Origin: a virus
Length of the DNA stretch: 64,000 nucleotides
IMG/VR virus record: IMGVR_UViG_3300026478_000749
Coordinates: 22,001 to 86,000 of that record
Strand: one strand, 5' to 3'
Part shown: piece by piece, positions 1 to 64,000 of the stretch
How the letters are laid out: each line of letters opens with the position of its first letter
Numbering within the stretch: the stretch's first letter is position 1
Translations under genes and position numbers: made by a program
The notes under the pieces: model-generated
Databases searched by the model: none
Told to the model about the DNA's origin: nothing
Seen by the model: only the letters and a program-made list of their open reading frames with translations

Positions 1-797
1 ACATTTTTGCTACACCAGGTATTAACTGGAACGACCATAGCTCACTTGTAAATCAAGCGGTTGATATTATTGAGAATGATAGAGCGGACTCTCTTTATAT
101 CATCAATGCTCCTAATTTTAGCGGCACAACGGGTGCTAACGAAGTAATTGGTGCTTTAGATGATTTAGGATTCGATTCTAACTACTCAGCAACTTACTGG
201 CCTTGGATTCAAGTAAGAGATACAGATAACGCTACTCAGCTTTATATTCCACCAACAGGTGAGGTATTAAAGAATATTGCATTAACTGATAATGTATCTT
301 ACCCATGGTTCGCAGTAGCGGGTTACTCAAGAGGTCTTGTTAACTCAATCAAAGCAACTAAGAAGTTGACTCTTGATGAAAGAGACGAACTTTATAAAGC
401 AAGAATTAACCCAATTGCAACATTCTCTGATACAGGTACTATTATTTGGGGTAACAAAACGTTACAAGTTAGAGAATCAGCACTTGATAGAATCAACGTA
501 AGAAGATTGTTATTAAGAGCAAGAAAGTTAATCTCTGCAGTAGCTGTAAGATTATTGTTTGAACAAAATGATGATCAAGTTAGACAAGAGTTCTTAAGAT
601 TGGTTAACCCAATTCTTGAATCAATTAAGAAAGAAAGAGGTCTTTATGATTTCCGTGTAACAGTATCAAACGATCCAGAAGATATTGATGCTAACACATT
701 GAGAGGTAAGATTTACATCAAACCTACAAGAGCGTTAGAATTTATTGATGTTGAGTTTATTATTACACCAACAGGAGCTTCTTTTGAGAATATCTAA
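1..797 (+). CDS. gp18: Tail sheath protein, C-terminal part (5' truncated by window edge)
   Basis: The reading frame is open from base 3, so the gene starts before the window. Visible residues include a stretch like PPTGEVLKNIALTDN and FAVAGYSRG, followed by INVRRLLLRARKLI, FEQND and a closing PTRALEFIDVEFI strand. These are the usual landmarks of the C-terminal domain of contractile-tail sheath proteins (T4 gp18 family), where the last strands weave neighbouring subunits together. The sheath surrounds the tail tube and contracts during infection. The next gene is the tail tube protein, the same order as T4 genes 18-19. The gene ends in TAA and is followed at once by a strong terminator, as expected for a very highly expressed virion gene. 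The N-terminal half cannot be judged. Confidence 0.93.
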   Translation, partial: IFATPGINWNDHSSLVNQAVDIIENDRADSLYIINAPNFSGTTGANEVIGALDDLGFDSNYSATYWPWIQVRDTDNATQLYIPPTGEVLKNIALTDNVSYPWFAVAGYSRGLVNSIKATKKLTLDERDELYKARINPIATFSDTGTIIWGNKTLQVRESALDRINVRRLLLRARKLISAVAVRLLFEQNDDQVRQEFLRLVNPILESIKKERGLYDFRVTVSNDPEDIDANTLRGKIYIKPTRALEFIDVEFIITPTGASFENI

Positions 798-819
798 TAG
801 TCAGAATCTGACTGAATAA

Positions 820-846
820 GGGGTGGTTTTTAACCATCCCTTTTTT
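820..846 (+). terminator. Rho-independent terminator after the sheath gene
   Basis: A 9-bp stem (820-828 with 832-840, one G-T wobble) with a TTT loop is followed by six T. A second small hairpin, AGTCAG/CTGACT, lies just before it at 799-813. Confidence 0.85.
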
Positions 847-1091
847 ATTAGTATAAAGTAGTAATTAAAGAATATTAGTACATTGAAAATCAGTACATTA
901 GAAATAATAGAACATAGAAATATTAGAATAAAGTAAAATAGTACTATTAGAACATTAGTATTTTAGTAACGTAGTAGCAAAAAGCTAACGATTTTTTTCC
1001 AAAAAGTCAAGTATTTTGAAAAATAAATTTATTTCTAATATTGATATATTTATAAGGAAAGAAATAAACAAAACAATATAACACAAACACA
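847..1091 (+). promoter_or_regulatory. AT-rich untranslated leader of the tail tube gene
   Basis: This 245-base gap has no plausible gene: stops are frequent in all frames. Most of it is an irregular run of short words such as TTAGAA, AACATTAG and TAGTA from about 850 to 985. It then has an A/T-tract region and a TATTTATA motif 37 bases before the tail tube ATG. It may act as a promoter with upstream activating AT-rich DNA, or as an mRNA leader; this is inference. Confidence 0.4.
1047..1054 (+). promoter_or_regulatory. TATTTATA motif, candidate phage promoter element
   Basis: Exact TATTTATA 37 bases before the tail tube ATG; the longest spacing among the ten copies that precede a gene. Confidence 0.4.
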
Positions 1092-1580
1092 ATGGCAGAT
1101 TTATTAATGAAAATGCCGGTTCCATATGAACCGAAACGTAAAAATAGGTTTATCCTAAGATTTCCATCATCTTTGGGTATCAACGAGTGGTATGTAACAT
1201 CTACATCCCGTCCTAGTGCTAAAATTAATTCAACTGAAATTCCGTTTTTAAATACTTCAACATATGTAGCAGGTAGATTTACCTGGGACCCAATTAAGGT
1301 TACTTTTAAAGATCCAATTGGTCCATCTGCATCCCAAGCATTGATGGAATGGTTCCGTCTTCATGCTGAATCCGTAACTGGTAGAATGGGTTATGCTGCA
1401 GGTTATAAAAAGAACGTAGAACTTGAAATGTTAGATCCAACAGGGGTTGTTGTTGAGAAGTGGATTTTAGAAGGCTGTTTCTTAACAAGTTTAAACTTTG
1501 GTGATCTTAGCTATTCAGAAGATGCTTTAGCTTCAATTGACGCTGAACTAAGAATGGATAGATGTATCCAAGTTTACTAA
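1092..1580 (+). CDS. gp19: Tail tube protein (gp19-like)
   Basis: A 162-residue protein of the size of T4 gp19, which stacks in hexamers to form the inner tube through which DNA passes. The N-terminus runs into RKNRFILRFPSSLGI, and the middle holds FTWDPIKVTFKDPIGPSA and LMEWFRLHAES. The end is GDLSYSEDALASIDAELRMD. These match the pattern of gp19-type tube proteins: a strand-rich core, then an alternating 'W/F-P-I-x-V-T-F-x-D' strand and a closing 'a-x-I-x-x-x-L-R-x-D-x-c' strand. It sits directly behind the sheath gene and ahead of the tail chaperone and tape measure, as expected for a contractile tail module. It has its own leader and its own terminator, so it can be expressed at very high level. 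The ATG is preceded by an A/C-rich, SD-less leader. Confidence 0.92.
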   Translation: MADLLMKMPVPYEPKRKNRFILRFPSSLGINEWYVTSTSRPSAKINSTEIPFLNTSTYVAGRFTWDPIKVTFKDPIGPSASQALMEWFRLHAESVTGRMGYAAGYKKNVELEMLDPTGVVVEKWILEGCFLTSLNFGDLSYSEDALASIDAELRMDRCIQVY

Positions 1581-1594
1581 TATTCAAATAGTTT

Positions 1595-1602
1595 TATTTA
1601 TA
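1595..1602 (+). promoter_or_regulatory. TATTTATA motif at the foot of a terminator
   Basis: Exact motif between the tail tube stop and its terminator, about 143 bases before the next ATG. Because a terminator follows, it may be fortuitous. Confidence 0.15.
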
Positions 1603-1638
1603 ATCCCATATTCGTAAAAAACGGATGTGGGATTTTTA
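1602..1638 (+). terminator. Terminator after tail tube gene
   Basis: A long stem (AATCCCATATTCGT with ACGGATGTGGGATT, two G-T wobbles) closes on a loop of five A and is followed by TTTTTATTT. Confidence 0.85.
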
Positions 1639-1668
1639 TTTAATTGATAATCAATTAATTATATCAAG

Positions 1669-1684
1669 TGTTCCACGTGAAACG
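1669..1684 (+). promoter_or_regulatory. parS-like centromere site (predicted ParB binding)
   Basis: TGTTCCACGTGAAACG is 15/16 identical to TGTTCCACGTGAAACA, a form of the widely conserved bacterial chromosomal parS consensus TGTTNCACGTGAAACA. It lies in the 165-base gene-free gap between the tail tube terminator and the next gene, and I noticed no second copy in the window. ParB binding is inferred from sequence only. Confidence 0.55.
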
Positions 1685-1745
1685 CTGGTCTATTGATTTT
1701 TAATTATTTTATAGTTATATTAAAAGAAAAGAATTCAATACTATT

Positions 1746-2486
1746 ATGGAAAATATTAACCCAATGGTTGCGTATGATGTTGTTCAACTACCTTCTCAAG
1801 GTGTACATTATTCCAACGGAAAAAAATCATTAAGAGTTGCATACCTAACCGCATCAGACGAAAATATTTTAATGTCTCCAAACTTGATTCAATCTGAAAC
1901 GGTTGTGGATGAATTATTAAAAAGAAAAATTTTAGATAAAGATATTTCTTTTGACGAGATTGTAGAAGAAGACAGACAAGCAATATTAATATTTTTAAGA
2001 AATACTGCATTTGGAACTGAGTATACTGTAACAATTACTGACCCAGGAACAAAAAAACAATTTGAAGCAGTAGTGGATTTATCTGTTTTAAAGGTTAAGG
2101 ATTTTAAATTAACAGCGGATGCTAATGGTGAATATACATTTAGCCTTCCAGTATCAAAAAAGAATGTAACTTTTAAGTTTTTATCAAACACACAAGAAAA
2201 AGAATTACAATTAATTAAAGAAACAAGTGGTACAAATGTCGCACCTGTTAATACAAAGAGATTGGAGATGATGATAAAATCAGTAGATGGTCAAAGAGAC
2301 CAAATGGCTATTTATCAATTTATTCAAAATCTACCAATTAAAGATTCTTTAGAATTTAAAAAATTTGTATCAGAAAATAAACCAGGTTTAGACTTAATAG
2401 TAGATGTAATCGCCCCGTCAGGAGAAAAAGTCCCAGTTTTGGTTGACTTTGGGGTGGAATTTTTTCGTCCCTTCTACGGAATATAA
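1746..2486 (+). CDS. Tail assembly chaperone / gp26-like baseplate protein (T4_baseplate family), zero-frame product
   Basis: A 246-residue protein with the family hallmarks of T4 gp26/gp51-type proteins (Pfam T4_baseplate). These are an N-terminal LPSQGVHY strand, YLTASDENILMSPNLI, a KRKILDKDISFDEI segment, EDRQAILIFLRNTAFG (about residues 78-93) and a VVDLSVLKVK stretch. The gene lies immediately before the tape measure gene, the usual place of tail assembly chaperones (lambda G/GT position). In frame 0 the protein ends at FFRPFYGI. The +1 frame continues as a conserved-looking 45-residue tail with no start codon of its own, so I annotate a longer frameshift product separately. The zero-frame product is probably the major one; both would act in the cytoplasm during tail assembly. 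The exact role (hub assembly versus tape measure chaperone) is not certain. Confidence 0.8.
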   Translation: MENINPMVAYDVVQLPSQGVHYSNGKKSLRVAYLTASDENILMSPNLIQSETVVDELLKRKILDKDISFDEIVEEDRQAILIFLRNTAFGTEYTVTITDPGTKKQFEAVVDLSVLKVKDFKLTADANGEYTFSLPVSKKNVTFKFLSNTQEKELQLIKETSGTNVAPVNTKRLEMMIKSVDGQRDQMAIYQFIQNLPIKDSLEFKKFVSENKPGLDLIVDVIAPSGEKVPVLVDFGVEFFRPFYGI

Positions 2487-2610
2487 AAAAAGTCAAATAG
2501 AAACTATACTATTTCTTGTCTCAAGAGGATTTAGTTATCAAGATATCTTAATCCTGCCAATTCACGAAAGAACAAGCATGATTAATGCTATATTACAAAA
2601 AACTGAATAA
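1746..2610 (+). CDS. Predicted +1 frameshift product of the tail chaperone (G-GT type fusion)
   Basis: Reading shifts from frame 0 to the +1 frame at CCC-T (CCC at 2469-2471, skipping T2472). This joins FGVEFFRP to a tail beginning STEYKKSQIETILFL, containing VSRGFSYQDILILPIHER, and ending QKTE before TAA at 2608-2610. The fusion would be about 287 residues (242+45). The tail has the 'f-s-Y-x-D-i-L-x-x-P-x-x-E-R' pattern typical of small tail-chaperone C-termini. Its frame has no ATG until near its end, so independent translation cannot make it. CCC-U is a known +1 slip context (Listeria phage PSA). A -2 slip on the T6 run at 2460-2465 would reach the same frame. A one-base assembly error is the main alternative. 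Confidence 0.65.
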
Positions 2611-2613
2611 AAC

Positions 2614-2621
2614 TATTTATA
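2614..2621 (+). promoter_or_regulatory. TATTTATA motif, candidate promoter element
   Basis: Exact motif 19 bases before the tape measure ATG, in the 30-base gap after the frameshift tail stop. Confidence 0.4.
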
Positions 2622-2640
2622 ATATTATAGCACTAGTAAT

Positions 2641-4596
2641 ATGGCAGACATAAAAAAAGATTTTTACGACTTTTTAAGAAGTTTAGGTATCGATGATGAT
2701 GATGCAAAAAAAGCATCAGAAAAACACGCTAGTGCGATTGCTGATACAGCAGCCAAAGCCTCTAAATCAACGTCAACAACCTCAAGTGGTGGTAATAGTG
2801 TTGCAAGTGCACTAGGTGCTGCTTTTATAGATCAACAAGCTCAAACCTTAGCTAGAATTAATACAGAAACTGGTAAAAAAATACTCAATACTGTAAAGGG
2901 GATGGCGACATTTAATCCTTTAGAATTAATATCAACGGTTTTCGATGCTGGACTTGCAACAACCGAGGTTTTGTTAGGGGATATAGCTAAATTAAATGCT
3001 GAATTATTAGAAAAAACAAGGGGTGCTGGTGGGTATGTCGGCAGAATTGCAACCGAAATGATGGATACAACCAGATTCGCTATGATTGAAGCTCAGCGAT
3101 TTGGTGTTACAACAAACGAAACAATAAGCGCTGTTGAGTCTTTAATGGTTAATTCTGAGAGAATGGCAACATATAATGACAAGACCATATCAAATAGCAT
3201 GGTTGCGTCGTTAGCATTCACAAAGAATTCAAAAACAATATTAGAGAACGCTGAAAATTTTAGAAATGTTGGTATTGGCCTCGATGGTGCTGCAAAATCT
3301 ATTGAACAAATTGGTTCAAGATCAATAAAATTAGGTCTTAGTGCAAAAGCTACATCAGAAACCTTAATAAGCCAACTCGGTAAACTAAACGCATTTGGAT
3401 TCCAAAACGGAATAGCTGGTTTGGGTAAAATGGTTCAAGAAGCTCAAGCTTTAAAAATAAACATGGAAAGTATTTTTACCGTTGCAGATAAATTATATGA
3501 TCCAGAAAGTGCAATAAATTTAGCCGCTAATTTACAAGTTGTTGGTGGCGCCGTTGGCGATTTAGCAGACCCAATTAAACTAATGTATGATGCAACAAAT
3601 AATGTTGAATCGTTACAAACAAGTATTATTGGTGCAGCAAGAAGCTTAGCAACATACAATGCAGAACAAGGAAGATTTGAAGTAAGTGGAGCGAATTTAA
3701 GAAGAGCTAAAGCTATGGCAGATTCATTGGGTATATCAATGGGCGAGCTAACAAATATGGCAGTTAAAGGAGCCGCTAAATTTGAAGCAATGAGCGAATT
3801 GAATATGTTCCCATCATTAACAGATGACCAAAGAGAATTTGTTTCAAATATTGCAACAATAAAAGATGGAAAAGTTGGTTTCGATATACCTAAAAATATG
3901 GTTCAACAGATGGGTCTAACCAACGTTAAAGATGGATTTGTTAGTTTGAGTGATTTAACAGATAAACAACTAGCAGAATTACAGGATTTACAGAAAAAAG
4001 CTGCAGATGAAAAGCCAATAGATATTGCTAGAAACCAATTTAATGAAACAACAAAAATATTAAACGTAGCAACAGCAATTTACTTAAGATTAATGGAGGA
4101 TGTGAGAAGTGGACCGGCTGGGGATGCTGCAGCTAATTTAATGAAGAAGGCAGTCGATTTTACTGAAAATATTAACCCAACACAAAATAATACCGCTCAA
4201 ACAGTTAGACAAGTATATGGTGAGGCTACAGGAGCTGCTGGTGAAGCTTTAGATAAAATAATAGATAAGGTAAAAGGAGGAATGCCAAAAGAGGTACAAG
4301 AAACAATTAACTATCTAGAAACAAAACTAAGTGATATAACTAAAGATTTGAATATTCAGGAAAAAGCAACTGAGGTCCTAGAAAAAGCAAAAGAGTTAAT
4401 CGAAAGAGGTATAGAAAAAGGTAAAGATGCTTATGAGAATTTAAAGGGCTTTACAGGCGCCGTAGACATTAAAGTGGATATAAACAGTAATAGCACACAA
4501 TTAGCGGGTATTGTTGTGGATGAATTATCTAAAAATCCACAAATGAGAGCTGAATTTGTTTCTAATATCGTTAAGAGCACTAAAACATTTGCATAG
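2641..4596 (+). CDS. Tail tape measure protein
   Basis: A 651-residue, largely helical protein directly after the tail chaperone gene, where the tape measure is expected. The N-terminus has an Asp/Lys-rich helix and a Ser/Thr/Gly-rich linker (about residues 30-55). The core has long Ala/Leu/Gln helices with a segment around residues 285-345 (DPESAINLAANLQVVGGAVG, then DLADPIKLMYDATNNVE, IIGAARSLATYN) that I recognise from tape-measure-like proteins of large myoviruses. The C-terminal third (about residues 520-610) is a charged coiled coil. It would span the tail lumen, set tail length and leave the tail ahead of the DNA. At roughly 0.15 nm per residue it predicts a tail near 100 nm, similar to T4. 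No lytic domain is visible. It is slightly longer than T4 gp29. Confidence 0.75.
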   Translation: MADIKKDFYDFLRSLGIDDDDAKKASEKHASAIADTAAKASKSTSTTSSGGNSVASALGAAFIDQQAQTLARINTETGKKILNTVKGMATFNPLELISTVFDAGLATTEVLLGDIAKLNAELLEKTRGAGGYVGRIATEMMDTTRFAMIEAQRFGVTTNETISAVESLMVNSERMATYNDKTISNSMVASLAFTKNSKTILENAENFRNVGIGLDGAAKSIEQIGSRSIKLGLSAKATSETLISQLGKLNAFGFQNGIAGLGKMVQEAQALKINMESIFTVADKLYDPESAINLAANLQVVGGAVGDLADPIKLMYDATNNVESLQTSIIGAARSLATYNAEQGRFEVSGANLRRAKAMADSLGISMGELTNMAVKGAAKFEAMSELNMFPSLTDDQREFVSNIATIKDGKVGFDIPKNMVQQMGLTNVKDGFVSLSDLTDKQLAELQDLQKKAADEKPIDIARNQFNETTKILNVATAIYLRLMEDVRSGPAGDAAANLMKKAVDFTENINPTQNNTAQTVRQVYGEATGAAGEALDKIIDKVKGGMPKEVQETINYLETKLSDITKDLNIQEKATEVLEKAKELIERGIEKGKDAYENLKGFTGAVDIKVDINSNSTQLAGIVVDELSKNPQMRAEFVSNIVKSTKTFA

Positions 4597-4613
4597 TAAA
4601 ATAATAAATTATC

Positions 4614-4621
4614 TATTTATT
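4614..4621 (+). promoter_or_regulatory. TATTTATT variant motif
   Basis: One-base variant of the recurrent motif, 14 bases before the ATG of the 1603-residue baseplate protein. Confidence 0.25.
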
Positions 4622-4635
4622 AGATAAAAGAATAG

Positions 4636-7600
4636 ATGCCAAGTTATTTAGATTTTAATTCTACAAAAAAACTTAGAGATGAGTTATTAGCCAAGACCCT
4701 ACAAAAACCAAACGGGCCTCAAACTTTTAACACGTCTAATTATTCTATTCAAAATACCAGAAATATTGCTAATAGAGATTTAGGAGATGTGACATTAAAC
4801 GATGACACATCTAGAGCCGCTCAATTAGTTTCAACAGATAGTAGTAATAGATTCGGACCCGAAAACAGTCAATACGAAGTTTTAGAAAATACAAGAATTT
4901 TAATTGATCCGGCTGGTAATATAGGTTTGTATCCTTATTTTCCAATAGCTGACAGTATATTAGGTAGAAGTCTTATTGGGGCTTTAAATTCTGGTAATTA
5001 CGAGTTTGAATCAACATTAGCAAAATTTGCTAACTATCATTTAACCGAGTCGCCAGATGGTCCAGTTCAATCTAGAATTAGACAAAATTTAAAAACAGCC
5101 ACAGAAGGTAGAGCAAGAATATTAGATGCGGTTAATGGTAACTTATCATCCGCAATTAATATTATAAGAGGTAGAGAAAGATTAATTGAAAAAAATTATA
5201 AGATTACTGTTGCAAAAACCATACCTGGTAAAGCAATAGATTTTTTACAAACAGTTTCTGGTATAGAATTTCCATGGTCAGAAATACCTGGTGATTATTT
5301 AACAAATCCAGCAAATCCTATTGTAAACAGACCAGTACCTAAAACTGAATTAGGAAAAATATTTCAAGATGCTACTGGTGTATTAGGTTCATTATTAGGA
5401 ATACAAAGAAGGCCAACACCAAGTAGAAAACCATCAGATTTAATGATTGAATATTTGAGTGATGGTCAAAAAGATGTTTTATTTGATAATTTATCTTTTT
5501 CAACCTATGCACCAAATTATACAACTAGAGCTAGGTCACAAAACACAAGTAAATTATTCAACTTTGTTGATAGTGTTGCTACCGGCATAAATAAAGTATT
5601 AGGTAGAGAGGCTCCTGAAGGTAAAGCATATATTGGTGATGATAGAGGTGATGACATTAAAAATGTTTTAGAAGATTTCAACCAAAACAAAGTATTAAGT
5701 CCATATTATCTTTCATATAAATTTGATTCAAAGGCAGCGGAATTATTTTCTAACGAAAAAAATATTTCAGAAAGAGGAACTATTCCAGGAAAACTAACTT
5801 GGTTTAGTATTAATTCAAAAAATAGATTAGGGGCTAACAATACTGAGTATTCATCAGAAAGAGGTGTTTTTGAAGATAGCCTATCAACAAAACACGAATT
5901 CAGAGACGATTCAATACTTGGTAAAACACAACAATTATTAAATTCATTACCAAAGAATGGTGGTGAATCTAGATCACATGTTGCAAATGTTATTGATCAA
6001 ACATCAAGAGTTTTCAGAGAAGGTACTAAATTAATATCAAGAGGTTCAGCAATAGCATATGTTGATAAAGCAACAGGTGTACAAGATGGTACTGAATATT
6101 GTAGAGTTTGGACAAAAGATAGAGCTTATATGAACTATAGCGATACTATGAAAAAAACTGGAACGATTAGAAAAATCGAAGACAGTGTTATGAGTACGCC
6201 ATGGAATTTAAACATAGCACCAATGTCAAATGGTAATAGATCTTTTGTTGGATCTACTAACATAGATGGTATAGAAGGTAAAGCTAAAAAATATATGTTT
6301 TCTATCGAGAATTTAGCATGGAAAACATCAAATAAATTTGGATATACTGTTAACGATTTACCAATATGTGAAAGAGGAGCAACCGGCGGTCGTGTTATGT
6401 GGTTTCCTCCATATGATTTAAAGGTAAACGAAACTAATACAGCTAACTGGGATAAAAATAATTTTTTAGGTAGACCAGAACCAATATACACGTATCAAAA
6501 TACAGAAAGAACAGGTACTATATCTTTTAAAGTTGTTGTTGATCATCCAAGTATTCTTAATTTGTTAATTAAAGAAATTTCTGACGAAGAAGCTGAGAAC
6601 TTTTTAAATTCATTCTTTGCAGGATGTTATGATGTTGATTTTTATACTTTAGTTAGAAAATATATTACGTTAGATCCATCTGATCTTCAATTGATAATGT
6701 CTTATCTTGAGTATTATAGAAAAGATTCAAGCGGAAATTTTAAAAGAGAAGATACAACGACATCTCTTGAATTTAATAATGTTGCTGGAGAAGTAATAGT
6801 AAAACCAGGAAGAGAAGAACCTATTGAAAGTCCAGCCGCTGATGGTAGAAATACCTTTGGACAAGTTTTGGCTGATAAAATTATTTATTTCCCTAATGAT
6901 ATCCCTGGTCCAAAAACTAACATTTATGTTGACGCTAAAAGTCAATCATATGATTTAGTATACAATGATTACATTAAAGATAAGGAAAACTTTAAAAATC
7001 AATTAGCTAGTGGACTTAATACTATCTTAACTGTCGATACAAAAGATAATAGAGCAGATAGAGTTGTTATATTTGGAACAGAAGATCCAACAAGCGGAGG
7101 CACAATTTCAATTCAAACATTAATAAATGATAAAAAGGGTTTAATTGATACTGCTTTTACAGAATTACAAACTAACTTTGGTGTAATAAGTGGAGCAACA
7201 GCAACACTTAAATCGGAATTAGAGAAAAAGAATATAAAACAAATAAAACTAACTATCGAGTCGTCAACATCATTTGTTGCGGATGATTCATACAATATTA
7301 AACTTTCACATAGAAGATCTGATAGTTTAATAAAATATATATTAAAGTCAATTTCAAAAGATTCAAATACAATACCAGAGTACAAATGGGATAAAACAAT
7401 TGACCAATTAAATACAGATACAGCACAAACTAATCAAACAATAACAATAGACCTTAAAAAATTAGGTTATGGTGAAGACATTGAAGGTTCTATGGTTGTT
7501 GATTTTATTAACAAGGGTGAGAAAGCGACAGCAAGTGGCCCGGAAACATATGATTGTACCGGTAAAGAAATTAAAAATAAAACTGGTTTAAAAAAATACG

Positions 7601-9447
7601 CCCCAATTACTTTCTATTGTAGATCTGCAAGTGTTGTAATAACTTATGAACAAGTTAATAAAACTGAACCAGAAAAGAAAACTAGATTTATTCCTGGAGA
7701 AACAATAGTAATCCCAGGTAAAACAGATATTTCAGAAATCACAACAACTAAAAAGAGAAAGCCGCCATTAGATGTTGTAAAGAAACTTATAATGAAGGCT
7801 TTATCTGAGTGTTTCTATTTTAAGAAATTAGAAGAAACAGATCCTGTTGTATTTGGTAGTTTAAAAGAGAAGCTAAGATATTTTCATCCAGCTTTCCACT
7901 CAATGACACCAGAGGGTTTAAATGCTAGATTAACGTTCTTACATCAATGTATTAGACCTGGTGATACTATACCGGTTAAACAATTAGGTACAGATATAAA
8001 TGGAACAGTTGTGGATGCAAGAAATACAACATTTGGCCCGCCGCCTGTTTGCGTTTTAAGAATTGGTGATTTCTACCATTCAAAGATTGTGATAACAGCT
8101 ATGAATATTACGTATGAGAATAGTACGTGGGATTTAAATCCCGAAGGTATAGGTGTTCAACCAATGGTTGCAGATGTAACCTTACAAGTTAACTTTATTG
8201 GTGGTCAAGGTATTAAAGAACCGGTGGCTAAATTACAAAATGCTTTAAGTTCAAACTTCTATGCAAACACTGAAGTGTATGATTATAGAGCAGATTCAAC
8301 CGTTGATCAAGACAAGCTTGTTAAATTCAATGTAGACTTTTTAGAAAAACTAACTGGTGGGATCGAGACACCAAAAATAAGTGAAATACCAACTGAAGAT
8401 AAAACTAAAAAAGATGGTACTTGGATTGGTTCACAAAATGGAACTAAAATGACTTACAAAGAAGTTATTCAAAATTTATTTAAATCAACCAATGATTATT
8501 TTACAGCGTTTAAAAACACATATACTAAATTAACCGAATCATATGGTAAAGAATTTTTACCTCTGTTTATATCACAAACCTATAGAACAATTAATCAAGT
8601 TGATGTTCAAAACACATTGTCATCAACAATACAAATTAACTTATTAGGTGAGTATAAACAATTCGTTGATTTTGCAAATCTTTATGGAAGAGTTGAAAAA
8701 GAATTATTAGCTAAAGTTAGTTCATCAGATCACAATGTTGTTTTAGATTTAGGATTTGATTCAGGAACTTCAAAGTATGATAGATCCAGAGAAATAATTG
8801 ACGCGTATATTAAAACAACAGTAACCGAGTTTTTAAATAAAATTAGAGACGAAAAAGCCGCTAAAGAACTGGAGCAAAATAGAAATAAACTTGTCGATTT
8901 AATTGATAGGGTTAATTTTATAGTTAAGACCAATGGTAAAGATGGAAGATTCGATAAAAAGGAAACAACAGTAGCTACATTAGCAAATTTTGATTATACT
9001 AAGTTTTATACACAATATGACGAAGCAATAAATCTTATAAAAGATAAACATTCAATTTTTACTAGCGAATTAGATAACACAATTAACTTTAATTTACCAT
9101 CTTTTGATGATACAGCTTACAAAAAGATATTAGCGTTTATAATAAAAGATAAGGTTTCTATAATTAAAAAATTGTATGATGATTCAAAGGACACAAAATA
9201 TTTTGATCAAAATGCAATAAACAGAATAGAGAAGAATATTGAAAAATTTATCAAAAACAATAAATCTAATTCTGATATTAAGAAATTTAAATATAAAGAA
9301 GCCAAACTTAAAAAAGAAATAAAACCATTTGATTTCAGTTATACTGGAACATTAAGTGGACAAGAAATCGAAATACTTGAAAAAGTACACGCAATAAAAG
9401 GTTCGGCGGGAGCAACTAAATTAAACTTTATAAAACCTAGTACATAA
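4636..9447 (+). CDS. Very large baseplate/tail structural protein with OmpA-like insert
   Basis: 1603 residues, far longer than T4 proteins at this position. The N-terminal 400 residues have Asn/Ser-rich, structural-protein composition. Around residues 745-960 there is an OmpA/MotB-like pattern: a KIIYFPND strand, then IKLTIESSTS, the helix NIKLSHRRSDSLIKYIL, and finally LKKLGYGED. The usual Asp of the GHTD loop is replaced by Ser, while the second Arg of RR is kept. Residues about 1080-1215 contain FHPAFHSMTPEGLNARLTFL, VCVLRIGDFYHSKI and TWDLNPEGIGVQPMVADVTL, which I associate with tail/baseplate proteins that join tube to hub. The C-terminal 300 residues are Lys-rich and coiled-coil-like. 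It ends in TAATG overlapping the gp53-like gene, so the pair is translationally coupled. Probable place: baseplate hub or tube-baseplate junction. Exact role unknown. Confidence 0.6.
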   Translation: MPSYLDFNSTKKLRDELLAKTLQKPNGPQTFNTSNYSIQNTRNIANRDLGDVTLNDDTSRAAQLVSTDSSNRFGPENSQYEVLENTRILIDPAGNIGLYPYFPIADSILGRSLIGALNSGNYEFESTLAKFANYHLTESPDGPVQSRIRQNLKTATEGRARILDAVNGNLSSAINIIRGRERLIEKNYKITVAKTIPGKAIDFLQTVSGIEFPWSEIPGDYLTNPANPIVNRPVPKTELGKIFQDATGVLGSLLGIQRRPTPSRKPSDLMIEYLSDGQKDVLFDNLSFSTYAPNYTTRARSQNTSKLFNFVDSVATGINKVLGREAPEGKAYIGDDRGDDIKNVLEDFNQNKVLSPYYLSYKFDSKAAELFSNEKNISERGTIPGKLTWFSINSKNRLGANNTEYSSERGVFEDSLSTKHEFRDDSILGKTQQLLNSLPKNGGESRSHVANVIDQTSRVFREGTKLISRGSAIAYVDKATGVQDGTEYCRVWTKDRAYMNYSDTMKKTGTIRKIEDSVMSTPWNLNIAPMSNGNRSFVGSTNIDGIEGKAKKYMFSIENLAWKTSNKFGYTVNDLPICERGATGGRVMWFPPYDLKVNETNTANWDKNNFLGRPEPIYTYQNTERTGTISFKVVVDHPSILNLLIKEISDEEAENFLNSFFAGCYDVDFYTLVRKYITLDPSDLQLIMSYLEYYRKDSSGNFKREDTTTSLEFNNVAGEVIVKPGREEPIESPAADGRNTFGQVLADKIIYFPNDIPGPKTNIYVDAKSQSYDLVYNDYIKDKENFKNQLASGLNTILTVDTKDNRADRVVIFGTEDPTSGGTISIQTLINDKKGLIDTAFTELQTNFGVISGATATLKSELEKKNIKQIKLTIESSTSFVADDSYNIKLSHRRSDSLIKYILKSISKDSNTIPEYKWDKTIDQLNTDTAQTNQTITIDLKKLGYGEDIEGSMVVDFINKGEKATASGPETYDCTGKEIKNKTGLKKYAPITFYCRSASVVITYEQVNKTEPEKKTRFIPGETIVIPGKTDISEITTTKKRKPPLDVVKKLIMKALSECFYFKKLEETDPVVFGSLKEKLRYFHPAFHSMTPEGLNARLTFLHQCIRPGDTIPVKQLGTDINGTVVDARNTTFGPPPVCVLRIGDFYHSKIVITAMNITYENSTWDLNPEGIGVQPMVADVTLQVNFIGGQGIKEPVAKLQNALSSNFYANTEVYDYRADSTVDQDKLVKFNVDFLEKLTGGIETPKISEIPTEDKTKKDGTWIGSQNGTKMTYKEVIQNLFKSTNDYFTAFKNTYTKLTESYGKEFLPLFISQTYRTINQVDVQNTLSSTIQINLLGEYKQFVDFANLYGRVEKELLAKVSSSDHNVVLDLGFDSGTSKYDRSREIIDAYIKTTVTEFLNKIRDEKAAKELEQNRNKLVDLIDRVNFIVKTNGKDGRFDKKETTVATLANFDYTKFYTQYDEAINLIKDKHSIFTSELDNTINFNLPSFDDTAYKKILAFIIKDKVSIIKKLYDDSKDTKYFDQNAINRIEKNIEKFIKNNKSNSDIKKFKYKEAKLKKEIKPFDFSYTGTLSGQEIEILEKVHAIKGSAGATKLNFIKPST

Positions 9448-9767
9448 TGAATCAGTATTTCAATAGATATGATTACTTTTTAGAAGATGGGGAACATAAA
9501 ATTGTTCCAGGTATTGAAATACCTCAAAAGTCTACTGATAAGTTTTTTAATTATAAAAAGGGTAAAGATCGTTTAGATAAAATATCACAAGAATATTATG
9601 GAACCCCATTATTTAGCTGGTTAATTTTAATGGCTAACCCTAAATTAGGCTCTGTAGAGTTTGAGATACCAGATAACGCAATCGTTAGGGTACCTTTTCC
9701 TTTGATTAATTCTTTACAAGATTATAAAAAGGGCGTAGAATTGTATAGACTATATTATGGCGAATAA
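9447..9767 (+). CDS. gp53: Baseplate wedge protein, gp53/LysM-like
   Basis: 106 residues. The central segment KDRLDKISQEYYGTPLFSWL followed by ILMANP is the classic gp53/LysM-like helix-turn motif: 'D-x-L-x-x-I-A-x-x-Y-Y-G-x-P-x-x-x-W-x-I-x-x-x-N'. It is followed by IPDNAIVRVP, the closing strand found in phage LysM tail proteins. In T4, gp53 clamps adjacent wedges around the hub. The start codon overlaps the previous stop by one base and its 3' end overlaps the next ATG by 11 bases. The three genes therefore form one tightly coupled hub/wedge cassette. Confidence 0.8.
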   Translation: MNQYFNRYDYFLEDGEHKIVPGIEIPQKSTDKFFNYKKGKDRLDKISQEYYGTPLFSWLILMANPKLGSVEFEIPDNAIVRVPFPLINSLQDYKKGVELYRLYYGE

Positions 9768-12700
9768 TCAATTAAATCAGAATGAAAACATATTAGTATT
9801 AGTAGATCAACAAAACATAGTACATATTGATCCTAATACCGTTGTTTCTTCATCTGGAGATTTACAGCCAAGATTTGTAGATCACGAAAATTTAGTAATG
9901 TATGCTAATCTTGAAGCCGATTTGGTCCCAAGAAGTGTTTTATATTCTGAATCTCAAACAAATACTTTAACATCGGTTGCACAAGGTAAGTTTAACTTAC
10001 TTAGAAACTCAGACCCAAAAAATGAGTTTGAAAACAACTTTGATACAAACTGGACAGAAACATTTGTTTCAAATAACAATATAGCAACCAGTAGAACAAC
10101 TGGTGAAGGGGTACATTACGACCCAACCGCACAAACATTTGGTATTGATTCAATAAACATTACGGTTAAAGGGGCTAATAATATTCCTCAAGTCGGTATA
10201 AATTTTATTGATGTTAGAGGTAAAACATTATTTGACGCGCCAGACAACTCACCGTATAAAGCATTCTTTCACCAGCCATGGCCAATATTTTATTTAACAA
10301 TTAAAGGCTATTATGGTAAAGCAATAAGATACAGACTTCAATTGGTTGATTTTAAATCCAAATTCAATGGAAGTAATGGTAATTTTGAGATAGCAACAAA
10401 GTTTGTTGGCTCAAGCTATGCGTTTTTAAACGATATCCTTTTACAAAACATTATTAATGCACCGTTTATGTATATGGTTGAAAAACCAGAACCGTTTAGG
10501 GTAAATGAAAAAACAGGTTTTGTTGAAAAAAAGATATCTAAAACAACAAAAGGATATGCGATATTAAAATCTGTTTATAATGAATACATAGCAAAGGGTT
10601 ATATTGATAAAGATTTCCCAGTCAAAACTCTTAGAGATTTATTAATGACTGCAACTGCATTAGACACAATTATAGAGAAAGCTCTTTTTTCTGAAACAAT
10701 CGAACCCGATGTTTTAAGTGATGTAGCACAATATGATAAGTCTCTTGATAAATTTGAAAAAGCAATTATTTCTTGGGGTAATAGATACCTTTCAGCAGAC
10801 AATCCCCCTTATTCTCAAACTTTAAGATTTCCAGGGTCAAGTGTTGATACCACTGTAAATTATTATAGATTAAACAAACCAACAAACGATAGTAGTAAAG
10901 TTACAAGTGGTCCCCTTAATTTTGATATAGTTACAGGGACAACAACCAATAACTCATTAGCTTCTATTATTAAATTTTATACGGATGATCTTGAAAATAA
11001 TAAAGCATTTGGTAGCAAACCCAAAGCCAAATTACAAAATGGTATAGAGACGCAAACAATATCCTTAGACACCGTAAAAAATATTAAAGACTTTTATGAA
11101 ATAAAAGACAGTCAAATACTTGTGTCAAATGAAAAATTAGTAAACTATATAAAATCAATACAAGCTACATTCATTAAGAAAAGAGATGCGGTTGAAAATG
11201 AAGTTGAAAACAAAATGAATGTAGTGATTCAAGACAAAAAAGTTGGCTTTGGTTTCAAGCCTACTATTAGAAATATTTTTGCTGTTATTTTAGCAAACGC
11301 AGATACGTACATTAGATTAATGAAAGATGTACATAACAAATCAATACAAAAATCTGATTTAAGAAAAAAAGAATTATCTGGGTACACATCAAATGATAAA
11401 AATGAAATTGTTTATCCTTGGCCAGAAGTTAAAAAGAATGGTCGAGATGATAAACCAACATTTTTTTATCCCGCTGATCCAGAAATAATAGGATTAACTA
11501 AAGGTAATAATTACAATATCTGGCCAGAGGTTGAATTTGTTGAAACATATAATAGTGTTGCTGTTAAAAGAGTCGATACTGGAACTGGTAAAGAAGTAAG
11601 CCCTGGAGAAATTACTTTTGTATTTGATGATGATAAAGAAACAAGAGAAACATTTAATGTTAGTTCATTATTAAAAATTGCGGTGCCATCACCATACATA
11701 GATAAATCTTTATCAAATATTCTTTACGAAATTTACGAGAGAGCTCAATTAATCACATCTTTAGAGAGTTTTGACTATGGAAAAGGTTTAGACGAAATTG
11801 TTGAAAATGAGTTTAAAAATATTAGTGGGGCAACACAAGGTGATCTTGAAATAAGAGCATTGCTTAGCACAAGAATTAAAAGCATAACAGATTTAACAAA
11901 CAATCTTGAAAAATTCGCAGAAAAGGAAAGATTTCCATATTTCCAAGATGGTCTAACAACAGTAGAATATATTAGAGGGTTACTTGATAGTGATTTTAAA
12001 ATTGAACACTATACTAAGTCTGTTCAAGAAAGTGGCACCAAAAGTAATGAATTTGAGAAGTTACAGTCCGCTTTAGATTCGTTTGTTATTCCAGAATATA
12101 GAACAAAAGAATTTCCTTTTAATTCTGAACTATACGGCTCATATGTTGCAAGTAATTTATTGAGTAACACTTTTGGTGTTGGTTCATCTATCGGTTATAA
12201 AGGTATCTTTAAAGTTAATGAAAATTCTAATTTCATTAGTTCGCCAATTAATCCAAAAGCTTGGGTAAATTCAAGTTACCATAAGAATATGTTTTCTAGT
12301 CAAATAAAGTATGATAACTTTACAAGAAATCTATTAAACACACCATATTTTCATAAGCAGCTATATGATGACTTTATGAAAGGTGGTGTTGAAGGTAGAT
12401 ATGTTGGATCGGCTTATATTTTATTAAATTCTTTACCATATAAAGACCTAGATGATGTTTTAGATTTTGATGGTAAAAAGACATTCATGTTTGCTTTACT
12501 TAAAGAAGTTGGCGCAACACATTACATACCACACCATTTAATCTTAAGATGGGGGGCACAATACCATAGATATAAAAAATATCTTACTGATGGTATTGAT
12601 ATTATAAGTGGGATTACAATTCCTATTAATGCCGCAACATTTTTTGATAATGCAACTAACGCTTCATTTAACTTATCTGGAAACACAACACCAGATCAAA

Positions 12701-15573
12701 CTGGAATGACCAGCACAATAACTGGGGCGACTTATAATAGTAATAGCTACGTGGGATTATATCCATTTTACCATGGTATATATTCTCAGATTGTTAATGG
12801 GTATAGTTTTTATAATCCATCTGGTTTTACAAAAACAAGTGCTAACGCTTCCAATGCCGCAAACCAATATTCTGCTGCAGTAGCATCAGGAATGACCAAG
12901 TTTGTTATTTCAAAACCAACATCAACATCTGGTTATACCTTTACGTGCTTAGTTGATAATTCTATATTTTCTCCTGACGATGTTCGTTATACCGTTTTAC
13001 CTTCATTTAATGGAGGTCAAATAAATGACTTAATCAATAACTTTAACACACTAACACAAGATTCATTTAGACTTATTTATGACTCAAATAATCTAAATAA
13101 TAACCCATCATATAGCACAGCATATTTCCCAACGTATGGCGAAAGATTTGAAAATATTTCTGGCGAATACACATTAAACGGTAACAAAAAACGTGTAATG
13201 GATTTAATTGCGGTCTTTAGTCCTGAAATATTAGACGAGTTTGAAAAAATGTTTATTGATTTTGCGTCATTAGATCTTGACTTAGATACAGTAAAAAAAG
13301 AAATTGACTATAGTTCTTTCCAAAGCTTTTTAAAAGAAATTACCAGTATATCTAAAAATGGTATTAATTTTAATTCTAGTGGTTACGAAGTAAAGATAAA
13401 AGAAAACCAAACAAAAAAGTTAGAAGATTTAACCAATCAACTATTAGATAATAAAGCTTTGGATATTTTAACAATTGGTAATCCTAGACAAATTGATGAC
13501 TATGTAATTCGTGGATATATTGGAAGATCAAAGACATATCGTCTAAATGAATATAATGCTTCTCAGTTAACCCCACAAAACCAAAAATTAATTGAATTAT
13601 ATATTGGCCAAAATATCACAGGTGCAACATATAGTGGCATTAGTTCTAATCTATACCATCACTTTTTTCAAATAAGCGATATTGAGGTTACACCTGAAAA
13701 TATATATGCACATAGAGAGTTAGCAAGAATTTATGCTGGATGGGTTAAAGATCAAATTGTAAACACTCCAGGATTTTCGCCAAACTACACAAATTTTAAA
13801 ACCTATATAGAATCTAGCATATTCCGTCCACAGGTAAACAGATTAAATGATTTTTTAAATAATCTTACCAGAAAATTTTCAGCTTTAAAAGAAGAGCCGA
13901 TTGAAGGAAGAGTCACAATATATCATGGTTTTAACGAAACAAAAACAACATTACTAGACTTATATCAATTTTTTAAATCTTTTAATGATAAATGGATTTC
14001 TGGTAACGCTATTGGGCAAAGGAGCCTTATGGAAGAATTTTTATTTTTAGATAGAGCTAATAGAGACATTGGGAATGAGGCATACATAAGCCTCGAACGT
14101 TTGATTTCTTTAGCGGACGAAAAAAATATTAAAATAGATTTATATAGTGCAGTTTCATTGTTAATTCAAGGTACAAACTTTGACTTAAGACCGTTACCGG
14201 CATATGTGAATTTCTATGGAACTAATTCAACCAATAAGAAAAAAATACTACCTTCTAAAAGTATTGCTCGTACATTATTTGGAACTCACTTAGATGTGGA
14301 CTACCAAGAATCATCACCAAAAATTATACTTCAGTATATTAACAAGACGTCTCAATATCTAGATATGTCTAAAGTTAGTAAAGAATATAAATTTAAAAAT
14401 GATGGGTTTGATATTAAAAATCCAAACAACAATCCGTTATTGATTGAGCCCAAAATATTCATGGATACTGATTTATCAAAATCAAATAGAGTGGTTTCAT
14501 TTGAGATAAATTTTGGAGATCAAGCACAAAATATATTTAAAAATATTTCTCTTGACCAAAGCACATACAAGAATACAACAGAAAGCGCTTTAGCACAAGA
14601 AAGGCTAGCAAGGTCACAAGGTGGAGGAGGTAGTCATTCTGTTGATATAGGTTTATTTGATATTTACAAAACTGCTTCTTATCAATGTAGTGTTACCTGT
14701 ATGGGTAATGCTATGATACAGCCAACAATGTATTTTTATTTGGCTAATGTCCCAATGTTTACAGGGACTTATTTGGTTTTTGATGTGAGCCACGCAATCA
14801 AACAGGGGACGTTTGAAACAACATTTACAGGTGTTAGAATTTCTAATAGTTCACTACCGTCATTAGAAAGTACATTTATGTCTAGTTATAGACCTTTGTT
14901 TAGTAGAATACTTTCAGCAGCGGTTAAGAAAAAACAACAAACAGCTCAAGCTCAAACAACTGCTAAATCAATTACAACTGCAGATAATAAAACCTTTACA
15001 ATTGATCCCGGCGCCCCAGCAAGAGGAGAAGATTTAAATAATATCAATAAAGCGTCAGGTTTTATATTTGGCGATTTAATCCCATATAATGGTCAATTGA
15101 TAAATGGTAAACCAGAGCAGTATATTCAATCTATTAATTACAAGAACGAAAATTGGTTAAGAGCGAGGGTTTGCGTTCTTGGTTCAGGTAAGTATACACC
15201 AATTAAAAACGGATCTCCAGCAGAATTATCTTTAGTTAGTGGGTGGAAAGCATATCCTAATAAACTTGTTAAGTTAGCAGATATCGGTGCGTTGTATGAA
15301 TATTATTCTATAAGAGCAAATGTAACAAACGCAAATAAAGAAATTCTTTTTGATTGGGATACTGTTTTCTATGTTCCTAAGTCGGACACTACATATACAC
15401 TTGAAACAAACGTTAATCCAAATGACGGTAGATTTGATGGCCCAGTTCATAGCGGTCCAAGTATAGATGACCCCACATATGCTCAATATGGGGTTGCTCT
15501 TAGCCCTAGTTTAATGAGAAAATTAAGACTGGTTGAGGGAGATGTTTTATATTTAAGACACGTAAGGAAATAA
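9757..15573 (+). CDS. Giant baseplate hub-like structural protein
   Basis: 1938 residues, the largest gene in the window. Residues about 120-240 read as a hub-type domain: GIDSINITVKGANNIPQVGI, FIDVRGKTLFDA, PWPIFYLTIKGYYGKAIRYRL, IATKFVGSSYAFLNDIL. Residues about 1635-1710 hold a second conserved block: SYQCSVTCMGNAMIQPTMYF, NVPMFTGTYLVFDVSHAIKQ, TFETTFTGVRI. This resembles the hub proteins of contractile injection systems, in which a membrane-puncturing spike docks. The last 160 residues form a separate strand-rich domain ending ALSPSLMRKLRLVEGDVLYL. That domain faintly recalls double-psi beta-barrel proteins, but no catalytic residues can be assigned. Gln/Thr-rich linkers (about 1725-1750) separate the blocks. 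The long middle (about 300-1600) I do not recognise. It follows the gp53-like gene with an 11-base overlap. Confidence 0.6.
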   Translation: MANNQLNQNENILVLVDQQNIVHIDPNTVVSSSGDLQPRFVDHENLVMYANLEADLVPRSVLYSESQTNTLTSVAQGKFNLLRNSDPKNEFENNFDTNWTETFVSNNNIATSRTTGEGVHYDPTAQTFGIDSINITVKGANNIPQVGINFIDVRGKTLFDAPDNSPYKAFFHQPWPIFYLTIKGYYGKAIRYRLQLVDFKSKFNGSNGNFEIATKFVGSSYAFLNDILLQNIINAPFMYMVEKPEPFRVNEKTGFVEKKISKTTKGYAILKSVYNEYIAKGYIDKDFPVKTLRDLLMTATALDTIIEKALFSETIEPDVLSDVAQYDKSLDKFEKAIISWGNRYLSADNPPYSQTLRFPGSSVDTTVNYYRLNKPTNDSSKVTSGPLNFDIVTGTTTNNSLASIIKFYTDDLENNKAFGSKPKAKLQNGIETQTISLDTVKNIKDFYEIKDSQILVSNEKLVNYIKSIQATFIKKRDAVENEVENKMNVVIQDKKVGFGFKPTIRNIFAVILANADTYIRLMKDVHNKSIQKSDLRKKELSGYTSNDKNEIVYPWPEVKKNGRDDKPTFFYPADPEIIGLTKGNNYNIWPEVEFVETYNSVAVKRVDTGTGKEVSPGEITFVFDDDKETRETFNVSSLLKIAVPSPYIDKSLSNILYEIYERAQLITSLESFDYGKGLDEIVENEFKNISGATQGDLEIRALLSTRIKSITDLTNNLEKFAEKERFPYFQDGLTTVEYIRGLLDSDFKIEHYTKSVQESGTKSNEFEKLQSALDSFVIPEYRTKEFPFNSELYGSYVASNLLSNTFGVGSSIGYKGIFKVNENSNFISSPINPKAWVNSSYHKNMFSSQIKYDNFTRNLLNTPYFHKQLYDDFMKGGVEGRYVGSAYILLNSLPYKDLDDVLDFDGKKTFMFALLKEVGATHYIPHHLILRWGAQYHRYKKYLTDGIDIISGITIPINAATFFDNATNASFNLSGNTTPDQTGMTSTITGATYNSNSYVGLYPFYHGIYSQIVNGYSFYNPSGFTKTSANASNAANQYSAAVASGMTKFVISKPTSTSGYTFTCLVDNSIFSPDDVRYTVLPSFNGGQINDLINNFNTLTQDSFRLIYDSNNLNNNPSYSTAYFPTYGERFENISGEYTLNGNKKRVMDLIAVFSPEILDEFEKMFIDFASLDLDLDTVKKEIDYSSFQSFLKEITSISKNGINFNSSGYEVKIKENQTKKLEDLTNQLLDNKALDILTIGNPRQIDDYVIRGYIGRSKTYRLNEYNASQLTPQNQKLIELYIGQNITGATYSGISSNLYHHFFQISDIEVTPENIYAHRELARIYAGWVKDQIVNTPGFSPNYTNFKTYIESSIFRPQVNRLNDFLNNLTRKFSALKEEPIEGRVTIYHGFNETKTTLLDLYQFFKSFNDKWISGNAIGQRSLMEEFLFLDRANRDIGNEAYISLERLISLADEKNIKIDLYSAVSLLIQGTNFDLRPLPAYVNFYGTNSTNKKKILPSKSIARTLFGTHLDVDYQESSPKIILQYINKTSQYLDMSKVSKEYKFKNDGFDIKNPNNNPLLIEPKIFMDTDLSKSNRVVSFEINFGDQAQNIFKNISLDQSTYKNTTESALAQERLARSQGGGGSHSVDIGLFDIYKTASYQCSVTCMGNAMIQPTMYFYLANVPMFTGTYLVFDVSHAIKQGTFETTFTGVRISNSSLPSLESTFMSSYRPLFSRILSAAVKKKQQTAQAQTTAKSITTADNKTFTIDPGAPARGEDLNNINKASGFIFGDLIPYNGQLINGKPEQYIQSINYKNENWLRARVCVLGSGKYTPIKNGSPAELSLVSGWKAYPNKLVKLADIGALYEYYSIRANVTNANKEILFDWDTVFYVPKSDTTYTLETNVNPNDGRFDGPVHSGPSIDDPTYAQYGVALSPSLMRKLRLVEGDVLYLRHVRK

Positions 15574-15599
15574 ATCCCGAAAAAACATAAAGATTGTAG

Positions 15600-15607
15600 T
15601 ATTTATA
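15600..15607 (+). promoter_or_regulatory. TATTTATA motif, candidate promoter element
   Basis: Exact motif 18 bases before the 65-residue gene, in the 52-base gap that separates the tail genes from the small accessory genes. Confidence 0.4.
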
Positions 15608-15625
15608 TGTATACATTTTAACACT

Positions 15626-15823
15626 ATGGAAAAGTTAAATAACGCGGTCAATCAGTTTTTAAACCCAAAGGTTACTAAAGCTGTTTCTAATGACCAAATG
15701 GAAAGAGAAGAATGCGATTTGCAGACTGGTGAATGTTATGTCATCAGATCTAAAGATGGTATTGTTGAAAGAATAAATAAAAAATACATTACCGAAGACG
15801 GTAGACAATTATTACAAGACTAA
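15626..15823 (+). CDS. Small conserved-looking protein of unknown function
   Basis: 65 residues, charged, no signal peptide or membrane segment. It contains the pair of cysteines in EECDLQTGECYVI and a basic/acidic C-terminus (KYITEDGRQLLQD). I do not recognise a family. A candidate promoter motif precedes it and the next gene follows after 4 bases, so it probably heads a short operon with the two genes downstream. ATG is preceded by an A/T-rich leader without SD. Confidence 0.6.
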   Translation: MEKLNNAVNQFLNPKVTKAVSNDQMEREECDLQTGECYVIRSKDGIVERINKKYITEDGRQLLQD

Positions 15824-15827
15824 AACT

Positions 15828-16469
15828 ATGTTAGAACAAAAGCTTTTACAAGAGGTAAATAGATTTAGAGAAATCAATAGAAATGCAACAAAGCATTATA
15901 TTATAAAAGAACAGGCTGAGCCTGCAGCTTTACCTCCAGCAGATGCTCCAGCAGCACCGGATGCTTCAGCTGCACCAGAAATGCCAACCCCAGATGCGGC
16001 CGTTCCAGCTGCACCAGGATTACCCGATAGCCCAGCTATGGGTGAAACAGAAGAGGTGGACGTTACGGATTTGGTTAATATGACCAAAAATATTAAAAAC
16101 GAGCTAGAGACCTCAAAAATGGAAAACGATAGCGTTATCCAGAAAATGGATACTGTGTTCAGCAAATTAGACGACTTAGAGTCTAAATTAAGCAATATGG
16201 ATGCTATCATATCTAAGATTGATCAATTGGGTGCTAGAGTTGAAGAAATGAAGCCACAAACCCCACAAGAGAAATTAGAAATGCGTTCATTGGATTCTTA
16301 TCCATTTAATGAAAAACCACAAGAGTTTTTTGCTCATAAACAAGATGAAATGAGAGCTAGCGGTAAAAATGAATATGTTTTAACAAAAAATGAAATTGAG
16401 AACTATTCAAAAGAAGAACTAGCTGGAAGCTTTAACCCTTATCAAGATGAACAACAACCTAAGTTCTAA
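15828..16469 (+). CDS. Coiled-coil protein with Pro/Ala-rich linker, unknown function
   Basis: 213 residues in three parts. Residues 1-27 are a basic helix. Residues 30-72 are a linker made almost only of Ala, Pro, Glu, Asp and Met. Residues 78-150 form a heptad-like coiled coil (VNMTKNIKNELETSKMENDS, KMDTVFSKLDDLESKLSNMD). The C-terminal 60 residues are polar and acidic. The linker is locally more GC-rich than its neighbours because of GCN/CCN codons. The layout (helix, flexible linker, coiled coil) suggests an oligomeric connector or scaffold-like protein, but no family is recognised. Its last 23 bases overlap the start of the next gene. Confidence 0.6.
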   Translation: MLEQKLLQEVNRFREINRNATKHYIIKEQAEPAALPPADAPAAPDASAAPEMPTPDAAVPAAPGLPDSPAMGETEEVDVTDLVNMTKNIKNELETSKMENDSVIQKMDTVFSKLDDLESKLSNMDAIISKIDQLGARVEEMKPQTPQEKLEMRSLDSYPFNEKPQEFFAHKQDEMRASGKNEYVLTKNEIENYSKEELAGSFNPYQDEQQPKF

Positions 16470-16827
16470 TGTAAATTTCTTTTTAGGACTACAAAATCAG
16501 TTTAAAATATTACACTGGCAAACTAAAGGTTATGCTAGACATAAAGCATTTGGTGAAATTTATGAAACTTTAGATAGTCTTATTGATGAATATGTTGAAA
16601 TTTGTATGGGAAAACATGGTAGATTTATATTAGATAATTCTTCAAACACAATTCAAATGACCAACCTAGCTGATCTCAATATAGTTGAATTTTTACAAAC
16701 TGCAAAAAATAGACTTATAGGTTTTAGCGGTGAATTATCACAAGAAAGAGATACCGATCTTTTAAACCTTAGAGACGAAATGTTAGGTTCATTGAATAAA
16801 TTAGCCTACCTACTCACCCTAGAATAA
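16447..16827 (+). CDS. Small all-helical ferritin-like (Dps-like) phage protein
   Basis: 126 residues. The N-terminal helix contains LQNQFKILHWQTKGYARHKA followed by FGEIYETLDSLIDEYVEICM. It resembles the first helices of Dps/ferritin-like proteins, in which 'x-x-L-H-W-x-x-x-G-x-x-F-x-x-x-H-x-x-x-x-x-x-Y-d-x-l-x-x-x-x-D-E' carries metal ligands. The candidate ligands H, D and E are present in part. The protein is shorter than true Dps (about 160 aa), so iron storage is not established; DNA binding or a structural role is possible. It overlaps the preceding gene by 23 bases and is followed by a strong terminator that ends this three-gene unit. Confidence 0.55.
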   Translation: MNNNLSSNVNFFLGLQNQFKILHWQTKGYARHKAFGEIYETLDSLIDEYVEICMGKHGRFILDNSSNTIQMTNLADLNIVEFLQTAKNRLIGFSGELSQERDTDLLNLRDEMLGSLNKLAYLLTLE

Positions 16828-16856
16828 TTTTTAGGTATTTTTTAAAATATTTTTAG

Positions 16857-16883
16857 CCCAGATTTTGTAATCTGGGTTTTTTT
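16857..16883 (+). terminator. Strong terminator before the DNA replication module
   Basis: Perfect 8-bp stem CCCAGATT/AATCTGGG with a TTGT loop and a run of seven T. Confidence 0.92.
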
Positions 16884-16921
16884 GTTTATATTTTACTATT
16901 GTCAATTTAAAAACAAATAAT

Positions 16922-17770
16922 ATGAGTACAGTAGATGCAGTACTAGCACAGTACGAAAAAAGCAAACAATCCGCAAGCGGAAACAACAACAGAGTATCTA
17001 GCGAAGAAAGACTTAAAAGGTATTTTACAACAGTATTACCTAAAGGCTCTAAAGGGGAAGAACGCAGAATCAGAATTCTCCCTACAGCAGACGGAACTTC
17101 TCCATTTAAAGAAGCTTATTTCCATGAAATTCAAGTAGATGGAAAATGGGTTAAATTATATGACCCAAAACAAGACGGTAAGCGTTCTCCATTAAATGAG
17201 GTGTATCAGAGTTTAATGAATACTGGTGTTGAATCAGATAAAGAATATGCTCGTCAATATCGTTCTAAGAAGTTCTATATTGTAAAAGTTATCGATCGCG
17301 ATAATGAGCAAGACGGACCAAAGTTTTGGAGATTTAAACACAATTCAAAGCAAGACGGTATTCTAGATAAAATTTTCCCATTATTCCAAAAGAAGGGAGA
17401 TATTACAGATCTACAAACAGGTAGAGATTTAACTTTGTTCTTAACATTAACAAAATCTGGTAATGGTAAAGAATACACAACAATTAACTCTATCATTCCA
17501 GAAGATCCATCACCACTTCACTCAGATGATACGGTGGCAAAAGGTTGGGTTAATGATGAGTTAACTTGGTCTGATGTTTATTCTAAAAAACCAGAAGAAT
17601 ATTTAGAGATGGTTGCAAAAGGTGAAACACCTACTTGGGATTCAGAAGGTAAAAAATGGGTTTCAGGTGCAAGTGGAGAAGATGTGATTGTTGGTAAAAA
17701 ACAAACAGTTTCTACACCAATTGAAGATCCACAAGAAGATGAAGATGCAGATGAAAATCTGCCATTCTAA
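16922..17770 (+). CDS. gp32: Single-stranded DNA-binding protein (gp32-like)
   Basis: 282 residues, close to T4 gp32 (301). The basic N-terminal region, the RIRILPTADG strand, AYFHEIQVDGKWVKLYDPK and KKFYIVKVIDRDNEQDGPKF follow the OB-fold core order of gp32. The C-terminus is a flexible acidic tail (EDPQEDEDADENLPF). It would coat ssDNA and organise the helicase, primase, recombinase and nuclease encoded nearby. The protein contains no cysteine, so the gp32 zinc site is missing. The tip ENLPF is closer to bacterial SSB tails (DDDIPF) than to T4. It stands alone between two terminators, fitting separate, possibly autoregulated expression. Confidence 0.88.
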   Translation: MSTVDAVLAQYEKSKQSASGNNNRVSSEERLKRYFTTVLPKGSKGEERRIRILPTADGTSPFKEAYFHEIQVDGKWVKLYDPKQDGKRSPLNEVYQSLMNTGVESDKEYARQYRSKKFYIVKVIDRDNEQDGPKFWRFKHNSKQDGILDKIFPLFQKKGDITDLQTGRDLTLFLTLTKSGNGKEYTTINSIIPEDPSPLHSDDTVAKGWVNDELTWSDVYSKKPEEYLEMVAKGETPTWDSEGKKWVSGASGEDVIVGKKQTVSTPIEDPQEDEDADENLPF

Positions 17771-17776
17771 CCCAAC

Positions 17777-17807
17777 GGGCCGGAGATAACGTCAATGGCC
17801 CATTTTT
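17777..17807 (+). terminator. Hairpin terminator after ssDNA-binding protein gene
   Basis: GGGCC (17777-17781) pairs with GGCCC (17797-17801) around a 15-base loop, followed by ATTTTT. The stem is short but GC-pure in an AT-rich setting. It would allow gp32-like protein to be made in excess over UvsX. Confidence 0.65.
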
Positions 17808-17821
17808 AAAAAATTATTATT

Positions 17822-18853
17822 ATGGCTATAAAAAAACAAAACTTCTCGATTTCACAACTTGCTTCTAAGTATTCAAGTAAAACAACATATAAACCAGATC
17901 GTTTTTTGGATCTTGGCGACGCATTCTTGGATGCGACCGGTCTACCAGGCCCAGCATTAGGTCATATTAATATGTTTCTAGGTCACTCAGATACAGGTAA
18001 AACAACAGCATTACTTGGAGCAGCTGCAGACGGTATTAAAAAAGGTATGTTACCGATTTTCATAATTACGGAGCAGAAGTTTGATTTTGATCATGCTGCA
18101 ATTATGGGTATTCCTGTAACAAAAGATGTCGATCAATCAACAGGTGAAGTAACATATTCTGGTGATTTCATTTTCAGAAACGATTTTGAATATATTGAGC
18201 AGATTACAGATTTTATCAACGAGATGCTTGATTTACAGGAAAAAGGTGAATTACCATATGACTTGTTATTTCTATGGGATTCTGTTGGATCTGTACCATG
18301 TAAGATGACATGGGAAGGTAAAGGCGGAAAGCAACATAATGCGTCTGTTTTATCTGATAAGATTGGTATGGGTATCAACCAAAGAATATCTGGCTCTAGA
18401 AGAGCAGATAAGGCTCATACAAACACTTTGATTATCGTTAACCAACCTTGGGTTGAACTTCCTGATAATCCATTTGGTCAGCCTAAAATCAAAGCTAAGG
18501 GTGGCGAATCTATTTGGTTGAATTCAACATTAGTATTCAGATTTGGTAACGAGAAAAATGCCGGTACAACAAAAATTTCTATCACTAAAAACAAGAGAAC
18601 TGTAACTGTTGCAACAAGAAGCAAAATTACGGTTATGAAAAACCACGTAAATGGTATTCAATTTGGTGATGGTAAAATTATGGTAACACCTCATGGATTT
18701 ATGAGAGCAAAAGAAGCGGCAGAGGAGAAAAAATCTAGAGAGGATTATGTAAAGGACAACTTAGATTATATCAGTTCATTATTCGACGAAAAAGTTGATA
18801 ATGTTGAAGAGCTTAAGTTTGAGCCAATCCCAGAAGAAGAGAACGAAGATTGA
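17822..18853 (+). CDS. uvsX: UvsX/RecA-like recombinase
   Basis: 343 residues. The Walker A motif GHSDTGKTT is at residues 54-62. A Walker B strand (YDLLFLWDS) lies near residue 145, and a later block reads KAHTNTLIIVNQPWVELPDN. This is the RecA-fold ATPase order of T4 UvsX, slightly shorter than T4's 391 residues. The protein would form filaments on ssDNA coated by the gp32-like protein upstream and drive strand invasion in recombination-dependent replication. The C-terminus is acidic (PIPEEENED). The ATG follows an A/T-rich leader (TTATTATT) with no SD. Confidence 0.92.
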   Translation: MAIKKQNFSISQLASKYSSKTTYKPDRFLDLGDAFLDATGLPGPALGHINMFLGHSDTGKTTALLGAAADGIKKGMLPIFIITEQKFDFDHAAIMGIPVTKDVDQSTGEVTYSGDFIFRNDFEYIEQITDFINEMLDLQEKGELPYDLLFLWDSVGSVPCKMTWEGKGGKQHNASVLSDKIGMGINQRISGSRRADKAHTNTLIIVNQPWVELPDNPFGQPKIKAKGGESIWLNSTLVFRFGNEKNAGTTKISITKNKRTVTVATRSKITVMKNHVNGIQFGDGKIMVTPHGFMRAKEAAEEKKSREDYVKDNLDYISSLFDEKVDNVEELKFEPIPEEENED

Positions 18854-18880
18854 TTGTTTAACTATTAAAGACTAGACTAA

Positions 18881-19900
18881 ATGTCTAATACATTATTGGT
18901 TGATGGAGATAATCTATTAACCATTGGTTTCTACGGTTTAAAAAACCATTTTTATAAAGGTCAACATATAGGTGGATTGTTTCACTTTATTGACACGCTC
19001 AGAAGATCATTTGAGAATTATCAATTAGATAAGATCTGTGTATTCTGGGATGGTAAAGATGGTCATATATCTAGAAAGAAAATATATCATCACTACAAAG
19101 AGAACAGAAAGTCGAGAACAAGGACTGAAGAAGAAGTCTTCTCATACCAAAGGCAAAGATCTAGGATTAAACAATACTTGGAAGAACTTTATGTTAGACA
19201 AGGTGAATTCGAGTATTGTGAGTCCGATGATTGTATCGCCTACTACACACAAAATTCTCCTAAAGAGAAAAAGATAATCTATTCATCTGATAGGGACTTA
19301 GCACAGCTCGTAAATGAGAATGTTACACTCTATAACCCATCACACAGAAAGGTATACAAGAAGAATGACATAATTGATTATGATCATGAGAATATCTTGA
19401 TCGAAAATGTCAAACTAGTTAAAATCTTATGCGGTGATCCTTCTGATAATATCTTTGGGATTAAAAATATGGGCATCAAAAGATTAATCTCACTTTTCCC
19501 CGATATAAAGGAAAAGGAAATCACTCTAAGTGAGGCGAGAGAAAGGGGTAATCTTTTATTTTCCGAAGACAAAGAGAATAAATTGGTACAGAACTTTTTA
19601 ACTGGGGTCACTAAGCTCGGCGTTTTTGGTGACGAATTTTTTGATATAAACAATAAAATGGTTTGCTTGGATGAACCAATTTTAACTGAAGAAGCCAAAG
19701 AAGGTGTTAATTCTTTAATAAAAGAAAATCTTGATACTGAAGGTCGATCCTATAAAAACACTATGAAAATGATGATGGAAGATGGTATTTTCACTGTTTT
19801 GCCAAAGAGTGATGATGCGTGGATAAAATTTCTAAATCCTTTTCTAAGATTAACTACTAAAGAAAAAAATAAACATACAATTAAATTTAAAATTAAATAA
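18881..19900 (+). CDS. rnh: FEN-family 5'-3' exonuclease / RNase H (T4 Rnh-like)
   Basis: 339 residues. Acidic metal-binding motifs of the FEN/PIN fold occur in order: LLVDGDNLL (D8, D10), VFWDGKDGHISRKK, ESDDCIAYY, SSDRDLAQLV. They are followed by the helix-hairpin-helix-type LCGDPSDNIFGIKNMGIKRL. This matches T4 RNase H and T5 D15-like flap exonucleases, which remove RNA primers and 5' flaps on the lagging strand. Location between the recombinase and the helicase fits replication. The length is close to T4 Rnh (305). The C-terminal 60 residues are basic and may contact DNA or the gp32-like protein. Confidence 0.88.
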   Translation: MSNTLLVDGDNLLTIGFYGLKNHFYKGQHIGGLFHFIDTLRRSFENYQLDKICVFWDGKDGHISRKKIYHHYKENRKSRTRTEEEVFSYQRQRSRIKQYLEELYVRQGEFEYCESDDCIAYYTQNSPKEKKIIYSSDRDLAQLVNENVTLYNPSHRKVYKKNDIIDYDHENILIENVKLVKILCGDPSDNIFGIKNMGIKRLISLFPDIKEKEITLSEARERGNLLFSEDKENKLVQNFLTGVTKLGVFGDEFFDINNKMVCLDEPILTEEAKEGVNSLIKENLDTEGRSYKNTMKMMMEDGIFTVLPKSDDAWIKFLNPFLRLTTKEKNKHTIKFKIK

Positions 19901-19912
19901 AAACTAAGACTT

Positions 19913-20356
19913 ATGAACATTCAAGAACAAAACAAGTTTGAATTTTTACTTACACTAGACGGCAACATTATCTGCCAGCGATTTTTTAACGTTAAGGACT
20001 ATAATCCTGATACCAGGAAGTCTATGAATCTGCATTATGAAGTAAAAAATATTTGTGAAGAAATTTCGGAAGATTTGAAAATAAAAAGTTCCGAATACCT
20101 AATCGAAAATCAAGGATTTTTTATGAATAACGATGTTGTGGAAGATCCTAAAGAGATGGAAGAACAGTATTTTTTATTGCAAATTAAGCAAGGTGACGAT
20201 GTATTTATTTCAAGAATATTTGCTGCTCACTATTACCATCCAAAGGTTAGGTATGCTGTGGATATTCGACCAAAGTTGAGAAGAATTTTGGCAGATTTAA
20301 CTGAAGTTTTGTCAGTAAGCGATCCAGAAACGACATATCTTCAGTACGAACTTTAA
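19913..20356 (+). CDS. Protein of unknown function made of two similar halves
   Basis: 147 residues without a recognised family. Two halves look alike. The first (about residues 7-62) has FEFLLTLDGNIICQRFFNVK, YNPDTRKSM, VKNICEEISEDL and EYL. The second (about 84-145) has YFLLQIKQGDDVFISRIF, YYHPKVRYAVDIRPKLRRIL, DLTEVLS and TYLQYEL. The shared pattern is a strand 'F-x-L-x-x-x-g-d-x-I-x-x-R-x-F', then 'Y-x-P-x-x-R', then a helix. It lies between the 5' nuclease and the helicase genes with 12- and 29-base gaps, so a replication accessory role is possible but unproven. Confidence 0.6.
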   Translation: MNIQEQNKFEFLLTLDGNIICQRFFNVKDYNPDTRKSMNLHYEVKNICEEISEDLKIKSSEYLIENQGFFMNNDVVEDPKEMEEQYFLLQIKQGDDVFISRIFAAHYYHPKVRYAVDIRPKLRRILADLTEVLSVSDPETTYLQYEL

Positions 20357-20385
20357 TTTATTTTATTTTATAACTTATATATTTT

Positions 20386-21777
20386 ATGACCGAGAAGAAT
20401 TTTGGCCATTTAGGGCAAACGTATCAAATATCACTATTAAAAACTATTATAGAAGACCGAAAATTCGGTGAAACTATTGTTGAGGTCATAGATCAAAACT
20501 ATTTTGATAATAATGGGTTCAAGTTCATTATGCAAAATATTAAGGAGTGTTATGAGAAATACGAAACACTACCTTCTTACACAGCATTAGAACAAAAGAT
20601 ATTGTCAGAAAGCGTTTCAGATACTGCTAGAACCGCTTTTATTGATACTATCAAGAACATACAAGAACATGTTATTGATCAGGGTGGAATTCCTTTAATT
20701 AAGGACAAAGCTATGAACTTCTGTAAGCAGCAAGTTCTTAAGAAAACCATCAAGAAAATAGAGGAGATAACAGCTAAGGGTGAATTTGAAGAGTATCACA
20801 AAATTGAGAAACTAATTCAAGATGCTCTACAAGTTGGTGTTAGTGATAACGATGTAGTAGACATCTTTGATAGTATTAGTTCAGCATTACAAGCTGACAA
20901 TAGAAGACCGATACCAACAGGCGTTGTAGGTATTGACAATTTATTAGATGGCGGATTAGGGAGAGGTGAGCTTGGGGTGGTTTTAGCTCCAACCGGAACA
21001 GGTAAAACAACTTTATTGACTAAATTCTCTAACGAAGCTTTTAATCAAGGGTATAATGTTGTTCAAGTTTTCTTTGAAGATAATGTTAATAACATTAAAC
21101 GAAAACATTTTACCATATGGACAGGCATTTCTCCAAAAGAACAACCATTACACGCAGAAGAGGTTGAAAAAATAGTTACTGAAAGAAAAAGTATTTCAAC
21201 TGGCGAGCTTAGATTATTAAAACTGCCTAGTGATTCTGTTACTATTTCTGAAATTAAATCAAAATTAAGAAAGATGCAAGCAGATGGTTTTAGAGTAGAT
21301 TTACTAACTTTGGACTATGTTGATTGTATCACTCCCGAGAAGACAAATTATAATGAAGAGTGGAAGGGAGATGGTGCAATCATGAGACAATTAGAAGCTA
21401 TGACATCTGAATTTGATATCGCAATATGGACTGCTACTCAAGGTAATAGAGAATCTATTAAGAGCGAAGTAGTAACAACAGATCAAATGGGTGGATCTAT
21501 CAAAAAGGCCCAAATTGGGCACGTTGTATTGTCTATTGGTAAAACAATTGAACAAAAAGAAATGAATCTTGCAACATTAACATTATTGAAATCCAGAATT
21601 GGTAAAGATGGTGTTGTATTCAATAACTGCAAATTCAATAACGAGTTTCTTGAAATTGATGTTGACCATCAGAATACTTTGCTTGGCTTTAAAACCGATA
21701 AGGAAGAAGAAGCAAAGCAGCGCAAGAACAAAATCTACAACGAATATCTAGCACAAAAAGAATTATTAAATAAATAA
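20386..21777 (+). CDS. gp41: Replicative DNA helicase (DnaB/T4 gp41-like)
   Basis: 463 residues, near T4 gp41 (475). There is an N-terminal helical domain (about 1-150) and a linker helix. The RecA-like motor has Walker [10 protein letters not shown] at residues 201-209, where Ala replaces the first Gly. [12 protein letters not shown] is the DnaB H1a region, [10 protein letters not shown] is the Walker B strand, and [10 protein letters not shown] carries the Q/R of motif H3. It would unwind the fork as a hexamer, 5'-3' on the lagging strand, and work with the primase encoded at 55.2 kb. It is separated by 13 bases from nrdB. No loader (gp59-like) gene is recognised in this window. Confidence 0.9.
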
Positions 21778-21790
21778 AAAAACAAACACT

Positions 21791-22768
21791 ATGACCGAGA
21801 AGATTCTAGTTGACAATCCCGGACGCTTTGTCCTTTTCCCAATCGAGCACCATGACCTATGGAAGCTTTATAAACAACAAGAAGCATGTTTTTGGACTGC
21901 TGAAGAAATTGATTTAGGGCAAGACATTTATGACTGGGAGAATAAATTAAACGCAGACGAACAGCATTTCGTTAAACATGTATTAGCATTTTTTGCAGCA
22001 TCTGATGGTATTGTTAATGAGAATATTGCAATGAATTTTGTTAACGCTGTCCAATACACTGAAGCTAAAATGTTTTATGGCTTTCAGATTATGATGGAAA
22101 ATATACACAGTGAAACTTATTCATTGTTAATTGACACATACATTAAAGATAAGGAAGAACAAAATAAATTATTTAATGCCATTGAAACTGTTCCTGCTAT
22201 TAAAAGAAAGGCGGAGTGGGCATTAAGATATATCGAAAAAGGAACTTTTGTTGAAAGACTTATTGCTTTTGCTGCGGTTGAAGGTATCTTTTTCTCTGGG
22301 TCATTCTGTGCAATTTTCTGGTTGAAAAAAAGAGGTTTGATGCCAGGTTTAACTTTTTCTAACGAATTGATTTCTCGTGATGAAGGTATGCATTGTGATT
22401 TTGCGTGCCACCTATTCAATCATCATATTGAAAACAAACTATCACAAAAGCAAATTAAAGATATTATCTGTGGTGCTTTAGAAATTGAGAAAGAATTTAT
22501 TCTTGAGGCTTTACCAGTAAGACTTATTGGTATGAACTCAGATTTAATGGCGCAGTATCTTGAATTTGTAACAGATAGATTATTAGTTGCTTTAGGCGTT
22601 CCTAAGGTTTACAATTCAGAAAACCCATTTGATTTTATGCAAAATATTGCTCTACAAGGAAAAACAAATTTCTTTGAAAAGAGAGTTGCTGAATATCAAA
22701 AAGCGGGTGTTAATAAAACTGCAGAAGCAGAAGATCTAGAATCAGCATTTGGTGATTTGGAATTTTAA
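21791..22768 (+). CDS. nrdB: Ribonucleoside-diphosphate reductase, class Ia beta subunit (NrdB)
   Basis: 325 residues. Dinuclear-iron ligands and the radical tyrosine are visible in order: [10 protein letters not shown] (Asp), [12 protein letters not shown] (Glu-x-x-His-x-x-x-Tyr, as in E. coli E115/H118/Y122), EGIFFSGSF (Glu) and RDEGMHCDF (Glu-x-x-His). So this is a complete, active-looking class Ia radical-generating subunit. The C-terminus [11 protein letters not shown] would dock into NrdA. It reduces nucleotides to dNTPs for phage DNA synthesis. The gene lies 14 bases before nrdA in the order B-A, and both follow the helicase gene. Confidence 0.96.
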
Positions 22769-22782
22769 AAATATAATTTGAG

Positions 22783-25218
22783 ATGAAAGTACTAAAAAGA
22801 GATGGAACGTTAGAAGAGATGAGATATGACAAGATCACTAAAAGAATTAGTGCTCTATGTGATGATCTTAATATGGATTATGTTGACCCAACATTTATTA
22901 CACTTAAAGTTACTCAAGGAATTTATGATGGAATATCAACTAAAGAGTTGGATGTACTAGCAGCAGAAACTGCAGCATCTATGACAACAACACATCCTGA
23001 CTATGCAAAATTAGCAGGAAGATTAGCTGTCACAAATTTACACAAGACAACACCAAAGAAGTTTTCTCAGGCTATTAAAGAATTACATTCTTTTATTGAG
23101 CCAAAGACTGGTAAAGAGTCAACATTAATTTCTGATGAAGTGTATGAATTTGTAATGGACAATAAAGAAATTATTGACGGTGCAATCAACATTACAAGAG
23201 ATTTTGATTTTGATTATTTTGGTTTTAAAACTTTAGAAAGATCATATCTTTTAAAGATTGGCGAAAGAACAGTTGAAAGACCACAGTACATGTATATGAG
23301 AGTTGCTGTTGGTATTTGCAATGGTGATGTCCAAATGGCATTGAGAATTTATGACGATTTATCACAACATTTTTATACACATGCAACACCAACATTATTT
23401 AATGCTGGAACACGCAGACCACAAATGTCATCATGTTTCTTAATTGGAAACAAAGGTGATGATATCGATGGATTATTTGATACAATCAAAGATGTTGCGA
23501 AAATTTCTAAATGGGCTGGCGGTATTGGTCTACATGTTCACGATGTTCGTGCTAAAGGTGCTTATATTAAAGGTACCGGAGGTATGTCAGATGGCTTATT
23601 ACCAATGATGAAAACCTACAATGAAGTTGCTCGTTGGATTAATCAAGGCGGTAAAAGAAAAGGTTCTTTTGCAATTTATCTTGAGCCATGGCATTCAGAT
23701 GTGTTGGAATTCATCGATCTAAGAAAGAATCACGGTAAGGAAGAAATGAGAGCTAGAGATTTATTCTTAGCTATGTGGACACCAGATTTGTTTATGCAGC
23801 GCGTTGAATCTGATGGCGATTGGTCATTATTTTCACCAGACGAAGCACCAGGACTTTCTGATGCATACGATACACCGGAAGACAAAGCATTTACTCGTTT
23901 ATACGAACAATATGAGTCAGAAGGTAAAGCTAGAAAGGTGATGAAAGCCAGAAAACTTATGGACGCTATTTTAACAGCACAAATTGAGACAGGTACACCA
24001 TACATGTTATATAAAGATGCTGCTAATTATAAATCAAATCAAAAGAATTTAGGTACAATTAAATCCTCAAATTTATGTACTGAAATCATTGAATATAGTT
24101 CACCAACAGAACAAGCGGTGTGCAACTTAGCTTCTATCGCCCTACCAAAATATATTTTAGATGGTGAATTTAATCATCAATTATTATTTGAATACACTTA
24201 TCAAGTTGTTAAGAATTTAAATAATGTTATTGATTTGAATTTTTACCCAACAGAAGAAACTAAAAGATCTAACTTCAAACATAGACCAGTTGGTTTGGGT
24301 GTACAAGGATTAGCAGATGTGTTCTGCATGTTGTCACTACCTTTTGAAAGTGAAGAGGCAGATAAATTACAAACAGAAATTTTTGAAACAATTTATTTTG
24401 CTGCAGTAACATCATCAAAAGATATTGCAAAAGAAGTTGGGGCATATGAATCTATTTCCGGTTCACCAATAGAAAAAGGTATTTTCCAATACGAAATGTG
24501 GGGTAAGACAGATAAAGATATGTCTGGAAGATGGGATTGGAAATCCTTGAGAAAAGAAGTTGTAAAGTATGGTGTTAGAAATTCATTACTTGTTGCACCA
24601 ATGCCAACGGCATCAACTGCGCAAATTTTAGGTAACAATGAAGCGTTCGAACCATTTACAACAAATCTTTATTCAAGAAGAACATTAGGTGGTGAATTTA
24701 TTGTTGTAAACAAACACTTGGTTAAGGATTTAATGAACTTAGGCTTATGGAATGAAGAATTGAAAAAGAAGTTAATTCTTGAAAACGGTTCTATTCAAAA
24801 CATCCCAGAAATCCCTACACCGATTAAAGAAGTTTATAAAACTGTTTGGGAAATGTCTCAAAAGAGAATTTTACAAATGGCCGCTAACAGAAGTATTTTT
24901 ATTGATCAATCACAGTCAATGAATTTATTCATCGACAATGCAACAAAAGCTAAAGTACTTGCTGCTCATTTGTTCGGTTGGAAATTAGGTCTTAAAACTG
25001 GTATGTATTATTTGAGAACAAGATCTGCCGTTGATCCAATTAAAGGTTTAGGTTTAGATACATCAACAGTAAAACCTGTTGCTGAAACACAGCCAAAACA
25101 ACAAACAACATATACTACGCCTCAAAATACAATTATAAGTGAAGAAACACCTGAAGTTGTAATGATGGCTAGTAGACCAGATGATTCCCCATTTGAGTGT
25201 GAAGGATGTGGATCGTAA
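22783..25218 (+). CDS. nrdA: Ribonucleoside-diphosphate reductase, class Ia alpha subunit (NrdA)
   Basis: 811 residues. It starts with an ATP-cone (MKVLKRDGTLEEMRYDKI), so dATP feedback is likely. The active site shows QMSSCFLIG, SSNLCTEIIE (Asn, Cys, Glu of the glycyl centre), AVCNLAS, the PMPTASTAQILGNNE loop and GMYYLRTR (the tyrosine relay). A Pro/Thr/Gln-rich flexible tail ends in FECEGCGS, which supplies the CxxC pair that re-reduces the active site. No intein or split is present. Together with NrdB it makes dNTPs in the cytoplasm. It ends the DNA-metabolism block and is followed by a candidate structured RNA and a UUCG terminator. Confidence 0.97.
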   Translation: MKVLKRDGTLEEMRYDKITKRISALCDDLNMDYVDPTFITLKVTQGIYDGISTKELDVLAAETAASMTTTHPDYAKLAGRLAVTNLHKTTPKKFSQAIKELHSFIEPKTGKESTLISDEVYEFVMDNKEIIDGAINITRDFDFDYFGFKTLERSYLLKIGERTVERPQYMYMRVAVGICNGDVQMALRIYDDLSQHFYTHATPTLFNAGTRRPQMSSCFLIGNKGDDIDGLFDTIKDVAKISKWAGGIGLHVHDVRAKGAYIKGTGGMSDGLLPMMKTYNEVARWINQGGKRKGSFAIYLEPWHSDVLEFIDLRKNHGKEEMRARDLFLAMWTPDLFMQRVESDGDWSLFSPDEAPGLSDAYDTPEDKAFTRLYEQYESEGKARKVMKARKLMDAILTAQIETGTPYMLYKDAANYKSNQKNLGTIKSSNLCTEIIEYSSPTEQAVCNLASIALPKYILDGEFNHQLLFEYTYQVVKNLNNVIDLNFYPTEETKRSNFKHRPVGLGVQGLADVFCMLSLPFESEEADKLQTEIFETIYFAAVTSSKDIAKEVGAYESISGSPIEKGIFQYEMWGKTDKDMSGRWDWKSLRKEVVKYGVRNSLLVAPMPTASTAQILGNNEAFEPFTTNLYSRRTLGGEFIVVNKHLVKDLMNLGLWNEELKKKLILENGSIQNIPEIPTPIKEVYKTVWEMSQKRILQMAANRSIFIDQSQSMNLFIDNATKAKVLAAHLFGWKLGLKTGMYYLRTRSAVDPIKGLGLDTSTVKPVAETQPKQQTTYTTPQNTIISEETPEVVMMASRPDDSPFECEGCGS

Positions 25219-25224
25219 GATAAT

Positions 25225-25342
25225 GGGTGGCGCCCTCAAAGTTTAGCTGTCGTCAAGGCGTACCTTGAGCATCCAGGACTTGACAATACAGGGTGCGAAT
25301 ATCAAGTCACAATACTAAAACCCAACTTCGGTTGGGTTTTTT
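25225..25342 (+). ncRNA. Candidate structured RNA with pseudoknot, between nrdA and gp25
   Basis: This 118-base stretch is noticeably more GC-rich than its surroundings and contains no plausible gene. Pairings that can be drawn by eye are: P1, 25230-25236 with 25290-25296 (7 bp, one G-T); P2, TCAAGG 25253-25258 with CCTTGA 25263-25268 over a CGTA loop; P3, GACTTGA 25277-25283 with TCAAGTC 25302-25308. P1 and P3 cross, giving an H-type pseudoknot. An alternative stem GTCAAG 25252-25257 with CTTGAC 25279-25284 competes with P2 and P3. A UUCG terminator closes the element. It could be an independent small RNA, a 3' UTR of nrdA or a regulatory leader. Confidence 0.4.
25317..25342 (+). terminator. 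UUCG-tetraloop terminator after nrdA
   Basis: AAAACCCAAC pairs with GTTGGGTTTT around a C(TTCG)G loop, an exceptionally stable tetraloop, followed by T residues. Confidence 0.92.
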
Positions 25343-25349
25343 ATTTATA
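25342..25349 (+). promoter_or_regulatory. TATTTATA motif directly after terminator
   Basis: Exact motif starting on the last T of the terminator, 30 bases before the gp25 ATG. A variant TATTTATT follows at 25369-25376, 3 bases before the ATG. Confidence 0.4.
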
Positions 25350-25379
25350 TCCATTTTAGTATTGTTTATATTTATTGAT

Positions 25380-25835
25380 ATGGCTACAAAATATGGTATA
25401 GATTTTCCTTTTAGAAATAGCGCGTTAGGTGACTATACTAGAATGACATTGAATATAGATGAAGAGGTAAGAGCAAACCTTATTCATTTGCTATTGACTA
25501 GAAAAGGAAGTAGATATTTTTTACCTGACTTTGGCACTAGATTATATGAATACATATTTGATTTAAACGACAGTATTACTTATAGCAGTATAGAGGATGA
25601 GATTAGAGAAACTGTTAAAATTTACATACCAAATCTAGAAATAAACGCAATAAAAATAACTAATCCTGATATAGATCCAGAAGACGGTGCCTCAAGCATT
25701 AGTGAAGATGAAGATACCAGATTATTTAGAGTTGGCGATGGTTCTACTAAACCATATACAGCTAAAATAAGAATTGATTATACAACAAATAATGGAACAT
25801 TTTCCAGTTCCGACTTTGTAATTATTAACATATAA
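25380..25835 (+). CDS. gp25: Baseplate wedge subunit, gp25/W-like
   Basis: 151 residues from the ATG at 25380. An upstream GTG at 25293 would extend the frame through the RNA element and terminator and is rejected. The sequence shows the gp25 pattern: DFPFRNSALGDYTRMTLNID, EEVRANLIHLLLTRKGSRYF, LPDFGTRLYEYIFDLNDSIT. The R-x-x-x-P-x-F-G-x-x-l motif is the conserved core of the gp25/GPW lysozyme-like fold, which has no enzymatic activity. It forms part of the inner ring that triggers sheath contraction. A Ser/Asp/Glu-rich insert (about residues 100-118) interrupts the C-terminal strands. It is followed after 1 base by the gp6/J-like gene, the same gp25-gp6 order as in other contractile tails. 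Confidence 0.9.
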   Translation: MATKYGIDFPFRNSALGDYTRMTLNIDEEVRANLIHLLLTRKGSRYFLPDFGTRLYEYIFDLNDSITYSSIEDEIRETVKIYIPNLEINAIKITNPDIDPEDGASSISEDEDTRLFRVGDGSTKPYTAKIRIDYTTNNGTFSSSDFVIINI

Positions 25836-25836
25836 T

Positions 25837-27669
25837 ATGAGCAAAAAGATAGCATATACCAACAGGGATTTTGCTGGGTTGAGACAAGACCTGGTAAATT
25901 TAACTAAAGAATATTACCCAGATATTATTCAAAATACAAACGACGCGTCGATTTATTCTGTTTTATTGGATTTAAACGCGGCTGTTTCTGATAACCTACA
26001 TTTTCATATTGATAGAGTTTGGCAAGAAACAATGTTAGATTTTGCTCAAAAAAGACAATCTTTATTTCATATTGCAAAAACATATGGTATTAGAATTCCT
26101 GGGTTAAGACCTTCAGTAGCTTTGTGTGATTTTAGTATTAATGTACCGGCTAGAGGTGATAAAGATGATGACAGATACGAAGGAATTTTAAGAGCTGGAG
26201 CACAAATTTCAGGCGGAGGACAAGTATTTGAAACAATTGAAGATATCGATTTTTCAAATCCTTTTAATAGTAAAGGCGAACCAAACAGATTAAAATTACC
26301 CAATTTTGATAATAACAACAGATTAATCTCTTACACAATTGTAAAAAGAGAGCCGGTTGTTAATGGGGTAACTAAGATTTTTAGAAAAGTAATTAGTCAA
26401 CAAGATCAAAAGCCCTTTTTAAAGATATTTTTACCAGAAAGAAACGTTCTTGGTGTTTCTTCTGTGATCCATAAAGAAGGAACCACATTTGCTGGTAATC
26501 CAGCTTACAGCGAGTTTATAAGCGATCCTAATAAATGGTATGAAGTTCAATCTCTAGTTCAAGACAAGGTGTTTGTTCCAAGCACAACCGGGGTTTCAGA
26601 TAGACCAAATTTCAAAGCTGGAGAATATGTTACAGTACAAAATAAATTTATTACTGAATACACCCCAGAAGGTTATTTCTTTTTAACATTTGGCTCAGGA
26701 AACGTCGATCCACTTGATAACTTAGACAATTATATTACAGATAAATTAAAAGTAAATTTATCATCATATCTAAACAATCTTTCATTAGGTTCAATCCCAA
26801 AACAAGATACAACACTATTCATAAAATATAGAATAGGTGGTGGTAAAGAAAGTAACATTGGGGTTGGTGTCATCAATAATGTGGAAAATTCGGATTTTAT
26901 CATTACAGGTCCTAATTCTGACACAAATAGCCAAGTTTCACAATCTTTGAGTGTAACTAACGTAACACCAGCTGTTGGTGGAGCTGATCAACCAACTGTT
27001 GAAGAACTAAGAGCAATGGTTGCATATAACTTTGCAGCACAAAATAGAGCGGTGACTCTAAATGATTATAAATCAATGATTGAAACGATGCCATCAACAT
27101 ACGGAGCGCCAGCAAAAGTCAATGTGATGGAGGAAGATAACAAAGTAAGAGTTAAGCTATTGTCCTATGATGAAAGCGGTAATTTAACAAACGTTGTTTC
27201 TAACACATTAAAACAGAACATATTAAATTATCTTTCTCAATTTAGAATGATAAACGATTATATTGATATCGTTAGTGGTGAAGTTATTGACATGGGACTA
27301 GAAATTGACCTTTTATTAGATAAAAATCAAAACCAAGGAGAAGTTATTAGAGATGTGATTTCAGCAACAACAGATTATTTTTCAATCGATAAAAGAAAAA
27401 TGGGTGATCCTTTGTTTGTTGGTGAATTAATGAAAGAAGTTAACAATGTTCCTGGGGTAGTAAACGTTATCGATGTGAGAGTTTTCAATAAAATCGGTGG
27501 CGAATATTCTTCATCACAGGTGTCACAGTCGTACAAAGACCCAGCAACAAAAGAAATTTTGCAAAATGATATGACGATTTTTATGAAAGCTAATCAAATA
27601 TTCCAGATTAGATTTCCTCAAAAAGACATAAAAATCAGGGTAAAAACATTAGGCACGACTACATATTAA
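25837..27669 (+). CDS. gp6: Baseplate wedge protein, gp6/J-like
   Basis: 610 residues, similar to T4 gp6 (660). The start MSKKIAYTNRDFAGLRQDLV, the following YYPDIIQNTNDASIYSVLLD and LHFHIDRVWQETMLDFAQKR match the N-terminal helical part of gp6-type wedge proteins. Mid-protein it has GYFFLTFGSGN. PTVEELRAMVAYNFAAQNRA and TLNDYKSMIETMPSTYGAP follow the baseplate J pattern 'l-R-x-x-a-x-x-x-x-x-x-x-a-V-t-x-x-D-Y'. Dimers of this family make the hexagonal inner baseplate ring with gp25. It is coupled to gp25 by a 1-base gap. Confidence 0.9.
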   Translation: MSKKIAYTNRDFAGLRQDLVNLTKEYYPDIIQNTNDASIYSVLLDLNAAVSDNLHFHIDRVWQETMLDFAQKRQSLFHIAKTYGIRIPGLRPSVALCDFSINVPARGDKDDDRYEGILRAGAQISGGGQVFETIEDIDFSNPFNSKGEPNRLKLPNFDNNNRLISYTIVKREPVVNGVTKIFRKVISQQDQKPFLKIFLPERNVLGVSSVIHKEGTTFAGNPAYSEFISDPNKWYEVQSLVQDKVFVPSTTGVSDRPNFKAGEYVTVQNKFITEYTPEGYFFLTFGSGNVDPLDNLDNYITDKLKVNLSSYLNNLSLGSIPKQDTTLFIKYRIGGGKESNIGVGVINNVENSDFIITGPNSDTNSQVSQSLSVTNVTPAVGGADQPTVEELRAMVAYNFAAQNRAVTLNDYKSMIETMPSTYGAPAKVNVMEEDNKVRVKLLSYDESGNLTNVVSNTLKQNILNYLSQFRMINDYIDIVSGEVIDMGLEIDLLLDKNQNQGEVIRDVISATTDYFSIDKRKMGDPLFVGELMKEVNNVPGVVNVIDVRVFNKIGGEYSSSQVSQSYKDPATKEILQNDMTIFMKANQIFQIRFPQKDIKIRVKTLGTTTY

Positions 27670-27715
27670 CGTCTTTTTTACTTATCTTTTTTCTATAGGA
27701 AAATTGATGAGTTTC

Positions 27716-27723
27716 TATTTATA
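27716..27723 (+). promoter_or_regulatory. TATTTATA motif, candidate promoter element
   Basis: Exact motif only 6 bases before the ATG of the 1437-residue wedge protein. If it works as a -10-type element, the transcript would be essentially leaderless. Confidence 0.4.
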
Positions 27724-27729
27724 GTTAAT

Positions 27730-30700
27730 ATGGTACAAAAGCACAGAATTAACACCACTTTAAACGGGGATAAGAAAGTAACTGTTGAATTAAAACAGGA
27801 TTATGATCTTTTAGAAATTTTATCCTTAAAATTCACACAACAAGACGCTTATACGTCATTATGTGCGGATTATGGTGTTGTTTGCGGTAGAGTAACAGCA
27901 AATAATGGCCTAGGTATACCAAATGCTAGAGTTTCTATTTTAATACCAATATCAGATCAAGACGAACAAGATCCAGTAATTTCCACACTTTACCCATTCA
28001 AACTTAGTAGTGATAAAAATGATGATGGTTATAGATATAACCTTTTACCATCTAGACAGCAACATGCTGGGCATACACCAACAGGTACATTCCCAGACCA
28101 AAATGACATTCTTAGTAGAGAAGAACAATTAGAAGTTTTTGAAAAATATTACAAGTTCACGGCGAAAACGAATTATGCCGGCGACTATATGATTTGGGGG
28201 GTACCTTTAGGCGAACAACAATTACATATAGATGTTGATTTATCAGATATGGGTTGTTTTTCACTTAGACCCTATGATTTTATAAGACAAGGCGAAGATG
28301 CTAATAAATTTGAGAGATTTTTTAAATTCAGATCGGATACCGATTTAGATGGGTTACCACAAATAGTTGCTTTCGATAAAACGATAGATGTTTCTCCTTT
28401 TTGGGGGAATATGGATTTGTGTCAAATAGGGATAACCAGGGCAGACTTTGATTTATCTAACTTAGGGATTAAAGTAGATCCTGTGTCATTAATGCTAGTA
28501 TCAACAGTTACCGATGCAGATAGTGATGCTGTTAAAAGAAGTGGTGTAATCAGAAGAAAAAGTGGTTATAAATGTAATCTACAAACTAGCGATGGAAAAA
28601 TTCAAGGGGTTAGATTTACAGGTAAAAAAGTTATAGGCTCAGACGGCGTAACAATATACCCAGAATTAGAATATTTTAATCCAGGTGTTATTGATGATGA
28701 TGGTACAGCTATGGCTGTTATCCCAATGAATCTTGATTATGTTTATACAAATGAATTTGGTGAACAAGAAACAACCAACGATCCAAATAAAGGGGTGGCC
28801 ACATCTACTGTGGCTAGACTTAAATTAGAATTGAATAACTCTAGCGGGGAAGGATCTTCCAGAGGAACATCAAGCGCAACCTATCTGGTTCCTAATATTA
28901 GAGAGTTTAATAAGTATACTAGCGGTGTTGCTAGTGAATATAGTGAGGCAATCATATCTTCATATGTTTTTTCAGATGTATTTGAAGACTACTTAAATGT
29001 TCCCGTTCCAACTGGTGTAACATTAGAACCGCTAACAAACGCAGAAAGATTACATAAAAAAGAATTAATATTAGGCACGAATAATAACGATATACCTGAA
29101 GACTATTTTTATAAATTTATTTACGGGAAAGTATACACACCTACATCGTTTCAAGGATCTCACTATGAAGTGTCTGCAGCCGAAAATTTACTTGGTTTAA
29201 GTAGAAGGGATGCGTTTTTAGGTATAAAAGAAATTAGACCAAATGCTGAAGATGATTGTGCCGGCACCGCAAATTACATTCCAACAAATTTTGCTTTTAG
29301 AAATAGAACTAAATTTGGTTTATTAATATCACAAGTATTATTATTTCTACAATTCATATTTGCATTAATATTGAATTTTGTTTTTGAATTGTTGGGAAGA
29401 TTTTTCATGAGTGTTGGTAAAGCCCTATATTCAATATACTTTGGTTGGCCTTTTAACTGGAGACCATTTGCAAGAATTGGTGAACAGTTTCAAGATATCG
29501 CACATAAATTACAAGTTAATGGTACACAAACATTGGCAATAACAACATATCCAGATTGTGAAGAATGTACAACAGATGATGAAGCGGCTACTCTAACTAC
29601 AGATCTATCAAACACATATTGTTCTGTTGGAGAAATAAAATTTAAAGTAATTGGTGTTGGTGCCGGAGGCGGTTATATATATCTAATTCCTATAGAATTT
29701 AATACAAGCACAAGTACAAATAGCTCAATAGTTTCTCCAGGAAATAGAGCTAGAGATTATGATCCAACCGATCAATACATGAGTGGTAACACTTTCTCTA
29801 TAACTGGCGCAACAAAAGCAGATACTCGAACAATTTTATCTGGGTTAGATGAACAAACAATAACACCAGCAGATCCTGGCGATACAAATAATGCAAGATT
29901 TATTGCACAAGGTATTTCTATTGTTGACGATAGTATATTACCATATTCTCCAGCAGGAGGAGACACTGTAACAAAATCTATATCATTTAGTGATTTTGAT
30001 TTAAATTTTAGTGCAAATACACAGTTAGGTAATCTAGCACAATTTACAACGGGTACAGCAACTCTTATTACCCAAGCACTATGGAATCAAGTCGGAAACT
30101 ACCCGTCTACTAAACTTAATGAATGGATTAACTATGCTGGTCAAAGTGGATCAACAGCAACTGTTTTATTAATGCCGTTTAACCACGCATCTTGGGCAGA
30201 AATAGCCGGTAGTAACTATGAAACGTATGATGGCCCAGATAGTGGTGATACACCAAATGGTAAAGGTAACTTTGGTGATAGAGGTACATATGTTGTCATT
30301 AGAATTTTTGATAGAAGCAAATTAAAATTTGATCCAACTGGGACTTCTACCACTTTTCAAATTGAAGAAGGTTGTAAAAAATATGATAAAGCATATGATG
30401 AGTCAATTTCTTACAAATATCTTTGGTCTACAGGTAACACTTACGGTAGTTCATATGTACCATTAGAACCTCAAAACGGATATCCGGCTGGATTTTCCGA
30501 ATCTACAACAAGTCCCGGATCAGGTTATTCAATTATGGCCGACATTATTGGTGGAGGTGGTAGATTGCCTAGGTTAAGGGTATGGTCAAAAATAGGAAAT
30601 TCATATTATGACAGAAAAACAAAATCGGGATTATCCGAAATCAGAGATGGCGTTTTTACAGTTATTCCGGTAATAGAAGGAACATCTAAAAACGCAAGCT

Positions 30701-32043
30701 TAATTCAAGAATGGTATAGAAGAAAACGTATTGGTATGTTTTTCTGTGGAGGCGTGGTTAATTATTCTTATATTGAAAACTGGTTACACGGTGTATTATA
30801 CTTTTTTAAATTTGATTATAGAATAAGATGGGACGATAAATCAGTAAGAGATTTAAATCAAAGAGGTAGCAAATATCCGAGAGAGCTAATTTTCTTTAAT
30901 GTTTTAGACGGTAAATTTTATTATAGAAGCACCCCATACAACCCAACATCTAAAACATTTATTGGTCAATCATATTCCGGATACAAAGAATTATTACATC
31001 CAACAACCTTTTATGATGTTGGTGTTAGAGATGAATTTTTTGATGAGATCTGTTTTGACCCAGCAGTAGACCCAACATGTTCTGTAATTAGAGATTTGAC
31101 AGTATCAAGTTATCAAGATCCAGCTAATATAATTGAACATGTTATTAACTATAGAATGGATGTTTCGGCTGCAAGAACTAATATTAATGATTTCTTCACA
31201 AATTCTGGATATACATTTAATGGAAGTGTAATGGATGGTGATGTACTTCAGCTAATCTCAATAAATTGCGAGGCAGGTATTGAAGCTTTTGATTTAGATA
31301 GCCCACATTATTTTATGTTTAATGGTGAGTTCTTAGATCCTGAAGACACAACATTTATGTCATATTTTAAAAATGGTTCTTCATGGGGGCCAACACCAAT
31401 TGATTTTAAATTAGATGTCAATGGTAGCTTTGTTAGGTATTGTTTAAATAATAGACTAGGCGACTTTACACAAAAAGTACCTTTTTATTTGTGGGATAAA
31501 AAAGCCAATGGCTTTGGATTAGATGATGATCAATTTTGGGATAGAACCGCAATAGGTGTACAAAAATTACAAAGAATGATTTCGGTATCTGGTGCAACTA
31601 ACACAACAACAAATTATTTAATGGCAGATGGGGAAGAAGAATATTTAATTAAACCAATGACAAAAACACACAACACGTTCTCATTTGTTGGTAACTATCC
31701 AGATTCTTTAGAAAGATTTGAGGCAATAAGATTAACAACACCAACAAGTGCAACAGAATTTGTTGAAGGTGACCTTTGGTTACATGTTTTAACTGGCACA
31801 CAAAAAAATCCATTAACAGGTAACATTTATGTTGTTGTAAACGGGGCTTGGTCTTCTCCAATACCGTATGTTAAAGATAACAATGAAACGTTCATTTATC
31901 AAACAGCATTAAACTATTCTGGAAACAAACAAGTACTCTCAACACCATTCCAATTCTATTTCGGATTAAGACCTGGGAGCACGGCTTATGATAAATTTAT
32001 AAAATATTATGGACCAAAAGGTGCATTCCCGTCAACTGAATAA
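27730..32043 (+). CDS. Large baseplate wedge protein with carboxypeptidase-regulatory-like domain and a hydrophobic segment
   Basis: 1437 residues, at the place where T4 has the large wedge protein gp7 (1032 aa). Residues about 48-170 read as a carboxypeptidase-regulatory-like beta domain: VVCGRVTANNGLGIPNARVS, then TAKTNYAGDYMIWGVPLGEQ. Residues about 525-580 contain an unusual hydrophobic block (FGLLISQVLLFLQFIFALIL, then NFVFELLGRFFMSVGKALYS) that would pass for a membrane segment. A Cys-rich patch follows (PDCEECTTDDE). The remainder is Gly/Thr/Asn-rich strand material. Its final TAATG overlaps the next gene. A baseplate role is inferred from position and size; no clear T4 homology was recognised. 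Confidence 0.55.
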   Translation: MVQKHRINTTLNGDKKVTVELKQDYDLLEILSLKFTQQDAYTSLCADYGVVCGRVTANNGLGIPNARVSILIPISDQDEQDPVISTLYPFKLSSDKNDDGYRYNLLPSRQQHAGHTPTGTFPDQNDILSREEQLEVFEKYYKFTAKTNYAGDYMIWGVPLGEQQLHIDVDLSDMGCFSLRPYDFIRQGEDANKFERFFKFRSDTDLDGLPQIVAFDKTIDVSPFWGNMDLCQIGITRADFDLSNLGIKVDPVSLMLVSTVTDADSDAVKRSGVIRRKSGYKCNLQTSDGKIQGVRFTGKKVIGSDGVTIYPELEYFNPGVIDDDGTAMAVIPMNLDYVYTNEFGEQETTNDPNKGVATSTVARLKLELNNSSGEGSSRGTSSATYLVPNIREFNKYTSGVASEYSEAIISSYVFSDVFEDYLNVPVPTGVTLEPLTNAERLHKKELILGTNNNDIPEDYFYKFIYGKVYTPTSFQGSHYEVSAAENLLGLSRRDAFLGIKEIRPNAEDDCAGTANYIPTNFAFRNRTKFGLLISQVLLFLQFIFALILNFVFELLGRFFMSVGKALYSIYFGWPFNWRPFARIGEQFQDIAHKLQVNGTQTLAITTYPDCEECTTDDEAATLTTDLSNTYCSVGEIKFKVIGVGAGGGYIYLIPIEFNTSTSTNSSIVSPGNRARDYDPTDQYMSGNTFSITGATKADTRTILSGLDEQTITPADPGDTNNARFIAQGISIVDDSILPYSPAGGDTVTKSISFSDFDLNFSANTQLGNLAQFTTGTATLITQALWNQVGNYPSTKLNEWINYAGQSGSTATVLLMPFNHASWAEIAGSNYETYDGPDSGDTPNGKGNFGDRGTYVVIRIFDRSKLKFDPTGTSTTFQIEEGCKKYDKAYDESISYKYLWSTGNTYGSSYVPLEPQNGYPAGFSESTTSPGSGYSIMADIIGGGGRLPRLRVWSKIGNSYYDRKTKSGLSEIRDGVFTVIPVIEGTSKNASLIQEWYRRKRIGMFFCGGVVNYSYIENWLHGVLYFFKFDYRIRWDDKSVRDLNQRGSKYPRELIFFNVLDGKFYYRSTPYNPTSKTFIGQSYSGYKELLHPTTFYDVGVRDEFFDEICFDPAVDPTCSVIRDLTVSSYQDPANIIEHVINYRMDVSAARTNINDFFTNSGYTFNGSVMDGDVLQLISINCEAGIEAFDLDSPHYFMFNGEFLDPEDTTFMSYFKNGSSWGPTPIDFKLDVNGSFVRYCLNNRLGDFTQKVPFYLWDKKANGFGLDDDQFWDRTAIGVQKLQRMISVSGATNTTTNYLMADGEEEYLIKPMTKTHNTFSFVGNYPDSLERFEAIRLTTPTSATEFVEGDLWLHVLTGTQKNPLTGNIYVVVNGAWSSPIPYVKDNNETFIYQTALNYSGNKQVLSTPFQFYFGLRPGSTAYDKFIKYYGPKGAFPSTE

Positions 32044-33809
32044 TGGAAAAGAAAACAATCATATTACCAGAGTTAAGGTATCATAAAGCCCCGGCCCTTG
32101 ATCTATCAACAAGAATTGGTTTAGAAACAAGTGAAGAATTGCTAAGGGAAGGAGATCGTTCAATTGTTCTAGATCTTGAAGAACACTTTAGCTACGAAAG
32201 AGCACAAAGTAACAAATACAAGATATATGGTAAGCTTAGAATGATATTCAGAAACATGTATGAAGGCGATAGCAATTACCAAAACTTGACTGAATACCTT
32301 TACTTAACTGGCGCAGGTGATATTGGAGACAATACTGGTTACATACCGTATGATGAATTCGCATTTATAAGAAGAGACACGTATAGACAAGACATTAGTG
32401 TCCCTTCAGTTAGTGGTACAACATATGGCACATACACACCAACTTTTTCATTACCAACAAAACCAAGAAACAAGCATCAAAATATATCAAATATGGACGC
32501 CCCATATCATAACTGGAATCTTTATACAAGTTATGTGTATAGCGGCGATACCAATTATCCAATGAAATATACACTCAGCGGAGCGACCAAAGTGGAGGGT
32601 ACAAATATTATTACATTTACTAGCGGTAAAGGAATACCATGTAGAGTAGAAACAACAGCAACAAATTACAAACTAACAACACCAGTTCCACATGGAATAG
32701 GTGAAGATGAGTTTGTTATAATATCTTCGGTTTCAGCTATTAGTGGAAAAACATATTCTGTTTCAAGTCTTGGTGATGACAAATATAATTCATCAAAATA
32801 TGTAATAAATCTAAATAGACAACAATTTAGTGGTGTAACCCTACCAACATTAATCACAATTAAAAGATGTATTAATGATAAAAATATATCAGGAACAACA
32901 TCAACATATTACGTACATAAACATAAAACATTAACCCCATATACCGATTATATTTTAGATAAAGCCGGATTTGAGGTACCAATATTTGAGGAAGAAAAAA
33001 AGATTTTATTTGAAGATAGTGTTGGTAATAATGATGTGTTGGTTGAAAGAAACAGACCAGAATCATTGTTATACGACTTTAGAAATAGTTTTATTTTAAC
33101 TGGTTTAACAAATAATCTTGGTTACACACCAACAGAAGTTTATGTAACTGTTTTATTTAAAAACGGATCTGGGTATTTCGAATATCCGCCAAAGGTTGGT
33201 TATAGATTTCATTTACATGACGGTTGGATAGATAATCATTTTAGTGGTACTACAGCTCAAGAAACCGCACTTAGTGGTACATCTGTTACTATTAGCGGGA
33301 TAACATTTACATCTGGTAGCACAATACCAACTGGAACAATTTTAACTGGTGCATTTGTCGAATACAATCCTTATGAATTAAAAGAAAGAATCATATCTGA
33401 AGCACTTCATAAAATTGTTCACCCAACAACAATTTTTGACCACAATCAAGACCATGATGTTGTAGGTTTTAGCGGTGCAACAGCTAATAATAAATCAGGC
33501 TTATTATATCAGCCACATTATCGAGTAAAATTAAGACAGCTTTCACCATATGTTGAAACATTTAATACCAATAATATAATAGATCTTCCAGATAATGCAA
33601 GATATTTTCCAGATGAAAAATTGTGGAAGTGGAGAGATTTATATGATCATGGTTTTGTTGATGACGAAGGTAACGGGACTGATTTCCCATTTGTAAATGG
33701 TCAACATTATGTTAAAACAGATTTTAATTTTTATTTCATAAACGAAAAAGAATTTAATAATAAATCAGATGGATTTAAAGGATTTGGAAATACAAACATA
33801 AATTGTTAA
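32043..33809 (+). CDS. Virion structural protein, probable baseplate component
   Basis: 588 residues. The start overlaps the previous stop (TAATG), so translation is coupled. The N-terminal 100 residues are mixed helix/strand with IVLDLEEHFSYERAQSNKYK and YGKLRMIFRNMYEG. The rest is Thr/Ser/Gly/Tyr-rich strand material typical of phage fibre or wedge proteins, with a later block PPKVGYRFHLHDGWIDNHFS and YQPHYRVKLRQLSPYVETFN. I do not recognise a named family. It belongs to a run of five abutting genes (27730-36851) that together probably build the outer baseplate. Confidence 0.5.
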   Translation: MEKKTIILPELRYHKAPALDLSTRIGLETSEELLREGDRSIVLDLEEHFSYERAQSNKYKIYGKLRMIFRNMYEGDSNYQNLTEYLYLTGAGDIGDNTGYIPYDEFAFIRRDTYRQDISVPSVSGTTYGTYTPTFSLPTKPRNKHQNISNMDAPYHNWNLYTSYVYSGDTNYPMKYTLSGATKVEGTNIITFTSGKGIPCRVETTATNYKLTTPVPHGIGEDEFVIISSVSAISGKTYSVSSLGDDKYNSSKYVINLNRQQFSGVTLPTLITIKRCINDKNISGTTSTYYVHKHKTLTPYTDYILDKAGFEVPIFEEEKKILFEDSVGNNDVLVERNRPESLLYDFRNSFILTGLTNNLGYTPTEVYVTVLFKNGSGYFEYPPKVGYRFHLHDGWIDNHFSGTTAQETALSGTSVTISGITFTSGSTIPTGTILTGAFVEYNPYELKERIISEALHKIVHPTTIFDHNQDHDVVGFSGATANNKSGLLYQPHYRVKLRQLSPYVETFNTNNIIDLPDNARYFPDEKLWKWRDLYDHGFVDDEGNGTDFPFVNGQHYVKTDFNFYFINEKEFNNKSDGFKGFGNTNINC

Positions 33810-33810
33810 A

Positions 33811-34644
33811 ATGAATATATTATATAATAGAGATAGTAAATCGTTGGTTTTTAATCCGGAAACAGATTTTAGAACAAATGCTGGATGGGAAAAAAATTTC
33901 CTAGATTACCAGGAAGAAGTTCTAAGGTCAATTATCAATCCGGTTGAAAATTATGAAACGGTTAGATATATTCATGAACCATATGATGTAACAATATCTG
34001 GGGTAACAACTAAGCAGTGTGATATTTGGTATCAATTTTATTTTTTAAACAACCAGAACCCTAGAGATTATGACAATGGCTTTGATTACGATTTGATCGG
34101 TATAAGCCCAAAAGAAAATGCCAAATTGTTAAAGCACACCGTTAATAGTTTCTTTAGGTTAGAATTTTATACAACAAGGGAAAGAGAAACACAAAAACTT
34201 GTTTTTGCTAAAAATTTATCAATACCTCTTGGCCAAAAAGTTTTTGACCTAAACTTAAGAGAAGACATTTTTGTGCCGGTATTTAATGGTAACAACTATA
34301 GAAATACTGAAAACATGTATTTGTTTTGGTTTGGTGACGATAGTGTGTTTAGTGGACTAACCTTTTATATGACAGCTAGATTCTTTAACGCTGAAGACGG
34401 TACTATTACAAGATTCTTAAATAAAGATTTAACTGTAAATAATTCTGGTTTAGTTAATGGTGAAAGAGTGGGAACAACCGCTAATCCTGTTAAGTTTTAT
34501 GAGATGAACTATAGCAATACCGTGGACGAGGTTAATGATGTTTATTATCAAGTAAGATTTAAAAGATCAGATCATAGCTACAAAATAACAAGAGGAATTA
34601 CAAGTGATTGTGATTTTGGTAGTGGCACCGCAACTAAATTATAA
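33811..34644 (+). CDS. Virion structural protein, unknown family
   Basis: 277 residues with no recognised domain. It is rich in Asn, Tyr and Phe (YQFYFLNNQNPRDYDNGFDY, MYLFWFGDDSVFSGLTFYMT), a composition common to baseplate and fibre adaptor proteins. There is no signal peptide or membrane segment. It is separated by 1 base from the gene before and 2 bases from the gene after, within the outer baseplate gene run. Confidence 0.45.
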   Translation: MNILYNRDSKSLVFNPETDFRTNAGWEKNFLDYQEEVLRSIINPVENYETVRYIHEPYDVTISGVTTKQCDIWYQFYFLNNQNPRDYDNGFDYDLIGISPKENAKLLKHTVNSFFRLEFYTTRERETQKLVFAKNLSIPLGQKVFDLNLREDIFVPVFNGNNYRNTENMYLFWFGDDSVFSGLTFYMTARFFNAEDGTITRFLNKDLTVNNSGLVNGERVGTTANPVKFYEMNYSNTVDEVNDVYYQVRFKRSDHSYKITRGITSDCDFGSGTATKL

Positions 34645-34646
34645 AA

Positions 34647-35909
34647 ATGAAAAAATATAAGTACGAAATATTGCAAAAAAATATATTATCAGTTGTTTTA
34701 TATAACGCTGGGCAGTATTGGTATGATAACCATCTACAGTTAATACCCTGGTCAGCAACAACAGCTCCAACTAGCGGAACAACAGTTATGGATGTTAAAT
34801 GGTATAGTGACATTACTTATACTGCTGGTGATACCATTTATTACAATGGTAAAATTTACAAATCTTTAGTTGCATCAAATTTAAATAAAATACCATCAAC
34901 ACAAACATCTTTTTGGGTTGAACAACCTGAAGCACTAACCTGGACTGATAAAGGATATTATTACAGGTGGAATGGAACGTCTTGGGTTAATATTGGAAAA
35001 AATAAATCGGCAGCATATCCAGATTATAAATTACCAATACTTTTAAATGCAAAAGTGGATGAATTAGGTATTATGGTTGGATTTGATGGTGAAATCGATC
35101 AAGTAGAACAACTTTGTAATTTCACATATAAAGCGTCTGGTAATACTATAACTGTATATAATACAACAAATACAAATACATTAAAAAGAGTAGTTGACGC
35201 GACATTTCAAATTAATTGGGGGGATTTAACAACTTCCCCAATATCAATTTTAGGTAACGCAACTAAAACATATACAACCTCCGGAAATAAAACTATTTCA
35301 ATTACAATGAATAGTCCGTGGAAAGTTCAGACTTTATCAAGAACAATAAAGTTACCACTAGTAATTGGTGACCCAACTAGTTTAGGTACCCTAGCATTCA
35401 CATTCCCATATACAGATTATGGGGTAGCTGCTTCCGGATCAACACAAACACGATCATCAACAAGTTTAACTTTTGTTGCTGTTGGTAAAAGTAGAATCAT
35501 AGAAAAAAAATTATATGGTCAAACATCGTATACCGGGGTGACATCCACATCATTACCTGGTACAACTTTAAGTTGCTCAAAATATACGGTTGATGGTTTG
35601 GATTATTATGATTGCTCAGACGGTGTTACATATGTTACAGGAAAAGTACCAAATCATATTATAAATGGTACTTCTGGGTTTACAAACGGGAATACCACAG
35701 ATTTTGCAACAGAATATGTGGTAAATAAAATGTTAACCAGAAACGAGCATTTTCTAGGTTTTGTTTCTGATCCATCCGTTTATTCTGACATATTTGTTGA
35801 AAGAGGTAAGATGGGTGTATCTGAATTTAATTTAAGATTAGGAGAAATTGACAATATTGGCGAATTAGACATATATGGAAATGGATTTTTCGTTGTGAAA
35901 AAACAATAA
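34647..35909 (+). CDS. Probable tail adhesin with chitin-binding-like and PKD-like domains
   Basis: 420 residues. Residues about 49-92 read as a small carbohydrate-binding module of the CBM5/12 type: WYSDITYTAGDTIYYNGKIY, then SLVASNLNKIPSTQTSFWVE, with the aromatic residues that stack on sugars. A second aromatic WNGTSWVNIG follows near residue 110. Residues about 180-225 resemble a PKD-like beta domain (ATFQINWGDLTTSP, then TYTTSGNKTISITM), with the 'W/v-x-x-G-D' and 'x-Y-x-x-s-G-x-x-x-V' landmarks. The C-terminal 90 residues (KMLTRNEHFLGFVSDPSVYS, GKMGVSEFNLRLGEIDNIGE) look like a structural attachment domain. The combination suggests binding to host-surface glycans or chitin-like polysaccharide. 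Confidence 0.5.
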   Translation: MKKYKYEILQKNILSVVLYNAGQYWYDNHLQLIPWSATTAPTSGTTVMDVKWYSDITYTAGDTIYYNGKIYKSLVASNLNKIPSTQTSFWVEQPEALTWTDKGYYYRWNGTSWVNIGKNKSAAYPDYKLPILLNAKVDELGIMVGFDGEIDQVEQLCNFTYKASGNTITVYNTTNTNTLKRVVDATFQINWGDLTTSPISILGNATKTYTTSGNKTISITMNSPWKVQTLSRTIKLPLVIGDPTSLGTLAFTFPYTDYGVAASGSTQTRSSTSLTFVAVGKSRIIEKKLYGQTSYTGVTSTSLPGTTLSCSKYTVDGLDYYDCSDGVTYVTGKVPNHIINGTSGFTNGNTTDFATEYVVNKMLTRNEHFLGFVSDPSVYSDIFVERGKMGVSEFNLRLGEIDNIGELDIYGNGFFVVKKQ

Positions 35910-35914
35910 AATTA

Positions 35915-35922
35915 TATTTATT
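35915..35922 (+). promoter_or_regulatory. TATTTATT variant motif
   Basis: One-base variant 11 bases before the 305-residue gene, in its 24-base leader. Confidence 0.2.
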
Positions 35923-35933
35923 AATAAAATGCT

Positions 35934-36851
35934 ATGGCAGTAGGAAGTTACGGAACAATAAGACCAGCGGATGTATCACCAGAAGATGTAGAAATACTAC
36001 TTCACTATGCTGCGGATAGGGGTGCAACTACCGATTCAACATTAACAAAGTTGGACTCGGCAGCTATCTTATCACCATTATATCATAATGCAAATACAAC
36101 TGACGACACAAATGCTCCAAATGTGGAGGTTTTGGGTGGTATGTACACATTAAGATTAGAAAGTACCACATTCTCTGAGTTAGGAATTTACACACTTCAC
36201 GTAAGACCAAAACAAATAAGAACACAAATAACAGATTGTGGTGTTTTAGCATCATTATCTTCAGTTAGGGGTATTGTAGTCGATCTTGGAAATGTTGACC
36301 AAGAGGATAGATCTAAATTCACCCCACAGGGCTTAGTTGGTTACAGAGTTGAGTATATAAGTGTTAGTGACAACAAAAAGGTCCCAAATTTTTATAAAAT
36401 TGTGACTTCGTCATTTTATTGTGAACCGGTAACAACAAATCTAACTAACACCACACAAAAATCAGTTAGATACAGATATTCAGATTCACCAACAAACTTG
36501 GTGTTTTTGACTGTTACCCCATCCTCTGCTCCTAGTAACAAACCAAACACTGTTCCATTTATTGGTCAACCACTACAAAAAATTATATTAACAAACAGCT
36601 ATTTTAATCCAACTACGATTGAGGTAGAAATGGTTGAACATGACGCATCTACGCTTGCACTTGCTCTTTATGGTAATCAAAGTAAGGCGGTATCTTCAGG
36701 TATCTACACGATTTATGATGGCTCAAATAACATTTATAAACAGTTTAACCTATACGAAGTTAAAGACGAATTTAATGAGACATTATATGAGATTCGTGAG
36801 GGAAGGACTGATATAGACCAAACGTTAAACTTTGACGATATTACTGATTAA
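35934..36851 (+). CDS. Virion structural protein, unknown family
   Basis: 305 residues, strand-rich, with FSELGIYTLHVRPKQIRTQI and VDLGNVDQEDRSKFTPQGLV, and a helix-rich acidic C-terminus ending TLNFDDITD. No known family recognised. It starts 24 bases after the adhesin-like gene and ends 2 bases before the 1653-residue fibre gene. It may therefore be the baseplate adaptor or attachment point for that fibre. Confidence 0.45.
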   Translation: MAVGSYGTIRPADVSPEDVEILLHYAADRGATTDSTLTKLDSAAILSPLYHNANTTDDTNAPNVEVLGGMYTLRLESTTFSELGIYTLHVRPKQIRTQITDCGVLASLSSVRGIVVDLGNVDQEDRSKFTPQGLVGYRVEYISVSDNKKVPNFYKIVTSSFYCEPVTTNLTNTTQKSVRYRYSDSPTNLVFLTVTPSSAPSNKPNTVPFIGQPLQKIILTNSYFNPTTIEVEMVEHDASTLALALYGNQSKAVSSGIYTIYDGSNNIYKQFNLYEVKDEFNETLYEIREGRTDIDQTLNFDDITD

Positions 36852-36853
36852 TA

Positions 36854-39800
36854 ATGGCAAAAAGAAAAGTTCCGAGTCAGGCGGCTAGTGGTTTTGAAAC
36901 GTTTAGCGATAGTCTCGTTGGTAGACAAATTACCGACGGTACTAGTCAATTGACTAATACGAACTTCGCTCTTGATACAATTGTCCCAGAGAAAGACTCA
37001 AAAAAATTCCAAACTGCGCCATTTTCAGATTTTATTACATTAGAAAATCTTAAGGTTGAGGAAGATGTTCCAACAACGGTTGTACAATCTGATGGTAAAA
37101 AGAGACCAGTAAGATTTAATACAAATAAAAGGGACGCATCTAAATCTCTTTTTGGTTCATTAAGAGAAAGAATTAGAGTCTCTATTGCTAGAATTGCTAA
37201 AAATTTTCCTGGTGCTATTTTTGTTGATAAAGATGCTTTAGCATCAATCACCAGCTACACTGCTGAAAATATATCATATAACCCAACAACTAACACAACA
37301 ACATTTAAAATTCAAGTTGGTAGATTTTTCAATCCTTTTGATATTGTATTAAAAGAGCCAACAGCAAGTCAATTAATTGAAGTTGAAAACAAAATAAGAA
37401 ATTTATTCTCTTCATATACAAAATATTGTATTGTAGTTGAGAATAAAACATATGCTATAACAAGCTATGTACAACCAGATCAGTTTAACCAAATATCACT
37501 TGTTGTTGATGGTAAACCGTTTACCGGGACAACATATTCAGATAGTTTTATTTTAAGACCCAATGATAGTGTTGTTGAAGAATTTTACTTAGGACTAGAC
37601 GATTTAGAGCAAACATTATTAAATAGAGATACCTATCCAATATATCAAGCTGGATTTACGGTTCCTAGAACTAGTTTAGATGAAACAAAAACAGAACTAA
37701 TTTCTATATTAGTTAACTGGCCAACATCAAAAGACGGATATAATATTCAAATTACCGGTCTTAAGTTTGAAGAGTACATAACACGTCTAAGTGATTTAGC
37801 AACTGAAATTGATAACTATAAATCTAACTTAGTTACAAGATTCCTTGTTGCCCCACAATTATTTGAATTTGATACTGAAGACCAAAAAATTGATAAGATA
37901 TTTCAATTATATGGTCAGAGTTTTGATAAGGTAAAATCTTATATTGATAATATTGCGAACATGAGAAATGTTTCTTATGACGCAATCGATAATATTCCAG
38001 ATGTTTTTCTTAAAAATTTAGCAAATACACTTGGTCTTAATACCATCAATTTATTTGATCAAAAAAGTTTAGAAGAACAAATATATAAAGCATCTTCTAC
38101 TGTTTACAATGGACAAGCTATTGGTAAAAATCTAGTAGAAGCTGAACTTGAATTTTACAGAAGATTATTAGTTAATCTAGCATTTATATACAAATCAAAA
38201 GGTACTAGAAGTAGTATTGAATTTTTCTTAAAGTTTATCGGTGCACCAGATCCAATGGTGAAAATAGACGAATATGTTTATAAAGTAACTAGCGCTTTAC
38301 CACCATCTACTTTAGATGATTTAAATAACACATTAAATAATATTAATGTTAGCAACAATGTAACATTTAATAGCGAAACATATACATATACCGTTTCTTC
38401 TTTAACAGGGTTAACAACAAATAGTCAATTAACGGATTATCCTATTGATGAAACAACGTTACTACCTAAAGCCCCAACAACAAACCAAGAAAATGTTTTC
38501 TTCCAAATGGGTTCAGGTTGGTCAAGCGTTACTTTAGATCACAGATCTTCAGATATTCTTGATACAGAAAATTCAGTATTATCAGGGAGAACTAAAACTT
38601 TACTAACAACATCGAAACCATATTCATATGGTGAAGAGTTTTTTGACAACTATAGAACATTACCTGGTTTGGATTATGGTTTTACAATACAAAGTGAAAT
38701 TGATAACCAGCAGGGGCAAATTTTAGAAGACGAAGCTCTTTCAAATTTAATTCTTAATAGAAAAAACATAAACGTTTTTGTATCTGCAGCAAATGCTGTT
38801 AATTATGATATTTGGAGAAAGTCTAGAGAACTTGAAGTGACTTTTGGAACAAATAGTTTACCACCACAAACAGGTGTAACTTTTGCGCAATACTTAGAAA
38901 ATATTTTCTCAAGTCAAATAACTAATTCGAATATAATAAGATATAAGAAAAATTATATCGCTTTAGAGGATGTTTATCAGGATTACATAAATCAATTAGT
39001 AGCGTCTGGATATACAACTTATGATATGATATCAACATCTGATTTTGTTAATCAGATGAGTCCATATTGGTCAAATGTTTTAGAACAAATTATACCATCA
39101 ACAACATTATGGATGGGGGGTAATTTAATTGAAAACAATGTTTTTGGTAGACCTAAGTTTTCATATAGAAAACCATGTAAGCCGTTAGAGATTGTAGAAA
39201 ATTTATATCCAGAATTTGAAACAGTAATTGAAGAAGATCTTGAAACAATAATTGGAGACCCAGATAACTTAAGAGGTTTAATTGAATTTAGTGGTGTAAC
39301 ATTTACTTTACATATTGATATTGATGGAACTGATTATAGTGGGACAACACAGGTAGTTTTAACCGGTAGCACACTATTCGGTACCGGCTTTACCGCAGTA
39401 GAAAACTGTAGTGTACTTACTTCTTCATCATCTAAAATACCACTTATTTGTGAATATAAAAATTGGATCAATTTAAATTTAACAACAATAAAGGCTGCTT
39501 GGAAAAACGCAATAGCCGCGCTTGTTAATCAGATTAATCAAACAGAAACACAATACAGCGCATTTAATACTCCTTCATATGTTCCTGGAAATGCTGTATT
39601 ATCGGGAAAAACACAATTAATATCTTATGAATTTTTCACAGATAATAATGGTGTTGAAAAAGTTAAATTTATTGCACACACAAACTCTTCCGGAGAATGT
39701 TTAGTAAAAGATAATTTAGATTTTTATTTTGATGTTGATTACAAATATACTGAACCTAAATGTCATTTAGATTTATCATTTGATGCGTCTTGTGATGTTT

Positions 39801-41815
39801 ATTCTGGTTATCCAACTTGTAAAGTTGCAACAGATGTTATTGTTAGCTTAACAGGTGTTACAGTTCAATCTGGTAACGATAGTGGATGGGGAGTATACGT
39901 TCAAAGAAATTGTACACCTGGAAATAACATTAGTACAGGATATCACCCAACCTATACAGATACAAGTTTCTTCCAAATTGTTGGAGAAAATTGTAAGTTC
40001 AAACTTACTAATGTAAGAGAAGATGAAGTTATTGATTTAATTTTTACTGATGCAGCAAACTGTGATAAAAAAGTAAAAATTGAAGGATTAGCATTAAGAT
40101 ACGTTGAGTATCCAACTGAAGCACCTGATTTACCATTGGTTGTTAACACCGGTTACACGTTAGTACCAAAAGTACAATATAGAAACACATACAATTATGG
40201 TTTAAAACACAATACAAAAGTTATTGTTGTTAGTGGCGCTACAATTAATTCATCTACAACACCGGCAAACATTACTAGTTATTTAGCTGCAGGTACTCTT
40301 GTTAAAAAAGACGTTAAAGATTTAGTTAATGGAAATGTTATATTAGGCGCAACATACTTATCATGCACTACACTTTCATCAAGCATGTTTGAATATGCTA
40401 GTGAAAACAATGATTATTCTTTTTCATATGATTATTCAACGCATACAATTAGTGATATTGATTGTTTGGGGTCAGTAAAGAAAAGTGAAATAACAGGTAT
40501 GACTTCAAATGGTCAACAGGTTGTTATTGAAGTTTTACCAACAACAAAACTACGTGTTTACACAAATAAAGAGGTTGATGAAGCAACATATAGAGTATCT
40601 AAACGAGATGGTTATTTCTTTGATTCTAGATCTCCAGAGTTTTTGCAATTAAAACCAGAAACACCTGAAGAGCCTTGTTGTTATTATCCATCAGATTACT
40701 ATGATACCGGAGATTTTTTAATTACAGAAAAAGGTGAATTATTAGAGGTCATTGCAGTTAATTTAAATTACTGTGAAAATAATCTTTATTATAACATTAA
40801 TGTAACAGGAACACAACCTCAAAATTTAGTATTATTTAATGGTAATAATGGAACACAAGTTTTAATACAACATTCATATACTAAGTTTAATAGACTTAAT
40901 ATGAATTTAAGTCAATATTATATTGATAATCAATGTTGTAAAACTGAAATTGAAGATCCTGTAAGAAATTATACAACTGAATGTGGTATTATAATTCCAG
41001 CAGTACCTTGTGGTAGCGCATATCCAATAGTTACCCCAACCCCAACATCTACACCGACACCAACAAATACATCTACCAGTACACCAACAGCAACGGGTAC
41101 ACCAACAGCAACGGGTACACCAACAGCAACCCCAACCCCTACTGTAACTCAAACATCAACTAATACCCCTACCAGTACACCAAGTAGTACCGCTACACCT
41201 ACTATAACTGAGACACCAACTAACACACCTACAGTAACAGATACACCAAATTGTGAATTTGTTATTGACACAAATATTGTAATAACAACGCCGACACCAA
41301 CAACAACGTCAACATCAACACCTAATTGTGAATTTATGGTTGATACTGTTGCGGTAATTGCTACCCCAACACCAAGCATAACAATCACCCCCACCTCTAC
41401 TTACACACCAAATTGTGAATTTGTAATAGACACTGTTGCGGTAATCGCCACACCAACACCAAGTGTTACTATAACACCTACATCAACTTTCACATCTAAT
41501 TGTGATTTTATTATTGATACTGTTGCTATAATTGCTACACCTACGCCAACGATCACAACTACACCAACAGTAACTGAAACCCCAACATCATCGGATAGTT
41601 GTGAATTTGTTGTTGATGTAAATGCAACGATTGCAACACCAACACCAACAATTACTACTACACCAACAATAACAACTACACCAACAATTACATTTACCGA
41701 AGGGTCTTGTGATATGGCATATGAAGTGGTTGAAAGTTCAGAGGGGATAATAGTTGAAAATGGTGCAAGTTTTATTGCAGATGAAAATAATACTGATATA
41801 TTAATAGTAGAATAA
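36854..41815 (+). CDS. Large tail-fibre/baseplate protein with Thr-Pro linkers and CEFVID beads
   Basis: 1653 residues. The N-terminal about 480 residues are helical and structural: SLFGSLRERIRVSIARIAKN, FYLGLDDLEQTLLNRDTYPI, and LAFIYKSKGTRSSIEFFLKF, a pattern seen in phage tail proteins of the gpI type that link fibres to the baseplate. The middle is Cys-containing strand material. From about residue 1393 to 1615 the sequence becomes almost only Thr, Pro, Ser and Ala, interrupted by five copies of a bead like [17 protein letters not shown] (about 41250-41650). The last 35 residues (SCDMAYEVVESSEGIIVENG) form a diverged bead. Beads and linkers recur in the next genes, so this looks like the baseplate-proximal member of a fibre family. 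Confidence 0.6.
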   Translation: MAKRKVPSQAASGFETFSDSLVGRQITDGTSQLTNTNFALDTIVPEKDSKKFQTAPFSDFITLENLKVEEDVPTTVVQSDGKKRPVRFNTNKRDASKSLFGSLRERIRVSIARIAKNFPGAIFVDKDALASITSYTAENISYNPTTNTTTFKIQVGRFFNPFDIVLKEPTASQLIEVENKIRNLFSSYTKYCIVVENKTYAITSYVQPDQFNQISLVVDGKPFTGTTYSDSFILRPNDSVVEEFYLGLDDLEQTLLNRDTYPIYQAGFTVPRTSLDETKTELISILVNWPTSKDGYNIQITGLKFEEYITRLSDLATEIDNYKSNLVTRFLVAPQLFEFDTEDQKIDKIFQLYGQSFDKVKSYIDNIANMRNVSYDAIDNIPDVFLKNLANTLGLNTINLFDQKSLEEQIYKASSTVYNGQAIGKNLVEAELEFYRRLLVNLAFIYKSKGTRSSIEFFLKFIGAPDPMVKIDEYVYKVTSALPPSTLDDLNNTLNNINVSNNVTFNSETYTYTVSSLTGLTTNSQLTDYPIDETTLLPKAPTTNQENVFFQMGSGWSSVTLDHRSSDILDTENSVLSGRTKTLLTTSKPYSYGEEFFDNYRTLPGLDYGFTIQSEIDNQQGQILEDEALSNLILNRKNINVFVSAANAVNYDIWRKSRELEVTFGTNSLPPQTGVTFAQYLENIFSSQITNSNIIRYKKNYIALEDVYQDYINQLVASGYTTYDMISTSDFVNQMSPYWSNVLEQIIPSTTLWMGGNLIENNVFGRPKFSYRKPCKPLEIVENLYPEFETVIEEDLETIIGDPDNLRGLIEFSGVTFTLHIDIDGTDYSGTTQVVLTGSTLFGTGFTAVENCSVLTSSSSKIPLICEYKNWINLNLTTIKAAWKNAIAALVNQINQTETQYSAFNTPSYVPGNAVLSGKTQLISYEFFTDNNGVEKVKFIAHTNSSGECLVKDNLDFYFDVDYKYTEPKCHLDLSFDASCDVYSGYPTCKVATDVIVSLTGVTVQSGNDSGWGVYVQRNCTPGNNISTGYHPTYTDTSFFQIVGENCKFKLTNVREDEVIDLIFTDAANCDKKVKIEGLALRYVEYPTEAPDLPLVVNTGYTLVPKVQYRNTYNYGLKHNTKVIVVSGATINSSTTPANITSYLAAGTLVKKDVKDLVNGNVILGATYLSCTTLSSSMFEYASENNDYSFSYDYSTHTISDIDCLGSVKKSEITGMTSNGQQVVIEVLPTTKLRVYTNKEVDEATYRVSKRDGYFFDSRSPEFLQLKPETPEEPCCYYPSDYYDTGDFLITEKGELLEVIAVNLNYCENNLYYNINVTGTQPQNLVLFNGNNGTQVLIQHSYTKFNRLNMNLSQYYIDNQCCKTEIEDPVRNYTTECGIIIPAVPCGSAYPIVTPTPTSTPTPTNTSTSTPTATGTPTATGTPTATPTPTVTQTSTNTPTSTPSSTATPTITETPTNTPTVTDTPNCEFVIDTNIVITTPTPTTTSTSTPNCEFMVDTVAVIATPTPSITITPTSTYTPNCEFVIDTVAVIATPTPSVTITPTSTFTSNCDFIIDTVAIIATPTPTITTTPTVTETPTSSDSCEFVVDVNATIATPTPTITTTPTITTTPTITFTEGSCDMAYEVVESSEGIIVENGASFIADENNTDILIVE
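41030..41697 (+). repeat. Thr-Pro linker with five C[ED]F beads (DNA direct repeats)
   Basis: ACACCAACA-type triplet repeats encode (T/S-P/T)n linkers around beads at about 41250, 41323, 41410, 41500 and 41597. One bead region (41401-41460) is repeated 57/60 at 43163-43222 in another gene. Confidence 0.85.
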
Positions 41816-41837
41816 ACAAAAAAAATATTTAAATAAA

Positions 41838-42431
41838 ATGAGTATAGTTAGAATTTCGGAATTACAAAGATTAACAACCCCAACAAATGGCGCGTTATTT
41901 TATATGGCACAAGGAAATGGGCCAACATATAGTTCAAGTGCAATCACATATGACGATTTATTTGGTAATGTTATAACGACAGGGTCAACAAGATTTTTTG
42001 GTTCATATAGTAGTTCCGTTACTCAAACAGGAACAACAAATACCGAACATCTAATGACATTCAATAGTCTTGATGCAACAAATGGTTGTACTTGGGCAAA
42101 TGGAACACAAATGATTGTTAGTAATCCTGGGTCATATAATTTACAATTTTCTGCTCAATTATATAGAGTTCAAGGAGGAACAACCGAAAACATCTATATA
42201 TGGTTTAAGAAAAATGGTCAAAATGTGACAAATTCAAATACCGCAATAACATTTGCAAATAATGGTCAATATATTGTTGCCGCATGGAATATCATATACC
42301 CTAACTTAAGTAGTGGTGATAACGTTGAAATTGCGTGGGCTACAACAGATAGTAATATACAAATAAGAGCATTGACCCCATCCCTTGGGCCGTCAATACC
42401 ATCAGTAATAGCAACATTAACACAAGTATAA
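41838..42431 (+). CDS. C1q/TNF-like jelly-roll fibre protein
   Basis: 197 residues. A short N-terminal anchor (VRISELQRLTTPTNGALFYM) is followed from about residue 48 by a strand pattern resembling C1q/TNF-like trimeric jelly rolls: FGSYSSSVTQTGTTNTEHLM, NPGSYNLQFSAQLYRVQGGT, YIWFKKNGQNVTNSNTAITF, NNGQYIVAAWNIIYPNLSSG. The 'G-x-Y-x-x-x-x-s-x-q-l' and 'i-x-l-x-k-N-G' landmarks fit. Such domains trimerise and often end phage fibres as receptor-binding heads. It sits alone between two Thr-Pro fibre genes and is bracketed by near-identical DNA repeats that could delete it. Confidence 0.55.
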   Translation: MSIVRISELQRLTTPTNGALFYMAQGNGPTYSSSAITYDDLFGNVITTGSTRFFGSYSSSVTQTGTTNTEHLMTFNSLDATNGCTWANGTQMIVSNPGSYNLQFSAQLYRVQGGTTENIYIWFKKNGQNVTNSNTAITFANNGQYIVAAWNIIYPNLSSGDNVEIAWATTDSNIQIRALTPSLGPSIPSVIATLTQV

Positions 42432-42434
42432 TAA

Positions 42435-44006
42435 ATGGCAACAATAAGATTATATAGTACATCTGGCTTATACAATGGTTATTATGCTGACGTTGTTTTC
42501 CACCCATATAGTGGAGGAACAGCTGTCAATATTGGCACCAATGTACTTATACCTTATTTTTGGACATCCGATTATTACTATGGTACATATGATTTTAATT
42601 TTAAAAATGAGCTTGAGGGTTTTACATGTAATTTAGAAATTGTACCAAATGTAACACCAACCCCAACAACAACCCCAACAATCACATTTACACCTACTGA
42701 AACACCAACAGTAACATCTTCAGATAGTTGTGAATTTATAATTGATATTAATGCAATAATTGCAACACCAACCCCTACATTTACTACAACCCCAACTATC
42801 ACAGAAACACCAACGGTGACCTCTTCAGATAGTTGTGAGTTTATGATTAACATCGATGCTATTATTGCAACACCAACACCAACACCAACGTCTACCGGAA
42901 CACCAACAATAACTCAAACCCCAACTACAACCGAGACACCGACGCCAACAGAGACACCTACTATTACAATTACCCCAACAGAGACATATACACCAAATTG
43001 TGATTTTATTATCGATACTATTGCTATAATTGCTACACCAACACCAACTTCAACACCTACAATAACAGAGACACCTACGTCTACTGAGACACCAACTATC
43101 ACACAAACGCCAACTTCAACATCTACTGCGACACCAACGATAACTGAAACACCAACATCTACTTATACACCAAATTGTGAGTTTGTAATAGATACTGTTG
43201 CGGTAATCGCCACACCAACACCTACTTCAACTTCTACACCAACAACAACTGAAACGCCAACAGCAACCCCAACCTCTACTGCAACACCAACGGTAACTGA
43301 AACACCAACAGCAACGCCAACATCAACTTATACACCTGATTGTGCGTTCCAAGCTGCGTTTGGTACACCATTAGTTGTTGATGAAAATACTGAAATTAAT
43401 ATTTGGTTTGATGATAGCGGCTCAATGAATTCAACATTAGCACCATTACAAACTATGAGAGATACCATTTTAAGAGATTGTCTTGTTCAATTCTACAATA
43501 ATGATTATAACACATATGATCAAAACGTAACGGTAAGCAACTTCTCAAGTAAAACTGGTGGTACAGAGAGAACGATGTACATATTGAACACAACTGGAAC
43601 AACAGCTGGTATAACTAAGGTTATAAATTTAGTATTCCAAGATGAATCTTCACCATATGCTGCTGACGGTAGTTCATTTAATATTAGCGTCAGAACAGGA
43701 ACATATGATACAGACATAAGTGGCTTAAGATCAACGCTTGACAATGTTCCGAATAGCAGTTATTATAGAGGTATTGTGTTTAGAGTTAATACAGGACCAG
43801 ATTCGTATGACGGATTTAGACAATTCTTAGCTGCCGTTAAAAACGGGGCTGGAGCATATTCGGGAACAAATGGTCTATCAGATAAGAGTGAAATAACCTA
43901 CATTTCAAATGTTACAGCAGGATCAAATGCTCAGTATTATGCGGATCAAATAATAACAGCACTAAACACATTGGGGTATAATTTAAACCTGTGTAATCAA
44001 AGTTAA
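42435..44006 (+). CDS. Fibre protein with Thr-Pro linkers and a vWA domain carrying a MIDAS motif
   Basis: 523 residues in three parts. Residues 1-72 are a small strand-rich anchor. Residues about 73-300 are Thr-Pro linkers with four beads ([68 protein letters not shown]). Residues about 303-523 form a von Willebrand A-like domain: [15 protein letters not shown] has the MIDAS motif D326-x-S328-x-S330, followed by alternating helices and strands ([34 protein letters not shown]). vWA domains bind ligands through a divalent metal, so this is a plausible receptor-binding tip. The exact fold should be confirmed by structure prediction. Confidence 0.6.
42652..43336 (+). repeat. Thr-Pro linker with four C[ED]F beads
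   Basis: Encodes linkers between anchor and vWA domain. Beads begin at about 42727, 42829, 42991 and 43171. The antisense strand reads as artificial Val-Gly-Val ORFs. Confidence 0.85.
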
Positions 44007-44025
44007 TGAATAATTATATAGAATA

Positions 44026-47000
44026 ATGGCAAAACAATTCACAGTAACAATATCTTCAGGGACAGCACCAGGGCCATACAACATTTATTATGATGTTGTT
44101 GATCCGTTGAATATTGCTACTGTAGTTTCAACGTCACTACCTGCAACAGGAATAACATATTCAGATTTAACAAACATAAACGGCGTATTGGTATCGGTAC
44201 CAGATAATGCGTATAAAATAATTTTATATAACACAGATCCATATTGTTTAATCGGTGACGATTTAATTTTACCAACACCAACACCAACAGCTACACCAAC
44301 AACAACACCAACAATTACTGCTACACCTACTATAACACCAACCCCAACCCCAACATTTACAGCAACGCCAACATCAACTTATACACCAAATTGTGAATTT
44401 ATTATTGATACCTCGGCGACTATTATAACGCCGACACCAACATCTACCGCGACACCAACCCCAACAAACTCAACACCAACGGATATTACATTAAGTAATG
44501 ATAGTATAAATGAAAATAGTGCTATAAACACTATTATCGGTACATTGAGCACAACAGATGCAAATCCGGGTGATACACATACGTACAGCATTCAACCAGG
44601 TGGTAATGGGTTTAAATTTAATATATCTGGTAGTAGTTTAAGATCATCTGAATCTTTTAATTATGAAGCAGCAACTTCATACACAGTAACAATTAGATCA
44701 ACAGATAGTGGCGGATTATATTTTGATAAAACATTTACAATTTATGTAAACAATGTAAATGAAGCACCATACGGCTTGAATTTCAGTGGTTCAATTCCTG
44801 AAAATTCAGCAACAGGTACAACTGTTGGTACAATAACGGCTTTGGATGTTGATTCTGGTGATACATTTACATATGCATTAACAGATACAATAAATTATCC
44901 AGATAATAATAGTTTTACATTAACAACAGCGGGGGTTTTAAAATCAGCTGCGGTTTTTGACTATGAAACAAAAAATTCATATTCAATTAAAGTAAGAACA
45001 ACAGATGCTGGCGGATTAACATATGATGGTGTATTAACAGTACCAATTACAAACGTTAATGAGGCACCTTACGGTTTAACAATAAGCAGTAATACAATTG
45101 CAGAAAACTCTGCAACAGGAACAACTATTGGAACTCTATCTGGTTTAGATTATGATGCTGGATCGACATTTACTTACGCATTTACAGATACCATAAATTA
45201 TCCTGATAATAGTAGCTTTAGCATAAGTGGATCAACACTTAGATCTGCTGTTATCTTTAATTATGAAACCAAATCTTCATATTCAATTAAAATTAGGGTT
45301 ACTGACCAAGGTGGGTTAACGTATGATGGAACATTAACAATCAATGTAACAAATGTTAACGAAACACCAACAAATATTTCATTAAGCGCGTCTTCAATTG
45401 CTGAAAATGTTGCTACTGGTACAACAATTGGTACGTTATCAACAACAGATCCAGATGCTGGTGATACATTTACATATCAGCTATATGATACTGCAACCTA
45501 TCCTGATAACAGTAGCTTTAGCATAAGTGGATCAACACTTAGATCTGCTGCAGTTTTTAATTATGAAAGCAAAAGTTCGTATAGCATTAGGGTTAGATCA
45601 ACAGATGCTGGTGGATTAACATTTGATAAAACATTAACGATTACAATTACGAATGTAAACGAAACACCAACGGGCATTTCATTATCATCAAACACAATTG
45701 CAGAAAATTCTGCGACCGGAACAACAATTGGTACGTTATCAACAACAGATCCAGATGCAGGGGATACGTTTACTTATACATTAACAGATACAGTAAATTA
45801 TCCCGATAATAGCAGCTTTACCATTGTTGGTTCATCACTAAGATCTGCAGCAATATTTAATTTTGAATCTAAATCTTCTTATTCAATCAAAGTTAGATCA
45901 ACAGATGCGGGCGGATTAACAGTAGATCAAACTTTTGCAATTTCTGTTACAAATGTTAATGAAGCCCCAACAAATATAAGTTTAAGTTCTTCATCAATAT
46001 CAGAAAACGTACCAACCGGAACAACTGTTGGTACATTTAGTTCTACAGACCCAGACGCTGGTGATACATTCACATATGCATTAGTAGATACATCAACATA
46101 TCCAGATAATAGTAGTTTCTCAATTTCAGGAAGCACATTAAGAAGTGCGGCCATTTTTGATTTTGAAACACAATCAACATATTCAATAAGAGTTAGAGCA
46201 ACAGATGCAGGTGGACTAACCTATGACAAAACAATAACAATATCTATTACAAATGTTACAATATCTGTTGGAGCATCTGTAACAACAAATGTGACGTGTA
46301 ATGGCGGATCAAACGGTGTTATAACAGTATCGGGTGTCACTGGCGGAACTGCAAGTTATACATATTCTAAAGATGGGTCAACTTATCAGTCGTCAAATGT
46401 ATTTAGCGGCTTAACTGCTAATTCATATATTTTATATGCCAAAGATTCTTATGGTGAAGTTGGTAGTAGTGCTGTAGTAACAGTAACTCAACCAGCAGTA
46501 GTCTCACTTAGTGCATCTGGAACAAACCCAACGTGTGTTGGTAGTACCGATGGTTCAATTACAGTATCATCTGCATCTGGCGGGTCTGGAAGTGGTTATA
46601 CCTATTCTAAAGATGGTTCAAGCTATCAGACTGGGACAACATTTAGCAATTTAGCTAATGGAACATATACAATTTATGCAAAAGATAGTAATAATTGTAC
46701 TGGATCAACTTCAGTAACATTAAGTAGAACACAAGTTACTGCAACAATATCACAAACAAATGTAACTTGTAATGGAGGTAACGATGGGTCAATAGTTGTT
46801 TCTGATTTAGCTGGTGGTCAAGGCGGACCATATTCAACAAAATTAAATGCCGGAGGAACTTACCAAGTAATTACAACCTCAAGAACATATTCATCACTAA
46901 CAGCAGGTTCATACACAATTTATGTGAAAGATAGTGCTGGTTGTGAAAATACGTATGCAGTAACAATAACTCAACCATCTCAAGTAACAGTTAGTTCATC

Positions 47001-48963
47001 TTCATTGGTGTATCCAACTTGTTGGAATAGTACTAACGGTGGATTTACATTAAGTGCTTCTGGGGGTGTAGGAACATATCAATATTCTAAAGATAACGGG
47101 GCAACATGGCAAAGTAGTGGTGTTTTCACTAACTTAAGTTCTGGTGTTTATACTGTTAAATCAAAAGATAATAGTGGATGCCAATCTACTGGTTTAACGG
47201 TTGACATAACTAAGTCCGCACCAACACCGGTGGTCAACCAAACAAACGTTTCTTGTAATGGAGGAACTGGATCATTAAATGTTGTTGGCGCAAGTGGTGG
47301 TAATAATGGGCCGTATACTGTTTCATTAAATGATGTAACATACTATACGGTACAAAAATTATTTGACTCATTATCACCTGGGGTATATACATTATATATT
47401 AAAGATGCAACAGGATGTAAGGCGTCTTATACATATACAATCACACAACCATCTGCATTAACAATAAGTGTTAGCTCTGCAACAAATCCAACTTGTTGGA
47501 ATGGTACAAATGGTGAAATAGTTGTTTCGGCATCTGGTGGAACAGGAACAAAAACTTATTCAAAAGACGGTACAAACTACCAAGCAAGCGCAACGTTTAG
47601 CAATTTAGGTACAGGTACATATACATTGTATGTAAAAGATGCTAATGATTGTACCGCAACAGTATCACAAACCTTATCTAAATCAGCTCCTAATGCGCAG
47701 ATTCAAGTGACTAATCCATCTTGTTTTGGTGGTACAGGTTCAATAGTTGTTTCTGCAGGTACAGGAGGAAATGGCGGCACGTATCAATCAAAATTAAATG
47801 CCGGAGGAACTTATGGAAATCTCCCACAAACATATTCGAGTTTAGGTGACGGATCGTACACAATTTTTGTTAAAGATGGTTCAGGATGTGAGCAAACATA
47901 TTCTACTTCAATAAGTGTTCCAACTCAAGTGACAATCAGTACAAATGCAACATATCCAACATGTTATAATAGCTCTAATGGTGCTGTTACAGTTGGGGCT
48001 GGTGGAGGAACTGGCTCGTACGAATACTCTAAAGATGGTGGATCAACATGGCAATTAAGTAATTCATTTACTAGTCTCTTTGCTACAACATATACCTTTA
48101 GAGTAAAAGATAGCAACGGATGTTTATCATCAACACAATCTGTTAACTTAAGTAAAGCGGCGCCTTATGCTAATATTTCAGTTTCTAATGTGACTTGTAA
48201 CGGAGGATCAAACGGCTCAATTACATTAACTAACCCAACAAGTGGAAATAGTGGCCAAATTACCGCATCATTAACAGGTGGTGTATCTGATTACTATTCA
48301 TTTACACTTGGTACATTAACATTTAGTAATAAAACTGCGGGTACATATACTGTATACATAAAAGATTCTAGTGGTTGTGTTGCTACATATGAAGCTATCA
48401 TAACTCAACCTACAGCACAATCAGCTTCAATTAGTAGTCCTGTAAACCCACCATGCGCTGATCCAAATGGAGGTAGCTTGACAATTTCATCTGCAGGTGG
48501 TGTGTGGCCTAAGACATATAGATTATATGAAGACGAATCTTCGCCATATACAACTTGTGGCGGCACATTAAGAGCGACATATACTAACGTCACTTCAGAT
48601 AATACAAGTAGAAGTGTTACAGGTCTAACTTCTGGCGGATTCTGCTTAGAAGTAACAGATGCAAACGGATGTGTAGTTACAAGCGGAATAACAGTTTTAG
48701 TTGACGAAGCGGTAAATTATACATATCAAGTTATCAGATGTAGTGACAACGCATATTTAACAATGACTTCACCAGATGTATTAGTATCAGCATTCTTAGG
48801 TGGAACTAAAGTGGTGAAAATCAATAATGTATGTTACCAAATCGACTACTCAACTGGTACGCAGTGTTCAACTAGTTCAATTCATTTAGCTGACGGAAAT
48901 AACGCAGTAATCTATAACAATTGTACTAACTGTAGTAGTGGTAGCGGAGGTCAACAAGTATAA
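44026..48963 (+). CDS. Giant modular adhesin: Thr-Pro linker, six cadherin-like repeats, ten SprB repeats
   Basis: 1645 residues. Residues 1-82 are an anchor (ISSGTAPGPYNIYYDVVDPL). Residues 83-149 are a Thr-Pro linker with one bead (NCEFIIDTSATIITPTP). Six cadherin-like repeats of about 98-100 residues follow to about 743, each with the pattern TPTNISLSASSIAEN, GTLSTTDPDAGDTFTY, YPDNSSFSISGSTLRSA, SIRVRSTDAGGL, TITNVNE; DPDAGD and TDAGGL are the usual Ca-binding positions. Ten SprB-type repeats of about 80 residues then run to about 1560, with pattern NVTCNGGSNGVITVSGVTGG, YTYSKDGSTYQSS, AGSYTIYVKDSAGC. The last 85 residues are a Cys-rich cap (CSTSSIHLADGNNAVIYNNC). SprB repeats are the hallmark of Bacteroidota gliding adhesins, so this long fibre probably contacts the host surface and may be host-derived. 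It carries no secretion signal. Confidence 0.75.
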   Translation: MAKQFTVTISSGTAPGPYNIYYDVVDPLNIATVVSTSLPATGITYSDLTNINGVLVSVPDNAYKIILYNTDPYCLIGDDLILPTPTPTATPTTTPTITATPTITPTPTPTFTATPTSTYTPNCEFIIDTSATIITPTPTSTATPTPTNSTPTDITLSNDSINENSAINTIIGTLSTTDANPGDTHTYSIQPGGNGFKFNISGSSLRSSESFNYEAATSYTVTIRSTDSGGLYFDKTFTIYVNNVNEAPYGLNFSGSIPENSATGTTVGTITALDVDSGDTFTYALTDTINYPDNNSFTLTTAGVLKSAAVFDYETKNSYSIKVRTTDAGGLTYDGVLTVPITNVNEAPYGLTISSNTIAENSATGTTIGTLSGLDYDAGSTFTYAFTDTINYPDNSSFSISGSTLRSAVIFNYETKSSYSIKIRVTDQGGLTYDGTLTINVTNVNETPTNISLSASSIAENVATGTTIGTLSTTDPDAGDTFTYQLYDTATYPDNSSFSISGSTLRSAAVFNYESKSSYSIRVRSTDAGGLTFDKTLTITITNVNETPTGISLSSNTIAENSATGTTIGTLSTTDPDAGDTFTYTLTDTVNYPDNSSFTIVGSSLRSAAIFNFESKSSYSIKVRSTDAGGLTVDQTFAISVTNVNEAPTNISLSSSSISENVPTGTTVGTFSSTDPDAGDTFTYALVDTSTYPDNSSFSISGSTLRSAAIFDFETQSTYSIRVRATDAGGLTYDKTITISITNVTISVGASVTTNVTCNGGSNGVITVSGVTGGTASYTYSKDGSTYQSSNVFSGLTANSYILYAKDSYGEVGSSAVVTVTQPAVVSLSASGTNPTCVGSTDGSITVSSASGGSGSGYTYSKDGSSYQTGTTFSNLANGTYTIYAKDSNNCTGSTSVTLSRTQVTATISQTNVTCNGGNDGSIVVSDLAGGQGGPYSTKLNAGGTYQVITTSRTYSSLTAGSYTIYVKDSAGCENTYAVTITQPSQVTVSSSSLVYPTCWNSTNGGFTLSASGGVGTYQYSKDNGATWQSSGVFTNLSSGVYTVKSKDNSGCQSTGLTVDITKSAPTPVVNQTNVSCNGGTGSLNVVGASGGNNGPYTVSLNDVTYYTVQKLFDSLSPGVYTLYIKDATGCKASYTYTITQPSALTISVSSATNPTCWNGTNGEIVVSASGGTGTKTYSKDGTNYQASATFSNLGTGTYTLYVKDANDCTATVSQTLSKSAPNAQIQVTNPSCFGGTGSIVVSAGTGGNGGTYQSKLNAGGTYGNLPQTYSSLGDGSYTIFVKDGSGCEQTYSTSISVPTQVTISTNATYPTCYNSSNGAVTVGAGGGTGSYEYSKDGGSTWQLSNSFTSLFATTYTFRVKDSNGCLSSTQSVNLSKAAPYANISVSNVTCNGGSNGSITLTNPTSGNSGQITASLTGGVSDYYSFTLGTLTFSNKTAGTYTVYIKDSSGCVATYEAIITQPTAQSASISSPVNPPCADPNGGSLTISSAGGVWPKTYRLYEDESSPYTTCGGTLRATYTNVTSDNTSRSVTGLTSGGFCLEVTDANGCVVTSGITVLVDEAVNYTYQVIRCSDNAYLTMTSPDVLVSAFLGGTKVVKINNVCYQIDYSTGTQCSTSSIHLADGNNAVIYNNCTNCSSGSGGQQV
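44271..44480 (+). repeat. Thr-Pro linker with one C[ED]F bead
   Basis: Links the anchor to the first cadherin-like repeat; the bead is near 44387. Confidence 0.8.
44473..46257 (+). repeat. Six tandem cadherin-like domain repeats (about 300-bp unit)
   Basis: Unit length is close to 300 bases. Bases 45202-45250 and 45502-45550 differ at only one of 49 positions and are exactly 300 bp apart, which shows recent duplication or gene conversion. Confidence 0.85.
46258..48708 (+). repeat. Ten tandem SprB-type domain repeats (about 240-bp unit)
   Basis: Each unit encodes a Cys near its start (TCNGG, TCWN, SCFGG) and a second Cys near its end (KDxxGC or DANDC). Some are near-identical in short stretches, such as the KLNAGGTY segments at about 46840 and 47800. 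Confidence 0.8.
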
Positions 48964-48994
48964 AATATAAAGCAAATAAAACCAAATAAACGAA

Positions 48995-49002
48995 TATTTA
49001 TA
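48995..49002 (+). promoter_or_regulatory. TATTTATA motif, candidate promoter element
   Basis: Exact motif 16 bases before the 188-residue fibre protein ATG. Confidence 0.4.
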
Positions 49003-49018
49003 TTAAAAAGAAAAAACA

Positions 49019-49585
49019 ATGATAGTTACTTTCACATTACAAAATCAATATTCTGGCGCAACATATGTAGCTGGGCCTTTTAATATTTCGGGAACAACTG
49101 ACGCTAACGTAACAACAGAATTAGCGACGGGAATAACCAAAGAACAGTTATTAACCGGACATACAATTACAGGTATTACTGATTCAACAACCGGTGGAAC
49201 AATTGCTAGTACTGGGGTTTGCACAAATACTCAACAATGGGTAGCTTTCCCATCACAATCAACACCAACACCAACAGTAACCCCATCAGCGTATGGATAT
49301 TGTTACAGTCTGACTTATTCAACAATACCAAATGATCTATATGTTAGATATAGAGACATGGAAGGTGTGGTTACAACGACTCTAATCCAAAATTTACAAA
49401 GTATGGATAATGGAAATGGAACATATACCGCCTACATATGCGTTATGCAAGGAGGTTCATACCAATCTCCGGTTTGTGTTCAATACAGTATGGAAGTTAC
49501 TTGCGACCCATACTTATGGTCAACAGATAACTGTATTTGTACCACAGTATCTGGTAGTGAATGTTTTGTACCATGTGCCAACTAA
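49019..49585 (+). CDS. Small Cys-rich fibre-associated protein
   Basis: 188 residues. The N-terminal 70 residues form an anchor-like beta region (VTFTLQNQYSGATYVAGPFN, ATGITKEQLLTGHTITGI) of the same general type as the start of the 1645-residue adhesin, including the TGIT and 'i-x-x-i' spacing. A very short Thr-Pro hinge (QSTPTPTVTPS) follows. The C-terminal half is Cys-rich (YGYCYSLTYS, YICVMQGGSYQSPVCVQY, CDPYLWSTDNCICTT, ECFVPC) and probably disulphide- or metal-stabilised. It looks like a miniature version of the neighbouring anchor-linker-tip fibres. A strong terminator follows. Confidence 0.5.
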   Translation: MIVTFTLQNQYSGATYVAGPFNISGTTDANVTTELATGITKEQLLTGHTITGITDSTTGGTIASTGVCTNTQQWVAFPSQSTPTPTVTPSAYGYCYSLTYSTIPNDLYVRYRDMEGVVTTTLIQNLQSMDNGNGTYTAYICVMQGGSYQSPVCVQYSMEVTCDPYLWSTDNCICTTVSGSECFVPCAN

Positions 49586-49606
49586 TTTTAAATTAAATAA
49601 TATTTT

Positions 49607-49634
49607 AAAACCCCTTCAAAACAAGGGGTTTTTT
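49607..49634 (+). terminator. Terminator inside adhesin island
   Basis: AAAACCCCTT pairs with AAGGGGTTTT over a CAAAAC loop, followed by T residues that run directly into a TATTTATA motif. Confidence 0.92.
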
Positions 49635-49641
49635 ATTTATA
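49634..49641 (+). promoter_or_regulatory. TATTTATA motif directly after terminator
   Basis: Exact motif starting on the last T of the terminator, 26 bases before the next ATG. A variant TATTTATG lies at 49656-49663, 4 bases before it. Confidence 0.4.
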
Positions 49642-49667
49642 TTTTATAAGAGTTGTATTTATGTAGT

Positions 49668-50846
49668 ATGGGATTAAATCTAAAATTAAAAGGTATTGTT
49701 TCACCAAACCCATTTAAGTTATTATATAAAACTGGGCCAACCGCAGGTAATGAATCCGTGGTCACAACTGGGTATACATATTATCCAAATTCTACTACAA
49801 CTTATCAAGCAAGTTCTGATGGATCATATTACAACACAAATCCTATTATTTTTAGCGGGGCATCGTACAGTACTCAATACTGGTTTAAAATTTTAGACAC
49901 CGTAACCGGAGGCTATGTGATTGAAAATGTTTTCACAAATCACGAAGAGGTTTATGATAATTGTATAAATTGTTGTTTATTTACTGGGGGTACATCGAAC
50001 TATATTGATTGTAGATTTAGTGGAGGATCAGCAATAAGTGATCAAGTGATAACACCCTCACCAACAGGAACACCAACAAGTACATCAACTAATACAGCAA
50101 CGCCAACAAGTACTGCTGGGGTAACACCAACACCAACAAGTACACCAACACCAACAAGTACTCAAGGAGTAACACCGACTAGTACAGGTACACCGACAAC
50201 AACATCTACACCTACAATTACACCAACAGTAACTGGAACACCAACAGTAACAACATCTGGAGGTAGTGGTTGTATAACAATTAGTGAGTCAATTAGCAAT
50301 GAACAAATAAATTGTTTAGGTCAGGGGCCTTATAATAACACAATAACAAGGGTTACCGCAACCTTAAGTGCAATTGCTGGGGTTAGTGTAGAAGTTATGG
50401 TAAACGCAACAAGAAACTATTGTTACGGAGGGACAACCCCTGAAACTTATTCTATAACAATAACCGCAGGTAACCTATCAAATTACGTTGATATAACAAC
50501 AACAGGATATGTTGATTGTGGTGGTCAAGAAAGCTATTGTCAAGCTGAGACAATCACAATCGATAGTTATGCGTCAATAACACCAAATTATAGTGTATGC
50601 GCAGACCCAACCCCATCCCCAACCATAACACCAACATCTTCAGCGGTAACATATAATTGTAATAATGGTGTATGTGAAGCAGTATATGACGGAAGTGGTT
50701 TATATACCACATTACAAGATTGTCAATCTAATTGTGTACAAACCACATATTATTGTAAAGATAGTGAATTTTCACCATGTTACGCACAAGTTGGCCCATG
50801 CACAGGTACACAAATAACATGTAGCCAGTTTGAAGTACCGAATTAA
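49668..50846 (+). CDS. Modular fibre protein with Thr-Pro linker and Cys-rich tip
   Basis: 392 residues from the ATG at 49668 (an upstream TTG would pass through the promoter-like motif and is not used). The anchor is residues 1-128 (FKLLYKTGPTAGNES, YWFKILDTVTGGYV, DNCINCC). A Thr-Pro linker spans about residues 129-198. The tip has a strand-rich Cys domain (NEQINCLGQGPYNNTI, ATRNYCYGGTTPETYS, DCGGQESYCQAETI). A repeat of the pattern 'Y-x-C-x-x-g-x-C-x-x-x-x-x-x-G-x-y-x-T-L-x-x-C-x-x-x-C' follows (YNCNNGVCEAVYDGSGLYTT, then DCQSNC). It probably forms one of several alternative fibre tips of the island. Confidence 0.55.
   Translation: MGLNLKLKGIVSPNPFKLLYKTGPTAGNESVVTTGYTYYPNSTTTYQASSDGSYYNTNPIIFSGASYSTQYWFKILDTVTGGYVIENVFTNHEEVYDNCINCCLFTGGTSNYIDCRFSGGSAISDQVITPSPTGTPTSTSTNTATPTSTAGVTPTPTSTPTPTSTQGVTPTSTGTPTTTSTPTITPTVTGTPTVTTSGGSGCITISESISNEQINCLGQGPYNNTITRVTATLSAIAGVSVEVMVNATRNYCYGGTTPETYSITITAGNLSNYVDITTTGYVDCGGQESYCQAETITIDSYASITPNYSVCADPTPSPTITPTSSAVTYNCNNGVCEAVYDGSGLYTTLQDCQSNCVQTTYYCKDSEFSPCYAQVGPCTGTQITCSQFEVPN
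50050..50262 (+). repeat. Thr-Pro linker repeat
   Basis: ACACCAACAAGTAC-type repeats encoding (TPTSTPT)n between anchor and tip; no C[ED]F bead in this copy. Confidence 0.8.
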
Positions 50847-50863
50847 TAAAATAAAAGAAATAA

Positions 50864-50871
50864 TATTTATA
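50864..50871 (+). promoter_or_regulatory. TATTTATA motif, candidate promoter element
   Basis: Exact motif 4 bases before the ATG of the 367-residue fibre gene, the shortest spacing seen. Confidence 0.4.
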
Positions 50872-50875
50872 ACAT

Positions 50876-51979
50876 ATGGCATTTAACGCTTCGGTAAATT
50901 TAGGAACAGTAGGAAACGGAATTACAGGACAAACCGTTTCAATATCAGGATGTACAGGTGCATCTTGTGGAAGCGGCTGTACAAGCTTAGCGACATCACA
51001 AGCTGTAACTAGTTTTCCAAAAACATTAACAGGAATACCCGATAACGTGGTTAGTTTATTTGTTAAAGTTGATGGAGGTGATTGTTCAGGAACATCACAA
51101 TGTATTTCTATTACAGGTATACCAGGAGCGACACCAACACCAACAACAACTTCTACTACTGTTAATCCAACGATCACGCCAACAACAACACCAACTATTA
51201 ACCCAACAATTACACCTACCACAACCACTACACCAACTATCAATCCAACAATTACACCTACAGTAACACCAACAACTTGTTTAAGCGGTGATTTAACAAC
51301 AACAGGTACTTGTAGTGGTTCAGATTTATCAACATTTACGTTGGCAAGCGGATACAAAGTAACAGTTGAACCACAAGGTTACTTCTACAGTGGTACAGGA
51401 ACAAGATACGCATATGCATATTTAAGAACAAGTACAGGGGTTGATATTCAACAATTTACATTAACACAAGTTAATAGTAACACACCAACATTCTCACCAA
51501 CAGGATATACATTAACAACACCAGGCACATATCAGCTATATGTACAACAAATAGATTGTAATCAAGGAGGAGGAACTGGAGGTTCCGGTCAAATGAATCT
51601 AGATGTTCGCGATTGTCAAGAATATACTGCAACGCCAACACCAACATTAACACCAACATTGCTTAATGAATTTTATATTGCTTCTCCGGTTGATGTAAGT
51701 TTAACTGGTAGCACATATTGTAGTAGCCCAGGTTATATAATGTCGGGGGTAATAAAATCAACATCATCAACTATTTCAGGAATGCTTAATAATCCTGTAT
51801 ACGATTCTGCTGGCGACCCATTTGTTGGGCCTGGATCAGGTTATGTTTACGCAATAAAAACAACACAATACGGAAATACATACAATGATGGTCAATTTAG
51901 TTGGATTGAAATTGATTCAATGGGTAATGTAACAGACGTAGGATCACAATCATGTGGTGGCGGAGGTGGACCGATGTAA
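50876..51979 (+). CDS. Modular fibre protein with Thr-Pro linker and Gly-rich end
   Basis: 367 residues. The anchor (residues 1-84) has an immunoglobulin-like strand pattern with Cys pairs (ISGCTGASCGSGCTSLATSQ, LTGIPDNVVSLFVKVDGGDC). A Thr-Pro-Ile/Asn linker spans about 85-134. The middle domain (CLSGDLTTTGTCSGSDLSTF, YRYAYLRTSTG-like strands) is Cys- and Gly-rich. A second short hinge (TATPTPTLTPT) is at about 252-262, followed by a C-terminal domain ending SCGGGGGPM. No catalytic or known binding motif is seen. It belongs to the anchor-linker-tip fibre family of the island. Confidence 0.5.
   Translation: MAFNASVNLGTVGNGITGQTVSISGCTGASCGSGCTSLATSQAVTSFPKTLTGIPDNVVSLFVKVDGGDCSGTSQCISITGIPGATPTPTTTSTTVNPTITPTTTPTINPTITPTTTTTPTINPTITPTVTPTTCLSGDLTTTGTCSGSDLSTFTLASGYKVTVEPQGYFYSGTGTRYAYAYLRTSTGVDIQQFTLTQVNSNTPTFSPTGYTLTTPGTYQLYVQQIDCNQGGGTGGSGQMNLDVRDCQEYTATPTPTLTPTLLNEFYIASPVDVSLTGSTYCSSPGYIMSGVIKSTSSTISGMLNNPVYDSAGDPFVGPGSGYVYAIKTTQYGNTYNDGQFSWIEIDSMGNVTDVGSQSCGGGGGPM
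51128..51276 (+). repeat. Thr-Pro-Ile/Asn linker repeat
   Basis: Repeats of the type CCAACTATTAACCCAACAAT encode (TPTINPTIT)n. Confidence 0.75.
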
Positions 51980-52002
51980 ATAAAAACATATACTTTTAAC
52001 AT

Positions 52003-54204
52003 ATGAGCTTTTTAGATAGTAGTAATTCAGAATTCTTATCAGCAAGAATAACCAGAAAGGGTAGAAAATCTATCGCTGAAGGTAATTTTGTTATAAAATA
52101 TTTTCAGGTCGGTGATTCTGAGTTTGATTATACTTTCAGTGGATTTACTGGAGCAGGCACAACACCAAGACAAAGAGTATTGGCGCCTATGGATGGAGAT
52201 CAGCATGTAAAGTATCCCTATCTATTAACAGGTACAGATACAATTAACTATGGTAACGCTGTTGAACAATCAATAACAACCACATTAAAAAATGCAATGG
52301 GTCCAGCTGGATTTGTTACAAACTATAGACCATATAACGCTAGTCCTTGTACTGGCACAACAGTTGAATGCGTATCAAAAGAAATTTCAACGACAACAAT
52401 TAGTACTACAGTCATTGATGGGGTACCAGTACCAGTTACAGGTACAACTGAATTATCTTTAGGCGTTACAGGTAAAACTGCACAAGATTTTAGAGAATGT
52501 GAGTATATTACATTGGTATTTGATAATGAATTTAAACAGTCTAACAATGTAATAAGCGGTGGAACTCAAAGCTTAGTCTATAAAATTACAGATATTATCA
52601 TTAATACCGGAACGACATTGATAAATGGCGTCCAAACAATTACCGGAGATACTAAATTAGTTTTAGATAGAAGAACGCCAAATTTAGCCGGAGCATCGCC
52701 ATCAAGTGTTACTAGAGTTGTTTGCAACAGGTGTAGCTTAGAGTATCCAGAATCTCCAGCAGGGTCAAGTGTCTGTTCACCATTACCAGTTGACAATCTA
52801 GCGCAACACGATCCATGGACACTAGAAACAATATGGACACAAAAGCCAGCTGGTTTAGACGCGTCTGATGAGGCATTAAGTGGTTATACTGGAACTCAAT
52901 TTGCATCTCTAAAAGAGTATTTGGGATATACATCTACAGGCCAAACATTTACAAATTTAACTGGCGGAACAATTTCAAATCCAACATCATATACAAATTC
53001 ATTCGGTGAAAAAATTGATGTTAAACCAGAAGATCAAAGATGTATTGCTGTTATTCACTATTCAGAATTAGGAGACATTGTTAATGATCCAGAAAGATTT
53101 TTTAAATATGATGATTACATTGGAAGCGAAACGGATGAAGAATATTATACATACGATCCAGATGATTTAGTTTCTGACGTTAATCATTTTGAAGTTTATA
53201 TTCCTTTTATTTTTTATCATAGAAATACAGGAACAACAATCGGCGCAAAATTTGTGATGGATACAACTGATTATTATGTTTCATCAGCAAAAAATACTAA
53301 ACCAAACACAAACAATCTTAAGTTTAGATTTTTATTAGACGAACAAGGTATTCGTGTTGGTAAAGTATTTGTCGATAAAAAAATTATTGTATTTGATGAC
53401 CAAGAATTGGTGGCTGTATTAGAATATAAAACAAATAGAAAATATACATTACCAGCCCCTAGATTTAACACAGTACCATTAGATTTACCAACATTCTATG
53501 ATTTAGATCCAGTAGTTCTTACAGGAGAAACTGCTTGGGTTACATACATGTTCCAATACACTGGCGACACCTATAAAAACGGTATGCACTGTAACTATTA
53601 TGGTAAAATTACAGGTACAACAAATTCAAATATAGGATTTAGATTTGAAACAGGAGATTTTAAATACTTAAGCAATTCATCATATTTTACTGGATTCACA
53701 GCAAATAAATTTTATGCTTTGGTTCAGGTTGTACAAACAGGAAATCAACCGTCCTCAGACGCTTGGAAAATAATTGATTTAACATCTCAAATATCTGGCC
53801 ATACTGTTGGTAACTTAATATCCAAAACAAACATGTGCGGATATCAATTTGTGATAACAGGAGATATGTACGATTCAGCATCAACATATGATATTGAAAC
53901 TTATCTTGGACCATTACCAAATATTGATCAACCAACATTACCACAATTTGGGGATTCACAACCCTTTCCAGGTGCTGTTCAATTAACAAGAGCAACTGAC
54001 GTAGAGGTTTTAAATTTCATGGTTAATTTACCCGGAACACAATTCTTAACAAGCCAGAACCCAACATATGTTACTGGACAACCAAAAAGAATAACAGAGG
54101 TAGCATTATTAAATGAAAATAAAGAACCTTTAGTTACAGCTAAATTAGCTAAACCGTTAGAAAGAACAGGTAATCAGGTATTTTCAGTTAGAATTGATTT
54201 CTAA
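52003..54204 (+). CDS. Large virion structural protein closing the adhesin island
   Basis: 733 residues. It starts FLDSSNSEFLSARITRKGRK, SIAEGNFVIKYFQVGDSEFD, an N-terminal pattern I associate with baseplate-attached structural proteins of large T4-like phages. A four-Cys patch (VVCNRCSLEYPESPAGSSVC) may bind zinc. The centre has EDQRCIAVIHYSELGDIVND and VNHFEVYIPFIFYHRNTG. The C-terminus ends LTRATDVEVLNFMVNLPGTQ, RITEVALLNENKEPLVTAKL and FSVRIDF, as if packing into a wedge or collar. It has no Thr-Pro linker, unlike the genes before it, so it may be a shared holder for the fibres. No named family is certain. Confidence 0.5.
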   Translation: MSFLDSSNSEFLSARITRKGRKSIAEGNFVIKYFQVGDSEFDYTFSGFTGAGTTPRQRVLAPMDGDQHVKYPYLLTGTDTINYGNAVEQSITTTLKNAMGPAGFVTNYRPYNASPCTGTTVECVSKEISTTTISTTVIDGVPVPVTGTTELSLGVTGKTAQDFRECEYITLVFDNEFKQSNNVISGGTQSLVYKITDIIINTGTTLINGVQTITGDTKLVLDRRTPNLAGASPSSVTRVVCNRCSLEYPESPAGSSVCSPLPVDNLAQHDPWTLETIWTQKPAGLDASDEALSGYTGTQFASLKEYLGYTSTGQTFTNLTGGTISNPTSYTNSFGEKIDVKPEDQRCIAVIHYSELGDIVNDPERFFKYDDYIGSETDEEYYTYDPDDLVSDVNHFEVYIPFIFYHRNTGTTIGAKFVMDTTDYYVSSAKNTKPNTNNLKFRFLLDEQGIRVGKVFVDKKIIVFDDQELVAVLEYKTNRKYTLPAPRFNTVPLDLPTFYDLDPVVLTGETAWVTYMFQYTGDTYKNGMHCNYYGKITGTTNSNIGFRFETGDFKYLSNSSYFTGFTANKFYALVQVVQTGNQPSSDAWKIIDLTSQISGHTVGNLISKTNMCGYQFVITGDMYDSASTYDIETYLGPLPNIDQPTLPQFGDSQPFPGAVQLTRATDVEVLNFMVNLPGTQFLTSQNPTYVTGQPKRITEVALLNENKEPLVTAKLAKPLERTGNQVFSVRIDF

Positions 54205-54243
54205 GACTTTACTATAGATTTATTTTTTCTTATTATTTGTTTT

Positions 54244-54846
54244 ATGGACCTTAAATTCAAAAACAAATCGAAGATTCTTGGTTTAGATATTTCAACCAAG
54301 ACAATTGGCTGGGCTTTATTTGACCTAACCGGAAAAAAGTTATTGGAATTAACACATTTTTCCCCCAAGATAAAACCACAACCAGAAGATAAATTAGAAG
54401 AATTAATAAAAAAGGCAGACGCTTTTAAAAAACATCTAGAAGCATATAAGAATCTAGGTATTGTAAAAGTTATTATTGAAGAGCCATTATTAAATTCCAA
54501 TAACATCTACACAGTAGGTACGTTACTTCGCTATAATACTATGATCTGCAAAGCAGTATATGATGTATTAGAGATTGTACCAACATTTATTTCAACATAC
54601 AACGCTAGAAAGTTTGCATTTCCAGATTTAGTTGGTGACAACGGTAAAGGTAAGAACGTATTATTCGGTGGATATCCAAAAGACATTGATAAAAAACACG
54701 TTATCTGGGAACACGTTAATGCAGTATGTACAGAGGTAAAATGGTTATATGGTAAAACAGGTAATTTAAAGAAAGAGAACTATGATATGGCTGACGCCGC
54801 AACGGCTGTTATAGGATATATAAACATGATAAAAGAAAACGATTAA
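54244..54846 (+). CDS. RuvC-like Holliday junction resolvase
   Basis: 200 residues with RNase H-fold resolvase motifs: ILGLDISTKTIGWALFD (catalytic D15), KVIIEEPLL (E79/E80), and a C-terminal NYDMADAATAVIGYI with D181/D184. The size fits RuvC (173) and poxvirus/phage resolvases. It would cut four-way junctions made by UvsX-driven recombination before packaging, a job done in T4 by the unrelated gp49. It is the first gene of the second DNA-metabolism block; the small gene after it starts 4 bases downstream. Confidence 0.85.
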   Translation: MDLKFKNKSKILGLDISTKTIGWALFDLTGKKLLELTHFSPKIKPQPEDKLEELIKKADAFKKHLEAYKNLGIVKVIIEEPLLNSNNIYTVGTLLRYNTMICKAVYDVLEIVPTFISTYNARKFAFPDLVGDNGKGKNVLFGGYPKDIDKKHVIWEHVNAVCTEVKWLYGKTGNLKKENYDMADAATAVIGYINMIKEND

Positions 54847-54850
54847 AAAA

Positions 54851-55057
54851 ATGGAAAAAACAATTAAAAGAATGGTCGACGGCAAAGTGGTACTTGAAAA
54901 TGTTATCTATGATACTAGTATTAGTAAAAGAATTAATGTTACAAACCCAAACACTGGATATAAAATAAACTCAATTACTATTGATCAAATTACTTATTAT
55001 CCTGTTGGAATTATCAAAGAAAAGAAGACTAAAGAAAAAATGGCAACTAATGTTTGA
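54851..55057 (+). CDS. Small basic protein, unknown function
   Basis: 68 residues, Lys-rich, with a likely strand-turn-strand core (RMVDGKVVLENVIYDTSISK, INSITIDQITYYPVGIIKEK). No family recognised. It follows the resolvase gene by 4 bases and precedes a terminator, so the two are probably cotranscribed. Confidence 0.5.
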   Translation: MEKTIKRMVDGKVVLENVIYDTSISKRINVTNPNTGYKINSITIDQITYYPVGIIKEKKTKEKMATNV

Positions 55058-55094
55058 TAAAGAACTTTATTTGTGTTATATTTAATAATGTAGG

Positions 55095-55162
55095 CGGGAA
55101 TGTAAATTTATTTACATTTTGGTTGGTTCCCCAGAGGGTGGTGTCTCTGGGGATTTTTTTTT
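55095..55162 (+). ncRNA. Hairpin plus terminator element before primase gene; possible small RNA or attenuator
   Basis: In the 132-base gap before the primase gene, AATGTAAA (55099-55106) pairs with TTTACATT (55111-55118). The terminator follows. Bases GGGAA near 55096 can also pair with TTCCC at 55127-55131, which would disrupt the 5' arm of the terminator. Confidence 0.3.
55129..55162 (+). terminator. Terminator before primase gene
   Basis: CCCCAGAG (55129-55136) pairs with CTCTGGGG (55145-55152) around an 8-base loop, followed by A and nine T. Confidence 0.9.
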
Positions 55163-55189
55163 ACGGTTTTTTTTACTTATATTTAAAAT

Positions 55190-56128
55190 ATGACCGCAAC
55201 TGATACCGATTTCGATCAAATTGTTGAACTTTTAGAGGACATTCTTGGAAATTACAAGATGCACAATGACTATAAGGGTCAAATATCCTTTGATTGTCCT
55301 GTTTGTTCGTATGAGATTAAGGGTTTAGATGAAGGAGACGGTAAAGGTAACTTGGAAATCAACTATAGAATGGGGGTTTACAAGTGCTGGTCTTGTGGTG
55401 AAACTCACGAAACTCACGGAAATCTTTATAAGCTCATAAAAAAATATGGGACAAAAAAGCAACTTCAGTTTTATGAGTTAATGCGTCCGGAAGACGTGGA
55501 GCAACCACAGAAAATCACTAAAATAGCTAATCTTCCAAATGAATTTATTTCATTTTCAGGAGCGAGCATGGGGCTAAAACTAACACATCATTACAGGCAA
55601 GCATACAACTATATCAAAAGTAGAAATATAACGGATGATATGGTTAAAAAACATAATATTGGGTTTGCTTATGAAGGTTTATTTGCAAACAGAATTATTA
55701 TCCCCTCTTATGATGCGAATAGAAAACTTAATTATTTTGTTGCCAGGTCTTACTTAACTAAGACCAAGATGAAATATAAGAATCCTGATGTTCAGAAAGA
55801 AATAATAATCTTCAATGAACACCTAATAGATTGGAATAGAACAATTTATCTGGTTGAAGGCGCGTTTGATAGTATATTTGTTGATAATTCAATTGCTATG
55901 CTAGGTAAGGTTATGGGTGAATTTCTTTACTCTAAACTTTATGCAAATGCAAAAGAAATTGTTATTGTGTTGGATGGGGATGCATGGGAAGATGCACAAA
56001 GACTTTATCATAAATTAAACACGGGCAAGTTATTTGGTAAAGTATGGGTCGTTAAAATGCCTATAGACAAAGATATCGCTGATTTAAAAGGCGATTTCGA
56101 AAATTTAGAAAAACTACAATTAGATTAA
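55190..56128 (+). CDS. DNA primase with zinc finger and TOPRIM domain
   Basis: 312 residues. The N-terminal zinc ribbon has FDCPVCSYE (C36, C39) and YKCWSCGETHETHG (C66, C69). The TOPRIM part shows YLVEGAFDSIF (Glu, about residue 222) and IVIVLDGDAWEDA (Asp-x-Asp, about 258-260). This is a compact DnaG/gp61-type primase that would make RNA primers for the gp41-like helicase; T4 gp61 is 342 residues. No helicase domain is fused. It is followed after 1 base by the PD-(D/E)XK nuclease gene and starts a run of closely spaced recombination genes. Confidence 0.88.
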   Translation: MTATDTDFDQIVELLEDILGNYKMHNDYKGQISFDCPVCSYEIKGLDEGDGKGNLEINYRMGVYKCWSCGETHETHGNLYKLIKKYGTKKQLQFYELMRPEDVEQPQKITKIANLPNEFISFSGASMGLKLTHHYRQAYNYIKSRNITDDMVKKHNIGFAYEGLFANRIIIPSYDANRKLNYFVARSYLTKTKMKYKNPDVQKEIIIFNEHLIDWNRTIYLVEGAFDSIFVDNSIAMLGKVMGEFLYSKLYANAKEIVIVLDGDAWEDAQRLYHKLNTGKLFGKVWVVKMPIDKDIADLKGDFENLEKLQLD

Positions 56129-56129
56129 T

Positions 56130-56891
56130 ATGGATTTACTATTAGAATTAAACAAGTTTGATCACATCAAGTATCATGATGAGCCACATCACTATTATAT
56201 TGAAGATCAATTATTGACATCTGCGACCACTTTTATTGGAAAGTTCAAAAACAAATTTGACAGCGATGGTCAAGCTGAAAGATATGCAAATAAACATGGC
56301 CTAGTAAAAGAAGAGGTATTAGCTGAATGGGACCACAAAAGAGATTATAGCACCATCAAAGGAAGCGCAGTGCATGATTATGCAGAAAACCATTGGAATA
56401 ATAAAATTTTCCCATACGATTCATCACCAGCTGTTAATAGATTTGGTGAAGACATTGTTAAACCAGCATATGACAAATGTGTAAAACTATTTGATAGATT
56501 CTATAACGATAGTAAAGCAAATTTAATACCTTTAAAAAGCGAATTTGTAATTGGCGATGCTGAATTAGGTATATGTGGAATGGTAGACCAGCTATTCTGG
56601 AACAAGAAAAGCAATCAGATTCAAATCTGGGACTGGAAAACAAACAAAGCCATAAACATGAAGAGTGATTATGGAAATAGATTTAAAAGACCAATCTCAC
56701 ATTTAGATGAATGTGAATATAACACATATAGCCTTCAAACAAGTCTATACAAATATATTATCGAAAAGAACACAAACTTAAAGATAGGTGATCTATATTT
56801 CGTTTGGTTTTTTGAAGGTAATGACAATTACAAAGTTTTCAAATGTGCAGACATGAGAAAAGAGATTATCGACATGTTAAACTCAAAATAA
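56130..56891 (+). CDS. PD-(D/E)XK nuclease (RecB/Cas4-like exonuclease)
   Basis: 253 residues with the RecB-family nuclease signature: KGSAVHDYAENHW (H82, E86), an acidic strand around GICGMVDQLFW (D153), then IQIWDWKTNK (D168-x-K170). A Q/Y motif SLQTSLYKYIIE follows, with the conserved Gln. Such proteins degrade or process DNA ends, often with a helicase or annealing partner. It sits between the primase and the gp47-like nuclease, so a role in end resection is likely. The gene has no iron-sulphur Cys cluster and so differs from Cas4. Confidence 0.85.
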   Translation: MDLLLELNKFDHIKYHDEPHHYYIEDQLLTSATTFIGKFKNKFDSDGQAERYANKHGLVKEEVLAEWDHKRDYSTIKGSAVHDYAENHWNNKIFPYDSSPAVNRFGEDIVKPAYDKCVKLFDRFYNDSKANLIPLKSEFVIGDAELGICGMVDQLFWNKKSNQIQIWDWKTNKAINMKSDYGNRFKRPISHLDECEYNTYSLQTSLYKYIIEKNTNLKIGDLYFVWFFEGNDNYKVFKCADMRKEIIDMLNSK

Positions 56892-56892
56892 A

Positions 56893-57708
56893 ATGATTAA
56901 AAAAATTGTACACATTGCAGATTTACACATCAGAACAATTCAATTACATGATTTGTATAAAGAGCAATTTGAAAAGCTAATTGAAGAAATTAGAGAACAT
57001 AGTGCACAATGGACATCTGAAGGTGTTAAATGGGATGAGATTCGTATTGTTATTGCTGGCGATATTGCACATCAGAAAATCAATATTTCAAACGAACAAC
57101 TAATGTTAACCAGTTGGTTTTTAAATAAACTTTCTGGTTATGGTAAGGTTGTTATTATTCCGGGAAACCACGATTTCTTAGAAAATAATATGCAGCGATT
57201 AGATAGTATAACACCAGTTGTAGAATTAATAGACAATAAAAATATTGTTTATCTAAAAGACAAAGGTGTGTATGAAGATGAAAATGTTGACTGGGTTGTA
57301 TATTCATTGTACCAACACAATGAAAGACCAGATTTTAAAGCAGACGGTCGTTATAAAATTGGTTTGTTTCACGGAGCAATACAAGGTATGTCTACAGATC
57401 TCGGCTTTAAATTTGAAGATGGGTATGATCGATTAAACTTTGTTGGCTTAGATTTACTTTTATGCGGTGATATACATAAAAGACAAACATTTAAACTACC
57501 TGGTGGTGGATTAGCTATTATGATCGGTTCTCTTATTCAACAAAACTTTGGTGAAACAGTTAAACATCATGGTTATGGGATATTTGATATGGTAACAAAA
57601 AAATATGATTTCTTTGATTTACCAAACAATCAACCATACATGCATTTTACCATTTCAGATATAAACGATATTCAAGATGAAAAAGAAGAACTCGTTAACG
57701 CTGGATGA
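56893..57708 (+). CDS. gp47: Recombination nuclease subunit, gp47/SbcD/Mre11-like
   Basis: 271 residues of the calcineurin-like phosphoesterase family. Motifs are IVHIADLHI (D10, H12), VIAGDIAHQ (D57), IPGNHDF (N92, H93, D94), GLFHGAIQG and LCGDIHK. It is shorter than T4 gp47 (339) and lacks the capping region. It would pair with the gp46-like ATPase to process double-strand ends. Its 3' end overlaps the start of the next gene by 32 bases. Confidence 0.9.
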   Translation: MIKKIVHIADLHIRTIQLHDLYKEQFEKLIEEIREHSAQWTSEGVKWDEIRIVIAGDIAHQKINISNEQLMLTSWFLNKLSGYGKVVIIPGNHDFLENNMQRLDSITPVVELIDNKNIVYLKDKGVYEDENVDWVVYSLYQHNERPDFKADGRYKIGLFHGAIQGMSTDLGFKFEDGYDRLNFVGLDLLLCGDIHKRQTFKLPGGGLAIMIGSLIQQNFGETVKHHGYGIFDMVTKKYDFFDLPNNQPYMHFTISDINDIQDEKEELVNAG

Positions 57709-58177
57709 TGAATTTGTAAGGTACTGCGAACTTAACAATATTACAGACATCGAAGGAACAGCCAAAAAGATATTTCAAAGAGGATTTACCATAGAAAAAT
57801 ATGGTGAAACACCAACAACAGCAAAAGGAAAAGAAGTAGAGGTGATCAAAGAAGTGATCAAGGAAGTTCCTGTTGAAAAGATTGTTGAAGTTATAAAAAC
57901 AGTTGAAGTGGTTAAAGAGGTTCCTGTTGAGAAAATTGTTGAGGTTATCAAAGAAGTTCCGGTACAAGTTAAAGGCGAAAAACAAGTAATCATCAAAGAA
58001 GTAATTAAAGAAGTACCTATTGAAAAGGTAGTTGTTAATGATGATGAGGTTAAAGCTTTAAAGCTGGAAAATGATAAATTAAAAGACGAGCTAGCCAAGA
58101 TAACAACTGCTTTAGAAAAAATGAATAAAGCGAAATATCTAAAGGGTAGCGACTTGAATAATCTATATGACGAATAA
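57677..58177 (+). CDS. Repetitive KEVPVEK coiled protein, unknown function
   Basis: 166 residues. The N-terminus (about 1-40) looks like a ribbon-helix-helix-type pattern (LTLDDEFVRYCELNNI, TAKKIFQRGFTIEKY), a small DNA-binding-like fold. Residues about 50-115 repeat EVIKEVPVEKIVEVIK-like units, then a helix VKALKLENDKLKDELAKITT. The start overlaps the gp47-like gene by 32 bases, so it is translationally coupled. The repeat is charged and extended and may be a spacer or self-association module. Function unknown. Confidence 0.5.
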   Translation: MKKKNSLTLDDEFVRYCELNNITDIEGTAKKIFQRGFTIEKYGETPTTAKGKEVEVIKEVIKEVPVEKIVEVIKTVEVVKEVPVEKIVEVIKEVPVQVKGEKQVIIKEVIKEVPIEKVVVNDDEVKALKLENDKLKDELAKITTALEKMNKAKYLKGSDLNNLYDE

Positions 58178-58187
58178 AATTTAAATT

Positions 58188-58502
58188 ATGGTATCAGTTT
58201 TAATCTTGTGGGCATTTATGGGTTACGGTATGACCACTATTCTAGTTTACGGATCAATTTTTGAAAACCAACGAGCTTGGATTAAAAAGAAATCTAAATT
58301 CTTTGGTGATCTAATTAGTTGCATGATGTGTACATCTACATGGGTTGGCTTTTTTATGTCAATACTTCTCGGTAGCTTAACTTCAAGATTTTTAGAAGTT
58401 AATTGGTTATTTGGTGTTTTCTTCGATGGAATGTTTACCTGTGGAATTGTATGGGCAATTAATGGTATTGTAGAATTTTTCGAAGAAAGCAGAATTAAGT
58501 AA
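58188..58502 (+). CDS. Small membrane protein with CxxC motif
   Basis: 104 residues. Hydrophobic segments lie at about 2-22, 46-66 and 70-95 (LISCMMCTSTWVGFFMSILL, LFGVFFDGMFTCGIVWAING), so two or three membrane spans are likely. The 'C-x-x-C-t-s-t-W-v-G-f' core recurs in small phage proteins I have seen but has no function I know. It lies between two recombination genes without relation to lysis genes. Confidence 0.5.
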   Translation: MVSVLILWAFMGYGMTTILVYGSIFENQRAWIKKKSKFFGDLISCMMCTSTWVGFFMSILLGSLTSRFLEVNWLFGVFFDGMFTCGIVWAINGIVEFFEESRIK

Positions 58503-58547
58503 GAAAAAATTTTTAATTTTAAATCAAAAACATTATCTTTAACAGAT

Positions 58548-60881
58548 ATGAATCCTTTTATTAAAGTTGAGTGGGAAGACGTTGCTGAGAACTTTACCCC
58601 AGAGAGAATTAAACGTGTTAAAACGTACTTCCAAAACAAGTACAATACAACACATGTGCAAGTTGTTACAAAAACTCTAAGTCAAAAGCAAAACACAAAG
58701 CTGAAGACTCTAGAGGTTACTGATAGTATACTAGACCATCAGTATCAAAAAACATTAATGAAAGATTTTCTAACTGAGAATAAGGTTAATGTTAAGTGGG
58801 AGCTGTTAGATAGATTAGACAATCGTGTTAATTCTCAAATTGATAAAATCAATGAGAATAAAGTAAGATACAATAAATGGTTCATTAAGAAAGTTGAGTT
58901 TTCAAACTTTCTTTCTTTTGGAAAGAACAACAGTATTGATTTTACCGAATTGAATGGTATCAGCGTTATCGAATCAAATCCTAGAAACTTTGGTGGTAAG
59001 TCAACATCTAGTGTTGATCTATTAATGTTTTTATTCTTTAATACAACAACTAAAACAAAAACAAACGGCGAGGTTTTCAATAAATTTACCGACGACGATG
59101 AAGTTGTTGTAAAGGGGCATATAACAATTGATGGAGAAAATTATGTTATCTCCAGAACATTAACCAGAAAGAAAGGTAGATCCGGCGAATACTCTGTAAA
59201 AAGCGAATTAGAATTCTATAAAGAAAAGGAAGATGGTGAGCTTGAGAATTTAACAGGAGAACAGAGAAGGGAAACTGAGACGTTTATTGAATCAGCGATC
59301 GGAACCCAAGAAGATTTTCTTTCTACAATTTTAACTACTGGTTATAATCTAGAAGAATTGATCGAATCTAAGCCAACAGCGAGAGGTCAAATCTTAACTA
59401 AGTTTTTGGGTTTAGAAAATCTAAAGCAAAAGGAAGAGATTTGTAAAGAAATCTATAATGATTGGTCTAGAAAATTAATTAGCAATACTCATAATATTGC
59501 ACAATTAGAAGTTGATATTGAAGCTAGTAACGAAAGTATTGAAAACTCTAAAGATCAAATATTTGAACATACTAATCTTTTGACCGACTATGGTAATAAG
59601 TTAAAAGAATTAGAAGATAGAAGAGATTATATTCTTGGCTTGAGATCAAATGATATTGACCAGGAACTAATTAAAACAAATCCTGTTGCACTTCAACGAG
59701 AGATTGAAGAATTAAACACACAAAAAGCAGCAAGCAAAAGAAACGCAGAAGCTGTAGATGTGAAAGAACCTTCCAAATATTACAGTGAAGATGAGCACAA
59801 AGACCTAAAAGAGAAAATGGGTGAGGTGTACTCACTTATTGTTGCATATAAGCATACCAAAGGAGAAAAGGAAAAGTTAATAAAACAACTTGAAGAGGGA
59901 AAGATATGTCCAACATGTAAGCGAGCTTTAGATGAAGTTGACCATACATACGAGATTGAAAACCTAAAGAAAGAGATTGAAGAAATTAGCTCTCAAATTG
60001 ATTCAACCGAAAAAGAACTTGATGAATTGAAAGTGCAATCAGGTGGTTTCGATTCTCTTAAATCTGAGTTTGATAACTACGAAAGAAACAAACTGCGCAA
60101 AGCAAGATACGAGCTTGAAGTAGATCAAAAAGATTTGGAGATTAATGTTAAACAAACTAAGCTAGATAATTACGAGAATAATAAAAAGAAGCTTGATGAG
60201 AATCAAAAAATAGATGCCGAACTTCTTTCGTTAAGAACTAGATTGGAAACTGTAAATGCTGATATCCGCGTTTCAAATTCAACAATTGAAAGAAACAAAA
60301 TCAATATCACAACGATGGAGGAAAAAATTAAAACCTACAACGAATTGATAACAAAGATAAAAGCGGAGGAAGAACTTCAAGGTGTATTTAAGGTTTATTT
60401 GATGACCTATGGTAAAAATGGTATTTCAAAAACAATTTTGAAAAATATGATACCACTCATTAATCAAGAATTGAGTAGATTACTTTCTGACAGTTGCTAC
60501 TTTGTTTTAGAATTAAATATAAACGATAAGAACGAATTAGAGTTTATTATGATTGATTCTGAAACTAGAGTTGTTAAACCATTAAATGCCGGTTCTGGGT
60601 ATGAAAGAACAATATCTTCTTTAGCATTAAGAAGTGTACTTACAAAAGTATCATCATTACCAAAACCAAATATTGTTGTTATGGACGAAGTGTTTGGTAA
60701 AATAGCTGATGAGAACTTGGAGATGGTTGGTGAATTCTTTAAGAAAATCAAAAACTATTTCGAGCATATTTTTGTAATATCACACAATCCATTGATCAGA
60801 AACTGGTCTGACAATTTGATTATGATCAAAAAAGAAGAGAATGTCTCGTCTATTGATTATGTAACAACAAAAATTTCTTAA
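58548..60881 (+). CDS. gp46: Recombination ATPase subunit, gp46/SbcC/Rad50-like
   Basis: 777 residues, larger than T4 gp46 (560). The ATPase starts near residue 112 (IKKVEFSNFLSFGKNNSIDF) with a non-canonical P-loop PRNFGGKS (about residues 145-152) in place of GxxGxGKS. Long coiled coils follow (about 290-620), with a Rad50-type zinc hook CPTCKRAL near residue 455. Then come the signature region LNAGSGYERTISSLALRSVL and the Walker B NIVVMDEVFGKI. Residues 1-110 are an extra N-terminal region absent from typical family members. It would form a complex with the gp47-like nuclease to resect DNA ends for UvsX. Confidence 0.88.
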   Translation: MNPFIKVEWEDVAENFTPERIKRVKTYFQNKYNTTHVQVVTKTLSQKQNTKLKTLEVTDSILDHQYQKTLMKDFLTENKVNVKWELLDRLDNRVNSQIDKINENKVRYNKWFIKKVEFSNFLSFGKNNSIDFTELNGISVIESNPRNFGGKSTSSVDLLMFLFFNTTTKTKTNGEVFNKFTDDDEVVVKGHITIDGENYVISRTLTRKKGRSGEYSVKSELEFYKEKEDGELENLTGEQRRETETFIESAIGTQEDFLSTILTTGYNLEELIESKPTARGQILTKFLGLENLKQKEEICKEIYNDWSRKLISNTHNIAQLEVDIEASNESIENSKDQIFEHTNLLTDYGNKLKELEDRRDYILGLRSNDIDQELIKTNPVALQREIEELNTQKAASKRNAEAVDVKEPSKYYSEDEHKDLKEKMGEVYSLIVAYKHTKGEKEKLIKQLEEGKICPTCKRALDEVDHTYEIENLKKEIEEISSQIDSTEKELDELKVQSGGFDSLKSEFDNYERNKLRKARYELEVDQKDLEINVKQTKLDNYENNKKKLDENQKIDAELLSLRTRLETVNADIRVSNSTIERNKINITTMEEKIKTYNELITKIKAEEELQGVFKVYLMTYGKNGISKTILKNMIPLINQELSRLLSDSCYFVLELNINDKNELEFIMIDSETRVVKPLNAGSGYERTISSLALRSVLTKVSSLPKPNIVVMDEVFGKIADENLEMVGEFFKKIKNYFEHIFVISHNPLIRNWSDNLIMIKKEENVSSIDYVTTKIS

Positions 60882-60893
60882 TACCACAAATTT

Positions 60894-60901
60894 TATTTAT
60901 A
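60894..60901 (+). promoter_or_regulatory. TATTTATA motif, overlapping a Bacteroidota-type -7 box
   Basis: Exact motif 23 bases before the clpP ATG. It overlaps TATATTTG at 60898-60905, which fits the Bacteroidota -7 consensus TAnnTTTG; no clear -33 TTTG was found at the usual distance. Confidence 0.4.
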
Positions 60902-60924
60902 TTTGTATTAAACAACAAAGAATT

Positions 60925-61590
60925 ATGATTACAAAAGATTTTAGTCTTTATGCGAAAGACAGAGGTATTGGTTCATTAGATTTACATCGTTTTAACAAAA
61001 ACATTGAAAATAGTTTGACACCATATATTCTTGAGGAGAGATCCCTTAATGTTACTGTGATGGATGTATTCAGTAGACTTATGATGGAAAGAATCATTTG
61101 GGTTGCGGGTGAAGTGAATGATCATATGTCAACAATTGTTCAAGCACAGTTAATGTTTTTGGATAGCTTAGACAATAACGATATTACAATGCACATCGAC
61201 AGTCCAGGTGGATCTGTTAAATCTGGTTTATCAATGGTTGATGTTATGGAATATATTAATTCAGATATCAGAACAATTAACACTGGAATGGCTGCATCTA
61301 TGGGATCAATCCTTTTAGGTGCTGGTACAAAAGGTAAAAGAGGGTCACTTAGATTTTCACGTACAATGCTGCACCAGTCCAGCGGAGGATTTCACGGAAA
61401 TATCCAAGATGCTAAAATCGATATGCTTGAGTGGGAAAAACTTAATAACTTACTTTTTGATTTGTTAGGAGGATATTGTGGTAAAGACGCAAAACAAGTA
61501 ATGCAAGACGCATCAAGAGATTTATGGTTATCTGCTGAAGACGCATTGGCTTATGGTATTATTGACGAAATAGTCAAAAAGAAAAAATAA
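60925..61590 (+). CDS. clpP: ClpP-like serine protease (S14 family)
   Basis: 221 residues with an intact catalytic triad: S125 (GMAASMGS), H150 (RTMLHQSSGG) and D199 (SRDLWLSAEDALAYGIID). The family landmarks VFSRLMMERIIWVAGEVNDH and IDSPGGSVKSGL are also present. Host ClpP works with a Clp ATPase, of which none is seen here. A phage copy could use host ClpX/ClpA, replace host ClpP, or serve as the capsid (prohead) protease, as S14-type proteases do in some phages. The gene is monocistronic, between a promoter-like motif and a strong terminator, and lies far from any recognised head gene. Confidence 0.92.
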   Translation: MITKDFSLYAKDRGIGSLDLHRFNKNIENSLTPYILEERSLNVTVMDVFSRLMMERIIWVAGEVNDHMSTIVQAQLMFLDSLDNNDITMHIDSPGGSVKSGLSMVDVMEYINSDIRTINTGMAASMGSILLGAGTKGKRGSLRFSRTMLHQSSGGFHGNIQDAKIDMLEWEKLNNLLFDLLGGYCGKDAKQVMQDASRDLWLSAEDALAYGIIDEIVKKKK

Positions 61591-61610
61591 ATTAGTGGTT
61601 AGTGTTTAAA

Positions 61611-61640
61611 GGGGGAAGTTTTTAACTTCCCTTTTTTTTA
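61611..61640 (+). terminator. Terminator after clpP
   Basis: GGGAAGTT (61613-61620) pairs with AACTTCCC (61624-61631) over a TTT loop, followed by eight T. Confidence 0.92.
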
Positions 61641-61756
61641 TTTTTTCATTATACTTATTATTAGACCTTGTGGTTGAATCGGAAGTGTCCTTGTGACATT
61701 TGAGTTGGAATCGATACCAACGAATTCGGGTTCAAATACAAAAAAATATAAGGAAA
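61641..61756 (+). promoter_or_regulatory. Structured 5' leader of the zinc-ribbon gene
   Basis: Holds AGACCTTGTG (61663-61672), whose exact complement lies after the gene. It also has a TGTC/GACA hairpin (about 61686-61698) and a GTTGG/CCAAC hairpin over an 8-base loop (about 61704-61721), then a GGTTCAAAT word. AAGGA sits 4 bases before the ATG, one of the few SD-like sites in the window. Confidence 0.4.
61663..61672 (+). repeat. Left arm of inverted repeat flanking the zinc-ribbon gene
   Basis: AGACCTTGTG; perfect complement of 62601-62610, about 930 bases downstream. Confidence 0.7.
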
Positions 61757-62590
61757 ATGAACAGAAGAATTTCAGTTAACACTGGTCTTGCTGTACCACA
61801 ATCTTTCATTACCAAAGGTAAACAAAGATTAAAACAGCACGTAGACACCGTATATCTTAACAACGGTGACGAGTTCGAAATCGAACTTTACAATCCCACA
61901 CAAAATAAAGTTTTAGCAAAAATCGAATTGAATGGTAATTCAATAGGATCTGGTATTATTCTTCGTCCAGGCGAAAGAGTGTTCCTAGAAAGATATTTGA
62001 ATGAAGCCAAAAAGTTTTTGTTTGAAACTTATACTGTAAATGGGAATAATGAGGAAGTACAAAGAGCTATTGCAGAAAATGGTGATGTTACCGTTAAATT
62101 TTATAACGAAACAACACCAATTTATGGAACATATGGGACAGGTAGTACTTTAACAATTAACAATCCAAATTGGAATTGGAGCTCAACAACAAATAATCCA
62201 TTTACTTACACAACACATAATACGTTAGGAGTGAGTAATTTTAATCCTCCAGGAACAAATGCATATTATACTAACACTTCATTAACAAGTGGAACATCCA
62301 GCACCTCAACTTTTAGCACTTCAAACACGCTTCTTAAAAGTAATTCAACAAGTCCTTTAAGAAGTCTTGAAACAGGAAGGGTGGAAAAAGGGTCAAATTC
62401 GGATCAATCATTTACATATGATAATTCGTCATTTTACACCTCCCCATTCCATACAAATTGGTGGAAATTAAAGCCACAGTCTACTAAACCATTAGTTGCT
62501 GAGGATTTAGCCGTTTATTGCACAGAGTGTGGTGCAAAACGTAAAAAAGATAATCATAAGTTCTGTCCACACTGCGGAACAAAATATTAA
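61757..62590 (+). CDS. Zinc-ribbon protein with beta-rich N-terminus and low-complexity middle
   Basis: 277 residues from the ATG at 61757. An upstream TTG at 61700 would read through the structured leader and is not used. The N-terminal 110 residues form a strand-rich domain (YLNNGDEFEIELYNPTQNKV, ILRPGERVFLERYLNEAKKF) recurrent in phage and virus genomes but without known function to me. Residues about 120-235 are Thr/Ser/Asn-rich low complexity. The C-terminus is a typical zinc ribbon: YCTECGAKRKKDNHKFCPHC (two CxxC pairs). It may bind RNA polymerase or nucleic acid. The gene has its own leader and terminator. Confidence 0.6.
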   Translation: MNRRISVNTGLAVPQSFITKGKQRLKQHVDTVYLNNGDEFEIELYNPTQNKVLAKIELNGNSIGSGIILRPGERVFLERYLNEAKKFLFETYTVNGNNEEVQRAIAENGDVTVKFYNETTPIYGTYGTGSTLTINNPNWNWSSTTNNPFTYTTHNTLGVSNFNPPGTNAYYTNTSLTSGTSSTSTFSTSNTLLKSNSTSPLRSLETGRVEKGSNSDQSFTYDNSSFYTSPFHTNWWKLKPQSTKPLVAEDLAVYCTECGAKRKKDNHKFCPHCGTKY

Positions 62591-62600
62591 ATAAACTAAT

Positions 62601-62610
62601 CACAAGGTCT
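62601..62610 (+). repeat. Right arm of inverted repeat flanking the zinc-ribbon gene
   Basis: CACAAGGTCT; perfect complement of 61663-61672, 10 bases after the stop and just before the terminator. Confidence 0.7.
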
Positions 62611-62616
62611 TACTTT

Positions 62617-62645
62617 GAGGTCGCTTTTGCGACCTCTTTGTATTT
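62617..62645 (+). terminator. Terminator after zinc-ribbon gene
   Basis: GAGGTCGC pairs with GCGACCTC around TTTT, followed by TTTGTATTT. Confidence 0.88.
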
Positions 62646-62648
62646 ATA
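62641..62648 (+). promoter_or_regulatory. TATTTATA motif directly after terminator
   Basis: Exact motif 15 bases before the membrane protein ATG at 62664. Confidence 0.4.
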
Positions 62649-62663
62649 TGAAAAAGGATTTTT

Positions 62664-63008
62664 ATGAAAATAAACAAGCAAAACATTTTACTAGGTATTA
62701 TAGCTTGTTTGGCAGCTTATAGCATTTTTCAGGGACATGGTATCAAAACCGACGTTGCTGGCTACAATGCTAAAATAGATTCAATCCAAAATGAAATTGA
62801 TTCTATACAAGATGTCAATACGGCTCTAACTCAGCAAATTTTAACTATCGATAAGGAAATCGATAATATTGATGGCGACATCAATAGCGTTACTAAAAAC
62901 ATAACTATTATTAAAAAGCAAACCGATGAAAAAATTGATTCTGTTAACAACTATAATTTTTCTGACCTCGAAAAGTTTTTCACAGACCGTTACAATAACA
63001 AAAATTGA
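62664..63008 (+). CDS. Membrane-anchored coiled-coil protein, spanin-like candidate
   Basis: 114 residues. One N-terminal membrane segment (NILLGIIACLAAYSIF, residues 7-22) is followed by a continuous coiled coil (DSIQNEIDSIQDVNTALTQQ, ILTIDKEIDNIDGDINSVTK). The topology would be N-in with the coiled coil in the periplasm, like inner-membrane spanins (Rz). The 3' 83 bases contain, in another frame, the start of the next membrane protein gene, an arrangement typical of Rz/Rz1. No holin or endolysin is seen next to it, so lysis is an inference. Confidence 0.5.
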   Translation: MKINKQNILLGIIACLAAYSIFQGHGIKTDVAGYNAKIDSIQNEIDSIQDVNTALTQQILTIDKEIDNIDGDINSVTKNITIIKKQTDEKIDSVNNYNFSDLEKFFTDRYNNKN

Positions 63009-63342
63009 TACAATAGTACCGTTAAAAGTACCAGTTGCTAAATTGGTTATTAAAGATCTTATTAGTGGGGACGGTGCAAAAGCTGAGGTTATAGATTTGA
63101 ATAAAGTTATTGGTCTAAAAGACGATCAGATCAAACTTTTCAAAGAAAAAGACACACTTAAAGACCAAAAAATCTCTAACCTAGAATTGATCATTAGTAA
63201 AAAAGATGAGCAATTTAATTTAGAAAGACAAAAATCAGAAAGTTTATTAAAAGAACTTAAAGGACAAAGAAGAAAGACCTTTTTATATAAAGTAGGATCT
63301 TTTGTTGGGGTTATAGCCACATCAATGCTATTGTTAAAATAA
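62926..63342 (+). CDS. Exported protein with C-terminal membrane segment, overlaps previous gene
   Basis: 138 residues. The N-terminal MKKLILLTTIIFLTSKSFSQ looks like a Bacteroidota-type signal peptide (ending SFSQ). The middle is strand then coiled coil (DQKISNLELIISKKDEQFNL). The C-terminus has a membrane segment (YKVGSFVGVIATSMLLLK). This is the general layout of a unimolecular spanin, but there is no lipobox cysteine. The start is 83 bases inside the preceding gene in another frame; the clean signal peptide supports it. It is followed by the next gene after 1 base. Confidence 0.5.
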   Translation: MKKLILLTTIIFLTSKSFSQTVTITKIDTIVPLKVPVAKLVIKDLISGDGAKAEVIDLNKVIGLKDDQIKLFKEKDTLKDQKISNLELIISKKDEQFNLERQKSESLLKELKGQRRKTFLYKVGSFVGVIATSMLLLK

Positions 63343-63343
63343 A

Positions 63344-63985
63344 ATGAAGAAAATTTTTGATATTAGACACATAGTAATAGTATTACTAATATTATTAGCC
63401 CTCCTGGAATTCATAAATCCTGGAGGGTTTATGCCCAATAGGGTTATCAAAACGGTACAGACAGACTCTATACCATATGCAGTACATGATACTATTCCTT
63501 ACGAAACAGAAGTAGAGGTTGAAGTACCAGTACCATATGAAGTTCAAGTTGTTGTTCACGACACAGTTCTAACACCTGTAGATACCGCAGCAATCCTTAA
63601 GGATTTTTACGTAAAAAATGAGGTTAAAGAAACCTTAACACTACCTAATGGATTGGGTACCATAGCATTAAATGAAACAATCAGTCAAAATAAAGTTTTG
63701 TCTAGATCTTTTGATGCAAAAGTTAAACAAAAAGTAGTTAAAGATACAATTTACACCCCAGAACCAAAGAAAACACAACTATTCTTTGGGTTTGATGCCA
63801 ATTTTGACAAACCAAATGTGGTTAGGCTTATGGGTTTAGGGTTGATTTTAAAAGATAAAAGCGATAGATTATACAAGGTGTCGACTGGCGTTAACAATAC
63901 GGTTGTAAACGGATTAAGTGGCGAATTCCAACCATATATCGGTGGTGGTGTATATTGGAAAATAAATCTAAAGAAAAAGAAATAG
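63344..63985 (+). CDS. Membrane-anchored protein with beta-rich C-terminus, unknown function
   Basis: 213 residues. An N-terminal membrane segment (HIVIVLLILLALLEFI, residues 9-25) is followed by a Val/Glu/Pro/Thr-rich extended region (YETEVEVEVPVPYEVQVVVH). The C-terminal half is strand-rich (LFFGFDANFDKPNVVRLMGL, YKVSTGVNNTVVNGLSGEFQ, YIGGGVYWKI) and ends in four Lys. The layout suggests a protein anchored in the inner membrane and reaching across the periplasm. It forms a three-gene set with the two spanin-like genes before it. Function not established. Confidence 0.45.
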   Translation: MKKIFDIRHIVIVLLILLALLEFINPGGFMPNRVIKTVQTDSIPYAVHDTIPYETEVEVEVPVPYEVQVVVHDTVLTPVDTAAILKDFYVKNEVKETLTLPNGLGTIALNETISQNKVLSRSFDAKVKQKVVKDTIYTPEPKKTQLFFGFDANFDKPNVVRLMGLGLILKDKSDRLYKVSTGVNNTVVNGLSGEFQPYIGGGVYWKINLKKKK

Positions 63986-64000
63986 TTTTATTTCTTTTTT

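What the first reader, a model, noticed from the sequence alone, without database searches (positions are those of the whole stretch)
1669..1684. Near-perfect bacterial parS site in a phage intergenic gap
TGTTCCACGTGAAACG differs at one of 16 positions from TGTTCCACGTGAAACA, a form of the parS consensus TGTTNCACGTGAAACA bound by chromosomal ParB. A 16-mer with one mismatch is not expected by chance in 64 kb, and this copy lies in a short gene-free gap. No parA/parB gene is visible here. The phage might recruit host ParB for genome tethering, copy segregation, shielding or transcription control. Use of a host parS by a lytic-type phage would be unusual.
Basis: partly seen in the sequence, partly recalled or inferred. 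Interest (0 to 1): 0.78.

Follow-up and report, generated by a model that had tools for sequence, protein, structure and literature searches.

The report
Host-type parS site in phage tail genes
A large phage whose hosts are probably Bacteroidota bacteria carries, between two tail genes, an evolutionarily conserved copy of the DNA tag that bacteria use to segregate their own chromosomes, although no matching tag-binding protein was found in it, which suggests that it borrows the host's protein.

Summary
The site is real: window 1669-1684 is one base off TGTTNCACGTGAAACA; its 14-bp core GTTCCACGTGAAAC is exact and unique in the 86-kb record. It lies between tail-tube and baseplate-hub genes, after a terminator.

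It is conserved. Of 81 sequences (window plus 80 relatives), 51 have a parS-like palindrome (0-2 mismatches) in this gap and 4 one gene upstream; 1 was unreadable, 1 has four copies elsewhere, and 24 in two distant clades have none in the gaps readable. In 18 representatives the 14-mer is 89% identical, its flanks 37-53%.

The window's core is the commonest parS core in 13 Flavobacterium arrays (51 of 87 sites). No ParB_N gene was found in 28 phage records.

Best reading: a loading site for host ParB (about 65%). Binding and benefit are untested. Against: phage sites vary more at the centre than host sites (15 of 27 versus 3 of 87), and in 18 of 22 distinct gaps the palindrome sits 6-15 bp before a promoter.

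More widely, parS 16-mers in IMG/VR lie between genes more often than control palindromes (76 of 147 versus 14 of 142).

The parts
1669..1684 (.). parS-like 16-mer TGTTCCACGTGAAACG; palindromic core 1670-1683 GTTCCACGTGAAAC
   Evidence: conserved in relatives; equals the commonest core in 13 Flavobacterium parS arrays
3..797 (+). C-terminal part of tail sheath gene (runs off the window start)
   Evidence: phrog_23 tail sheath E 2e-36 for 366-797; open frame of 264 aa
1092..1580 (+). tail tube gene
   Evidence: phrog_4542 E 5e-28
1602..1634 (+). intrinsic terminator-like hairpin after the tube gene; the parS site follows it
   Evidence: 14 pairs, then TTTATTT
1693..1721 (+). promoter-like TTGATT-17-TATATT 9 bp downstream of the core; a TTGATT-type -35 follows the site in 18 of 22 distinct gaps
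   Evidence: consensus match only
1746..2486 (+). baseplate-hub-like gene downstream of the site
   Evidence: phrog_150 E 2e-10; anchor for the 80 relatives

Best explanation
The 14-bp palindrome is a chromosomal-type parS site kept by selection in this clade of large tailed phages of (probably) Bacteroidota, and it is read by the host's ParB rather than by a phage protein. SHOWN: sequence, conservation above its flanks, presence in either of two neighbouring gaps, identity with host parS cores, no ParB_N gene in the records read. INFERRED: host ParB nucleates on it, closes as a CTP clamp and slides over the nearby tail genes, coupling the phage genome to host ParA/SMC so that it is positioned or shared between daughter cells during slow or carrier-state infection; locally the clamps would also affect transcription of late genes. 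I put host-ParB binding at about 0.65. Given binding, I rate positioning/segregation (about 0.45) above late-gene control (0.3) and titration of host ParB by many phage copies or shielding (0.25).
For: Relatives: site with <=2 mismatches in the tube-hub gap in 51 of 81 and in the sheath-tube gap in 4 of 81. 18 representatives: site 0.89 mean identity, flanks 0.37-0.53. Host spectrum: 20 of 20 Flavobacterium genomes that I chose have GTTYCAYRTGRAAC sites, reversed control in 1 of 20; in 13 arrays fetched, of 87 sites (<=2 mismatches) 51 are GTTCCACGTGAAAC in either orientation (window form), 22 GTTCCACGTGGAAC, 4 GTTTCACGTGAAAC; the one array read in detail surrounds an ORF I recognise as mnmG/gidA. 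Bacteroidota: 78 of 148 genomes match GTTYCAYGTGGAAC. No ParB_N in 28 of 28 phage records, the same search ringing in 10 of 14 control genomes. A Flavobacterium ParB aligns over residues 39-232 with solved ParBs and has GKKR in the recognition helix, which I equate with G170-K171-x-R173, whose arginine contacts guanine 1 of parS in PMC7383237 (passages). Host: SD-like motifs before 1 of 53, 8 of 188 and 2 of 134 long ORFs, below background. Distance to the -35 is not fixed (6, 8, 9, 15 bp; no TTGATT in the L049 group). Relative G026 has four parS cores, each 70-90 bp from DnaA-box-like TTATCCACA.
Against: Phage sites are degenerate at the centre (ACGT changed in 15 of 27 forms, i.e. 22 distinct gaps plus 5 sites in the sheath-tube interval, versus 3 of 87 host sites, Fisher 5e-9), which could mean weaker ParB binding or another reader; ACGT is not depleted in these genomes (0.92-0.98 of expected), so restriction avoidance does not explain it. 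Two variants carry a one-base insertion in one arm (L023, L040; read). In 18 of 22 distinct gaps with the site it sits 6-15 bp before a TTGATT -35. One intergenic site per long record is little for partition. The 24 loci of two more distant clades lack it in the gaps readable, and the isolated Flavobacterium phage immuto lacks it genome-wide. The ParB_N search also missed the divergent ParB-like gene of G026, so a divergent phage reader is not excluded. Host assignment is indirect. No binding data exist.
Confidence: 0.62

Rival explanations
1. The palindrome is an operator for a phage-encoded (non-ParB) regulator of the hub/tail-gene promoter; its likeness to parS is convergent.
For: In 18 of 22 distinct gaps with the site it lies 6-15 bp upstream of a TTGATT -35; its centre varies unlike host parS; one copy next to one late promoter.
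Against: Same palindrome without that promoter in L049, L050, L051 and L054, where by eye it lies in the loop of a terminator-like hairpin, and in the sheath-tube interval in L038, L039, L047, L048 and L257; only one intergenic copy in each of G000, G003 and G010, so no regulon; full match to the host parS core.
Confidence: 0.22
2. It is an RNA hairpin (GUUCC-loop-GGAAC) acting in the transcript, e.g. as part of the tube terminator or the hub 5' leader.
For: Arms are conserved better than the centre; in 10 of 22 distinct gaps it begins 0-4 bases after a run of T.
Against: The window/L005 form GTTCC ACGT GAAAC breaks one stem pair yet equals the host parS core; by eye no consistent T-run follows it; in the window it lies after the terminator and before the next promoter.
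Confidence: 0.08
3. The site binds host ParB but has no use to the phage, or is a relic of an older plasmid-like life.
For: Not seen in two clades; some copies degenerate.
Against: Retained at 0.89 identity amid flanks of 0.37-0.53; the sheath-tube position needs three changes on the tree, at least two forced.
Confidence: 0.08

Closest known systems
Chromosomal parS of the ParABS/Spo0J system (Flavobacterium form)
   Same: Same 14-bp core, including the asymmetric C/T form that dominates in the 13 Flavobacterium arrays read
   Different: One intergenic copy on a phage, in a late tail-gene gap, not in a chromosomal array; no ParB_N gene found on the same record; centre more variable
SGI1 parS-like elements that hijack the IncC plasmid parABS (PMC10954446; abstract and section list seen)
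   Same: A parasitic element with sequences mimicking another replicon's parS
   Different: SGI1 uses a plasmid's ParB and binding was shown; here the presumed donor is the host chromosome and nothing is shown by experiment
Phage-borne partition systems (P1 parABS, recalled; ParB-encoding phage Lacachita, PMC10286716, passages seen)
   Same: Phage DNA using the ParB/parS principle
   Different: Those phages encode ParB; among 28 records here only relative G026 has a (divergent) ParB-like gene
Noc-binding sites (NBS)
   Same: Related ParB-family reader and palindrome
   Different: NBS is TATTTCCCGGGAAATA (PMC7383237, passages); bases 1 and 6 here are parS-type G and A

Membership tests
chromosomal-type parS site | palindromic core GTTNCACGTGNAAC | tested here: met
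   exact in the window; relatives with the site have 0-2 mismatches
chromosomal-type parS site | matches the parS used by the presumed hosts | tested here: met
   commonest core in 13 Flavobacterium arrays, 51 of 87 sites; the host itself is inferred
chromosomal-type parS site | conserved more than neighbouring DNA | tested here: met
   0.89 versus 0.37-0.53
chromosomal-type parS site | bound by ParB | not testable with these tools
   needs EMSA or ChIP-seq
phage or plasmid ParABS partition cassette | parB on the same replicon | tested here: not met
   0 of 28 records with ParB_N; no significant tblastn match in G000, G003, G010; records may be incomplete and a divergent ParB can be missed, as in G026
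SGI1-type partition hijack | parS-like sequence on a parasitic element | tested here: met
SGI1-type partition hijack | the other replicon's ParB binds it and stabilises the element | not testable with these tools
   no binding or stability assay possible
Noc-binding site | A at base 1 and C at base 6 | tested here: not met
   site has G1 and A6; criterion from PMC7383237
promoter operator with fixed spacing | constant distance to one promoter | tested here: not met
   6, 8, 9, 15 bp, no such promoter, or another gap

The most novel reading that the evidence does not exclude
Carrying orphan chromosome-type parS sites is a general strategy of phages: several unrelated phage lineages keep them between (often structural) genes and dock host ParB, and with it ParA/SMC, on their DNA for positioning, carrier-state inheritance or late-gene timing. 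At high copy number such sites could also strip ParB from the host origin. In relative G026 the mimicry extends to parS plus DnaA-box units.
Probability: 0.35. Interest if true: 0.82.

Novelty: new variant of a known kind. Interest (0 to 1): 0.62.

Why it matters
If host ParB loads on these genomes, phages would be exploiting the bacterial chromosome-segregation machine through a 14-bp tag, a cheap route to positioning or inheritance without an own partition system. It is directly testable with one site mutant and one ChIP-seq. I saw no report of an orphan chromosomal-type parS on a phage in nine searches of the held open-access library (two were aimed at host parS and ParB specificity). Searches returned no paper; in the others except I saw only the top of a longer list, and beyond listings I saw passages of five papers and one abstract. 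Subscription journals and preprints are not held.

Tried and rejected
Raw count as evidence of enrichment in IMG/VR: rejected. Only the split between gaps and ORFs (76 of 147 versus 14 of 142 sites; background non-ORF fraction 0.17 versus 0.09, 0.19 and 0.12) and multi-copy stretches (17 of 120 versus 0 of 142) separate parS from controls. Both long lists are capped, and some such contigs may be host or plasmid DNA.

Second near-sites in G003 (41403), G010 (41501) and G000 (54685, window 32685) lie inside open frames in different contexts; treated as chance.

parS near the parB gene in Flavobacterium: no exact parS core in the 80 loci fetched around parB, with up to 10 kb on each side; the arrays are elsewhere.

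DnaA boxes near parS as a general rule: not seen (7 of 147 versus 5 of 120 control sites); it holds only for G026 and the contig L502 that repeats it.

Nearest named phages: no DNA match to window 1000-2700 in the phage collection; the tail tube is 40% and 34% identical to Microcystis phage Mel-JY01 and Flavobacterium phage immuto, both without the core. A second window protein (52003-54204) found no relative there.

Full report
Observation. The 16-mer TGTTCCACGTGAAACG is at 1669-1684. It has one mismatch to TGTTNCACGTGAAACA; at up to three mismatches the window has 4 hits against 3.14 expected, so only this near-exact one is informative. The core GTTNCACGTGNAAC occurs once in the whole 86-kb record. 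A composition-matched simulation gives about 7.5e-5 such sites (<=1 mismatch) per 150-bp gap.

Surroundings. The phage has a contractile tail: tail sheath (phrog_23), tail tube (phrog_4542, phrog_45) and baseplate hub (phrog_150) genes follow each other, with recombinase- and exonuclease-like genes further on. The site lies after a terminator-like hairpin at 1602-1634 and 9 bp before a sigma70-like TTGATT-17-TATATT. GC is 0.33. Long ORFs lack Shine-Dalgarno motifs (1 of 53 in this record, 8 of 188 in G003, 2 of 134 in G010, each below the same motif at -60 to -46), a trait of Bacteroidota as I recall. Named phages with related tail tubes include Flavobacterium and Rhodothermus phages, but the best is a Microcystis phage, so the host is inferred.

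Conservation. The best 80 of 104 IMG/VR loci with a related hub gene were kept. With the window, 51 of 81 have a parS-like site (0-2 mismatches to one of three parS forms) in the tube-hub gap; 4 of 81 (L038, L039, L047, L048) have it in the sheath-tube gap instead; 1 (L042) is unreadable; L076 has neither but its record G026 has four exact cores elsewhere; 20 loci of a clade at 54-57% hub identity and 4 at 42% show none in the gaps that could be read. L257, found independently by the parS pattern, has a perfect TGTTCCACGTGGAACA in the sheath-tube interval, which there also holds a homing endonuclease gene. Many loci are near-copies: 34 distinct tube-hub gaps, 22 with the site. On 18 representatives the 14 bp are 0.89 identical pairwise, the four 14-bp flanks 0.44, 0.45, 0.37 and 0.53. 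On a tree of 30 tube+hub proteins the sheath-tube position needs three changes, at least two of them forced by well-supported branches; deep forks are poorly resolved.

Who could read it. In 20 of 20 Flavobacterium genomes (chosen from the 80 loci) GTTYCAYRTGRAAC is found 2-10 times; in the 13 genomes whose places were listed the sites are clustered, with few outliers. In those 13 clusters, 77 of 87 sites (<=2 mismatches) are exact: 51 GTTCCACGTGAAAC in either orientation (the window's form), 22 GTTCCACGTGGAAC, 4 GTTTCACGTGAAAC. The one cluster read in detail surrounds an ORF that I recognise as mnmG/gidA. 78 of 148 Bacteroidota genomes have GTTYCAYGTGGAAC; the reversed control matched in 11 of 148 by my count of the table. 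No ParB_N gene is in 28 of 28 phage records (the window's and those of 27 of the 80 relatives), including 251 and 199 kb contigs, while the same search rings in 10 of 14 control genomes; tblastn found no significant match in G000, G003 or G010. That search has limits: it missed the divergent ParB-like gene of G026, and none of G000, G003, G010 shows a terminal repeat, so they may be incomplete. The review PMC7022226 (passages) lists TGTTCCACGTGGAAC-type parS for Pseudomonas and Myxococcus and ParB binding to half-sites GTTCCAC/GTTTCAC; 27 of 27 phage forms keep at least one such half, although any single change leaves one half intact.

Against. Phage sites differ from host sites in their centre: ACGT is changed in 15 of 27 phage forms and 3 of 87 host sites. 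ACGT is not avoided genome-wide. L023 and L040 carry a one-base insertion in one arm (read). In 18 of the 22 distinct gaps with the site it is 6-15 bp upstream of a TTGATT -35, which fits an operator. In L049, L050, L051 and L054, however, it lies by eye in the loop of a terminator-like hairpin and the following promoter looks different, and five loci have it in the sheath-tube interval. I therefore keep a phage operator as the main rival.

Wider picture. Its raw number is not a fair measure because one of three control palindromes also reached the limit. But 76 of 147 parS 16-mers lie outside ORFs of 100 aa or more, against 14 of 142 control sites (Fisher 4e-15), and 17 of 120 parS stretches hold more than one copy against 0 of 142. 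ParB_N was found in 2 of 50 (of 59) records with a gap site. Some are phage by gene content: L247 (portal), L260 (head-tail adaptor), L263 (a relative, about 30% identical, of the exonuclease-like window gene 18881-19900; two copies). I did not check the others in this way, apart from the neighbours given.

G026. A second contig, L502, repeats this stretch exactly and adds a fifth unit. It suggests that this lineage mimics two host origin signals, but the pairing is not general among parS-bearing contigs.

Mechanism. Most likely host ParB nucleates at the site and spreads as CTP clamps (described for ParB in PMC12704722, passages). What follows, positioning or inheritance through ParA/SMC, silencing or timing of tail genes (plasmid ParBs silence flanking genes and, for SopB, hinder gyrase and restriction enzymes: PMC7333895, passages), or titration of ParB at high phage copy number, cannot be decided from sequence.

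Novelty. Parasitic parS mimics are known for SGI1 against a plasmid ParABS (PMC10954446, abstract). An orphan chromosomal-type parS conserved in a phage clade was not seen in nine searches of the held library, most of them cut to the top of the list. I class it as a new variant of a known kind.

Noticed in passing
L106 1-4300 (record G026, relative of the window phage); also L502: Four to five repeated units of DnaA-box-like TTATCCACA (often paired) followed 70-90 bp later by a dyad GTTTTGGCAGTA..TACTGCCAAAAC with an exact parS core at its centre, next to a divergent ParB-like gene (phrog_12305).
   Followed up: partly
IMG/VR loci L195-L314: Exact parS 16-mers lie in intergenic gaps and in multiple copies far more often than control palindromes; some neighbours are phage structural genes (L247, L260), and ParB_N was found in only 2 of 50 records searched.
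   Followed up: partly
L263 1505-1520 and 1802-1817: A distant relative has two perfect TGTTCCACGTGGAACA sites in a shared ~30-bp repeat, one directly upstream of an exonuclease-like gene.
   Followed up: partly
L257 5245-6771: Homing (HNH) endonuclease gene in the sheath-tube interval of a relative, ending beside the parS site.
   Followed up: no
window 60925-61590: Phage-borne ClpP-like protease gene (Pfam CLP_protease E 2e-55).
   Followed up: no
G000, G003, G010 whole records: CATG is under-represented (0.50-0.54 of expected) in all three phage records, yet several parS-like sites in this clade have a CATGTG or CACATG centre.
   Followed up: no

What the first reader, a model, noticed from the sequence alone, without database searches (positions are those of the whole stretch)
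46258..48708. Ten SprB-type repeats in a phage adhesin
The repeats follow the NVTCNGGSNG / YTYSKDGS / G-x-Y-T-x-x-x-K-D-x-x-G-C pattern of SprB repeats, best known from the mobile surface adhesins of gliding Bacteroidota. A phage fibre with these repeats could mimic host adhesins, bind their partners or ride on the gliding machinery. It also marks likely gene flow from the host lineage.
Basis: partly seen in the sequence, partly recalled or inferred. Interest (0 to 1): 0.68.

Follow-up and report, generated by a model that had tools for sequence, protein, structure and literature searches.

The report
SprB-repeat fibre of a Bacteroidota phage
A large phage that probably infects Bacteroidota bacteria builds what is most likely a cell-binding fibre from the same beads-on-a-string domains that its gliding hosts use in their own surface adhesins, but without the parts that would attach it to the host's secretion and gliding machinery.

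Summary
The 1645-aa ORF at 44026-48963 carries ten tandem SprB repeats (PF13573, 128 bits, E 7e-38) at 46255-48705, after a conserved 82-aa N-terminal domain, a Thr/Pro linker and six cadherin domains. The repeats are predicted Ig-like beta-sandwiches (pLDDT 97.8); the closest solved relative by sequence and fold is GhpA, the grappling-hook adhesin of Aureispira (Bacteroidota). The gene lies downstream of gp25/gp6-type baseplate genes in a T4-like phage. NrdB (72-75% to Bacteroidota genomes) and scarce Shine-Dalgarno motifs indicate a Bacteroidota host. Related viral contigs keep slot and domain order but vary in cadherin number, SprB number (2/5/6/10/14) and C-terminal tip; tips move between neighbouring proteins. 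Best reading: a modular fibre whose cadherin and SprB domains space out a swappable tip. A smaller SprB-like protein is a mass-spectrometry-confirmed virion protein of Cellulophaga phage phi19:1. Riding on or mimicking the gliding machinery is not supported: signal peptide and T9SS C-terminal domain are absent. The phage repeats are a diverged set with a two-repeat period not seen in 12 other arrays compared (eleven bacterial), so gene flow from the host lineage is plausible but old.

The parts
44026..48963 (+). SprB/cadherin fibre protein, 1645 aa
   Evidence: ORF; Pfam
44026..44271 (+). Conserved N-terminal domain, aa 1-82, proposed virion-docking domain
   Evidence: 99% identical to L011; aligned with 13 proteins of related phages, including a second protein in the same locus of L017, L018, L024 and L028. 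Docking role is inference.
44272..44490 (+). Thr/Pro-rich linker with a CEFIIDT element, aa 83-155
   Evidence: Sequence; similar linkers in 36854-41815, 42435-44006, 49653-50846 and 50876-51979
44491..46254 (+). Six cadherin domains, aa 156-743
   Evidence: PF00028 3.3e-52; own profile finds six
46255..48705 (+). Ten SprB repeats starting at 46255, 46495, 46732, 46972, 47215, 47449, 47683, 47920, 48157, 48406
   Evidence: PF13573; repeat alignment; own profile; AF2 model of repeats 6-7
48706..48960 (+). Cys-rich C-terminal tip, aa 1561-1645, proposed receptor-binding tip
   Evidence: Unrelated or swapped in relatives: 23% (L011), 13% (L017), 52% (L012). Receptor role is inference.
25293..25835 (+). 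gp25-like baseplate wedge protein
   Evidence: phrog_261 7e-15
25837..27669 (+). gp6-like baseplate wedge protein
   Evidence: phrog_6 8e-19; annotated relatives in Flavobacterium phage immuto and Microcystis phage Mel-JY01
36854..41815 (+). Large structural-type protein: conserved N-terminal ~770 aa and variable Thr/Pro-rich C-terminus, upstream border of the adhesin slot
   Evidence: N-terminal part conserved in related phages; sub-threshold TIGR02242 phage-tail hit in homologue L027, E 0.03; identity as a tail protein is inference
42435..44006 (+). Neighbouring Thr/Pro-linked adhesin-like protein; its C-terminal module is found on the 36854-41815 homologue in L012
   Evidence: 79% over 106 aa
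49019..49585 (+). Neighbouring adhesin-like protein; its C-terminal module is on the SprB protein of L011
   Evidence: 69% over 72 aa
49653..50846 (+). Neighbouring Thr/Pro-linked adhesin-like protein
50876..51979 (+). Neighbouring Thr/Pro-linked adhesin-like protein whose tip recurs in relatives
52003..54204 (+). Conserved structural-type protein, downstream border of the variable slot
   Evidence: present in most related contigs
21791..25218 (+). nrdB and nrdA, host-lineage evidence
   Evidence: NrdB 74% to Tenacibaculum phage Larrie, 72-75% to Bacteroidota genomes

Best explanation
The ORF encodes a long modular adsorption fibre of a T4-like phage of Bacteroidota. The conserved N-terminal domain docks to the virion, probably near the baseplate. 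A Thr/Pro linker and a rod of cadherin and Ig-like SprB domains project a short swappable C-terminal tip that contacts the host receptor; the rod domains may add weak tethering of their own. Repeat numbers change by gain or loss of whole units (SprB arrays of 6, 10 and 14 with a two-repeat AB period; cadherins mostly 3 or 6), which alters reach, while tip exchange alters specificity. The SprB domains derive from the family used in Bacteroidota surface adhesins but have evolved in phages for a long time. Shown: domain content, order, synteny, repeat-number variation, tip exchange, T4-like gene content. Inferred: virion location of this protein, docking role, tip as receptor binder, reach as function.
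For: Domain composition. Location downstream of gp25/gp6 baseplate genes in a T4-like gene set. The same slot, with the same N-dock / cadherin / SprB / tip order, in related viral contigs. Against L011 the flanking genes are 97-100% identical and the N-terminal domain 99%, but the rod is 62-92% and the tip 23%; against L017 the tip is 13%. Tips move between neighbouring proteins. Ig-like model, pLDDT 97.8, nearest to the GhpA grappling hook by fold and by profile, with other profile hits to phage decoration, tail and neck-whisker proteins. Precedent: Cellulophaga phage phi19:1 gp98 has two SprB-like repeats and is annotated as a virion structural protein by MS/MS, two genes after the tape-measure gene. 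Bacteroidota host: NrdB; 5% SD-like starts as in Flavobacterium phage immuto (2%) against 34% in Microcystis phage Mel-JY01. No signal peptide by inspection and no CTD.
Against: No proteomics or EM for this phage. The N-terminal docking domain has no known relative and no structure. The AF2 model of the neighbouring structural protein failed (pLDDT 39.9), so attachment to the baseplate is not shown. The phi19:1 protein is much smaller and belongs to a different phage family. A head- or neck-bound fibre cannot be excluded: Ig-like phage domains are also head and neck decorations. Foldseek TM-scores are modest (0.42-0.51 for GhpA fragments).
Confidence: 0.72

Rival explanations
1. A head- or neck-attached decoration fibre (Hoc-, pb10- or whisker-like) that binds glycans or particle surfaces non-specifically and keeps the phage near hosts, rather than the receptor-binding tail fibre.
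For: The repeat profile hits phage decoration proteins, a neck-whisker protein and Hoc. Gut phages with Ig-like domains use them to adhere to epithelium (PMC13370021).
Against: The gene sits downstream of baseplate wedge genes. Tips are swapped like receptor-binding tips, including onto the large protein at the edge of the slot. phi19:1 gp98 is encoded close to the tape-measure gene.
Confidence: 0.2
2. An adhesin that mimics host SprB to dock on SprF or other T9SS/gliding partners, or that rides the gliding conveyor.
For: Same repeat family as host SprB. Gliding-machinery parts have been proposed as phage receptors in Flavobacterium (stated in PMC7345892). Swarming Capnocytophaga carries phages at the speed of individual cells (PMC10434198).
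Against: No T9SS CTD and no signal peptide by inspection. SprB binds SprF through its C-terminal 368 aa, not its repeats. Repeats are diverged from host arrays.
Confidence: 0.06
3. A host adhesin gene carried as cargo and secreted by the infected cell.
For: The 642-kb record LR756502 does carry an SprB protein with a signal-peptide-like N-terminus and a type B CTD.
Against: The window protein has neither feature and lies inside a conserved gene block of T4-like phages.
Confidence: 0.02

Closest known systems
SprB-repeat adhesins of Bacteroidota (SprB and relatives, PF13573)
   Same: Same repeat family; tandem arrays of ~80-aa domains; extracellular adhesion
   Different: Bacterial homologues mostly carry a signal peptide and a T9SS C-terminal sorting domain; the phage protein has neither. 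Phage arrays show a two-repeat period.
GhpA grappling-hook protein of Aureispira (PDB 9flp and related entries)
   Same: Best solved relative by profile (1.6e-26) and by fold
   Different: A 5898-residue bacterial protein; the phage protein is 1645 aa with cadherin domains and a phage-type N-terminus
Cellulophaga phage phi19:1 gp98 (phrog_26672)
   Same: SprB-like repeats in a phage structural protein, confirmed in virions by MS/MS per the record
   Different: Only two diverged repeats, below PF13573 detection, different phage family and gene context
Uncultured Caudovirales proteins already annotated 'SprB repeat' in UniProt/BFVD (A0A6J5MUM3, A0A6J5LDA4, A0A6J5LD72)
   Same: SprB repeats in phage sequences; among the top fold matches
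   Different: Domain architecture and gene context of those entries were not examined here
Ig-like-domain phage adhesins (Hoc; BACON/PKD proteins of gut phages, PMC13370021)
   Same: Modular Ig-like adhesion domains encoded near structural genes
   Different: SprB and cadherin domains here, in a variable slot with tip exchange
Cadherin proteins of Caulobacter/Brevundimonas jumbo phages
   Same: Cadherin arrays about 32-38% identical
   Different: tblastn of the SprB part does not match those phages

Membership tests
SprB repeat family PF13573 | Profile score over the curated cut-off | tested here: met
   128.3 bits vs 28
SprB repeat family PF13573 | Tandem ~80-aa units with conserved Cys, GG and KD-x-x-GC positions | tested here: met
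   Repeat alignment; nearly invariant C, G and D positions in 91 aligned repeat pairs
Gliding adhesin SprB (T9SS substrate) | N-terminal signal peptide | tested here: not met
   N-terminus MAKQFTVTISSGTAPGPYNIYYD has no hydrophobic stretch; only a crude filter was used, which also misses some real signal peptides
Gliding adhesin SprB (T9SS substrate) | T9SS C-terminal sorting domain | tested here: not met
   No hit in NCBIfam; three control proteins hit TIGR04131 or TIGR04183
Gliding adhesin SprB (T9SS substrate) | Neighbouring sprF/porP-like gene | tested here: inconclusive
   Neighbours searched in PHROGs/Pfam gave no such hit, but no dedicated search was made
Gliding adhesin SprB (T9SS substrate) | Movement along the cell surface | not testable with these tools
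   Needs experiment
Phage adsorption fibre | Encoded among tail or baseplate genes | tested here: met
   gp25/gp6-like genes upstream on the same strand, conserved block
Phage adsorption fibre | Conserved N-terminus with variable C-terminal end | tested here: met
   99% vs 23% against L011, 82% vs 13% against L017; tip exchange
Phage adsorption fibre | Present in virions | not testable with these tools
   Only a distant relative, phi19:1 gp98, has MS/MS support
Phage adsorption fibre | Binds host receptor | not testable with these tools
   Needs adsorption assay
T4-like myovirus (carrier) | T4-type baseplate, replication and recombination genes | tested here: met
   gp25/gp6-like, T4_baseplate PF12322, UvsX-like, ssDNA-binding, DnaB-like helicase, primase, SbcC/D-like, DNA polymerase
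Bacteroidota phage | Host evidence | tested here: met
   NrdB, SD depletion; indirect, no spacer or isolate
Diversity-generating retroelement target | Reverse transcriptase in the genome | tested here: not met
   No RVT_1 in this record or seven relatives; records may be fragments

The most novel reading that the evidence does not exclude
The SprB domains of the fibre bind host SprB-family adhesins or their ligands directly, so that the phage uses moving surface adhesins of a gliding host as its first receptor and is carried along the cell to its injection site.
Probability: 0.06. Interest if true: 0.82.

Novelty: new variant of a known kind. Interest (0 to 1): 0.42.

Why it matters
It gives a concrete, variable adhesin locus in uncultured T4-like phages of Bacteroidota, a host group whose phage receptors are poorly known. 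It shows phages and hosts drawing on the same adhesion-domain family, with phage arrays that appear to grow by two-repeat units and tips that move between proteins. That makes host-range evolution in these phages directly testable. It also corrects the attractive but unsupported idea that SprB repeats by themselves imply use of the gliding machinery.

Tried and rejected
(1) Gliding-machinery mimicry: rejected as the main reading because T9SS CTD and signal peptide are absent and, in the literature, the CTD rather than the repeats engages SprF. (2) Cyanobacterial host, suggested by helicase and wedge hits to Microcystis phage Mel-JY01: rejected on SD usage and NrdB. (3) Recent transfer from a host: best bacterial repeat 57% for this lineage, so not recent. 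(4) DGR-driven variation: no reverse transcriptase found. (5) Repeat phylogeny as a firm test: 81 columns for 171 rows, 95 of 167 branches unresolved; used only as a clustering result. (6) AF2 model of the N-terminal 500 aa of 36854-41815: failed, pLDDT 39.9; not used. Its profile search of PDB gave only chance-level RNase hits. (10) PDB phmmer with the single sequence gave nothing; the profile search was needed.

Full report
Observation. The ORF at 44026-48963 (+) is 1645 aa. Pfam assigns PF13573 SprB repeats (E 7.4e-38, 128 bits, cut-off 28) and PF00028 cadherin (3.3e-52). A six-frame search of the record finds ten SprB places, all in this frame, and none in 14 control genomes. A profile from the array finds ten repeats at aa 746-1557. 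Layout from the sequence: N-terminal domain aa 1-82, Thr/Pro linker 83-155, six cadherin domains, ten SprB repeats, Cys-rich end 1561-1645.

Repeat structure. Identities between repeats run from 17 to 58%. Even-numbered and odd-numbered repeats resemble their own kind: mean identity at lag 2 exceeds lag 1 in all seven longer arrays of this phage lineage tested (for example 45 vs 38% in the window, 47 vs 37% in L028). The six-repeat array of L019 does not show it. No comparable lag-2 excess appears in twelve other arrays compared, eleven bacterial plus L009. Array sizes of 6, 10 and 14 in relatives fit gain or loss of two-repeat units; this is inference. L016 and L023 each score one extra repeat that overlaps the last cadherin, and were read as 10 and 6.

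Fold. AlphaFold2 on repeats 6-7 with 91 aligned repeat pairs gives pLDDT 97.8 and an all-beta model of two sandwiches. By profile the best solved relative is GhpA, the grappling-hook protein of Aureispira (1.6e-26), followed by Ig-like phage tail, decoration and neck-whisker proteins. Foldseek also puts a GhpA fragment first (E 1e-5, TM-score 0.49 on the query), among many Ig/FN3 proteins. BFVD holds uncultured phage proteins already labelled 'SprB repeat', so SprB repeats in phages are not new in databases.

Carrier and host. The record is an 86-kb virus record, probably a fragment. It has gp25-like and gp6-like baseplate wedge genes, a T4 baseplate-family protein, UvsX-like recombinase, ssDNA-binding protein, DnaB-like helicase, primase, SbcC/SbcD-like proteins and DNA polymerase: a T4-like phage. 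NrdB is 74% identical to that of Tenacibaculum phage Larrie and 72-75% to seven of eleven Bacteroidota genomes tried; two Firmicutes gave no match. Only 5% of starts have an SD-like motif, as in Flavobacterium phage immuto (2%) and unlike Microcystis phage Mel-JY01 (34%). A Bacteroidota host is therefore likely, though no isolate or spacer proves it.

Relatives. A scan of IMG/VR gave 26 loci encoding relatives of the SprB region. L010 is identical; L011, L013, L014 and L015 share one variant; L012, L016-L025, L027 and L028 are more distant. None of these viral proteins has a T9SS-type end by eye; most bacterial ones end in recognisable T9SS-type tails. NCBIfam confirms this on a sample: no CTD in the window protein, TIGR04131 in L009, TIGR04183 in L036 and L059. 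The signal-peptide call rests on a crude filter and on reading the N-termini.

Variation. Between the window and L011 the flanking genes 54244-56891 are 97-100% identical and the aligned part of the upstream large protein 97%. The N-terminal domain is 99%, cadherins 62-89%, SprB repeats 65-92%, the end 23%. L012 and L017 lack three of the cadherins. In L017 the distal repeats and end are the least conserved (32-65% and 13%), the three proximal repeats 81-92%. C-terminal modules move: the end of L011's SprB protein matches the end of window protein 49019-49585 (69% over 72 aa), and the end of window protein 42435-44006 matches the end of L012's homologue of 36854-41815 (79% over 106 aa). The N-terminal domain recurs on a second protein of the same locus in L017, L018, L024 and L028. 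This is the pattern of fibres with a fixed base and exchangeable tips.

Precedent. phrog_26672, which the window protein matches, is represented by gp98 of Cellulophaga phage phi19:1. Its record says 'virion structural protein, annotation based on experimental MS/MS proteomics analysis', two genes after the tape-measure gene. My repeat profile finds two SprB-like repeats in it (62 bits), although PF13573 does not. So an SprB-like domain in a virion of a Bacteroidota phage has experimental support, in a different phage family. Seven Cellulophaga phages, Tenacibaculum phages pT24 and Larrie, Flavobacterium phage immuto and Mel-JY01 have no PF13573 match; LR756502 does. Among 50,697 deposited phage records tblastn of the SprB part finds only LR756502.

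Phylogeny. In a FastTree of 171 repeats (81 columns) the repeats of this phage lineage need 8 label changes against 40.6 for shuffles; other phages' repeats need 9 against 14.5. The tree is poorly resolved, and near-copies make clustering easy. Nearest bacterial repeats to this lineage are up to 57% identical. Together with the lag-2 period this points to an old acquisition followed by evolution within phages; the direction of transfer is not shown.

Mechanism. I commit to a modular adsorption fibre: N-terminal docking, a rod of cadherin and SprB domains, a swappable tip. Shown are domains, order, gene context, variation and exchange. Inferred are virion location, docking, and receptor binding by the tip. 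A head- or neck-bound tethering fibre is the main rival. The gliding-machinery idea has little support: SprB is held by SprF through its C-terminal 368 aa, and that part alone is propelled when fused to GFP (PMC9143113); the phage protein has no such part. A weaker version, host adhesins as the receptor, remains open, since gliding-machinery parts have been proposed as phage receptors in Flavobacterium (PMC7345892) and swarming Capnocytophaga carries phages along (PMC10434198).

Verdict. A real, well-supported SprB/cadherin fibre, a new variant of modular Ig-like phage adhesins; interest moderate.

Noticed in passing
L009 6192-11201 (LR756502.1, 642-kb 'uncultured phage'): SprB protein with 14 repeats, signal-peptide-like N-terminus and a type B T9SS sorting domain (TIGR04131, 49.6 bits): a host-type secreted adhesin in a huge-phage record, or host contamination.
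   Followed up: partly
42435-44006, C-terminal part: Contains DDSGSMNS, resembling a VWA/MIDAS metal-binding motif; Pfam gives no hit. The module is swapped onto another protein in L012.
   Followed up: partly
36854-41815, 42435-44006, 44026-48963: A repeated Thr/Pro linker with an element like CEFxIDTxAxIxTPTPT is shared by several adjacent proteins.
   Followed up: no
34647-35909: Sub-threshold match to carbohydrate-binding module CBM_5_12 (21.0 bits, cut-off 26.2).
   Followed up: no
60925-61590: ClpP-type protease (PF00574, 2e-55) in the phage.
   Followed up: no
L019 2852-6394, L021 2681-6241, L023 1434-4970: A second ORF in one sub-lineage carries a single SprB-like repeat.
   Followed up: no
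BFVD hits A0A5K0U741 (Yasminevirus) and A0A6J5L8Z9 (uncultured Caudovirales phage): Viral records annotated with T9SS-type or gliding-motility C-terminal domains turn up as fold matches.
   Followed up: no
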